Shown: positions 1 through 30,560 of the stretch, piece by piece | Layout: each line of letters opens with the position of its first letter | How positions within the stretch are numbered: position 1 is the first letter of the stretch | IMG/VR virus record: IMGVR_UViG_3300036944_000325 | Span: 1 to 30,560 of that record | Direction: 5' to 3' (one strand) | Length of the DNA stretch: 30,560 bases | From: a virus | The notes under the pieces: generated by a model | The model's input: only the letters and a program-made list of their open reading frames with translations | Told to the model about the DNA's origin: nothing | Database searches by the model: none | Position numbers and translations under genes: made by a program

Positions 1-2
1 TA

Positions 3-1055
3 GCGAATAAACACTACACCTACAACGGACAATCGAACATAATTAAGTTCTTCAACGGAAGCGAAATTGTCCTAAAAGATTTGTTTAGCTATCCGTCAAA
101 CCCAAACTTCGACCAACTTGGATCGATGGAGCTCACAGACTATTTCATAGATGAGGTATCCGAAGTAAGCGAAAAGGCGGTCAACATCGTTCATTCACGC
201 TGTCGTTTTAAATTGAACGAGTTCGGGTTGATTCCCAAAGGTTTTCTTTCTTGCAATCCATCAAAAGGTTGGTTGTACAACGAGTTCTACATGAAGAACA
301 ATCGCAACGAATTGCCTTCACATCGCGCCTTCGTGCAAGCGTTACCGCAGGACAATCCGTTCTTACCGGTTGCTTACATTGAATCTCTTAGACGACTTCC
401 TGAATACGACCGCAAACGTCTTTTAGAAGGGAACTGGGAGTTCGACGACGACAGCGACAAACTATTTCAAACGGAGAACTTACTTCGAATGTTTAGGAAC
501 GAAGTAATCAATGAAGGAAAGAAGTACATAACAGCCGACATAGCGCGATTCGGGAAGGATAGAACGATTATCTGCGTTTGGGAAGGACTTACTATCATTG
601 ATATAATTGAGTTGAATAGAGCAGCGTTGGACGAAGTCGTTAATCGCATACGCGTCGTAACAAATACACATAACATTTTGTTACAAGATGTCGTCTGTGA
701 CGAGGACGGAGTAGGCGGTGGAGTAGTTGATTTTCTTAAGTGTCGAGGGTTTGTCAATGGATCTAAACCAAAGCACCCACAATACCAAAATCTGAAAAGC
801 GAATGTTACTATAAACTTGCTCAATACGTCGAAGAAAACAAGGTTACTATCTTATCCAGTACGCGCAAAGAACAAATCGTTCGTGAGTTGGAAATGATTA
901 AGCGACATCGCGCGGACGTTGACGGAAAGTTGCAGGTCACACCGAAAGACGTTATTAAGAACAGAGAAGGAATATCTCCCGACGTTGCCGACGCTATAAT
1001 GATGCGTATGTATTTCGAACTGAATCCGAGTTATGGACAATATGTTGTCGGTTAG
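3..1055 (+). CDS. terL: Terminase large subunit, C-terminal part (gene split by window ends)
   Basis: This is the larger part of the DNA-packaging motor. It continues in frame from the fragment at 30274-30560, and the joined protein would be about 436 residues, normal for TerL. The Walker B-like motif YFIDEVSEV lies just downstream of the left end and would activate water for ATP hydrolysis. The C-terminal RNase H-like nuclease shows the expected acidic residues: ITADIARFGKDRT, then DEDGVGGGVVDF, then DVADAIMMR. The frame is open from base 3, so the ATG at 81 is not the true start. The gene is on the rightward strand with the replication genes, while all other virion genes are leftward. A promoter-like sequence overlaps its 3' end. 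The family assignment is firm; the packaging mode (cos or headful) cannot be read from it. Confidence 0.93.
   Translation, partial: ANKHYTYNGQSNIIKFFNGSEIVLKDLFSYPSNPNFDQLGSMELTDYFIDEVSEVSEKAVNIVHSRCRFKLNEFGLIPKGFLSCNPSKGWLYNEFYMKNNRNELPSHRAFVQALPQDNPFLPVAYIESLRRLPEYDRKRLLEGNWEFDDDSDKLFQTENLLRMFRNEVINEGKKYITADIARFGKDRTIICVWEGLTIIDIIELNRAALDEVVNRIRVVTNTHNILLQDVVCDEDGVGGGVVDFLKCRGFVNGSKPKHPQYQNLKSECYYKLAQYVEENKVTILSSTRKEQIVRELEMIKRHRADVDGKLQVTPKDVIKNREGISPDVADAIMMRMYFELNPSYGQYVVG
9..31 (+). repeat. Left copy of terminal overlap (circularity signal)
   Basis: These 23 bases match 30538-30560 at 22 positions, in the same reading frame of terL. The single difference is synonymous (tac versus tat). 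It shows that the window ends are adjacent in the real molecule, but the copies are not identical, as would be expected if the contig ends come from slightly different strains. Confidence 0.85.
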
Positions 1056-1075
1056 AATTATTTAGCATACATTTA
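1045..1075 (+). promoter_or_regulatory. Weak Bacteroidota-type promoter candidate
   Basis: TTG at 1045-1047 is followed after 20 bases by TACATTTA at 1068-1075, one mismatch from TAnnTTTG. The stretch TTTAGCATAyATTT is shared with the stronger early promoter at 24944-24973. The ATG of the next gene is only five bases further on, so a transcript starting here would be almost leaderless. Confidence 0.35.
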
Positions 1076-1079
1076 CGAA

Positions 1080-1481
1080 ATGGAAATAACTAAATGCACT
1101 AGTATTGAATGGTTAGTTAACGAGTTAAAGAAATCAAATACTTTCCATAAAATCATGCACGAATTAGGTCAATATTCTCTATCAGGTAATGAAGATATTA
1201 TTGCAAAAGCAAAAGCAATGTATAAAGAAGAAATTGAAACTACACCAATTAAATGTTCAAAAACACAAGTCGCCTTGAATTTAGGCGACTACGTTCAGAA
1301 CGAACGAGGTCAATGCGGACATTTAGCGTGGGATGATTGTTTCAACCGTTACTTGATTAGGTCAGCAACAGGGGGTAATGTCTACGCTTCGACTTATACA
1401 AAGATTGAAGAACTTCACGAAAATACTTATAACACAATCGGAACTGAGTGCCGAAGAAATCACCTTAAAAAGAAATGGTAG
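1080..1481 (+). CDS. Hypothetical protein with TSIEWLVNEL-type N-terminus
   Basis: A 133-residue protein of unknown function. Its N-terminus (CTSIEWLVNELKKS) followed by AKAMYKEEIE resembles the KQTAVE-type phage proteins, of which another copy lies at 28268-28654, so the two are probably distant paralogues. The C-terminal half (about residues 60-125) has a different character, with LGDYVQNERGQCGHLAWDD, and may be a separate small beta domain. It follows terL by 24 bases and overlaps the next gene by 7 bases, so it belongs to the same rightward transcription unit. No catalytic motif is visible. Confidence 0.75.
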   Translation: MEITKCTSIEWLVNELKKSNTFHKIMHELGQYSLSGNEDIIAKAKAMYKEEIETTPIKCSKTQVALNLGDYVQNERGQCGHLAWDDCFNRYLIRSATGGNVYASTYTKIEELHENTYNTIGTECRRNHLKKKW

Positions 1482-1735
1482 AAATAAAACTAACCAAAGA
1501 ACTATTTGAGTTTATTCGTAAATCTTGTGATGATTTTTATAAAAAAACTTATTACGATGTTACTGTTGAAGATGTCTTATTTTCTTTTTTTTGGTCAGAT
1601 GAAAATGATTTTCACGTTTATAATGATTGGGATGAAGGAGAAGGAAACGACCCATTTTGGAACAAAGAAAAAAATGAACATTCAGCAATATCATTTATAA
1701 AATTAATGTGCGAACAAATACAAAAAAGAATATGA
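1475..1735 (+). CDS. Hypothetical acidic protein
   Basis: An 86-residue acidic protein, rich in aromatic residues (FFWSDENDFHVYNDWDEG in the middle). It is not recognised. It overlaps the preceding gene by 7 bases and the next gene by an ATGA junction at 1732-1735, which supports translational coupling. Its codons are more AT-rich than those of terL, suggesting a later addition to this accessory stretch. The overlapping frame at 1506-1700 is judged a shadow. Confidence 0.65.
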   Translation: MVEIKLTKELFEFIRKSCDDFYKKTYYDVTVEDVLFSFFWSDENDFHVYNDWDEGEGNDPFWNKEKNEHSAISFIKLMCEQIQKRI

Positions 1736-1944
1736 AACAAACACCACTATACGAGTCGCTCAAAATGACTTATGATCGTGAGCGCGAAATCGTTAATTCA
1801 ATCGCAACCTACTTCCAACAGGGAAAGATTCTCGGAGATATTCTTTTGGAGCTTTCACAACGGAAAGACTTGAACGCAAAAGAGAAAATCTACTTAGCGT
1901 TAATGATTGGTTCGATGATGTCTAAAACAAACGAAGAAAATTAA
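1732..1944 (+). CDS. Hypothetical small helical protein
   Basis: A 70-residue protein beginning MKQTPLYESLKMTYDRE, followed by a predicted helix and a Leu-rich stretch (ILGDILLELSQ). The start at 1732 is preferred over the upstream in-frame ATG at 1708 because it overlaps the preceding TGA as ATGA. It is likely a single helical bundle; function unknown. It lies in a run of small genes between terL and the operon terminator. Confidence 0.65.
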   Translation: MKQTPLYESLKMTYDREREIVNSIATYFQQGKILGDILLELSQRKDLNAKEKIYLALMIGSMMSKTNEEN

Positions 1945-1967
1945 CTAAACCTAAAACCATAAATCAA

Positions 1968-2567
1968 ATGAAAGAACTTAAATTTCTACTACCAAAAGAC
2001 ATACTCAAAAAAGAAGAACTTGAACTTTATATCGAAGAAAATAAAGACAAGAAAATTCCAAACAAAGATGTTGAAGTAACACTTCACATTCAATTTGATA
2101 TTGACTGTCTAAAAAAAGATATTGCTTATTTTGAACGTCACTATGGAAGACCAGTAAGCGAGGATGAATTTATTAAAAAACACGTGACGGATGGGTATAT
2201 CAGATACATACTTGACAGTTACGAATTTGTTGGTGTGTTTGATAATAACAAAAGATTTGTCGGTAAAATGTACGAGGCGCAAAAACAATTTATTGATGCG
2301 TTAGACAAATTAGAATTTTTTGAAAAGATAGAAAACGAAATGTATAATTATTTTGACAATCGTTTTGACAATCTTGATTTTAGAAATCTTTATCAAAAAC
2401 GAGATGGTATTTATAGAGGTTACCGAATACCACCGCTTAACGATCCATTTTACGACAAAAGAATGTTAGGTCAATTGGTTAATGGAAATTTGATAATGAC
2501 TACAAAAGAATACCACAATCAAATTAGAAAAATTAAAAAACAATTAAATGCCACAAAGCAAAACTAA
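1968..2567 (+). CDS. Hypothetical protein
   Basis: A 199-residue charged protein that starts after an A-rich leader (cataaatcaaATG), the usual Bacteroidota initiation context. It is rich in Lys, Asp, Phe and Tyr, with long predicted helices and no membrane segment. No recognised domain. Its codon use is strongly AT-rich. Its last 20 bases overlap the ribbon-helix-helix gene. A role in host takeover would fit its place among variable accessory genes, but that is a guess from position only. Confidence 0.7.
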   Translation: MKELKFLLPKDILKKEELELYIEENKDKKIPNKDVEVTLHIQFDIDCLKKDIAYFERHYGRPVSEDEFIKKHVTDGYIRYILDSYEFVGVFDNNKRFVGKMYEAQKQFIDALDKLEFFEKIENEMYNYFDNRFDNLDFRNLYQKRDGIYRGYRIPPLNDPFYDKRMLGQLVNGNLIMTTKEYHNQIRKIKKQLNATKQN

Positions 2568-2724
2568 GAAAGGAATTTGCGTGTACTTACACAAGGACTT
2601 GTGGAATGAGATAGACGAAAAACGAGGTGAGAATAGTCGTAACACTTTTTTAAGTGAAGCAATTGAGTTCTCTTTGAAGTTCTACATTCCAGAATCTAAA
2701 GTAAAATTGAAAGAACAAAAGTAG
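2548..2724 (+). CDS. Small ribbon-helix-helix DNA-binding protein
   Basis: A 58-residue protein beginning MPQSKTKKGICVYLHKDLWN. Residues 9-15 form a short beta strand (GICVYLH), followed by helix 1 (KDLWNEIDEKRGE), a turn (NSR) and helix 2 (NTFLSEAIEFSL). This is the MetJ/Arc-type ribbon-helix-helix layout, in which a dimer inserts a two-stranded ribbon into the major groove. It is the last gene of the rightward operon and overlaps the preceding gene by 20 bases. It could be the repressor or modulator of one of the dyad sites in this genome, but which one is unknown. Its 3' end overlaps the end of the convergent spanin-like gene by 29 bases. Confidence 0.65.
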   Translation: MPQSKTKKGICVYLHKDLWNEIDEKRGENSRNTFLSEAIEFSLKFYIPESKVKLKEQK

Positions 2725-3271
2725 AAAGAACAGCTACGGAAGAACTAACAAATAAGGCGCGGTTTCTGCGCTTTTTTTGTTTGTCTAACTTTTTCTTTTC
2801 AACGTTTAGAGTGTTTATTTCTCCGGTTAATACATCTGCCTTCTGTTCATAAGCAACGACCACTTCTTGTAAGTTGTCAATCTTTCTCGCTTCGATGTTT
2901 AATTGTTCTTTCAAGTTGTCAATAACGAGCGAATCAGACGTAATAACGCTATCGCAGGAGTTCACTAACGTGATAACATCAATGCGAGTAATAGTATCGC
3001 GAATAAGGACATTATTACGACGTACTCGATAGGTGACTTTGGTTGTAAGTTGCAAGTTTTCATAATAAGTAAGTTGTTCTTTTAGTTCGATTGTTTCTTC
3101 AAGAAGCATTTGGTATTCTCCAGCGTTGTAATTTATGATGCTATCTTGTTTTTGAAGTTCAGTTGTTGCGTTTTTTGCAACACTTCGCCCCCATATGTTC
3201 CAACAAAGCACCAACCAAAGGATTGACGTTCCAATAAACAACAAGATTGCAGCGAGTATATTTCTATTCAT
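2696..3271 (-). CDS. Spanin-like membrane protein with central coiled coil
   Basis: A 191-residue protein. It has an N-terminal membrane segment (residues 4-26, ILAAILLFIGTSILWLVLCW), a long central region with heptad-like repeats (about 40-160) and a second hydrophobic segment at the extreme C-terminus (about 171-190). An N-terminal anchor plus periplasmic coiled coil is the layout of inner-membrane spanins; the second segment is less usual. It is the last gene of the lysis cassette and overlaps the phosphoesterase by ATGA. Its last codons run through the terminator of the opposite operon and into the 3' end of the ribbon-helix-helix gene. It could instead be a generic phage membrane protein. 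Confidence 0.55.
   Translation of the reverse strand: MNRNILAAILLFIGTSILWLVLCWNIWGRSVAKNATTELQKQDSIINYNAGEYQMLLEETIELKEQLTYYENLQLTTKVTYRVRRNNVLIRDTITRIDVITLVNSCDSVITSDSLVIDNLKEQLNIEARKIDNLQEVVVAYEQKADVLTGEINTLNVEKKKLDKQKKRRNRALFVSSSVAVLSTFVLSILL
2751..2779 (+). terminator. Intrinsic terminator of the rightward operon
   Basis: GCGC at 2757-2760 pairs with GCGC at 2768-2771 across a 7-base loop, extended outward by a G-U and two A-U pairs, and is followed by seven T at 2772-2778. It lies 27 bases after the ribbon-helix-helix stop codon. On the opposite strand the U-tract is weak. The hairpin also encodes part of the C-terminus of the convergent leftward gene. Confidence 0.75.
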
Positions 3272-4266
3272 AAGATTCTTCCTTCGTGTATGCGGTAATT
3301 GTGAACGCTGAAACCACCATTCGCTCCTTTATTGACTATGGCAAATCCGTGATTGTATTTTGAATAAGGGTTGTAGTCTGGAGAAAGTTCGCTCAAACAT
3401 CCGACACCCCAACACGTTATAAACTTTCCGTTAGCATCGCGCTCGTTATGTTCAGCCGTTTGGTGGTGATGTCCGCACATCGCGGACACCTTAGTCTTCA
3501 TAAACAAACCTCGTGCTACGTTTACCGACGGAAGGAATTGCTTTCCAAATTCATGCCCGTGAAAGATTGAAAGTTTGCCGATATTCAGTTTGCTCTTTCC
3601 GTCAATCCATTTCACGTCGTGTTTGTCGCAATGCGTCAACGTTGGAAAATCAAACGCATCAATGTCGAACAATTCGGGTGCTTTGATACGCATATAACGC
3701 CAGTAACGTTCTTCGTGGTTTCCTTCTTTATAATAGATATTCGCGTTTGGAAATGTGTGACGAAGCGAAGCTAAGAATTGACGGATTGAATACAACTCGT
3801 CTTTAAATTTACGCTTTCGTGGATCCTTTACAAAGTCTGAAATCATATGACAGTCCAAAGCATCTCCATTCAAAACAATTGAATCACACCCCTGTTTGAT
3901 GCCTTCGTTAATAGCGCACTCAATAGCTTCGTTGTCTTGGTATGGAAAGTGCAAATCGCAAAGAATCAAAAACTTATTACCCTTCAATTCAACGTGTCTG
4001 CGTTTCTTCGCATAAGATTTTGGTAGTGCATAAGGGTTGGAAGGTCGGGATGCTGTGTCAATCAATTCTTTTTGTGTGTTATGTTTACGACTTTTTGCTC
4101 CCATTTTACCGCGAACGCGACGAACATAATTGCGTGCGTGTTCTTGCGTTTGAAATGCTTCTGGATATTCTTCGAAAAGTTTTGTCGCTAAAGAGTGCGA
4201 TGGAGCGTCGGGAAATTTGCTACAAATCTCCGCTGCTATCTTGCGTGCTTCCGTTTGATGCGCCAT
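3268..4266 (-). CDS. Calcineurin-like metallophosphoesterase
   Basis: A 332-residue metallophosphoesterase with the full motif set: DLH (D104, H106), NGDALD (about 133-138), GNHE (182-185), FHGHE (235-239) and GHHH (265-268). The two-metal centre would hydrolyse phosphoesters; the substrate cannot be told from sequence. An N-terminal extension of about 90 residues is basic and helical (ARNYVRRVRGKMGAKSRK) and may bind nucleic acid. The ATG at 4266 is preferred, since the longer frame from 4293 begins with TTG. It lies between the holin-like and spanin-like genes, overlapping both, which is an odd place for an enzyme of nucleic-acid type and may reflect late expression only. Confidence 0.85.
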   Translation of the reverse strand: MAHQTEARKIAAEICSKFPDAPSHSLATKLFEEYPEAFQTQEHARNYVRRVRGKMGAKSRKHNTQKELIDTASRPSNPYALPKSYAKKRRHVELKGNKFLILCDLHFPYQDNEAIECAINEGIKQGCDSIVLNGDALDCHMISDFVKDPRKRKFKDELYSIRQFLASLRHTFPNANIYYKEGNHEERYWRYMRIKAPELFDIDAFDFPTLTHCDKHDVKWIDGKSKLNIGKLSIFHGHEFGKQFLPSVNVARGLFMKTKVSAMCGHHHQTAEHNERDANGKFITCWGVGCLSELSPDYNPYSKYNHGFAIVNKGANGGFSVHNYRIHEGRIL

Positions 4267-4483
4267 TTGATTTTGATTTAGTAAATCGTTCAATCACAGT
4301 ACCACCAAACAATCCACCTGTCAACAACGCGAGTGTGTCGAACATCGCGATAGGACAAATGTAGGTTGTAAAAGTAGCCACATAGCTGAAAACGATTAGG
4401 TTAATTGTCACAAATATAGCAACAATTCGTTTCGAACTAACTTTTGAACACGATGTTAACAAAGATTTTAACCATTCTTTCAT
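4220..4483 (-). CDS. Holin-like protein with two membrane segments
   Basis: An 87-residue protein with two hydrophobic segments (about 19-41 and 45-65) and a short polar, Ser/Asn-rich C-terminal tail (SKSNGASNGSTQDSSGDL). Size and topology fit a class II-type holin, which would permeabilise the membrane for the lysozyme encoded just upstream. It starts at an ATG that overlaps the end of the XhlA-like gene and overlaps the start of the phosphoesterase. Assignment rests on topology and position. Confidence 0.6.
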   Translation of the reverse strand: MKEWLKSLLTSCSKVSSKRIVAIFVTINLIVFSYVATFTTYICPIAMFDTLALLTGGLFGGTVIERFTKSKSNGASNGSTQDSSGDL

Positions 4484-4728
4484 AATAGCTTCAAGATGAA
4501 CTGAACAATTAACCCACCAACGACACCAGCAGCCGTTGCAATACCACCTAAACGAGCAACCTGCAAACGTTGGTTTTGAATATACTTGTCGTGCTTCTGA
4601 ACCTTACTCACAAGACCTTCTATTTTCATTTCATCGTCACCGATAAGAACGTGATAGATTCTATCAATCTTCTTGTTCATCTCTTGTAGTTCCTCGTGTA
4701 TCAAAGCAATCTCGTTTTCGGTGTTCAT
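4480..4728 (-). CDS. XhlA-like coiled-coil membrane protein (lysis-associated)
   Basis: An 82-residue protein. Residues 1-30 form an amphipathic helix (NEIALIHEELQEMNKKIDRI) and residues about 58-80 a single C-terminal membrane segment with small residues (GGIATAAGVVGGLIVQFIL). This matches the hemolysin XhlA layout found beside holins and endolysins. It lies between lysozyme and holin-like genes in the lysis cassette. It probably acts with the downstream holin candidate; which of the two makes the membrane lesion is uncertain. Confidence 0.6.
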   Translation of the reverse strand: MNTENEIALIHEELQEMNKKIDRIYHVLIGDDEMKIEGLVSKVQKHDKYIQNQRLQVARLGGIATAAGVVGGLIVQFILKLL

Positions 4729-4748
4729 GTCTTAAAATATAATTCTCG

Positions 4749-5195
4749 TTATGCTTTAAAATATAGTTGTATCTCAGCTTCACGACGCTTCACCAATCCT
4801 GCAAGAACCTTACCACCGCCTTTGTTCCATAAACGAAACGAATCGGCAATGGTTGGATCGTTAGGATTGATGTTTAACTTTTTGAATACAGAAGAGCGTT
4901 TGAAACCACTTGTTCCGATGTTGTACGCAAGTGAAACACACGCACTAAATTGATTGTCTGTGAGTGGTTTCTGAATGAATGGTTCAATCGTTACTGCGAA
5001 TTGGTCAATGATAAATTTAGCTAATTCCTCAGCACGTTGTTGAGTTATCACGTCGCCTTCCTTAACCTTCATTCCGTTCTCATAGAAAGTGTTACCGTAG
5101 CCAATAGTCCACACGTTAGCAGGACACTTATAAGCCTTCAATCGACAACCTTCGAACTTCTTGATTAGTGCGTAACCCTCAGCGTTAACTTTCAT
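4749..5195 (-). CDS. Endolysin, T4-type lysozyme (glycoside hydrolase family 24)
   Basis: A 148-residue muramidase. The catalytic signature is plain: KKFEGCRLKAY with E15, then C24 in the position often held by Asp, then T30 in VWTIGYG, giving the E-x8-(D/C)-x5-T pattern. Later conserved segments are LTDNQFSACVSLAYNIG and GLVKRREAE. It cleaves the MurNAc-GlcNAc bond of peptidoglycan. No signal peptide or signal anchor is present, so it needs a holin to reach the wall. It is followed by the two holin-like genes, and its start overlaps the small basic gene upstream by 11 bases. Confidence 0.92.
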   Translation of the reverse strand: MKVNAEGYALIKKFEGCRLKAYKCPANVWTIGYGNTFYENGMKVKEGDVITQQRAEELAKFIIDQFAVTIEPFIQKPLTDNQFSACVSLAYNIGTSGFKRSSVFKKLNINPNDPTIADSFRLWNKGGGKVLAGLVKRREAEIQLYFKA

Positions 5196-5301
5196 TGCTC
5201 AATTTCTTTATTTGTTTTTCTTTTTTTGCAAGGTACTTACGAAACTTTTCTTCGTAAATCTTTTGCTTAACCATGTCTTTTTTTCGTCCCCTTGTTGCCA
5301 T
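5185..5301 (-). CDS. Small basic hypothetical protein
   Basis: A 38-residue, very Lys/Arg-rich predicted helix (begins MATRGRKKDMVKQKIYEEKF). It has its own ATG, sits 16 bases after the connector gene and overlaps the lysozyme start by 11 bases, so translation could couple to the lysozyme. Function unknown; it may be only a leader peptide for lysozyme expression. Confidence 0.5.
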   Translation of the reverse strand: MATRGRKKDMVKQKIYEEKFRKYLAKKEKQIKKLSNES

Positions 5302-5317
5302 TCAGTTTTTGTTTTAG

Positions 5318-5890
5318 TTATCTTAACCAACCAAGCCCTGGTCTTCTGTATTCGTAAGGCATACGGTCGCGGCCCGAACTAATCTCGAAAGCGTTTGACG
5401 GATAAACATTTGTTTGCGACCAAATTTGATTCGTTGTGTTTGTTGTGTACTCTGGAAAGTCTGCGCTATTGTGACACAAATAATCGACCATTCTTTGCGT
5501 GTAAAACATCGCTTGTTGACGTGCTTGGTCGCGGTAGTTTTGCAAGTCCGTTTGACTAATTGGTGTAGTGTCTTCGCTTGTGCGAATAACAAGACTTCCG
5601 TTATCCGTTTTAACGTACAAATGCGGAAGCACTTCGTACATCGTCCACCACATAACCATACGACGCAAGTAATTGTCAAGAAGGGTTGCGTATGCGCCCG
5701 TAATATCGTCGTTGACAACGTCTTCTTTGATGCGATTATAAAGGTCAGTTCCTAAATACAATTGCGCATACTTGTCTTGTGAAAGATAGATTGCAGGGTA
5801 CATCAAAAGTGGGTCAACGCTTCCGTTAATCCAAGTATATTTCTTTATGTAATTTTCGTCAATGAGTAGAACTTCGGGTTGTAGTGCCAT
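5318..5890 (-). CDS. Probable head-tail connector/adaptor protein
   Basis: A 190-residue acidic protein. The first 100 residues are helical with conserved-looking aromatic residues (YPAIYLSQDKYAQLYLGTDLY, then MVMWWTMYEVLPHLY), resembling gp6-type connector proteins that dock under the portal. The C-terminal part (YPSNAFEISSGRDRMPY) looks like an extended arm. It is directly downstream of the portal gene with a 5-base gap, the typical place for a connector. Assignment is by position, size and general fold, not by a diagnostic motif. Confidence 0.55.
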   Translation of the reverse strand: MALQPEVLLIDENYIKKYTWINGSVDPLLMYPAIYLSQDKYAQLYLGTDLYNRIKEDVVNDDITGAYATLLDNYLRRMVMWWTMYEVLPHLYVKTDNGSLVIRTSEDTTPISQTDLQNYRDQARQQAMFYTQRMVDYLCHNSADFPEYTTNTTNQIWSQTNVYPSNAFEISSGRDRMPYEYRRPGLGWLR

Positions 5891-5895
5891 AATGT

Positions 5896-7851
5896 TTATT
5901 TATATTTTAATGATGCTCTATTCGGCATATCGTTAGGACGAACCGCTTCTTGTCCTTTTGGAAATAATTCATTTGCAACACCGCCTGTTACAACTCTGTC
6001 GTTGTTCAATCCGTCGTTTGGAAGGAAGCGACCTTTCTCTCTTTTGCGTACAAATACTTTTCTGAACCAAGCGTGGCGACAATAGACACCGCCCTTATAT
6101 TTCCAAATATTTATTGTGCTTGAACCGCTCGCTGCAAACTCGCTATTTACTCCGTCATCACCCATTTTTATGATGTCTTCGTAACGGAATAAAGCTCCGT
6201 CTTTTGATAGCGCAACCATTTCTTGACAGAAATCGCGTGTTACAATTTCTCCGTCTTTGTATGTGAAATTCTTTGAGTAGTAGTAACGTACTTTATACAA
6301 TCCTGTGTCTAAAGAATCACTTCTTTCATCGGGGTTTGAATAACCGCGAACGCTCATAAACTCAGTACGATATTTTTCTTCGCCTTCTGGATTAGTTACT
6401 TCTTCGTCAGAAATCAACTCCCATTCTTCTTCGTTGATGTATTCAGCCTTTTCGCGTAGGTGTGCAACCCACGCTTCACCTTCTTCTTTGCTTATCTTAA
6501 CACCCGCATCCTTTTGCTTCGTCTTCGCTACAACTTTTTTTTTTTGAGCGGACAATTTAGCCACCGCGTCGCCACTTGTTTGAAACATTGACTTCGCAAC
6601 CTCAACATCAAGACCTAAGAATTGAACTAAGAATACAATTGCTTGTTCCTGCGTTAGCGTTCCAAGTCCAACCGCTGCAACAATTTCTAAAGCGGATGCG
6701 ATTTGCGCTCCGTTGTAAGTTACGTCGCTCACCTTTTCGCCTGTTGCTGTTGGTGTTTCTGTCACGTCTGTTGAAGGTACGTCTATTACTTCGGTAGGTG
6801 CGTTAGAATCGACTGCAACTCCGTCTTCAAAGATAGAGTTCATCTCTATATTTACGTCGCCTAAAATCGGTGTAAATACTTCTTCGATAATTCGTTGGTA
6901 TGGACGTATTACTTGCGTGTTGAATATCTCTAAACCTACCAACATTTCGTCCTTATTGCTTCCGAATCCTGTTGTGTCGCGTATGCCGTGAATCAATGGA
7001 GACACAACGCGGTGTCCAACCATGATTTGCTTCGCTGTTTCTTCTGATAAAAATTGATATTGCTTGTCTGCGTCCGATAAAGGAAACGATTCAATCTGTG
7101 GAGCGCGAGCAGGATCTTCGTTGAACGTCATTAAGAACTTACCAGCGTTACTTGCACCACTCAAACGTGTTTCCCACTCACGACGAATAGCTTCGCGTTC
7201 TTCTTTCTGAGGAATGCCGTTTAAGAAGTTTATAATGAATGAAGGGAACAAGCCATTCAAAATATTATTGACGTGATAAAGCCCCATTTGATAAGACAAT
7301 TCAACGTAATTCAATGCACCGAAGTAGTCGGGCTTTGGATAGTAAACACTTCCTGCACTCATTCCGTGCGCGTAAATAACTTGACGCGGTTGTTCTTGCG
7401 CAATGGACGGATTGAACGCAGGAATAAATTCGGGTTTACCTCTTTTGCTTCGCGTGTTTGCCCAGTCTTTCGAGTAAAAAATTCCTGTAATGTCGTCTTC
7501 TTCTTTGTCGTATGCAAGGCGACAATTCTCGAAAGGTAGGTGGTTAATTTGTACAACGCGAGTGAAGTCCATTGACCAAATTACTTCGGCTACAAACGCG
7601 CCTTGAAGTTTTAAGTCGAAGGCGATACCTTGCAACGCATTGTCGAGAATTGTACCCGTTCCTTGTCCTTCAATCATATACGCTATTGAGTTAGTCAACG
7701 CGTTATGTATTGGTGAATTGTGAAAGAGATTCAGCAAATAATTTGGGTATAAATTATTAGAACCGTAGTCAATCCAACCCGCGCGATTCTCTTTCTCGAT
7801 CGCTTCAACTGGTTGGTATGCTGATAAGTTAATTGCTTGAATGTTGCTCAT
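5896..7851 (-). CDS. Portal protein with long C-terminal extension
   Basis: A 651-residue protein. Residues about 1-370 read as a portal: an N-terminal segment before the clip and stem (WIDYGSNNLYPNYLLNLF), the LSYQMGLYHVNNILNGLFPSF helix region, and VSPLIHGIRDTTGFGSNKDEM followed by a long helix. The dodecameric portal is the packaging and ejection channel. Residues about 370-440 are Thr/Ala-rich and helical, then a Lys-rich linker leads to a separate C-terminal domain (about 470-651) with DTGLYKVRYYYSKN, IWKYKGGVYCRHAWFRKVF and RPNDMPNRASLKY. I have the impression that this last domain also occurs with portal or MuF-type proteins of other Bacteroidota phages. An A11 run in the linker does not open a useful alternative frame. 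Confidence 0.8.
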   Translation of the reverse strand: MSNIQAINLSAYQPVEAIEKENRAGWIDYGSNNLYPNYLLNLFHNSPIHNALTNSIAYMIEGQGTGTILDNALQGIAFDLKLQGAFVAEVIWSMDFTRVVQINHLPFENCRLAYDKEEDDITGIFYSKDWANTRSKRGKPEFIPAFNPSIAQEQPRQVIYAHGMSAGSVYYPKPDYFGALNYVELSYQMGLYHVNNILNGLFPSFIINFLNGIPQKEEREAIRREWETRLSGASNAGKFLMTFNEDPARAPQIESFPLSDADKQYQFLSEETAKQIMVGHRVVSPLIHGIRDTTGFGSNKDEMLVGLEIFNTQVIRPYQRIIEEVFTPILGDVNIEMNSIFEDGVAVDSNAPTEVIDVPSTDVTETPTATGEKVSDVTYNGAQIASALEIVAAVGLGTLTQEQAIVFLVQFLGLDVEVAKSMFQTSGDAVAKLSAQKKKVVAKTKQKDAGVKISKEEGEAWVAHLREKAEYINEEEWELISDEEVTNPEGEEKYRTEFMSVRGYSNPDERSDSLDTGLYKVRYYYSKNFTYKDGEIVTRDFCQEMVALSKDGALFRYEDIIKMGDDGVNSEFAASGSSTINIWKYKGGVYCRHAWFRKVFVRKREKGRFLPNDGLNNDRVVTGGVANELFPKGQEAVRPNDMPNRASLKYK

Positions 7852-7852
7852 A

Positions 7853-8236
7853 TTATGCCCCTGTATAAATTACATCGACAGGAATTGTCGGTGTTGAAAC
7901 GTCAAAGTAAATTGTTCCGTCTTGAAGTATCATCAAACCCTTTTCAATTAAACCAACGACGGAAGCATTGGTTGGGTCTATATTGCTGCTGCTGTTTTGT
8001 CCGTACACTTCGTAATGATAACGTCCTGCATCGACCAAACCAACGGTGGTAAGTCTTATTTTAGTTACGCGTTCGTTTTCGTTTATTACTTCGACAACTT
8101 GCGCGAGTTGTTCACCTGTCATTTCGTAAGTCATGACAAGAAGGTAATGAGTAAAGGCAACGTTAAAATAAGCACGACCTTCATCAAGTGAAAGCCACGC
8201 GTATTGATTCGCTGTGTTTGTGTTTAGGTATACCAT
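7853..8236 (-). CDS. Probable virion-associated protein
   Basis: A 127-residue protein with predicted beta structure. The segment about 70-85 (GRYHYEVYGQNSSSNIDP) and the C-terminus (YFDVSTPTIPVDVIYTG) look like parts of a virion protein. It lies between the tail tube candidate and the portal and ends one base before the portal ATG. It probably belongs to the neck or tail, but no specific role can be given. Confidence 0.55.
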   Translation of the reverse strand: MVYLNTNTANQYAWLSLDEGRAYFNVAFTHYLLVMTYEMTGEQLAQVVEVINENERVTKIRLTTVGLVDAGRYHYEVYGQNSSSNIDPTNASVVGLIEKGLMILQDGTIYFDVSTPTIPVDVIYTGA

Positions 8237-8265
8237 TCCCCTTTTCCTTTACGTTAAAATTACAG

Positions 8266-8292
8266 CACGTAGGGACGCTTTGTCCCTATGTG
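8266..8292 (-). terminator. Strong hairpin after tail tube gene (partial terminator or RNA-stabilising)
   Basis: An 11-bp stem (8266-8276 with 8282-8292, one G-U pair) and a 5-base loop begin 16 bases after the stop codon of the tail tube candidate. Downstream on the leftward strand there is only a short run of T (AATTTT), so complete termination is doubtful. A stoichiometry-setting attenuator or mRNA 3'-end protector is more likely. On the + strand a T6 run follows after eight bases. Confidence 0.5.
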
Positions 8293-8308
8293 TGTAAAAG
8301 TTTTTTGA

Positions 8309-8821
8309 TTAGTCAAGAATTGTCGAAGGCGCACCGCTTAATTTGTAAGCACGCTTTGCAGCTTCGTGAGTGAACGCTAAAGTATAGCCATTCATATCAC
8401 CCAAAACCGCTCCAGTTCCTGCTGTTGCAGTAGAAAGGTCTGCTCCGTATTCGTAACCAACAGCCCACCAATTGCCGTTCGTGTCTTCCACGAAAACAAT
8501 GACTCTTGCAGTTGCAACGTTTTGCAATTCTAAACGCTTTGCAGATGTTAATTTGTTCAACATTACGTTAACCGTCTGCGTGTAGAAAATAGTTCCTGCG
8601 TCACGGTTGAAGTTAATTGTTTCTTCAAACGATCCTGTTTGCGTTGGCAATTCGTACGTGTACAAATCACCTGCCGCAGGGCCGATAATTAAAGTAACAA
8701 TTTCGTTAGCGTCCAAAGTGAAAGACGTTACTTGTGTCTTGTCAACAAGAACAATTTGCTTAATCCCACCGATTCCGTCTTTGCAATCGAGTGTAAAACC
8801 TGTGCTTAATTCACATGCCAT
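8309..8821 (-). CDS. Probable major tail (tube) protein
   Basis: A 170-residue, mainly beta protein: N-terminal STGFTLDCKDGIGGIKQIVLVD, central TGSFEETINFNRDAGTIFYTQ and C-terminal GAVLGDMNGYTLAFTHEA. This pattern is one I associate with tail tube proteins of Bacteroidota siphoviruses. It directly follows the major capsid gene and is bracketed by hairpins on both sides, consistent with a virion protein made in large amounts. It could alternatively be a capsid decoration protein. The assignment comes from remembered family sequences and context. Confidence 0.6.
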   Translation of the reverse strand: MACELSTGFTLDCKDGIGGIKQIVLVDKTQVTSFTLDANEIVTLIIGPAAGDLYTYELPTQTGSFEETINFNRDAGTIFYTQTVNVMLNKLTSAKRLELQNVATARVIVFVEDTNGNWWAVGYEYGADLSTATAGTGAVLGDMNGYTLAFTHEAAKRAYKLSGAPSTILD

Positions 8822-8846
8822 ATTTGTATGTTTTTATTAGCACAAA

Positions 8847-8875
8847 AGAGGAGCGGTGTTTAAGCCGCTACCTCT
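8847..8875 (-). terminator. Hairpin terminator (likely partial) after major capsid gene
   Basis: On the leftward strand AGAGG-TA-GCGG pairs with CCGC-T-CCTCT around an 8-base loop, directly followed by TTTG. It lies 27 bases after the major capsid stop codon. The short U-run suggests partial termination, raising capsid mRNA over downstream genes. Confidence 0.6.
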
Positions 8876-8901
8876 GTTATGCAAGGGTTAGAATGGTCTG
8901 A

Positions 8902-9804
8902 TTATGCAGTATATTGGTAGAACGCGATCTCGTCACCGAAACCGTATTGTACACCTGCGAAGAAAGACGCTGCGAAACGAACGTTGTCAGAAAGGTCATA
9001 TTGGTACATATCCAAAACCGCTACGTTGTTCCATTGGTCTAACAAGTTAGTGCCGAACCACAAGTTAGACTTCTGATAGAAAGCCATTGTATCGTCGCTC
9101 ATTCCTGGGCACTCGATAACGTCATACTGACCTTGCCAGTTCATTACAACTGATTCTCCTTGATAAAGGTAGAAACCACCACCAAGACCAAGAATTGCGC
9201 TTCTGTATGCCTCAGCTACGTTTGAAGAAACTGCGATAACAGGCTTCTCAGTTGCGCGACGTACGCGTGTTGGAAGTGTTAATACTAAACGTCCCATTTC
9301 TTCGATAACGTTTGCAGAAGTAATTGCTTCTGGAGTAGCAACGTCAAGAACCGCAGCGTCAGCCAAGAACAAAGTTTCGAAACCTGCGTACTCACCTGCT
9401 GTTGCGTTAACACCCTGCCAAATCAAACGCTCGTTGTTTGCAGCAACTCCTGCCAATACGTTAGCAATTAAAGCGTCAGTCAATGAAGCGTGTAAGAAAC
9501 CGTCTTGCTCAGACTTAGCTTCCCAATCTGCTAAAAAGTCTTTCTTACAAAGTTGTCTGTGAACTTGGAATTTCTCTAAAGTCAAGATACGCTCTGTAAG
9601 TGTTACTGTTCCTGTTGGAGTGAAGTCACAAGTAGCATTTGCAAAAGTGATTGAATCAACTAATTTGCGAACAACTTGTTTGTACTCGATGTTTTCTTTG
9701 AAGGTAACCGCAGCCAAAGACTCGTTACTCAAGAATGCAGCGCGAATATATCCTGCTGCTTCACGACCTGCAAAGGTTGTGGTTAATGAAGTGGTAGTAG
9801 CCAT
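8902..9804 (-). CDS. Major capsid protein
   Basis: A 300-residue protein with Ala/Thr-rich N-terminus (MATTTSLTTTFAGREAAGYI) and features of an HK97-fold capsid protein: an early helix, a long central alpha/beta region (ANNERLIWQGVNATAGEY, then TRVRRATEKPVIAVSSNVAEAY) and a C-terminal beta-rich P-domain-like end (WFGTNLLDQWNNVAVLDMYQYD). The N-terminus is short, so assembly probably relies on the separate scaffold gene just upstream. Neighbours (protease, scaffold, tail tube, portal) agree. It has an A-rich leader (aaaaatggc) and a terminator-like hairpin after it, consistent with very high expression. Confidence 0.85.
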   Translation of the reverse strand: MATTTSLTTTFAGREAAGYIRAAFLSNESLAAVTFKENIEYKQVVRKLVDSITFANATCDFTPTGTVTLTERILTLEKFQVHRQLCKKDFLADWEAKSEQDGFLHASLTDALIANVLAGVAANNERLIWQGVNATAGEYAGFETLFLADAAVLDVATPEAITSANVIEEMGRLVLTLPTRVRRATEKPVIAVSSNVAEAYRSAILGLGGGFYLYQGESVVMNWQGQYDVIECPGMSDDTMAFYQKSNLWFGTNLLDQWNNVAVLDMYQYDLSDNVRFAASFFAGVQYGFGDEIAFYQYTA

Positions 9805-9823
9805 TTTTTATTGTTTGTTTTTT

Positions 9824-10378
9824 TTATTTTTTAAGATTGAATAAGAAACGCTCCTCTGCACTCATTTTGTGGTATGGCTTCGAAGGTGTTTGTTTTGCTT
9901 GCTTTACTTCTTTGATTGAAGACGCAGCAGGCTGTGCGCTTAACTTTGTCACTTCGCTTGAAAGGTTCTCGTTTGCTTTCTTCATGTCAGAAAGTTCGCT
10001 TTCAAGTTTTGCAACCAACGAAAGAAGTCCTTCAACCTCTTTGCTTAATGATTCGTCCGTAGACTGTTTTTCTTCTTCAACTTCAACCTCTGGTTCTTCT
10101 TCAACCATTGGTTTCAATTCAACAAGCAAACCGTCAGCAACAACTACAATAACGCCCTCGGCCGTTGTGTACTCTCCGTCCGCAACAGCAACCTCGTTGC
10201 CTTCTGCGTCTTTGGTGAATACACGAACACCTGTTGCCCATGTGTCGCTGTCTGAATAGATGCTTGTACCGTCCTCAAGTATCGCTTCAACCATTTGTTT
10301 CACCTCAACTACTTCTTCAGCAGATAGGCTAACATTGTGTTTTGCGAATAGAGCGTTTACTTTTTCTCGTAAATTCAT
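9824..10378 (-). CDS. Probable capsid scaffolding protein
   Basis: A 184-residue acidic protein from the ATG at 10378 (MNLREKVNALFAKHNVSLS). The N-terminal 90 residues include a beta segment (TWATGVRVFTKDAEGNEVAV). Then come a strongly acidic stretch (EEEPEVEVEEEKQ), a predicted coiled coil (about 115-150) and a basic C-terminus (PYHKMSAEERFLFNLKK), which is the usual capsid-binding end of scaffolds. It directly precedes the major capsid gene by 19 bases. An in-frame ATG at 10450 would add 24 residues (MKSSIVKQIYQFIYLVSKQ...). I prefer 10378, but the longer start has an A-rich leader too. Confidence 0.65.
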   Translation of the reverse strand: MNLREKVNALFAKHNVSLSAEEVVEVKQMVEAILEDGTSIYSDSDTWATGVRVFTKDAEGNEVAVADGEYTTAEGVIVVVADGLLVELKPMVEEEPEVEVEEEKQSTDESLSKEVEGLLSLVAKLESELSDMKKANENLSSEVTKLSAQPAASSIKEVKQAKQTPSKPYHKMSAEERFLFNLKK

Positions 10379-10392
10379 AATTCTGTTAATTG

Positions 10393-10429
10393 TTTGTTTA
10401 GATACTAGATATATAAATTGGTATATTTG
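10393..10429 (+). promoter_or_regulatory. Candidate promoter on the opposite strand to the capsid operon
   Basis: TATATTTG at 10422-10429 is a full match to TAnnTTTG on the + strand, with TTTG at 10393-10396. The 25-base spacing is longer than usual, so it may be weak. Transcription from it would end at the terminator at 10476-10505 and give an RNA of about 70 nt, antisense to the intergenic region before the scaffold gene. Confidence 0.3.
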
Positions 10430-10475
10430 TTTCACAATTGAACTTTTCATAGGTTGAATTTGATTTTTAGGTTTG

Positions 10476-10505
10476 AACGGGGGAGTAGTTACCCCCGTTT
10501 TTTTT
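10476..10505 (+). terminator. Strong intrinsic terminator facing right, hairpin on both strands
   Basis: AACGGGGG at 10476-10483 pairs perfectly with CCCCCGTT at 10492-10499 across an 8-base loop, and eight T follow from 10498. This is a textbook terminator, but for the + strand, while all genes here are leftward. On the leftward strand the same hairpin forms just after the stop of 10504-10680 but lacks a U-tract, so there it may act as a processing or stability element before the scaffold and capsid genes. Confidence 0.7.
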
Positions 10506-10680
10506 ATTCCAAACTTTCAAGAATGTCATTCAGTACCTTCACCTCTTGTTCGTTCAACCCGTACGTCTTAAAACCCATTTTGCCCTGTTCTTTTGTAATC
10601 TTTGTAAGAGCAAGAAGGAACAGGTTAGCGTCGTCGTTGTATAATTCCAACTTAAGAAACCCACCCGTTTCGATATTCAT
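10504..10680 (-). CDS. Small hypothetical protein between protease and scaffold
   Basis: A 58-residue protein (starts MNIETGGFLKLELYNDDANL) with a predicted helix-rich C-terminus ending LNEQEVKVLNDILESLE. Its ATG overlaps the protease stop codon by one base (TAATG), which supports translation. Its place in the head-assembly block suggests a head-related helper, but nothing in the sequence proves that. It ends right at the strong hairpin. Confidence 0.6.
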   Translation of the reverse strand: MNIETGGFLKLELYNDDANLFLLALTKITKEQGKMGFKTYGLNEQEVKVLNDILESLE

Positions 10681-11267
10681 TATTCGCCTTTCAAAAGTTC
10701 GTTTATTTCGTCAAGTATTGCAGCAAATTCGTCGTGCTTACTCAAATACATTTCTTTCTCTGCAATAAAGTTTCCTTCGATTGAAAAGCCAAGAACCTCT
10801 TTGTTTTGTATTTGTTGCTTCACTTCTTCGTTGTCTACTTTCATGCAACCGAACCACGTTCCCTCTGGAAGGTCGAAGCCGAAGTTCTTCGACTTGTCGT
10901 TCTCTCCTTCAATTATCCACGTCTCAACAAGCGACACTCCGTCAACCACTTTCGCGTGTTCAACCGTTGCGTTGTTTTGGTTTGCTTGTTTTAAGTAGTT
11001 GTAAGCAATTGCACGAATGGTGTCCTTTGAATACTTAACGTAGTATTCTTCATCCGTCTTGTCGTCGCGTCTGTAAATTAGTTGGTCAGGAATAAGCAAA
11101 GGACCATACAGAAGACCTCTAAAATCTTCTTTGAACTTCACGTTGTGTTGTTCGCTTAACGCTACAAAGTCCACACCGATTGCAGGTTGTTCTACGACAG
11201 AAATCGCGTACACTCCAAGCAATCCTGCGTCGTCGATTCCGTATTCAATAACTTTAATTTTTTTCAT
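10680..11267 (-). CDS. Prohead maturation protease, XkdF-like serine peptidase
   Basis: A 195-residue protein with the layout of the XkdF-type (S78-like) phage peptidases: GLLYGPLLIPDQLIYR (51-66), the likely catalytic His in TVEHAKVVDG (H104), EGTWFGCMKV (135-143) and the likely nucleophile Ser in VLGFSIEGNF (S162). It would cleave scaffold and capsid N-termini inside the prohead. It sits just upstream of the small gene, scaffold and major capsid genes in transcription order. The C-terminal 25 residues are helical (DEFAAILDEINELLKG) and might contact the capsid. The family is well supported; the second acidic residue of the catalytic set is not assigned. Confidence 0.82.
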   Translation of the reverse strand: MKKIKVIEYGIDDAGLLGVYAISVVEQPAIGVDFVALSEQHNVKFKEDFRGLLYGPLLIPDQLIYRRDDKTDEEYYVKYSKDTIRAIAYNYLKQANQNNATVEHAKVVDGVSLVETWIIEGENDKSKNFGFDLPEGTWFGCMKVDNEEVKQQIQNKEVLGFSIEGNFIAEKEMYLSKHDEFAAILDEINELLKGE

Positions 11268-11270
11268 TGT

Positions 11271-13304
11271 TTATCCTCCTAATCTTGATTGGTTTTGAAT
11301 TAATTGTTGTGCTTCTAAATTGCTTGACACTTGCGTTCCAACGACGTACGCTTGCAATGGTGGTTGTTGTTGGTTGGGTTGATTCTGCAAGAAGGCGAAG
11401 TTCGCAGGTGAAGGAGCGTTTGTTCCGCCACCACCACCTACTCCAGTTTCACCACCACCACCTGCGCCTGCAAAGCGACCTATTGCCGTTCCTGCTATTG
11501 TAGCAATGGAAGCCGCAGCCCGAAGTTTAGCACCAATGATTGCAGGTATTTTTATGGATGCTCCACCGTCTGGTGACAAAGACCAAACAGGGTTAGCGTT
11601 GTATGCGCTAATTTCTCGTTGAGTGTTCACAACGACTTGTGCAATGGCTAACGCTTTGTCAAGTGCAAAGGCAATGTCAGCCGCTTTCTTGTTTCTTGCG
11701 AATAGCGTTCCTAACAAGTTGACCGAAGCGGATGCAAGATTGAATTTCGCGTCTGTTAGTGCTTGTTCTGCCGCTAACTTGTCCGCATCAAATTGCTTTT
11801 GTCTTGCAAGTTCGTCCTCTTTTGCTTTTTGATCCGCTGCCTTTTTCTTTTCTTCGTCTGTAAGTTGTTGTTGAAGTGCTAAATCGTCGTATTTTTTGTT
11901 AATCTCAAGTTCTAAAAGACGATATTTTTCAACGATTAAAACCTTATCAGCCTCGTCACCTTCGTATGTTTGAAGTTCAAGTTCTTTTTTCTTTTCTAAA
12001 TCATAAAGTTCGTTAGCTTGCTCGCTTTGATTTGCTTTGATATAATCTTCACGCACTTTAAGTTTTTCGGCTTCAAGGTCTTTTTCAAGTTTTAATTCTT
12101 TAGCTGCTTGAACTGCGTTCGCTTCAAGTTGCTTTTCTCTTTCTTGTTCTTTCTTTTCTCTTTCGCTTTGCGCTGCTGTATTTGCAGCCTTTGTCTTTTC
12201 ACGAATTGCTTTTACTTCTGTTTGAACATTCGCTAAAACTGCCGACGTTGCCTCTCCTTCAAGAAACGCAATTCGTTGAATACTTTCTTCAAGGTCAACA
12301 GCCGCTTTTCCTACTCCTTCTGTTCCATTAAAAAAGTCGCTTATATTTTGGTTGGTTTCTTTGAATAAAGTTTGTTGGTTAAACTTTGCCGCTTCAACAG
12401 CAGCATTGAAATCTTCGGTGCTTAACTTTCCTCTCTTATTTGCAAGTTCTGTTTCTAAGGACAATTTCTTTGCATACTCAGCTTCAAGTAAAGACTTTGC
12501 CGCGTTTGCTTTGGCTTCCGATTTAATGCTTGCAATTAACTTTTCTTTTGCTGCATTTAACGCTTCCGTATCGTTGATGTCTCCGTTGATATTTGAAAAG
12601 TACGCTGGATACATTGTCTCCAAATCTTCCAACGCCTGTCTTCTTTCTTTCTCTGTTAAATTGTTGTCTTTAACTCTATCAGTCAAGACTTCAATTTGCG
12701 TTATCTTTTGCGCTCCTTTAACAAGTTCTTGTTCTGTTGCGTCATTTAATTCGCTTGTAACCTTTGCAAGGTTCTGCTGCTCTTTTGATGTTTGACTTGC
12801 CCACTTCCCAATCTCTTTATAGTTGTAAGCAATAGCAGCCAACGTTCCTGCAATCAAAAAGAATGGATTAGAAACAACCGACATTGCAAGATTTCCCAAA
12901 CCTTTTACCAAACCACCAACCTCATCTTTAATTGTCTTAAAATCAATACGACCAACAGCCACACCCATTCCGCTCAACGCTTGTCCTGCTCCTTTAAGGT
13001 CTAAGTCCATAAGACGTGAACCGAACAAACCAACGTTGTTCGAAAGACCTTCAAAAGCGTTACCTGCGTTGGCACTAATCTCAGCCGAAAGGTCTCCGAT
13101 ATTATCCTTTAACTCAGCGGCTCGAGCAGATGCTTTTTTGAAGGCATCACTCGTTTGATCCATTGTAAGCAACTGCTGATTCAGCGCACGCAACTCAGCC
13201 TTTGCTGAACTAAACCCTGCCGCCGTATTGTCTGCTGCTGCTGCCGTCTGATTAAGAACGGTAACCGCGTTCGTACTTACAACTAAATCTATTGTATTCG
13301 CCAT
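11271..13304 (-). CDS. Tail tape measure protein
   Basis: A 677-residue protein, the only one here with tape-measure character. It has an Ala-rich helical N-terminus (FSSAKAELRALNQQLLTMD), a hydrophobic segment (about 138-160, MSVVSNPFFLIAGTLAAIA), a very long charged coiled coil (about 380-530) and a second small-residue helical region before a Gly-rich stretch (AGAGGGGETGVGGGGG) and a Gln/Asn-rich end. It sets tail length during assembly and enters the cell envelope at ejection. By the usual rule of about 0.15 nm per residue the tail would be roughly 100 nm. It is followed by the head genes, so tail genes are transcribed before head genes, opposite to lambda. Confidence 0.8.
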   Translation of the reverse strand: MANTIDLVVSTNAVTVLNQTAAAADNTAAGFSSAKAELRALNQQLLTMDQTSDAFKKASARAAELKDNIGDLSAEISANAGNAFEGLSNNVGLFGSRLMDLDLKGAGQALSGMGVAVGRIDFKTIKDEVGGLVKGLGNLAMSVVSNPFFLIAGTLAAIAYNYKEIGKWASQTSKEQQNLAKVTSELNDATEQELVKGAQKITQIEVLTDRVKDNNLTEKERRQALEDLETMYPAYFSNINGDINDTEALNAAKEKLIASIKSEAKANAAKSLLEAEYAKKLSLETELANKRGKLSTEDFNAAVEAAKFNQQTLFKETNQNISDFFNGTEGVGKAAVDLEESIQRIAFLEGEATSAVLANVQTEVKAIREKTKAANTAAQSEREKKEQEREKQLEANAVQAAKELKLEKDLEAEKLKVREDYIKANQSEQANELYDLEKKKELELQTYEGDEADKVLIVEKYRLLELEINKKYDDLALQQQLTDEEKKKAADQKAKEDELARQKQFDADKLAAEQALTDAKFNLASASVNLLGTLFARNKKAADIAFALDKALAIAQVVVNTQREISAYNANPVWSLSPDGGASIKIPAIIGAKLRAAASIATIAGTAIGRFAGAGGGGETGVGGGGGTNAPSPANFAFLQNQPNQQQPPLQAYVVGTQVSSNLEAQQLIQNQSRLGG

Positions 13305-13522
13305 TATGAGAGTAGTTTATATAAAACAAATATCCAAAACGCTACGTTTACGGAAATACGCGTCACTTTCCACACATAGTGCTTCCAGATTTGTAGCTTA
13401 CGTTTGCCGTTAGCAATCTTACCAAAATTGCTTTCGCTCTTGACGTTCAACTTAATGAACTCCAAACAAGCAACCATTGCGCCTGCCTTATTTTGAAGAT
13501 GTCCCTTTGAAGTCTGTTCCAT
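13304..13522 (-). CDS. Small hypothetical protein with C-terminal membrane segment
   Basis: A 72-residue basic protein with one hydrophobic segment at its C-terminus (about 54-71, ISVNVAFWIFVLYKLL). Its first 35 bases overlap the end of the large minor tail gene and its stop overlaps the tape measure ATG. The protein is not recognised. A tail-associated or envelope role is possible by position. The tight packing on both sides argues that it is a real gene. Confidence 0.55.
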   Translation of the reverse strand: MEQTSKGHLQNKAGAMVACLEFIKLNVKSESNFGKIANGKRKLQIWKHYVWKVTRISVNVAFWIFVLYKLLS

Positions 13523-16136
13523 TTGATATGATTGTTATTGTGTCACCTGCTACGCTCAAGGTCACGCTTCCGCTACCTTCGACCGTCTCGCCTGTGTATG
13601 CTTGAATCGTTAGTGGATTAGCACCCGAAACAACACGTTGAATTATCAATTCACGACCTGCTGTTGTGGTTGCTGAAGGAAGGTAAATCGTTATGCCACC
13701 TGCCGTCGTATCTGCGAAAATCATTCTGTCGAAGTTCGTCACAACGTAGTCAGTCGTTATCGTTCTTACTGGTTGCGCTATCGAAGCACCAAAGCTAACA
13801 GGTGCGCCGAATCGTGTTGGTGCAAGTGAAGGAACTTGTTGTGTGATGAATGAGCGTGTGCCTCCGTTGGGTTGTGAGTAGCAGTCGTTCTTTGCGCTGT
13901 TCCAATTGTATCCAAAACGAAGACAACAATCTTGTGTTATTGTCGCAGGATCTCCGTTGGGTGTTTCCCAATTTAACGATTGGTCAAGGTTAGCAGATAC
14001 CGGTACAAGGTCGCAGTCGTTGTTGATGTCAAGAACGCGAATGAGTTTGACTTTGGTCATGTCTTGCTCACCAACAACGTAACCTTGAATTTCTAACACT
14101 CTCCACCAACTATCTATTATCCATATTTTGTCGCTGAATTGAAACGTGAAGATATCGTTCAACGTTAGTGCAAACATTCCCTCTAAGATTCGCGCTTGTC
14201 CATCGAATAGTTCGCGATAGTAGTTTCTCCACCAACGGTTGTATAAGTTGTTGTATGGGCTGGCAATGATTGTGTGCGGTGGTATTTCGGGAGCGAAGTT
14301 CAAGTCTTTGTCGCTTACCGTTGCGTTCATCGTTGAATAGTTATTCAGACACTTGACCGCCGTAACAATAACGCTATCTGAAACCTCATCGTACATATTG
14401 ACAAAGAAGTCTGCGAAGTAGTAAAGGATGCGTGGTTTTGGTTGAACAAATTGTCCTTCTGCGTTAGTGAAAACAGGAACAACAAGGTCTGTGCTTTGAA
14501 CAGGTGCGGAAGGTGTTGACGCAAAAGCTAACTCAACCTTTTCTTCGCCTGTTGCGAACTCATTGATTACTTCGAAATCTGATTCAGTCACCTCATAACG
14601 TCCGTAGATGCGCCCATTGTCTTTGTATACTGAATTGAAATAGTCGCCGTCTTCGGTGTATGTGAAAGAGAACTTCGCCTTTTGTAGGTCAGTCGTTGGT
14701 GAGTACATAATGTCTTTCGACAAGTCCAACTTCTGCGACCAATCAAGAGTGTTTCCACTTGCGATGTACTCAACCATTGGCTCAATCTTCAGCGTGTTTG
14801 GAAGCGTCTTGTCTGCAACAAAAACAAGATTAAACATTTTTTGAATCGAAGTGATAAAATCAATTTGCTTCATATCTGGAGCGTTAAACTCCATGAGAAT
14901 TGTGTCGCCTGTTAAAGCAGTTCCAACGCTTACCAATTCAACACCCGTTCCCGTGTAATCGTTTGCTCCATTACCTTCAAAATCTATTTCAAAATTTGAA
15001 GCAAGGACTCCAGAAATACAAGAAAATCTTATTTTTACAGTATCACCCTCAGTTAAAGAAACCGTAATGTTTGTATTTAAATTAAATGTATTGGAATAAA
15101 CTGAATCTGAAAAAAATTGAAATTCTGATTGTTCTGCAAATACGTTATTTACGTTTATAAAAATGCTTCCGTATAAAGATGAAACATAATTAACACCAGA
15201 AGAAGTTGCAGTTCCGTTTGCCCAAATTTTAAAAGTAAATTGACCACTAAAAGGTGCGGTAAAAATACCACTTGACCAATTGTTTCCCGCATCTTCATAT
15301 TCAGTTAATGCCGTGTATAAATCATAAACATGATTTGAAGGTAAAAAAGGAACGTTTAAAACATCTGATGCAAACGCTAAGGTGCTTGCAAGGTCATTTA
15401 ATCCCAACGAACTATTCAAATACTGACCATTCACAAAAGGAACGTAAACGTCTTCCAAACAACTACTCAAAAAATCGCTTTCATATTGCAAACCTGCGTC
15501 GTTCATTATTTGATTGAACAAGTATTCAGCCTTAACCGCAGGTGTTAAATGACCAACGTATAAAGGTTTGTAATTGTCGAACGTAGTGTCAGAAGGTGAA
15601 TAAACAGGTTGTCCTTCCGTATTGTAACTTGTCAAGTTCCACTTGTCGCACAACGTTAATATCGTGTGCGCGTTAGGTGGTGTTTCAACATTTGCATGAA
15701 GTAAATCGTAATCCAAGTCACCATCAACAATGCTCTCAATATCTTTGAGTTTTTTCTCATTTAATAAACGTGCTAAGTTTGGAACTTCACCAAAGAACAC
15801 AATCTCAAACTCGAACAACTTACCGCTCTGCCAATACAACTTCTTCACCTGTATGTGACCACTTGCAATGGGTATCGTGTTAACCGTCAACACAGCTTCA
15901 ACCTTCTTTCTAAAGTCAAACCACCCGTCGAAATTCACGTTGAAGATAGCTCCGAAAAAATCGGTGTTTGTCTTTGATGCAGGCACTCTAAATTCCTGTG
16001 AGTAATTGCCCACAGAGGCGAAGTCGGTGATGTCCGTGAACTTGTAGTTCAAGTGCATCTTTTCGTTTTCGTATAGGTCGAGAATCGCGCTGTTTCCGTC
16101 GTTGTCAGTAAGCGTAAGTATTACTTGATTCATCAT
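13488..16136 (-). CDS. Large minor tail / baseplate protein with apparent inserted beta domain
   Basis: An 882-residue protein. The N-terminal 130 residues (FASVGNYSQEFRVPASKTN, then VKKLYWQSGKLFEFEIVFFG) resemble the tail-tip hub-like proteins of Bacteroidota siphoviruses. Residues about 228-392 form a different module, with SSGIFTAPFSGQFTFKIWA near 290 followed by strand-rich text, looking like a jelly-roll adhesion domain. After that the hub-like protein resumes (MKQIDFITSIQKMFNLVFVA). The last 90 residues (MIFADTTAGGITIYLPSA) form a beta-rich tail domain. The inserted module is noticeably more AT-rich than its flanks. It overlaps the preceding gene by ATGA. Confidence 0.72.
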   Translation of the reverse strand: MMNQVILTLTDNDGNSAILDLYENEKMHLNYKFTDITDFASVGNYSQEFRVPASKTNTDFFGAIFNVNFDGWFDFRKKVEAVLTVNTIPIASGHIQVKKLYWQSGKLFEFEIVFFGEVPNLARLLNEKKLKDIESIVDGDLDYDLLHANVETPPNAHTILTLCDKWNLTSYNTEGQPVYSPSDTTFDNYKPLYVGHLTPAVKAEYLFNQIMNDAGLQYESDFLSSCLEDVYVPFVNGQYLNSSLGLNDLASTLAFASDVLNVPFLPSNHVYDLYTALTEYEDAGNNWSSGIFTAPFSGQFTFKIWANGTATSSGVNYVSSLYGSIFINVNNVFAEQSEFQFFSDSVYSNTFNLNTNITVSLTEGDTVKIRFSCISGVLASNFEIDFEGNGANDYTGTGVELVSVGTALTGDTILMEFNAPDMKQIDFITSIQKMFNLVFVADKTLPNTLKIEPMVEYIASGNTLDWSQKLDLSKDIMYSPTTDLQKAKFSFTYTEDGDYFNSVYKDNGRIYGRYEVTESDFEVINEFATGEEKVELAFASTPSAPVQSTDLVVPVFTNAEGQFVQPKPRILYYFADFFVNMYDEVSDSVIVTAVKCLNNYSTMNATVSDKDLNFAPEIPPHTIIASPYNNLYNRWWRNYYRELFDGQARILEGMFALTLNDIFTFQFSDKIWIIDSWWRVLEIQGYVVGEQDMTKVKLIRVLDINNDCDLVPVSANLDQSLNWETPNGDPATITQDCCLRFGYNWNSAKNDCYSQPNGGTRSFITQQVPSLAPTRFGAPVSFGASIAQPVRTITTDYVVTNFDRMIFADTTAGGITIYLPSATTTAGRELIIQRVVSGANPLTIQAYTGETVEGSGSVTLSVAGDTITIISNGTDFKGTSSK

Positions 16137-17368
16137 AGTCCAACAGGTTGTGAGTATTTAAGATTCAAAGTAACGTTGTAAAGTTTCGAATATCTTTCGT
16201 CCTTAATAACGAAGTTTTGAGTATCCACAAGAACAGGTGTTTGTGTTCCGTCGTCATTGATGATATAAACGTCATTTGAACGACAAAGCGTTTGTAACAA
16301 TTCGAACTCACCAACGCTAACCCAATCGCTATTTATTTGCAGTCCTTTCGTCGTTGTCACATATCGGTCAGTCGTGCCTCTGTCGTAGGTATTGAACCCA
16401 AAAGTTGAAGCGTTGTAAGTACCAACTACTTTTTGGTATTGCTTACGATCGTAACTGTACGATAACTCCGACTTCTTTGTAAAATTGAAGTAATCAACAC
16501 CGCCGCAAGTATTTGTCCAACCCAAACGAACATTGTCAAAGCGACAATCGTCAGCGACAAGATAAAAACAATACACACGCGAAGCAGGTGTGTAAATGGG
16601 AAAAGCAATATCTTCACCCGCTTGGACTGTGTAATATTTAACATTGCTTAGGTCGATTCCGTCGTTTAGTAAGTTAGATGCAAACGCTCCGTATGCTGTC
16701 ACTCCGTTTAAATCGGTCTGCAAAAGAAAATTATTTGTCTCAACTATTGCGTTGTCGTTGTCGTACGTTGTAACGTACAAATTCGTTGCGATGCTGTCAA
16801 CGAGTAATCCGTTATTGTTGACTGAATACAATTGACCGTGATCGTTTAAGCGTGTTGGAATATACACCCAGTCAGATGAAAGACCGCGTGAAGGTGCTTC
16901 AATCCATTTGTGTGTATCAACGTTTCTTTCGCTCAACAAGTATTTGTTTGCATTACTTAATGCGTAGCGTGTGTTTGGGTTTGGTTTGTATCCGTCAGCC
17001 ACTTGATATTCAGCGAGGAAAGCATACACATCGTCAATGTCAGCCATTCCCGAACCGCTTACTGTGAACACTCCGTCAACGAGCCATCCTTCTTTTATCG
17101 TGCAAGAGATGAATGCAACACTTGTGAACTCATCGTTAATGTTATCGCGTATTGCTTCAATACTATGGTACAACTGCTCTCTGAATATCGGTGCGAGGTC
17201 TAACATTCCCTTTGCGTTTGCGTTAGGTTGAACGTTCACTTGAAAAGAACCGAAGTCGAACACAAAGCGAAAACCTGCGTTAGCTACGTTCGTTGAAGAT
17301 GCAACGAGCATAAGTCGCTGACCGACTGGTGTGTATTGGTATGGTTGATCGTTGATTGTAATTGCCAT
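16133..17368 (-). CDS. Minor tail protein
   Basis: A 411-residue beta-rich protein starting MAITINDQPYQYTPVGQRLM, with N-terminal strand-rich segments (FRFVFDFGSFQVNVQPNAN), a C-D-C-type motif near YLVADDCRFDNVRLGWTNTC and a C-terminal NLKYSQPVGL. It is paired with the following large gene through an ATGA overlap, so the two are probably made in equal amounts and form the tail tip or baseplate together. I recall similar gene pairs in other Bacteroidota phages, but no enzyme motif is visible. Confidence 0.65.
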   Translation of the reverse strand: MAITINDQPYQYTPVGQRLMLVASSTNVANAGFRFVFDFGSFQVNVQPNANAKGMLDLAPIFREQLYHSIEAIRDNINDEFTSVAFISCTIKEGWLVDGVFTVSGSGMADIDDVYAFLAEYQVADGYKPNPNTRYALSNANKYLLSERNVDTHKWIEAPSRGLSSDWVYIPTRLNDHGQLYSVNNNGLLVDSIATNLYVTTYDNDNAIVETNNFLLQTDLNGVTAYGAFASNLLNDGIDLSNVKYYTVQAGEDIAFPIYTPASRVYCFYLVADDCRFDNVRLGWTNTCGGVDYFNFTKKSELSYSYDRKQYQKVVGTYNASTFGFNTYDRGTTDRYVTTTKGLQINSDWVSVGEFELLQTLCRSNDVYIINDDGTQTPVLVDTQNFVIKDERYSKLYNVTLNLKYSQPVGL

Positions 17369-17371
17369 ATT

Positions 17372-17974
17372 TTAAATGTCTTTTAGTTGATTTTCTAACG
17401 TTGCCGTGAAGTCCTTTTGATATGCTGCGACCACTTGCGATTCGTACTCATCCCAAATGTTTTCCATCGCGTAGTCGAAAGCGTGCCACCCTTTTATTCC
17501 ATCACGACGAACTTTGAACATAATGAGCTTCGCCACCTGTTGTTTCAGTTCTTCAGTTGACTTCTTGAACTTACCGCTTGACTTATCGCGTAGTCGAATG
17601 CCTTTTATCGTCATCCAGTCGTAAATCGCTTTTTGCATTGGTGACATTTGACCTTTTGCGGGTTTGCTTCCGCTTCCGCGTTTGAAAGAATATGGCGCAC
17701 CTTGCGACTTCTGCGTTCCATTGACACCGTTCTCTCTGAACAAAAAGTATTGCCCTGCCTTTCCCTTCGCATAGATTGAAATGTTGATTGAAGAACCTTT
17801 GATTTGCAACCTATACTTCAAAGACTTTTCGAGCGTACCACTTGCTATCGCGTTGGTGTAGTTGCGTCCCACTTTTCGCTTCATACGATAGTCGGACTGC
17901 ATCAATTCTACGAAGCGTTTAGCCATCTCATTGACAACAGCGAAGAAGTTTGGTGCGCTCTGTTCGTTAGCCAT
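17372..17974 (-). CDS. HK97 gp10-like tail completion / neck protein candidate
   Basis: A 200-residue basic protein. An N-terminal helix (FFAVVNEMAKRFVELMQ) is followed by IASGTLEKSLKYRLQIKG, typical of gp10-type proteins that act at the head-tail joint. The centre has FLFRENGVNGTQKSQGAPYSF, and the C-terminus is helical (GIKGWHAFDYAMENIWDEYE). It is separated from the minor tail gene by three bases and overlaps the small gene upstream by 8 bases. Placement with tail genes supports a tail-completion role. The fold assignment is from pattern, not proof. Confidence 0.55.
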   Translation of the reverse strand: MANEQSAPNFFAVVNEMAKRFVELMQSDYRMKRKVGRNYTNAIASGTLEKSLKYRLQIKGSSINISIYAKGKAGQYFLFRENGVNGTQKSQGAPYSFKRGSGSKPAKGQMSPMQKAIYDWMTIKGIRLRDKSSGKFKKSTEELKQQVAKLIMFKVRRDGIKGWHAFDYAMENIWDEYESQVVAAYQKDFTATLENQLKDI

Positions 17975-18095
17975 TGTCCTTTTCTGAATCTTCTTTTATC
18001 TTGTTGAAAAACTGAATCAATGGTAAGCCAAACTTGCAAGGCATCTCTTGAATGAAAGCGTCTAATTGCTTTAAGTGTTCTTCGGTAAGGTTCAT
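17967..18095 (-). CDS. Small hypothetical protein
   Basis: A 42-residue protein, MNLTEEHLKQLDAFIQEMPC followed by KFGLPLIQFFNKI and an acidic tail. It overlaps the gp10-like gene by 8 bases and starts one base after the stop of the small structural gene before it. Two predicted helices; function unknown. The close coupling on both sides supports that it is translated. Confidence 0.55.
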   Translation of the reverse strand: MNLTEEHLKQLDAFIQEMPCKFGLPLIQFFNKIKEDSEKDNG

Positions 18096-18096
18096 A

Positions 18097-18351
18097 TTAT
18101 TCTTTTATAATTGTTACTCCTATTGCCTTTGCTACGCACTCAGCAACCCACGAATTGTCTAACCCCCACGCTGCAAATTCATCTTCAGTTAGCGTGTAAT
18201 TACCATTGCTTAGAACAGTTCCTTCGTCAGTCTTTAATTCATAATATGTAGTGCAAGTTGTTGCGCTTGTTTCGAAGTTGAGAATGAGTACACTCATTTC
18301 TGTTGCCGTTCCTGCATTAAGCGGGAAGACTACGGGTTGTATTTTAGCCAT
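18097..18351 (-). CDS. Small virion-associated protein downstream of tail fibre
   Basis: An 84-residue protein starting MAKIQPVVFPLNAGTATEMS at the ATG at 18351; the longer frame to 18396 would overlap the tail fibre gene and has no good leader. It is mostly beta, with TTCTTYYELKTDEGTVLSNG, followed by a helical part ending AKAIGVTIIKE. It lies 11 bases after the tail fibre gene and may be a fibre accessory or a trimming/assembly partner. Function is not established. Confidence 0.55.
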   Translation of the reverse strand: MAKIQPVVFPLNAGTATEMSVLILNFETSATTCTTYYELKTDEGTVLSNGNYTLTEDEFAAWGLDNSWVAECVAKAIGVTIIKE

Positions 18352-18362
18352 TGTATAAATTA

Positions 18363-20471
18363 TTAAACTATTTTTAATGTTCCTGCATCGTTCCACAAAG
18401 CACCCGTTGGAAGGCCTGCGCTTGAAGTTGGAAGGTTACCGAATACTATTCGACCTCTCGTTGTTTCAATTGCTCTAAAATCAGTTGCTGAAGTAAGTGT
18501 TGGTGCAATGTATAATCCACGAGTTATTCCATTAGCAGTTCCAGTTTGATTGATTATTGGTGTTGCTCTGAATGATGAAAAATCAGCATTTCCACTTGTT
18601 TGCGTCCAAGTGATTGCGTCTGAAAAACTTGTTCTTGAACCACTTGTTACCAATACAGAACCACCACCACTTGCAAAAATAAATGTTTGACCATAAATAA
18701 ATGGCGAACCATTATTATTAAAAAATCCACCATAAAAACCACTACCAGTATTTTGAGTAATTATAACATTTCCACTTGCATTTATTGTGGTTGTTGTTAA
18801 TCCACTTACTCTGGTTGTTCCATTGACATCCAACTTGAAACCAGCATCTGTTGTTCCACCAATAATAATATTTCCAGTTGTTGGTGCAACTCTAAAATAA
18901 TATGTAGAAAATGCAGTATTTGTAATACTAAAATGTCTATTACTACCAACCACATCAACTCCAAAAAATGCGTTTTGAAAAGATGTAATAGTATTATTGC
19001 TAAATTGAAAACCAGTTCCACCACCAGTTCCTATTTGTAATGCGTTTGCAAATCGAACATCACCACCTTGCACTTCCAATCTAAATGAAGGTGAAGCCGT
19101 TCCAATTCCTAATCTTGAATTAGTATTGTCCCAAAATAGCGAACCCGATTGCTGTAACACATTGCCTGTTCCTTCAAAAAGAATTCTTCCAACAGTTCCG
19201 CTTGTTATTGGTGTAGTGCCTACCGTTAACCCTGTCGCTATCGTGAATGTTCTATCTGCTGAAAGGTCTTGCGTTGTGCCGTTAATTGTCAGCGTTCGCG
19301 TTGAAGGAACTTTTGCATTCCACGTTGCAGCAGATGCTATGTAAGCGTCAGCCAAGTCAGTAGTCAAATGTAGTTCTGACAATTGAGTAACGCCACCTGT
19401 TACGCTCATTGCGTTACCGCTGCCGCTTGTCTTGTTAACCGTTAACGCTTCACCTGCGCCACCCTTAGTGATTGAAGCGGCAACACCGCTACCACTTGAA
19501 TGGTTGATGACTAAATCTTTCGCGCTTAACGTGTGCGTTCCTAAATCAACGTTTTGCGTCGCTCCTGTGTATGGAACGTAACCCGTTAATGAAGGTAAAT
19601 CTTGCGCTGTAATAAATGGGTTAACACCGTCCGCCCCGTCGTTGGTTAGGTCGCTTGTTAGCGTTGGTATTGTCGGAAGGTTTGAAAGGTCATTGTAATC
19701 ATTCGAGAAACCAACCGCGCTGATGCTCGTGATGTCAGCCTTCAAAAGTATTTCTTCTTCGAGTGCGTCAATGGCTGCTTCGATGTCTATAATCGTTTGA
19801 CAATCTCCAATCGTTTCACACGTCAACCCGATATTATCCGTCGTTAAATACCAACCGCGCACCCCTTCGTCATTCGTTCCGTAGTAGTAATTAGGCGAAG
19901 GTTCTGCTTCGTCGTTTACAAGCGAAACGTTCCCGTTCTCGTCGCGATTGATTGAATCGATGAAGGTCAAAATTGATCCTGTGCCACCTGTCGAAGATTC
20001 GAACATATCGTTCCATTCAGCAGGAATGCTGCAAGCGTCCCAATAATAAGGAACAAGTAAATCTAAACTAATCGTCCAACCTGTTAGCGTATGTTGAAAC
20101 TCTTCGAGGAATGGTTCTAACGAAACGTTGTTGACAGTAATCAAGTCACCAAACAAAACTCGGTGGTTTGTTATCTCAGCAACCAAATCTTCTGCGATTC
20201 GTTGAAGGTCTGACAACACCTCGCGTTGGTACTCTGGTTTGTCTTCTTTGTCTCGTGGCATATCCGCAAGGACAATCTGAAAAGAGAACGTCTTCATACC
20301 TTTCGCGTAAGTAACGTTCGAAGGCACAACGTGCATGAATGGATATTCGCCAAACTTTTCAAGGTCTGAAACCTCAATCTGTCCGTGAGAGAATCGTTTA
20401 AGAATGAAATGTCCAGAGGCGAATGCGTGGAATCTATCGATGAGAGCGTTGTAGCTTTGTACGTTCGACAT
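18363..20471 (-). CDS. Tail fibre / receptor-binding protein with N-terminal tail-attachment domain
   Basis: A 702-residue protein. Residues about 1-160 (MSNVQSYNALIDRFHAFASG, FSHGQIEVSDLEKF, YAKGMKTFSFQIVLADMPRD, YYWDACSIPAEW) look like a separate virion attachment or tail-terminator type domain. Residues about 230-250 form a short coiled coil (IDIEAAIDALEEEILLKADI). After that come repeated fibre modules: YVPYTGATQNVDLGTHTLSA, STRTLTINGTTQDLSADRTF and RLGIGTASPSFRLEVQGG, ending LPTGALWNDAGTLKIV. No peptidase S74 chaperone is seen at the end. The DNA for residues about 447-664 is markedly more AT-rich than the rest. The start is the ATG at 20471; 20483 is TTG. It overlaps the chaperone frameshift extension. 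Confidence 0.75.
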   Translation of the reverse strand: MSNVQSYNALIDRFHAFASGHFILKRFSHGQIEVSDLEKFGEYPFMHVVPSNVTYAKGMKTFSFQIVLADMPRDKEDKPEYQREVLSDLQRIAEDLVAEITNHRVLFGDLITVNNVSLEPFLEEFQHTLTGWTISLDLLVPYYWDACSIPAEWNDMFESSTGGTGSILTFIDSINRDENGNVSLVNDEAEPSPNYYYGTNDEGVRGWYLTTDNIGLTCETIGDCQTIIDIEAAIDALEEEILLKADITSISAVGFSNDYNDLSNLPTIPTLTSDLTNDGADGVNPFITAQDLPSLTGYVPYTGATQNVDLGTHTLSAKDLVINHSSGSGVAASITKGGAGEALTVNKTSGSGNAMSVTGGVTQLSELHLTTDLADAYIASAATWNAKVPSTRTLTINGTTQDLSADRTFTIATGLTVGTTPITSGTVGRILFEGTGNVLQQSGSLFWDNTNSRLGIGTASPSFRLEVQGGDVRFANALQIGTGGGTGFQFSNNTITSFQNAFFGVDVVGSNRHFSITNTAFSTYYFRVAPTTGNIIIGGTTDAGFKLDVNGTTRVSGLTTTTINASGNVIITQNTGSGFYGGFFNNNGSPFIYGQTFIFASGGGSVLVTSGSRTSFSDAITWTQTSGNADFSSFRATPIINQTGTANGITRGLYIAPTLTSATDFRAIETTRGRIVFGNLPTSSAGLPTGALWNDAGTLKIV

Positions 20472-21194
20472 AGTTATAGTCAATTAGGTAAGTCATATAT
20501 GTAAATATCTCCCAAGCGCTTTTTTCCGTAATTGCGTCCAACTTTGTTATGTCGCGCCCGCACGCTTCCATAAAAAGGTGATACCAACCGTAGCGTCCTA
20601 AGACTTGGTTTAGGTTGTCTCGGTCTTCAATTGCTCCGTCAACTCCTGCGTCAACTTCTTCACCTCGTTCTCCAAATAATCGAGCGAAGTGTTGCTTAGT
20701 TCGCTGAGCAAAGTCGAAAAAAAAAGCATCGCACCGTTGAATTGTTCAAGCGTCATCTGTTCAACATAGCCTTCAACAAGCTCTCTATTTTGCTTGCTGT
20801 GTGGAATGATTGTGTACTTTGAACCAACGCGTTTGTCGATAGGTCTGTAAAGCGTCCCCATGATTTTGACCATGTTGGTTGACACGTCCGAAGCCCACGT
20901 TGAAATATCCGCATACTCACCCATTGAAATTGAGTAAAGGTCTGGAATAAAACCAAAGTCTTTGTCTTTGATCGTAATTGTTTCAAAGAACTTCGCGCTC
21001 TCATTCAACAACGTTCCTTCAAATGCTGCGAGTAGTGTCGGCAAGTGTTGGAAAGGAATCTGTTCCGCCTGTTCCTTCAGTAGGTTACTAATGCTAACCA
21101 ACTTGTCTATGTCACTCTTCGCGTTGTGATAGTCAACGTATTGCTTGACGCTAATCGAAGAATAGTCAGCTGGTATGCTTACTTTGATGCTCAT
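20434..21194 (-). CDS. Tail assembly chaperone, predicted -1 frameshift product
   Basis: Ribosomes that slip back one base on the T9 run (20717-20725) would leave the 0 frame after 159 codons and read 94 more codons to the TAG at 20434-20436, giving a 253-residue protein. The -1 frame is open from the slip site to that stop and reads like protein in its last part (NLNQVLGRYGWYHLFMEACG, then DITKLDAITEKSAWEIFTY). The slippery heptamer T TTT TTT is in the correct phase. This matches the gpG/gpGT arrangement of long-tailed phages, where the shifted form recruits tail tube protein to the tape measure. The extension overlaps the tail fibre start by 38 bases. A separate start at the internal ATG of FMEACG is possible but would lose the best-looking part. 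Confidence 0.65.
20610..21194 (-). CDS. Tail assembly chaperone, unshifted form
   Basis: The 194-residue 0-frame product starts MSIKVSIPADYSSISVKQYV. Predicted mostly helical: KSDIDKLVSISNLLKEQAEQ, then YSISMGEYADISTWASDVST, then MTLEQFNGAMLFFSTLLSEL, with a coiled-coil C-terminus (LENEVKKLTQELTEQLK). Size and position before the tail genes fit a tail assembly chaperone that is not part of the finished virion. It shares its first 159 residues with the frameshift product. The gene starts 42 bases after the small CxxC protein gene. The sequence has no motif that proves the role by itself; the frameshift site is the main argument. Confidence 0.6.
   Translation of the reverse strand: MSIKVSIPADYSSISVKQYVDYHNAKSDIDKLVSISNLLKEQAEQIPFQHLPTLLAAFEGTLLNESAKFFETITIKDKDFGFIPDLYSISMGEYADISTWASDVSTNMVKIMGTLYRPIDKRVGSKYTIIPHSKQNRELVEGYVEQMTLEQFNGAMLFFSTLLSELSNTSLDYLENEVKKLTQELTEQLKTETT
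20717..20726 (-). other. Slippery sequence for -1 ribosomal frameshift
   Basis: On the leftward strand the 0-frame codons read CTT TTT TTT TCG; the run of nine T includes T TTT TTT in the phase needed for a tandem -1 slip. The -1 frame is open for 95 codons (including stop) after the slip, while the 0 frame ends at 20610. Confidence 0.65.
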
Positions 21195-21236
21195 TTGTTT
21201 GTTGTTTAATATCTACAATTAAGATTCTTTTGTTGA

Positions 21237-21392
21237 CTAAGAACCACAATAAAGACATCCTTCGTCGTCGTCGTCTATTGTGTTTGCCTCGTTGTGTATG
21301 CGTATTGCTTCCATCTCAATCTGTTCCTTCGTCCACTCTGGATGGAACATTGATATCTGTGATTTGAGAAAGTTTAATTTATTGTCGCTCAT
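21237..21392 (-). CDS. Small acidic protein with C-terminal CxxC
   Basis: A 51-residue protein, MSDNKLNFLKSQISMFHPEW followed by TKEQIEMEAIRIHNEANTID, an acidic run DDDDEG and the end CLYCGS. The single CxxC could bind metal in a dimer or with a partner. It is the first gene after the paired dyad region, so it is probably the first gene of the virion transcription unit. Function unknown. Confidence 0.6.
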   Translation of the reverse strand: MSDNKLNFLKSQISMFHPEWTKEQIEMEAIRIHNEANTIDDDDEGCLYCGS

Positions 21393-21420
21393 TCCTTATT
21401 ATAAGTTTAGTTCTTCGTTC

Positions 21421-21495
21421 TTTGTCGCAAAAATCTACTATACTTGCGACAAAATCACATTATAAAGTGTCACAAATTTTCAAATAATTGTGACA
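21421..21495. promoter_or_regulatory. Two tandem dyad operators (half-site TGTCRCAA)
   Basis: First dyad: TTTGTCGCAA at 21421-21430 and TTGCGACAAA at 21444-21453, a perfect 10-bp inverted repeat with a 13-base spacer. Second dyad: TGTCACAA at 21468-21475 and TTGTGACA at 21488-21495, a perfect 8-bp inverted repeat with a 12-base spacer. The four half-sites follow TGTCRCAA and are 20-24 bases apart, about two helical turns. They fill the 114-bp gap before the virion genes. A TATAAT lies between them on the leftward strand (21459-21464), but no clear TAnnTTTG is present. They could be operators for a dimeric regulator or, less likely, RNA hairpins. Confidence 0.6.
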
Positions 21496-21506
21496 AACAT
21501 TTGCCA

Positions 21507-21644
21507 CTAATTGTCTTGTCCTGTCTTTTGTACACGATTATGTTCTTTTTGCATATCGTGCGCTTTCTTTAAAATAGCGTTCCACTCCCATTTGTCTTTC
21601 GGTGTGTTCCACAATTCTTCGAACATCCAGTCAAGTGCGTTCAT
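21507..21644 (-). CDS. Small hypothetical protein
   Basis: A 45-residue protein rich in Trp (MNALDWMFEELWNTPKDKWE), then helical and charged (NAILKKAHDMQKEHNRVQK). It is coupled to the preceding gene by ATGA. It is the last gene before the dyad-containing gap. Function unknown; the Trp-rich start may be a protein-binding surface. Confidence 0.55.
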   Translation of the reverse strand: MNALDWMFEELWNTPKDKWEWNAILKKAHDMQKEHNRVQKTGQDN

Positions 21645-21805
21645 TTCGCTTTTATTTCTCGTACGTCCCAAAACATATCGCACTCTCCGTTTTTCATTGG
21701 TGTCTTCATAAAGAAGGATTGGTAGTTATCTGCCTTCGCGAGGAAGCGAAAACAGTTCTCCTTCTTGTCGCACCACATACCTGAGCATTTCGTTATATCC
21801 GCCAT
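21641..21805 (-). CDS. Small Cys-rich protein
   Basis: A 54-residue protein with four cysteines (C7, C12, C18, C42) in MADITKCSGMWCDKKENCFR and the later GECDMFWDV. The C-x4-C-x5-C-x23-C pattern suggests metal binding. It starts two bases after the stop of the 81-residue gene and overlaps the next gene by ATGA. I have seen similar Cys-rich proteins in Bacteroidota phages but know no function. Confidence 0.6.
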   Translation of the reverse strand: MADITKCSGMWCDKKENCFRFLAKADNYQSFFMKTPMKNGECDMFWDVREIKAK

Positions 21806-21807
21806 TG

Positions 21808-22053
21808 TTATACAATTAGTTGTTCAATGTCTATTTCATGATGGCTAAGCAATGCGCGAAAGTATTCGAACACTTCCTCAATACCTTCCTGATATGCGCC
21901 TTCTTGCCTGTCGTTGTATTTCGTGAACTTGCGGTAGCCGTTCATTTCAATTTCCCAAAGTAACATCGCCATATCGCGAGCTTTCATCATGCGCTCGAAG
22001 TCCATACGATCGTCGGAGTCGTTAAGGTCAAATGTCAAAGTTGCTTTACTCAT
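21808..22053 (-). CDS. Hypothetical protein (MSKATLTFDLND type)
   Basis: An 81-residue acidic protein. The N-terminus MSKATLTFDLNDSDDRMDFE is followed by a helix with MAMLLWEIEMNGYRKF and a C-terminal helix (EEVFEYFRALLSHHEIDIEQ). This type occurs near terminase genes in other phages as far as I recall. It lies in a run of small genes downstream of the possible small terminase subunit. Function unknown. Confidence 0.6.
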   Translation of the reverse strand: MSKATLTFDLNDSDDRMDFERMMKARDMAMLLWEIEMNGYRKFTKYNDRQEGAYQEGIEEVFEYFRALLSHHEIDIEQLIV

Positions 22054-22076
22054 TCGGTAATTTGTCGAATTGTTAG

Positions 22077-22355
22077 TTATAATTTGTCGTTGATTATTAT
22101 TTGTACTGGTGCTTCGCTGTCTCCAGCGTGAACGGTTCGCGCCTGTTTAGGTTTGAAGTATTCAAGCATTGCAAGGTAGTGGTGAAGATAGTCTTCGTCA
22201 TCCATTGAATGAAGGACAGACATAGCACGTTCAGCACCTTGCGTTACCACATAGTCACCTAACTGATTCCACATTTCGGTCTTCTTGCTTAGTGCGCCCT
22301 TTGGCTTTAAACCGCCGTGTCCTTTCTTCAATCGTCCTTGTTCGTCTCTTTCCAT
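22077..22355 (-). CDS. Possible terminase small subunit (DUF5681-like)
   Basis: A 92-residue protein starting at ATG 22355 (MERDEQGRLKKGHGGLKPKG); the longer frame begins with TTG. The basic Gly-rich start followed by ALSKKTEMWNQLGDYVVTQG and the segment LAMLEYFKPKQARTVH resemble small terminase-like proteins of Bacteroidota phages, with a DNA-binding N-terminus and a helical oligomerisation part. If so, terS and terL are far apart and on opposite strands. An alternative is a DNA-binding protein of unknown role. Confidence 0.45.
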   Translation of the reverse strand: MERDEQGRLKKGHGGLKPKGALSKKTEMWNQLGDYVVTQGAERAMSVLHSMDDEDYLHHYLAMLEYFKPKQARTVHAGDSEAPVQIIINDKL

Positions 22356-22396
22356 ATCTGACAATAATTTATTGTGCTAAAATGTAAATATAAGAA

Positions 22397-22750
22397 CTAC
22401 CCTAATTTTCCTTTGTAATGGTTAATAAGTTGCTCCATTTTGCTATCGTAGTATTTCGAGAACGTCTTGAACCCGTCGTTGTCTTGTTCGAATAGTCGAA
22501 AGAGAACACCTCTCAATCGTTGTGAAGGCTTCTTTAACGTATCTTCTAACTCACTCTTTAGACTTTCTACCGCATCCAGTTCTTCGCGCTTAAAATCTTC
22601 GTCTTTGAAAGCGAGATAACCGAACTGATTAGCTATTGTGAATAGTTCAGACGCTTGCGCAGGTGAAAGTTCATTCGTTCCAAAGGTTAGTTTGAGCGTC
22701 TTGTCCTTTCGCGTACCTACGCTTTCAAGTTGAGCGGGAATTAATATCAT
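22397..22750 (-). CDS. Hypothetical protein
   Basis: A 117-residue protein: beta start (MILIPAQLESVGTRKDKTLK), then helices (LSPAQASELFTIANQFGYLA, ELDAVESLKSELEDTLKKPS) and a C-terminus resembling an OB-fold or helicase-accessory-type tail (SQRLRGVLFRLFEQDNDGF). It overlaps the HNH stop codon by ATGA. I do not recognise the family; the pattern with SQRLR and FYDSKME recalls small replication or recombination helpers, but this is weak. Confidence 0.6.
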   Translation of the reverse strand: MILIPAQLESVGTRKDKTLKLTFGTNELSPAQASELFTIANQFGYLAFKDEDFKREELDAVESLKSELEDTLKKPSQRLRGVLFRLFEQDNDGFKTFSKYYDSKMEQLINHYKGKLG

Positions 22751-23220
22751 ATTGGTTGAGTTTGCAATGGTCGGTAATCAGTAGAATGTATATTTGACTT
22801 TTTGCTATTACAAGACCTACACAATAATTGTAAGTTGTTAAAATCTAACGACAATTCTTTGTACAATGAATAAGGTTTGATATGGTCTACTGATATGTGC
22901 TCAGTTGAATTGCAGCACATGCATTTTTCACCATACATTTTTACTAATTCTACCCTCAATTTCATTAAATTAGATTGGCTATAATTTCTATCATAGTTAG
23001 CACGTATCAAATCAAAATCAGCACTATCAAATAATTCTATAATGTAGTCATTTAGTTTCTTATTTGTTGGTACAGTCAAATTATTTAAAGATAAGAACTC
23101 TTTAATATAAACCTTCTGCTTAATACCAGGTTTAACTTTAATAGCATATTGATTTAGCAGTATACTAAATATCTGCTTCTTAGCAGCTCTTAGCTTATTG
23201 TTAGCAGTAGATTTAATCAT
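22747..23220 (-). CDS. HNH endonuclease
   Basis: A 157-residue protein from the ATG at 23220. The HNH core is complete: CMCC (C100, C103), VDHIKP with D112-H113, NNLQLLC (N128-N129) and CRSCN (C134, C137) forming the structural zinc site. It could act in DNA packaging, as HNH proteins next to terminases do, or be a homing nuclease. An upstream TTG frame to 23298 would add 26 hydrophobic residues, but these only come from the polypyrimidine strand and are not credible. Codons are AT-rich. The stop overlaps the next gene by ATGA, arguing that it is settled in the operon. Confidence 0.8.
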   Translation of the reverse strand: MIKSTANNKLRAAKKQIFSILLNQYAIKVKPGIKQKVYIKEFLSLNNLTVPTNKKLNDYIIELFDSADFDLIRANYDRNYSQSNLMKLRVELVKMYGEKCMCCNSTEHISVDHIKPYSLYKELSLDFNNLQLLCRSCNSKKSNIHSTDYRPLQTQPI

Positions 23221-23224
23221 AAAC

Positions 23225-23278
23225 AAAAGAAAAGAAAGAAAAAGAAAAAAGGTAAAAAGAAAAAGAAAGAAAAGAAAA
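23225..23278. repeat. Perfect 25-nt purine mirror repeat (H-DNA candidate)
   Basis: Bases 23225-23249 read the same as 23278-23254 backwards, with 4 bases (23250-23253) at the centre. Both arms are made only of A and G on the + strand, with runs of A broken by G at matching places. Pure purine mirror repeats of this length can fold into intramolecular triplex DNA. It lies just upstream of the HNH start codon. Confidence 0.75.
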
Positions 23279-23426
23279 AGCTCCCCCAAGAAAAACAAAC
23301 TGCCTCACTCTTAAAAGAGTAGTTGCTCGTTCCAAGCATTGATGTATTGCAAGTGTAGTCATTGATTACTTCGCTTTGACTTACGAAGGCGGTTTGTGTT
23401 CTTATCCAGTTTGTTTCATTTAGTTT

Positions 23427-23481
23427 AAAAAAATAACCCCCAATTGTTTTTAGTCGTCAAACCTAAAACAAAAGAGGGTTA
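23427..23481 (-). terminator. Intrinsic terminator / attenuator upstream of HNH gene
   Basis: On the leftward strand an outer stem (23434-23439 with 23476-23481) and an inner 9-bp stem with one bulged base (23444-23453 with 23463-23471) enclose a 9-base loop, followed by seven T (23433-23427). It lies 68 bases after the Cys-rich gene and also downstream of the promoter at 23502-23535, so it may end upstream transcription, attenuate the new transcript, or both. Confidence 0.65.
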
Positions 23482-23497
23482 GCTTGTGAGGTTTGAC
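23427..23497 (-). ncRNA. Candidate short leader RNA or sRNA of about 70 nt
   Basis: The predicted transcript starts near 23497 and ends at the T-run at 23427. Its first 9 bases (GTCAAACCT) are perfectly complementary to 9 bases covering the terminator loop (AGGTTTGAC at 23464-23456). It could therefore form a pseudoknot or alternative fold, as in attenuators. No ORF of useful size lies inside it. Confidence 0.35.
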
Positions 23498-23501
23498 AAT
23501 A

Positions 23502-23535
23502 CAAATATACTTTGAAGATTATTCGTAAGGTCAAA
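23502..23535 (-). promoter_or_regulatory. Bacteroidota-type promoter, leftward
   Basis: TATATTTG (complement of 23502-23509) with TTTG (complement of 23532-23535) 22 bases upstream. Both boxes match the Bacteroidota consensus. It would drive the HNH gene and downstream genes if the terminator just after it is read through. Confidence 0.6.
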
Positions 23536-23548
23536 TACTTTTCAGTTT

Positions 23549-24016
23549 CTATTTGTTCAAATCGACATCGACGTTATTCATCGATTCTAAAAACGTATTG
23601 ATGTCTTTCTTGACGCAAGGCGGACACGTTGAACGCTCGTTGAACGCTCCTGTGGCTTTGTCCTTGAACGAATAGAACTTCAACATATCATTTTGTTCTA
23701 AACGCCCCTGGGCCTTCATATCAAGAAGAAAACGTTTGAACTCAATTTGTTCGTCCATAGACAAGACACCGTCCCATTTAGACGCAGGACATGAAGCGAA
23801 GGCGAGCTTTGCTTTGATAGGCATTACGCACCCACAAAGTTGAATTGATTTGCGACGGAATAGGACTTCGTATTTTGTTTCAAATACATTTCCTTCTGCG
23901 TCCACTTCGCCACCAACGATTAATGGACCGCAAGACTGCGTTGAAGATTCGAAGAATTTACAGGTACGACAAATTTCAAGTCGTCTTTTGTACTCATTAC
24001 TTTTGGCGAATAACAT
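23549..24016 (-). CDS. Cys-rich, probably zinc-binding protein
   Basis: A 155-residue protein with cysteines arranged as metal sites: CRTC (C16, C19), C29, CGC (C61, C63), C76 and CPPC (C131, C134). The N-terminal half looks like one or two zinc ribbons with a beta insert (SCGPLIVGGEVDAEGNVFET), and the C-terminal half is helical. It overlaps the sigma-like gene by 20 bases. Proteins of this type recur in Bacteroidota phages beside DNA-handling genes, to my recollection, but no function is known to me. Confidence 0.65.
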   Translation of the reverse strand: MLFAKSNEYKRRLEICRTCKFFESSTQSCGPLIVGGEVDAEGNVFETKYEVLFRRKSIQLCGCVMPIKAKLAFASCPASKWDGVLSMDEQIEFKRFLLDMKAQGRLEQNDMLKFYSFKDKATGAFNERSTCPPCVKKDINTFLESMNNVDVDLNK

Positions 24017-24497
24017 TTGCTCTTATTTTAGTTTTGATTGAATCGATAGTGCGGTAAAGAAAGACCGTTGGTATTCCTGTTTGTTTAGAAAATTCACGAT
24101 AAGTAAAACCTTCAAAGATATATTCTTGAAAGATTAGTCTTTCGAACTCAGTTAAGCGACTTATAAGAATGTCCAGTTGCTCGTTGGTCATTCGTGCGCC
24201 TAACCAAGTCTTGTCCACTTCGTGTGCGTATTCTTTAAAGTCACGACGGTTTCTGTTCCAAGCAATTGTTTGGCGGTAAAATGGCGACGTTGGACTGTTG
24301 ACGGCTAAGTACATAACACGGATTAAGTAAAACTCAAAGTCGCCTGTGTCGATTAGGTTTTCAATGTGCTTACTTCCAAACATAGAAAGCAAAGAATCGT
24401 GAAGCAAGTCTTCGTAGTAATCCTCACCTCGCGAAATGTTCTTCGCAAGTTCTTTGAACTTTTTATAGTTGCCTTCTATGTATTGGTCAAGTGTCAC
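23997..24497 (-). CDS. Sigma-factor-like transcription regulator
   Basis: A 166-residue protein with the small sigma-70 layout. A region 2-like part (about 8-75) includes DYYEDLLHDSLLSMF and FEFYLIRVMYLAVNS. A C-terminal region 4-like part has LTEFERLIFQEYIFEGFTYR with a helix-turn-helix at about 132-152 (YREFSKQTGIPTVFLYRTI). It could redirect host RNA polymerase to phage promoters or act only as a DNA-binding regulator. The start is GTG overlapping the previous TGA (GTGA); no nearby ATG preserves region 2. It is early in the leftward operon, before the virion genes. Confidence 0.6.
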   Translation of the reverse strand: MTLDQYIEGNYKKFKELAKNISRGEDYYEDLLHDSLLSMFGSKHIENLIDTGDFEFYLIRVMYLAVNSPTSPFYRQTIAWNRNRRDFKEYAHEVDKTWLGARMTNEQLDILISRLTEFERLIFQEYIFEGFTYREFSKQTGIPTVFLYRTIDSIKTKIRANVIRQK

Positions 24498-24898
24498 GTG
24501 TTGAAGTATTCGTCGATTACTTTGATTGCCTCTTCATTACCTTTACAAATATACGAAGCGTAGCCCCTGTTTCGCAATTGCTCCTGCCACCGCTTCTGCT
24601 CTGGTGATGCAGTACCTCCCTTTTCTTTCTTCATCTCTATTGCTAAGCCGTGAAACTCTCCGCGTGGTTCGTAAATGAATAGATCGGGAAACCCTTTAAC
24701 GTAGCCAGTACGCTTCATCTTGATTGCTTGCAAGTAACTAGTTCTCATTCCACCTGCGGAAGCGCAATACAAAGCGTCAGGATATGCTAAACGAAGGTAA
24801 TTGATTACTATTTCTTGTTGGTTCGCTTCGCTTTCGGGTGTTGTTTTACGCTTCACAACACTTTTTTTGTATTTTTTCTTAAAAGTTTTCACGTTCAT
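24494..24898 (-). CDS. VRR-NUC domain nuclease
   Basis: A 134-residue protein from the ATG at 24898 (MNVKTFKKKYKKSVVKRK); the longer frame begins with TTG. The VRR-NUC/PD-(D/E)XK core is clear: ANQQEIVINYLRLAYPDA, GYVKGFPDLFIYEP with D72, LAIEMKKEKG with E88 and K90, and PEQKRWQEQLRNRGYASYIC with Q101. Stand-alone VRR-NUC proteins of this size are found in many phages as structure-specific nucleases, possibly resolving branched DNA before packaging. It is the first gene of the leftward operon, divergent from the early genes. Confidence 0.88.
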   Translation of the reverse strand: MNVKTFKKKYKKSVVKRKTTPESEANQQEIVINYLRLAYPDALYCASAGGMRTSYLQAIKMKRTGYVKGFPDLFIYEPRGEFHGLAIEMKKEKGGTASPEQKRWQEQLRNRGYASYICKGNEEAIKVIDEYFNT

Positions 24899-24935
24899 TT
24901 TCAATCAGTTAGATATTATTTTCAATTTATTTTCA
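24886..24935. repeat. Phased TTTTCA direct repeats in the divergent control region
   Basis: TTTTCA occurs at 24886-24891, 24898-24903, 24919-24924 and 24930-24935, with start spacings of 12, 21 and 11 bases, close to whole helical turns. The last two copies are TTATTTTCA. They lie just before the early promoter and partly within the first codons of the VRR-NUC gene. In AT-rich DNA this could be chance. Confidence 0.35.
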
Positions 24936-24943
24936 TTTTTTTG

Positions 24944-24973
24944 TTGTGTATTCAAAAGTTTAGCATATATTTG
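24944..24973 (+). promoter_or_regulatory. Early rightward promoter (Bacteroidota type)
   Basis: TTG at 24944-24946, 19 bases, then TATATTTG at 24966-24973, a full consensus match. The first ATG follows at 25009 after an A-rich leader without Shine-Dalgarno sequence. It faces the early/replication operon and is the strongest promoter I see in the window. Confidence 0.75.
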
Positions 24974-25008
24974 TCAAACAATTAACAACAATAACAAAGA
25001 TAAACAAA

Positions 25009-25188
25009 ATGAAAACAACATTTAACATCAACACAAAGATTCAAGTAGAAGTAGAAGTTTCAGAAGGTAATGTATTTATCAGAGTAACAACTGACATTGA
25101 CAAAAGAAGTTATTTTTACGAAACAATAAGCGAAGCAATTCAAAACACTTGTATCGTTCCAGTTCAAAAATATCTTTTATCAATCTAA
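25009..25188 (+). CDS. Small hypothetical early protein
   Basis: A 59-residue protein beginning MKTTFNINTKIQVEVEVSEG, with beta strands (NVFIRVTTDID) and a C-terminal helix (ISEAIQNTCIVPVQKYLL). It is the first gene of the early operon, 36 bases after the promoter box, with the leader gataaacaaaATG. Unknown function; first early genes of phages are often host-takeover proteins, but nothing here shows that. Confidence 0.65.
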   Translation: MKTTFNINTKIQVEVEVSEGNVFIRVTTDIDKRSYFYETISEAIQNTCIVPVQKYLLSI

Positions 25189-25202
25189 AACCAAATAATC
25201 AA

Positions 25203-25316
25203 ATGAAAAAAACACTACTCTTTATCGCGCTTCTATTCGGAGCAATGTTAATCGCGGGAACGATTGACGAACAAACAAGACAATTAGAACAACAACCAAA
25301 CACAATAAACAAATGA
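25203..25316 (+). CDS. Small membrane or secreted peptide
   Basis: A 37-residue protein: two lysines, a hydrophobic segment (residues 4-18, TLLFIALLFGAMLIA) and a polar tail (EQTRQLEQQPNTINK). It looks like a signal anchor or a very small inner-membrane protein. It overlaps the next gene by ATGA at 25313-25316. Function unknown; superinfection exclusion is one possible job for an early membrane peptide. Confidence 0.5.
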   Translation: MKKTLLFIALLFGAMLIAGTIDEQTRQLEQQPNTINK

Positions 25317-25564
25317 ACAACAACATCGATCAAATTTTTGAAGAACTTGAAAACATCAACAACAACTTTTTAAACACAAAACAAGAACCAAAAATGAAAG
25401 TAGAATTAATCGAAGAAGTAAAGTACAACGAAACTTTGTACTGGTTAAAAATTGACGTAAGCTATGTAGGTTGCTTTACAACCTACGAAGCCGCAAAACA
25501 AGAATTTGACAAAGCTGTATGTTTTGAACCACGTCAAACAGTCCTTGAATCAAAAGAAATCTAA
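25313..25564 (+). CDS. Hypothetical early protein
   Basis: An 83-residue protein. The first 25 residues are Asn-rich and helical (MNNNIDQIFEELENINNN); the rest is a small alpha/beta unit with LYWLKIDVSYVGCFTTYEAA and FDKAVCFEP. The second ATG (MKVELIEEV, at 25394) has an A-rich leader and may be the true start of the folded domain. No family recognised. Confidence 0.6.
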   Translation: MNNNIDQIFEELENINNNFLNTKQEPKMKVELIEEVKYNETLYWLKIDVSYVGCFTTYEAAKQEFDKAVCFEPRQTVLESKEI

Positions 25565-25578
25565 AACCCACAAATCAA

Positions 25579-25809
25579 ATGAACAATGAAAAATCAAATT
25601 TTTACAAATCACTTTTTCTCTTTGAAGACGAAGTACAAATTCTTATTGACGGAATCATTACCGCACAAAATTACTACGGTAATCAAAAGACTGGGTCACC
25701 CTCTCGGGATCAATTGTGCGACCAGCGAATTGCAGAACTTGAGCGAGTATTCCTCAAACTTAATACGTCACATTGGAAGGAACTACCAACACCCCCACAA
25801 GAAAAGTAA
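25579..25809 (+). CDS. Hypothetical early protein
   Basis: A 76-residue helical protein with FEDEVQILIDGIITAQNYYG and IAELERVFLKLNTSHWKE. It starts after the leader cacaaatcaaATG. Unknown function. An overlapping frame at 25586-25945 is mostly a shadow. The 146 bases between this stop and the next start (25810-25955) contain no convincing gene but do contain a promoter. Confidence 0.6.
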   Translation: MNNEKSNFYKSLFLFEDEVQILIDGIITAQNYYGNQKTGSPSRDQLCDQRIAELERVFLKLNTSHWKELPTPPQEK

Positions 25810-25905
25810 CTTTGTTTGCGTTTATTCCTCAGCTAACGCTTACAACTGCACTCACAACGAGATAAGCGACAACATTGTAAAATGCAAAAAACTTTCAGAA
25901 CTACG

Positions 25906-25935
25906 TTGGAACGACAACTTAATTGAATACATTTG
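25906..25935 (+). promoter_or_regulatory. Second rightward promoter (Bacteroidota type)
   Basis: TTG at 25906-25908, 19 bases, then TACATTTG at 25928-25935. Spacing and boxes equal those of the promoter at 24944-24973. It lies 20 bases before the ATG at 25956 and would drive the SSB-like and replication genes independently of the first early genes. Confidence 0.65.
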
Positions 25936-25955
25936 TAACCACTAAAAATCAAAAT

Positions 25956-26249
25956 ATGTACTGTCCAAAAATCACTTACTGCTTTATCGGAGACGATATA
26001 CGCACGCTTAACGAACGCATCAAGAACATTGCGAAAGACTATCAACAAGAAGATAGCGGCGGTTGGTTTTCAGTCAACGAAAAGAACAACCTTGTTTTCA
26101 TTGACGAACAAGACAACCTCTACGTTATCCATTTGCGCGGTCGCTTCTGGCGCAAAGGTGAACCCGACTTTAATCTCGAATACGTCACTCTCGAAAAGGA
26201 CGGAATCAGTTTCAGTTTCGACGTTGACATTTTCGACGATCACTTGTAA
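25956..26249 (+). CDS. Hypothetical early protein
   Basis: A 97-residue protein starting MYCPKITYCFIGDDIRTLNE at ATG 25956, after an A-rich leader; the longer frame from 25923 begins with TTG and lies over the promoter. A mixed alpha/beta fold is likely (GGWFSVNEKNNLVFIDEQDN and ISFSFDVDIFDDHL). Its stop overlaps the next ATG as TAATG, so it is coupled to the SSB-like gene. Not recognised. Confidence 0.6.
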   Translation: MYCPKITYCFIGDDIRTLNERIKNIAKDYQQEDSGGWFSVNEKNNLVFIDEQDNLYVIHLRGRFWRKGEPDFNLEYVTLEKDGISFSFDVDIFDDHL

Positions 26250-27037
26250 TGGGTTATCACAAAAGAATGTGCGAGGAAGAACAAATGTCTGAGAACGAAT
26301 GGTTCTGGCAGAACGAAGAAGCGAAGCTCGCGAACAAATTTGAATCTTATATAAATCAACAAATAAACAACAACAACATGAGCATCATTGCCCAACAACA
26401 AAACAACGGAAGCGGAGGACAAACAGTACCCGCAGGAACACACGTAGCACGATGCTACCAAATCATTCACATCGGAACGATAGTGGACACCTATCAAGGT
26501 GAAGAAAAGTTAGTAAACAAAGTTCGCTTAGTGTTCGAATTGCCTTTAGAATTAGCCGACTTTGGTAAAGGCGAACAACCGTTTTCTATTGGTCGCGACT
26601 TCACACTTTCAATGCATGAAAAGAGTGGATTACGCGCCTTCGTTCAATCGTGGCTTGGAAAAGCAATGAGCGATTCTGACGCGTCTAAATTCGACATCGG
26701 TACATTGTTAGGCAAAGAAGCAATGGTGTCCGTAATGCACCGCACCGCGAACACAGGTCGTACCTACGCAGACTTAAAAGGAGCGTCACCACTTGCAAAA
26801 GGAATGACTTGCCCAGAACAGGTGAATGATTTGTTTTTAATGGACTACGATAGCGAAGACTTCGACTTGCGTTTTAAGATGCTTCCAGAGTGGCTACAAA
26901 ACAAAGTAAGTTCGTCTGCTGAATTTAGCCAACGACTTGACAAGGCAGCGGATCAAATGAACAAAGCAAAGGCAATGTTGGAACAAAGCGGGTTAGTTAA
27001 GCCAACGCAAGAAAACGAAGACGACCTTCCATTCTAA
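26249..27037 (+). CDS. SSB-like DNA-binding protein with optional N-terminal extension
   Basis: The folded part starts at M44 (ATG 26378, MSIIAQQQNNGSGGQTVPAG) and includes ARCYQIIHIGTIVDTYQGEE, FTLSMHEKSGLRAFVQSWLG and LLGKEAMVSVMHRTANTGRT. It ends with an acidic tail, QENEDDLPF, like the protein-interaction tip of bacterial SSB. I recall this type next to replication genes in Bacteroidota phages. The frame is open upstream to an ATG at 26249 that overlaps the previous stop (TAATG), adding 43 residues of different, Glu/Asn-rich type (SENEWFWQNEEAKLANKFES). Both starts have good context, so two products are possible. A terminator-like hairpin follows. Confidence 0.7.
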   Translation: MGYHKRMCEEEQMSENEWFWQNEEAKLANKFESYINQQINNNNMSIIAQQQNNGSGGQTVPAGTHVARCYQIIHIGTIVDTYQGEEKLVNKVRLVFELPLELADFGKGEQPFSIGRDFTLSMHEKSGLRAFVQSWLGKAMSDSDASKFDIGTLLGKEAMVSVMHRTANTGRTYADLKGASPLAKGMTCPEQVNDLFLMDYDSEDFDLRFKMLPEWLQNKVSSSAEFSQRLDKAADQMNKAKAMLEQSGLVKPTQENEDDLPF

Positions 27038-27053
27038 ATGAATAAGATGTTAT

Positions 27054-27086
27054 AAAAGGGTGTTATCTCAGACATAATGCCCTTTT
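27054..27086 (+). terminator. Hairpin between SSB-like gene and replication genes
   Basis: A 13-bp stem (27054-27066 with 27074-27086; two G-U pairs) and 7-base loop, 16 bases after the stop codon. The 3' arm ends in four T with no further T-run, so it is probably a partial terminator that lowers downstream expression. Confidence 0.5.
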
Positions 27087-27115
27087 ACGACACTTAATGA
27101 ATCAAAATCAATACA

Positions 27116-27355
27116 ATGAATAAAGCAATCTACAAAACCCCATTCGGTCGCCTTGTCAAGGTAAACTTCAAGACGATGCAGAATTTTAAAAATGTTCTTC
27201 GCATAAGCGACCCAACGGCACGACTTTACGTTGCGCATCCAGAGCGAATGAGAATCAAAGACTTCAATAACATTTGCCTTCACACAGGACTTTCACGCGA
27301 AGAAGTATTCAGCACCTTTACACCAACCAAATTAATAAACGAAGAAAATGACTAA
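27116..27355 (+). CDS. Hypothetical protein upstream of initiator
   Basis: A 79-residue basic protein with LVKVNFKTMQNFKNVLRISD and a possible helix-turn-helix-like end (DFNNICLHTGLSREEVFSTF). It overlaps the DnaA-like gene by 8 bases. A DNA-binding or initiation-control role would fit both the helices and the place, but there is no clear family match. Confidence 0.6.
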   Translation: MNKAIYKTPFGRLVKVNFKTMQNFKNVLRISDPTARLYVAHPERMRIKDFNNICLHTGLSREEVFSTFTPTKLINEEND

Positions 27356-27878
27356 CGAACAGATAAGACAGGAACTAATAGACATGATACCGTTTCGATA
27401 CATGGAACGCTTCGAAACACTTTGGTTGATGCTGACACCACGCTATGAGCGTTTAACGAGCGAACAAATAAAGATGCAGCAAGAACTGGAGAACGAACGC
27501 GAAATGTTTTGGTCAGCATTGGAAGACATAACGTGCAGCGTATTGGGAATACCTTCGCAAGCGTTATACACACCAACGAGAAAACGCGAGATAGTAACCG
27601 CAAGACAAGTGATATTCTTTTTAATACGTCCTTGCTACCTTCAAAGCTATGAATCAATTGGGAAGCACTACGGCAAAGACCACGCTACCGTTATGCACGG
27701 AGTGAAGCAGGTAAGTTGGCAGATTGAAGTGGATAGAAACTACGCTGCCAACGTGGAAAGAATCTGTTATTTGCTCAATGATATGGGTTATGCTAAACCT
27801 ACGAAGTTTTATACTAAATTTGTCGAACACTTAGAACACCAGAAAGAAATCAAACTTAAAAAACAATTAAAGAAATGA
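27348..27878 (+). CDS. Replication initiator-like protein with DnaA domain IV
   Basis: A 176-residue protein. Residues about 57-130 match the C-terminal DNA-binding domain of DnaA: VLGIPSQALYTPTRKREIVT, ARQVIFFLIRPCYLQSYESI and the signature-like GKDHATVMHGVKQV (DHATVMHG at 111-118). The AAA+ part is absent; the first 55 residues are helical and charged, and the last 25 residues are Lys-rich. It probably binds DnaA-box-like sites to start phage replication or to divert host initiation. It is coupled to the next gene by ATGA. No clear DnaA-box cluster was found by eye. Confidence 0.8.
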   Translation: MTNEQIRQELIDMIPFRYMERFETLWLMLTPRYERLTSEQIKMQQELENEREMFWSALEDITCSVLGIPSQALYTPTRKREIVTARQVIFFLIRPCYLQSYESIGKHYGKDHATVMHGVKQVSWQIEVDRNYAANVERICYLLNDMGYAKPTKFYTKFVEHLEHQKEIKLKKQLKK

Positions 27879-28078
27879 AAAGTGAATTAATCTTTTGTCC
27901 AAATTGCGAAAGCAAAGAACTCGGAGAACGCGTTGACGAAGTATTGCGCGACCAAAATCTTCAAGACTGGGACGCCGCTTATGAACACGTTGACGACGAC
28001 GGAGAAATCAAAGTGTGTTTCGATTGTCAAGACTGGGACGACGCAGACGACGACGCAAAAGGAGAAGGGTGGGACTAA
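27875..28078 (+). CDS. Small acidic zinc-ribbon-like protein
   Basis: A 67-residue protein with two CxxC knuckles (C8-C11 in FCPNCES, C48-C51 in CFDCQDW) and a very acidic remainder (DDADDDAKGEGWD). The four cysteines could hold one zinc. It is coupled to the DnaA-like gene by ATGA. The acidic surface might mimic DNA, but that is speculation. Confidence 0.65.
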   Translation: MKSELIFCPNCESKELGERVDEVLRDQNLQDWDAAYEHVDDDGEIKVCFDCQDWDDADDDAKGEGWD

Positions 28079-28108
28079 CTAAAAAACAAAAAACAAAAAA
28101 TAAAAATT

Positions 28109-28261
28109 ATGAAAACAAAAGAAAGAAAATTTATTGGTGCATATTGCCTAAATGGTCAAATGGGAATTTGTGTTCACTTTGAATACAAACCTAACTGGTT
28201 TCATCGTACAATGATGAAGGTGTGTTTGGGGTGGAAATGGATTAACATAACTAAAAACTAA
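28109..28261 (+). CDS. Small hypothetical protein
   Basis: A 50-residue basic protein starting MKTKERKFIGAYCLNGQMGI, with several aromatic residues and NWFHRTMMKVCLGWKWI near the end. It follows a long A-rich leader and is AT-rich compared with the DnaA-like gene. Not recognised; possibly a recent insertion together with the next gene. Confidence 0.5.
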   Translation: MKTKERKFIGAYCLNGQMGICVHFEYKPNWFHRTMMKVCLGWKWINITKN

Positions 28262-28267
28262 ATAACT

Positions 28268-28654
28268 ATGGAAAAGAAACAAACTGCGGTTGAATTGTAT
28301 AGCCATCTCTATGGTAAAGAAGTAACGATGGATGATAGGTTTGAAACTAAAGTTATTTGGAGTGAAGAATTAGCATTGAACAATAATGGAAAATGGATTC
28401 CTAAAGAGGTAACAATGAGTAAACAAACTGCGGTAACACTATTATTTCAAGAGTTTAAAGCATTATCCGAAGTTATGAGAAAAGCAGGTGATGAGAAAAA
28501 TGCTAACCTAATTGATTGTTTATGTGAAAGAGAGGAGGTAGCCAAGCAAATGGAAAAGGAGCAGATTAAGGGTGCTTGGTATAATGGTATATCGGGTGGA
28601 CAATGTGGAGACTCTGAGCAATACTACAACGAAACTTACGGAGGAAAAAAATGA
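28268..28654 (+). CDS. KQTAVE-type hypothetical protein with internal duplication
   Basis: A 128-residue protein. The start MEKKQTAVELYSHLYGKE is followed at residue 50 by a second start-like copy, MSKQTAVTLLFQEFKALSE; the DNA repeats 14 bases exactly (28277-28290 and 28421-28434). The C-terminal part (AKQMEKEQIKGAWYNGISGG, then EQYYNETYGGKK) is the usual end of this common Bacteroidota phage protein type. The first 49 residues therefore look like the remnant of another copy fused in frame. The internal ATG at 28415 may also be used. Function unknown. Confidence 0.65.
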   Translation: MEKKQTAVELYSHLYGKEVTMDDRFETKVIWSEELALNNNGKWIPKEVTMSKQTAVTLLFQEFKALSEVMRKAGDEKNANLIDCLCEREEVAKQMEKEQIKGAWYNGISGGQCGDSEQYYNETYGGKK

Positions 28655-29076
28655 TGTTAATACTACAACTAAAAAAGAGAATCGAGATTCTTGAAGCAAA
28701 GGCAAACGAGCAGGAACAAAAGATTAACGACATACTTATTCGCTTATCAGTTCCAACCGCTCAACTTCCAGCACCAACGAAAGAAAAAAAGTCTACGTTT
28801 AAGAAACCTACTGTCGTTGAAATCTACGAATACGCTTGCGAAAAACTAAGCAACGACGACGCTCGTAAGTTTACCGAAAAGTTCCACGCTCATTATGAGG
28901 CAAATGGTTGGAAGGTTGGACGCAACCAGATGAAAGACTGGAAGGCTGCCGTTCGCAAGTGGGACTTATCTACCTTTGTAACTACAAACCAAAACACAAA
29001 AATCAAAAATGGAAAATTCGATTCAGACGCTGCGCAACGCATCTACAACGACGCTCAGCATTACACAAAGGGTTGA
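28651..29076 (+). CDS. Replication-associated hypothetical protein (coiled coil plus GWKVGRNQMKDWKAAVRKW motif)
   Basis: A 141-residue protein. Residues 5-32 form a coiled coil (LKKRIEILEAKANEQEQKIN), then a Pro/Lys linker, then a helical domain (about 52-106) with PTVVEIYEYACEKLSNDDAR and GWKVGRNQMKDWKAAVRKWD. I recall the last motif from replication-type proteins (DnaT/helicase-loader-like) of Bacteroidota mobile elements. It overlaps the next gene by 68 bases. The role is inferred from the motif and from neighbours. Confidence 0.6.
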   Translation: MMLILQLKKRIEILEAKANEQEQKINDILIRLSVPTAQLPAPTKEKKSTFKKPTVVEIYEYACEKLSNDDARKFTEKFHAHYEANGWKVGRNQMKDWKAAVRKWDLSTFVTTNQNTKIKNGKFDSDAAQRIYNDAQHYTKG

Positions 29077-29764
29077 TCGTGCGGAACGCGAAAGCGCATT
29101 TGTAGCCGATTACGAACTCCCTGCGTTCGTAAAGTTATGCTCGAAGGTGTGCGCCATGTATGGAATAGCATTACCAGAAGCACAGCTTCTCCAAATGCTG
29201 CACGAATTTATAGGAAAGCATTTTAGGTGGGTTACGTTTGAACACTTCAACCTTGCATTTGAACTAAATGCAGCGAATGAACTGTCAAAGAAATGCGAAC
29301 ACTTCGGAGCGTTGAGCGTGTCGTTTATTGGTGACGTGTTAACACACTACAAACCACACCGCGACAAAGCGAATCTACAAATACAGCGTGAAATCGCGGA
29401 ATCAAAAGAACAAGAATCAAAACAATTAAAAGAAAAAGAAATGGCAGTAAATGACGATAGCTGGAGAAGAATGCTCGCAGAAGACATTCACAACTATAAG
29501 AAAGGAAAGTACACGGTAATCGAGATTCGTGCGGTGTCGCTTATGCGTTGGCTCGAAGACAGCAAACAAATAACAATTGACACGTTCACAGACGAAGAAT
29601 ATAAACTTTGCAAAGCGAAGGCGCGTAAGACAATTTACTTTGAGCAGAACTTGAACAAACCAATGGTCGAAAGAATGAGCGATCGCAAACGACAGCTATT
29701 GAAAGAATCAATTCACTTCGAAGGTATGCGTGAACTTTACAAATTATATTTGAGTAAGCAATGA
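29009..29764 (+). CDS. Possible replication accessory protein
   Basis: A 251-residue helical protein. An N-terminal part (about 30-120) has LPAFVKLCSKVCAMYGIALP and FGALSVSFIGDVLTHYKPHR; the centre is a charged helix (KEQESKQLKEKEMAVNDDSW), and the C-terminal part is helical (ARKTIYFEQNLNKPMVERMS). No ATPase motif is visible, so it is not the helicase itself; a helicase loader or primosome partner would fit the place after the DnaA-like and coiled-coil genes. The A-rich leader (aaaaatcaaaaATG) supports the start despite the 68-base overlap. Confidence 0.55.
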   Translation: MENSIQTLRNASTTTLSITQRVDRAERESAFVADYELPAFVKLCSKVCAMYGIALPEAQLLQMLHEFIGKHFRWVTFEHFNLAFELNAANELSKKCEHFGALSVSFIGDVLTHYKPHRDKANLQIQREIAESKEQESKQLKEKEMAVNDDSWRRMLAEDIHNYKKGKYTVIEIRAVSLMRWLEDSKQITIDTFTDEEYKLCKAKARKTIYFEQNLNKPMVERMSDRKRQLLKESIHFEGMRELYKLYLSKQ

Positions 29765-30111
29765 GCCAGTTCATTTACAACGAACACGGAGGATGCGAAA
29801 ATCCTATCTTAAAAACATTCAAATGTAGTAAGGGCTATCAAGCGCAAGTTGAAATCCTAATTGCTCAAGATGAATTGTGGGGTTACGGAGTGCGCTTTAA
29901 TGGATTGTCCGAAGGTTGGTCGCACACGTTTAATCAATTTAGACCAGACAACAATTTGTATAAAACAAAACGTGAAGCGTTTGAAGGTGGTCTTGAAGAA
30001 CTTATAAATCAATTGAAAAGACGCAACGAAGAAAAGCGATACAATCGTATTATTCAGATGCTTCAAGACGAACTTTGTCCTGTGGTTGAAAATCAACTAA
30101 CACTATTTTAA
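29761..30111 (+). CDS. Hypothetical protein
   Basis: A 116-residue protein coupled by ATGA to the preceding gene. It starts MSQFIYNEHGGCENPILKTF, with a beta-rich middle (GYQAQVEILIAQDELWGYGV), a long helix (EAFEGGLEELINQLKRRNEE) and an end VVENQLTLF that may be a protein-binding peptide such as a sliding-clamp motif (QLTLF). The clamp idea is an inference from these five residues only. Confidence 0.6.
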   Translation: MSQFIYNEHGGCENPILKTFKCSKGYQAQVEILIAQDELWGYGVRFNGLSEGWSHTFNQFRPDNNLYKTKREAFEGGLEELINQLKRRNEEKRYNRIIQMLQDELCPVVENQLTLF

Positions 30112-30287
30112 TGAGAAAGTATAAATTCATTCATCCAATAACAGGCGAAGCGCACATTGTTATTTGTGATAAAATAGAAGAATATGGTTCGGTTAATGAG
30201 TCGTATTGGTGGTGTTTAATCCAAGATAAAATAATTGCACAAATTCCGCAGTCTTACGCAATGATTAGAATAGATGAATCCATATAA
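30111..30287 (+). CDS. Small hypothetical protein upstream of terL
   Basis: A 58-residue beta-rich protein starting MRKYKFIHPITGEAHIVICD and ending MIRIDESI. Its start overlaps the previous stop (TAATG), and its end overlaps the terL start by 14 bases. The tight packing supports translation. Not recognised. Confidence 0.6.
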   Translation: MRKYKFIHPITGEAHIVICDKIEEYGSVNESYWWCLIQDKIIAQIPQSYAMIRIDESI

Positions 30288-30560
30288 ACCCGAATACCTT
30301 CCGCGTCAAGTCGAAGCGTTGAACTACTTGAATACCGATTCGCAAGTTGAACAGTTACTTTACGGTGGCGCGGCAGGGGGTGGGAAGACTAAGTTCGGTT
30401 GTATGTGGCAGATACAGCGCCGTTTGAAGTACGCAGGAACGCGTTCGCTTATTGGACGTAGCAAATTAGACACTTTGAAAAAGACTACGTTAAACACGTT
30501 CTTTGAAACGGCGCGTGAGTTTGGATTGGTTGCTGACAAACACTACACCTATAACGGACA
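30274..30560 (+). CDS. terL: Terminase large subunit, N-terminal part (continues at window start)
   Basis: The first 95 codons of TerL: MNPYKPEYLPRQVEALNYLN, then the Walker A motif YGGAAGGGKTKFG (GGAAGGGKT at residues 31-39) that binds ATP, and the following LIGRSKLDTLKKTTLNTFF segment typical of terminase ATPase domains. It runs off the window and rejoins the left end in frame at the shared KHYTYNG. The ATG at 30274 lies inside the preceding small gene and is the only start that keeps the full N-terminus. Confidence 0.9.
   Translation, partial: MNPYKPEYLPRQVEALNYLNTDSQVEQLLYGGAAGGGKTKFGCMWQIQRRLKYAGTRSLIGRSKLDTLKKTTLNTFFETAREFGLVADKHYTYNG
30538..30560 (+). repeat. Right copy of terminal overlap
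   Basis: It matches 9-31 at 22 of 23 bases, in the same terL frame. The codons just upstream (gct gac) differ from those at the left end (gcg aat), so identity ends abruptly; this looks like strain variation across the contig ends. Confidence 0.85.

Follow-up and report, generated by a model that had tools for sequence, protein, structure and literature searches.

Does the single long run of thymines in this phage DNA make one gene encode two proteins? The run, of nine T (T9), lies on the minus strand of the window, the whole 30,560-base IMG/VR virus record analysed here, at 20717..20725. It falls inside an open reading frame of 194 codons (20610..21194, minus strand), whose product, here called G, is supported by the ORF list, by relatives in hundreds of viral contigs and by a match in PHROGs to phrog_32199 (E 6.5e-14). 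Codons 157-160 of this frame read CTT TTT TTT TCG, in the phase CTT|TTT|TTT|TCG, with a -1 heptamer, T_TTT_TTT, at 20724-20718; no other T run on the minus strand of the window reaches eight. An earlier note on this DNA had proposed a -1 shift at this place, and the geometry it described was recovered on recomputation: the run has the claimed position and phase, and no stop interrupts the -1 frame between 20745, directly after an upstream stop, and a TAG at 20434 beyond the slip. Read from the codon at 20718, the extension, called T (20434..20718, minus strand; recognised by its pN/pS and a [WY]GWY motif), comprises 94 residues plus the stop and begins FDFAQRTKQHF...NLNQVLGRYGWYHLFMEACG... Joined to residues 1-159 of G, it gives a G-T fusion of 253 residues, the same total as claimed before, and its last 38 bases overlap the next gene (18363..20471, minus strand, ATG at 20471). 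No ORF of at least 70 aa starting with ATG, GTG or TTG covers the extension in the window; hence, ordinary ORF calling misses it, as the note had stated. At the composition of the window, a 94-codon open frame arises by chance with P about 0.005. The length of the frame alone is modest evidence; judged by its conservation, the -1 frame is far beyond chance.

This conservation was followed in three samples of loci picked regardless of the T run. The first contains 80 close relatives with 87-98% identity: all 80 have exactly T9 in the same phase, and in all of them the -1 frame is open to its stop or, in a few cases, to the contig end. The second, 62 usable loci from a search with Gp40 of phage P12024L, lies mostly at 25-33% protein identity; T9 is found in 61 and T10 in one, with the -1 frame open (four loci end at contig ends). 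The third came from a search that ignored the T run and used as query the extension from a distant group; it has T9 in 50 of 80 loci and T10 in 30. G is one frame off from the extension at every one of these 80 loci. In total, T9 or T10 is present in 222/222 loci, and neither T7 nor T8 was seen among them; shared descent links the three samples (80, 62 and 80 loci), so their counts do not represent independent events. The collection contains at least 571 extension-related stretches, and relatives sharing about 25-33% protein identity keep the [WY]GWY motif. A scan for C+T9 with GGNTGGTAYCA downstream of it placed 225 matches in the -1 phase vs. 3 and 3 in the other phases. The C+T8 scan returned 0 matches, with a motif stricter than that of the T9 scans, and its count is not strictly comparable with theirs.

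Substitution patterns within the window clade point in the same direction. The G part has a pN/pS of 0.116. For extension codons 40-82, past the usual 0-frame stop, the ratio is 0.078 in the -1 frame; the two remaining frames have 2.8 and 2.3 and also contain many stops. On this sequence comparison, strong purifying selection acts on the -1 frame past the 0-frame stop. Codons 1-35 form the overlap, in which both frames are read, and the values there (0.82 for the -1 frame, 0.23 for the 0 frame) are not decisive. Both Phe codons of the slip site are always TTT in this clade, and TTC accounts for 249/359 (69%) of the remaining Phe codons in G. The invariant T9 and its phase, the purifying selection on the -1 frame and the preservation of the extension in very distant phages strongly support the predicted shift; on the compared sequences, a programmed shift into the -1 frame is nearly certain.

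Two cultured phages carry the same arrangement. A homologue of G with 31% identity is present in the Nonlabens (Persicivirga) phages P12024L and P12024S. Gene 40 of P12024L contains CTT TTT TTT TAT, a T9 in the phase of the window, and its -1 frame reads LSFRERLRDLYPELYTTSSRQQGSDLMEGFSLKWGWYHTF... to a stop. P12024L gp40/gp41 thus resemble the locus of the window in their homologous G, their T9 in phase and a -1 extension with a GWYH motif. Unlike in the reading given here, two hypothetical genes without a frameshift are annotated in both phages, and the second starts inside the extension. PHROGs, likewise, lists the pair as two unknown families, phrog_32199 and phrog_38404. The extension alone had no tblastn match in INPHARED, and the isolates were linked through G instead. 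Gp41 of P12024L (JQ823123 24473-24640) covers the C-terminal portion of the -1 extension, and Gp39 of P12024S (NC_018271 23663-23830) has the same length and place; hence, both records are probably misannotated. Phages P12024S and P12024L infect Persicivirga. A first scan of genome contigs gave no match; in the five MAG contigs returned by a second one, the label is Bacteroidetes or Flavobacteria in four and Epsilonproteobacteria in one. From the host of the two isolates and from these four labels, a Bacteroidota host is likely for the phage of the window.

In the mechanism put forward here, most ribosomes would stay in the 0 frame and produce G (194 aa). A minority would slip back by one base on T_TTT_TTT, with both Phe tRNAs re-pairing with UUU, and produce G-T (253 aa). 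Following the model of phage lambda, both proteins would be tail assembly chaperones: G would act on the tape measure protein, and G-T would recruit the tube protein. As a whole, this combination of a minority -1 slip by the ribosome with a chaperone role is tentative; the ribosomal nature and the minority frequency of the shift are what we infer.

Other explanations of the out-of-frame extension have to be compared with a programmed shift. The annotation of gene 41 in P12024L, from an ATG inside the extension, would make the extension an independent gene initiated at its own start codon. This is very unlikely, as selection and conservation already cover the stretch from the slip to that ATG. 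Moreover, in 209/246 distinct sequences, the stretch that separates the slip from the preceding stop contains no start codon, and only 8/246 have an ATG between the slip and the motif; internal initiation was rejected on these grounds. Homopolymer runs are also error-prone, and an indel introduced by sequencing or assembly could have split one continuous gene. The same out-of-frame relation recurs in hundreds of contigs and in the isolates P12024S and P12024L. The T10 versions in the extension-search sample keep it too, and not one of the 80 loci there has an in-frame G-T fusion. An assembly error, rejected accordingly, has hardly any probability left. RNA polymerase, rather than the ribosome, is the more serious rival: by adding one U (or dropping two) on T9, it would produce a part of the mRNA that encodes G-T, and the insertion of a single U yields an identical protein of 253 residues. 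Slippage of bacterial RNA polymerases occurs at homopolymers of nine A or T (PMC5009743), and the run here is T9 or longer at every locus, with the C+T8 scan empty. No conserved downstream stimulatory RNA structure was found in the window clade by pseudoknot-free folding (mean z -0.5 to 0.4). It is the lack of both a shorter run and such a structure near T9 that gives transcriptional slippage its weight, and the portal gene of the same phages also keeps a run, of eleven A. Long A or T homopolymers giving products in two frames are known from Shigella mxiE and Thermus dnaX (PMC5009743), although these are bacterial, unrelated genes, and polymerase slippage on the T9 studied here is putative.

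Downstream stimulatory structures are common at -1 sites but not obligatory. T_TTT_TTT is, by itself, a full -1 heptamer (X XXY YYZ), conserved in the 0-frame phase. The amino acids encoded there may account for the outer T's of the run: in relatives, the slip is always preceded by an XTT codon and followed by TAY, TCN, TTG or TGG, thus always by a codon starting with T. As these flanking codons can explain the outer T's, selection on the length of the run itself is not proven. Furthermore, the tail chaperone shifts described in PMC5009743 are ribosomal. On balance, slippage of the ribosome is somewhat favored, and slippage of the polymerase is possible but rather doubtful. From the earlier note, the -1 slip at T TTT TTT stands as far as the conserved heptamer in phase is concerned, with the ribosome as its somewhat favored agent. 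The G/T family is a case on which ribosomal and transcriptional slippage can be told apart.

The genes around the slip site are kept in one order and on one strand in relatives: the large terminase (in most), G/T, a gene of a ~155-aa family, a gene of ~186 aa, two larger genes, a tape-measure-like gene and a protease. In the window, capsid-type genes follow the protease, and the terminase gene lies elsewhere, on the plus strand. The tape-measure-like protein of the window (677 aa; 11271..13304, minus strand) matches phrog_1506 with E 1.8e-6 and is encoded about 7.4 kb downstream of the slip; in P12024L, the tape measure call is phrog_9483, and the best tape-measure matches of relatives lie 4.4-9.5 kb downstream. 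The G/T gene is, hence, on the same strand as the tape measure gene, several kb upstream and not adjacent to it. The overlapped next gene had been called a tail fibre gene in the earlier note, a label that holds partly, as its first ~150 residues are homologous to the separate ~155-aa gene of relatives. A divergent locus adjoining a terminase gene (L292, near position 1438) has T9 in a different phase, with the first T from an Ala codon; it was found by the T9 pattern and is, thus, a biased example.

In phage lambda, one gene gives a short product, gpG, and a -1 extended product, gpGT (PMC5009743). By sequence comparison, the gene of the window is likewise predicted to encode a short and a -1 extended product. 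Lambda gpG/gpGT and HK97 gp13/gp14, for which the -1 frameshift is noted in the HK97 record, share with it this two-product form and a place within a run of tail genes. In contrast to the G/T gene, those of lambda and HK97 directly precede the tape measure gene, and their products have no detectable sequence similarity with G or T. No known chaperone family in Pfam, PHROGs or NCBIfam matched G/T, and hhalign gave no alignment with the lambda and HK97 proteins. Tail assembly chaperones diverge beyond recognition, and as such proteins vary so widely, the missing match is weak evidence against this role. Alternatively, the shift is real, but the two products would have a role in a different late step, e.g., together with the terminase or at the tail end. 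This would suit the lack of chaperone homology as well as the position of the gene, which in most relatives directly follows the large terminase and precedes the tape measure gene by several kb. However, the gene heads a run of tail-type genes, and the sizes and two-product form of G and G-T fit gpG/gpGT, so that this alternative is judged unlikely. The chaperone identity claimed by the earlier note, thus, retains its G/GT-like architecture among tail genes, but has no sequence match, no significant PDB fold match and no place beside the tape measure gene. From a two-product gene of this type at the head of a conserved run of tail genes, a function of G and G-T as tail assembly chaperones is reasonably probable.

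Structure prediction gave a good model for G (pLDDT 88) and a helical, less certain one for T (pLDDT 79). The G model had no significant match in the fold search of the PDB (best E 1.8) or with VIA-align (best Z 3.2), and sequence profiles against the PDB gave nothing convincing. In BFVD, 36 proteins matched the G model at E <=1e-3, including one of P12024S, and all the named ones are uncharacterised. Five proteins of 241-267 aa match both models (A0A516L611, A0A6J5N0W0, A0A6J5SVK3, A0A6J5MY57 and A0A516L5A8). Their E-values for the T model are weak (0.005-0.06), and these model matches are hints of single-ORF G-T fusions elsewhere. A weak structural match to G (E 1e-3) was also observed for Gp10 (191 aa) of Flavobacterium phage 6H (NC_021867; 10927-10044, minus strand). 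There, an unannotated frame of 105 codons (10361-10044) follows gp10 in the -1 phase, is closed by a stop just upstream and lacks a T run like that of the window.

A programmed frameshift in a gene of the tail region is of a known kind. The G/T gene family itself appears to be unannotated: the longer G-T product is annotated in none of the databases searched, and the literature search found no published report of this site. This family is distinguished by its invariably long T run and by its separation from the tape measure gene. It occurs in at least hundreds of aquatic phage sequences, in which the second half of the protein is missing from the annotation examined, and its presence in the cultured phages P12024S and P12024L makes it testable there. 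Should G and G-T prove to be chaperones, frameshifting would control tail assembly also in phages with another gene order and without a recognisable chaperone.

The run of eleven A (A11) belongs to the portal gene of the window (651 aa; 7851-5896, minus strand), which matches phrog_33693 at residues 68-365. On the sense strand, the run reads CAA AAA AAA AAA GT (6535-6545) and follows codon 435 of 651, just after the portal domain. The longest A run in the portal gene of relatives is A11 in 74/80, A10 in 5/80 and A9 in 1/80. The codons of the run are three AAA in 72 of 76 usable loci and AAA AAA AAG in the remaining four, and AAG makes up 33% of the other Lys codons. A slip on A11 would cut the 651-aa portal protein to a core of about 440-450 aa; judged from these sequences, the run is a possible second programmed slippage site and is to be taken as a lead rather than a result. 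It seems improbable that this large, aquatic, probably Bacteroidota-infecting phage family sets the ratio of two tail proteins by RNA polymerase slippage on an obligatory run of at least nine T, maybe with the A11 of the portal gene as a second site. If true, polymerase slippage and not ribosomal frameshifting would set the ratio of two tail-assembly proteins, and slippage on A11 may yield short and long portal proteins. In one portal-like gene (L620), the run is A10; its 0 frame is closed after one codon and its -1 frame stays open over 211 codons, which would reflect a sequencing indel or, alternatively, a form of the gene depending on slippage.

Follow-up and report, generated by a model that had tools for sequence, protein, structure and literature searches.

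The window analysed here, a stretch of 30,560 nt of viral DNA, carries two inverted repeats, dyads 1 and 2, in an intergenic region of 114 bp (21393-21506, minus strand). On sequence grounds, dyad 1 is assigned with high confidence to the operators of the DUF6088/AbiEi antitoxin class, which belong to the type IV toxin–antitoxin (abiE) operons of Bacteroidota, and dyad 2 is probably an auxiliary operator and a weaker member of the same class. The reading that we favour, and consider rather probable, is that the dyads are AbiEi/DUF6088 operators which are read in trans and likely repress the leftward promoter until replication of the phage outnumbers the repressor. The phage appears in this way to be connected to a regulator that its own genome does not encode.

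Dyad 1, TTTGTCGCAA-N13-TTGCGACAAA (21421-21453, minus strand), is a candidate AbiEi/DUF6088-type operator of the CG class, the class being given by the xy pair of the half-site TGTxyCAA; its perfect 10 bp arms (21421-21430 and 21444-21453) flank a spacer of 13 nt. Dyad 2, TGTCACAA-N12-TTGTGACA (21468-21495, minus strand), has CA-class half-sites in perfect 8 bp arms (21468-21475 and 21488-21495) with a non-canonical spacing of 12 nt. These two perfect repeats, and the half-site TGTCRCAA common to both, had been recognized in a preliminary description of the window and are confirmed here; its statement that they occupy the only sizeable gap of the leftward operon is wrong, as the gap of 114 bp ranks fifth, after gaps of 250, 126, 122 and 122 bp. 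For leftward transcription, dyad 2 lies upstream of dyad 1 at a centre-to-centre distance of 44.5 bp, and 29 bp separate dyad 1 from the first codon of the leftward gene that comes next, a 51-residue phage ORF (21237-21392, minus strand) that is kept in relatives and heads the leftward cluster. The genes that the dyads would control are, we infer, those of the leftward virion/lysis cluster (2696-21194, minus strand), with a portal gene (5896-7851), a tape-measure-like gene (11271-13304) and tail genes, and the earlier suggestion that the dyads act at a late promoter is plausible. No terminator-like U-run was found 3' of the dyads. A single repeat with 10 bp arms and a spacer of 10-15 nt is unremarkable alone, with a mean of 0.7 in shuffles of the window; what is noteworthy instead is the presence of two repeats with a common half-site and their recurrence in relatives.

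In a pattern scan of GTDB genomes, nearly all sites were found in Bacteroidota, where they occur phylum-wide. Most of them lie 15-20 bp before a gene for a protein of about 200 residues, DUF6088 (PF19570; AbiEi in PADLOC), which is followed by an overlapping gene for the AbiEii nucleotidyltransferase toxin in the arrangement of an abiE type IV toxin–antitoxin operon; some of the chromosomal copies are found apart from DUF6088. As a control for the bias of this site-led search, DUF6088 genes were taken, without regard to the site, from 199 Flavobacteriaceae genomes. A perfect TGTxyCAA-N13-TTGy'x'ACA is present just upstream of 12 of the 13 full-length genes, with xy being CA, CG, CC or AA and always of identical class in both arms, and exact sites of the CR or AA class, of which the 199 genomes contain six, all fall at DUF6088 promoters. 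The distance from the dyad to the start codon at chromosomal DUF6088 genes is mostly 8-20 bp. With the spacing held at exactly N13, 12 of 29 DUF6088 genes from 395 Bacteroidia genomes have a perfect dyad and 23 have one within two mismatches, against an expectation of 0.1 of 29 from shuffles with two mismatches allowed. The dyad also accompanies DUF6088 into Gammaproteobacteria (L223 and L238).

Comparison of the window with these host operators shows perfect half-sites in both dyads, CG in dyad 1 and CA in dyad 2, within the set CA, CG, CC and AA. The spacer is 13 nt in dyad 1 and 12 nt in dyad 2, and N12 was not seen among well-formed host operators. An asymmetric core like ATATTTACTAAAT is found in dyad 1, the core of which, AAATCTACTATAC (21431-21443), scores 5.9 bits, the 95th and 99th percentiles of the background being 0.4 and 4.2 bits. 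Paired dyads resembling those of the window are also present in the abiE promoters L237 and L248. No DUF6088/AbiEi gene lies directly downstream, dyad 1 preceding the 51-residue phage ORF, and for this reason we speak of an AbiEi-type operator and not of a part of an abiE locus. The earlier proposal that half-sites about two helical turns apart form the operators of a dimeric DNA-binding regulator is thus supported, with the motif being, as judged from its letters, of the AbiEi/DUF6088 operator type. Outside this set, TGTCAGAA-N14-TTCTGACA, in this or a closely similar form, precedes DUF6088 genes on alphaproteobacterial plasmids (L611-L613) by 12-37 bp, a hint that the operator code may reach beyond Bacteroidota.

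The class of the operator is matched by residues of the protein. An alignment of 90 DUF6088 proteins whose genes have a perfect dyad carries most information on xy in columns 36, 40, 33 and 37, and residues 36 and 37 predict the xy class without exception (90 of 90 proteins, a count uncorrected for kinship among them). The CG class has K33/[SNAQGL]36/K37/[EQ]40 (47 of 47, with K33 replaced by R in two), the CA class has R36/[KQ]37 (31 of 31), the AA class has R36/L37/[HF]40 (8 of 8) and the CC class has K36/K37/L40 (4 of 4); the code is also obeyed by the two divergent proteobacterial members, L223 and L238 (about 31% identity for L238). In an AlphaFold model (pLDDT 92), the third helix of the winged-helix domain spans residues 33-46 and has the code residues at positions i, i+3, i+4 and i+7. 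The best PDB matches of the model are AbiEi from S. agalactiae and Rv2827c from M. tuberculosis (Foldseek top hits 6y8q and 1zel), and DUF6088 has the fold of an AbiEi antitoxin, with an N-terminal wHTH, an AbiEi C-terminal domain and an AbiEii partner encoded downstream, and is annotated as DUF6088/AbiEi_4 in Pfam and as AbiEi in PADLOC. Early 'exceptions', in which CG-class dyads lay upstream of R36 proteins (L203, L206, L212 and L228), were resolved, as a class-matched dyad lies nearer to the start codon in each; the extra CG-class dyads are about 140-150 bp farther upstream than these proximal dyads and perhaps reflect cross-regulation between abiE systems.

An alignment of the gap in related phages had been proposed in the preliminary description, and the dyads are indeed conserved in relatives at the same place. 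A scan of the upstream regions of 80 related viral contigs, gathered via the protein encoded at 20610-21194, located dyad 1 in 36 sequences, 30 in the orientation of the window (the window included) and six reversed, and dyad 2 in 15, 13 of which also have a forward dyad 1. About half of the relatives lack the dyad, so that the site is dispensable, and in these a different small gene directly abuts instead. With at most one mismatch, TGTxyCAA-N13-(complement) is present in 12 of the 21 family genomes that are near-complete or large, versus 0.012 per Markov-shuffled genome, and the Markov shuffles gave no perfect copies. In three relatives (L030, L034 and L046) both arms are switched from GTCGCAA/TTGCGAC to GTCACAA/TTGTGAC (CG to CA) and seven of the 13 spacer bases are changed too; the dyad has thus been kept though its letters differ. 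In the remaining forward-type copies the spacer is conserved nearly as much as the arms, and the family alone is therefore no proof that the arms are what counts. An apparent TGTAACAA-N13 site in the relative G034 was dismissed, as it sits within coding sequence.

The operator also recurs in unrelated phages, and many phage families in IMG/VR carry it, in all four classes. Among the matches listed, a spacer of 13 nt forms a peak for the CR (69 of 120), AA (53 of 120) and CC (7 of 16) patterns, whereas the letter-order control GA has no peak (spacer 13 in 1 of 33 matches), and the cores of the phage sites are similar to host cores. In another phage family, an orthologous site with near-identical flanks belongs to class CA or to class AA, depending on the member. 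The keeping of matched arms through such class changes argues that phages have been selected for being bound and not for escape. Hybrid phage dyads (AA/CA, CA/CC and CG/CT) with AbiEi-like cores, which look as if intermediate between classes, are common in a degenerate scan (L615-L698); strict symmetry is thus not required in phages and the matched-arm constraint is not absolute. DUF6088 (PF19570) was found in none of 50 operator-bearing phage records, many of which are fragments, so that the virus itself may have what its record lacks, and in none of 40 family records (the window and 39 relatives); the positive control for this search, site-bearing bacterial genomes, gave 33 positives of 49. 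As the phage is without a DUF6088 protein, the site would be read in trans by AbiEi from elsewhere. One viral contig, L101, has at 1220-1251 and in the adjacent gene (reverse strand) an abiE-type dyad (N14), a ribosome-binding site and about the first 31 abiEi codons, which continue in frame into an unrelated tail that resembles a nuclease; this looks like the direct capture of an abiE promoter by a phage.

In abiE promoters and in many of the phage copies, the right arm shares bases with the -7 box of Bacteroidota, TAnnTTTG. No exact TAnnTTTG overlaps the right arm in the window, in agreement with the preliminary description, and only versions with one mismatch each are present, GATTTTTG leftward and TATACTTG rightward; TAAATTTG stands at the position of the -7 box in L030, L034 and L046. 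The core of dyad 1 has the host orientation on the plus strand, away from the virion genes, and core orientation within the window family is mixed. Phage TAnnTTTG boxes over the right arm point toward the adjacent gene start in 19 cases and away in six (p = 0.007), and some phage genes start (ATG) at the edge of the operator. The favoured reading is weakest in that the -7 box is imperfect, the core is oriented as in hosts on the plus strand and dyad 2 has a spacing of N12.

Under operator reading in trans, the two TGTxyCAA half-sites, separated by two helical turns, would each be bound by one winged-helix domain of a DUF6088 protein, with residues 33, 36, 37 and 40 of the recognition helix reading the xy pair. 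AbiEi supplied by a resident abiE toxin–antitoxin system, on the chromosome, a plasmid or another mobile element, would bind during infection to dyad 1, and perhaps to dyad 2, beside the leader of the leftward operon, and would most likely hold the leftward promoter and its virion genes down until replicating phage genomes exceed the repressor in number, presumably to the benefit of the phage. The same phage copies would also draw AbiEi off the abiE promoter. We advance only tentatively, as possible but somewhat doubtful, the wider idea that the promoters of many phage families are wired to the abiE antitoxin and follow its specificity classes through paired arm changes, and that abiE is sensed or counter-regulated through operator copy number, by DNA sites alone.

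Late regulators are usually encoded by phages themselves, and a phage-encoded regulator that uses the half-site of AbiEi by chance would suit a site that stands at a conserved phage promoter position and has orthologues retained across much divergence. The candidates would be the sigma-factor-like protein (23997-24497, minus strand; PHROG 1740) and the ribbon-helix-helix protein (2548-2724), both named as binders in the preliminary description, the DnaA_C-like protein (27348-27878) or an unrecognized protein. The first two are unsupported, since no phage protein tracks the motif, and we consider a regulator of this kind unlikely: no window ORF is present in all 12 operator-bearing relatives yet absent from the nine operator-less ones, no protein family is common to all operator-bearing phages examined, a wHTH profile gave nothing convincing in these phages except the 31-codon fusion of L101, and the use of host AbiEi xy classes by the phage sites would not be explained. 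The dyads may instead be decoys that titrate host AbiEi as phage genomes multiply, upsetting abiE control to the advantage of the phage or of the host. The retention of operators without a repressor gene, the mixed core orientation in the window family and one family with two dyads that differ in class and would titrate two types of AbiEi are consistent with this; however, a pure decoy needs no promoter, and the promoter geometry of the phage sites (TAnnTTTG box overlap, directed 19 versus 6 toward the adjacent gene start, and an ATG sometimes at the edge of the operator) counts against it, making it improbable.

A general host regulator with a regulon that covers both abiE and phage promoters would account for the phylum-wide distribution of the motif in Bacteroidota and for the chromosomal copies away from DUF6088, but is very improbable, given that the 199 genomes have their exact CR- and AA-class sites at DUF6088 promoters only, that the dyad moves with DUF6088 into Gammaproteobacteria (L223 and L238) and that the xy class is predicted by residues of the DUF6088 helix. 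The palindromic arms and asymmetric core also recall a site for site-specific recombination of the dif/lox type, and the 31 bp palindrome, with its asymmetric centre, is found in both orientations among relatives. This idea was rejected on the genomic context of the sites and has next to no probability, as the chromosomal copies track a transcription-factor gene and a promoter, not an integrase, dyads are paired within one promoter, and N13 spacing with TAnnTTTG overlap is promoter geometry.

Autorepression has been described for AbiEi from S. agalactiae (on IR1 and IR2) and Rv2827c from M. tuberculosis, which bind as monomers to inverted repeats in their own promoters (PMC7319586). DUF6088 is like both in fold, both being the best structure matches of its model, whereas their operators are 23 bp repeats separated by 3 or 13 bp, in promoters of Gram-positive bacteria or mycobacteria. 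The operators described here consist of short TGTxyCAA half-sites with 13 bp between them and are found in Bacteroidota and in phages without the antitoxin. The phages CTXphi and GIL01 are under the host-encoded repressor LexA and are similar in that a phage promoter has the operator of a repressor encoded elsewhere; here, however, the repressor would be the antitoxin of an anti-phage abortive infection system, encoded on mobile loci with several specificities. Neither a DUF6088 operator nor the occurrence of AbiE operators in phages is described in the literature searched, a search for the half-site string gave primer noise only, and the recognition code, like the operators in phages, appears to be unreported. 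To our knowledge, the means by which AbiE senses phage is an open question. If phage genomes carry an AbiEi operator, infection itself shifts the ratio of AbiEi to operator, which provides a directly testable candidate for a trigger or counter-measure. The recognition code predicts the abiE variant that each phage would engage and gives DUF6088, of 'unknown function' in Pfam, a predicted DNA-binding specificity.

The nearest isolated relative of the window phage is Nonlabens phage P12024S (Inhavirus), a distant one with 29% identity between the portals; a DNA-level search for isolated relatives found none. P12024S has an annotated pair of VRR-NUC and sigma-70 region 2 genes that resembles the window pair at 24494-24904 and 23997-24497, and it has no such dyad even with two mismatches allowed. 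The window protein encoded at 27348-27878 has a DnaA C-terminal (HTH) domain (Pfam PF08299) and is a possible replication initiator. Dyads adjoining or inside tRNA-like sequence in viral contigs (L089, L111, L131, L133 and L150) were left out of account as unrelated. The control pattern TTGTGACAA-N14-TTGTCACAA (L509-L541) is itself enriched in viral contigs, with 22 of 33 matches at spacer 14, and is a separate motif; TTGTCACAA-gttgagggggtaat-TTGTGACAA (N14) and close variants recur with similar flanks in numerous viral contigs with a GC content near 46% (L083, L097, L104, L109, L140, L169, L188 and L200). The two ends of the window (1-31 and 30529-30560) have in common a 22 bp near-repeat, AACACTACACCTAYAACGGACA, and the record may thus represent a genome that is either circular and nearly closed or terminally redundant.
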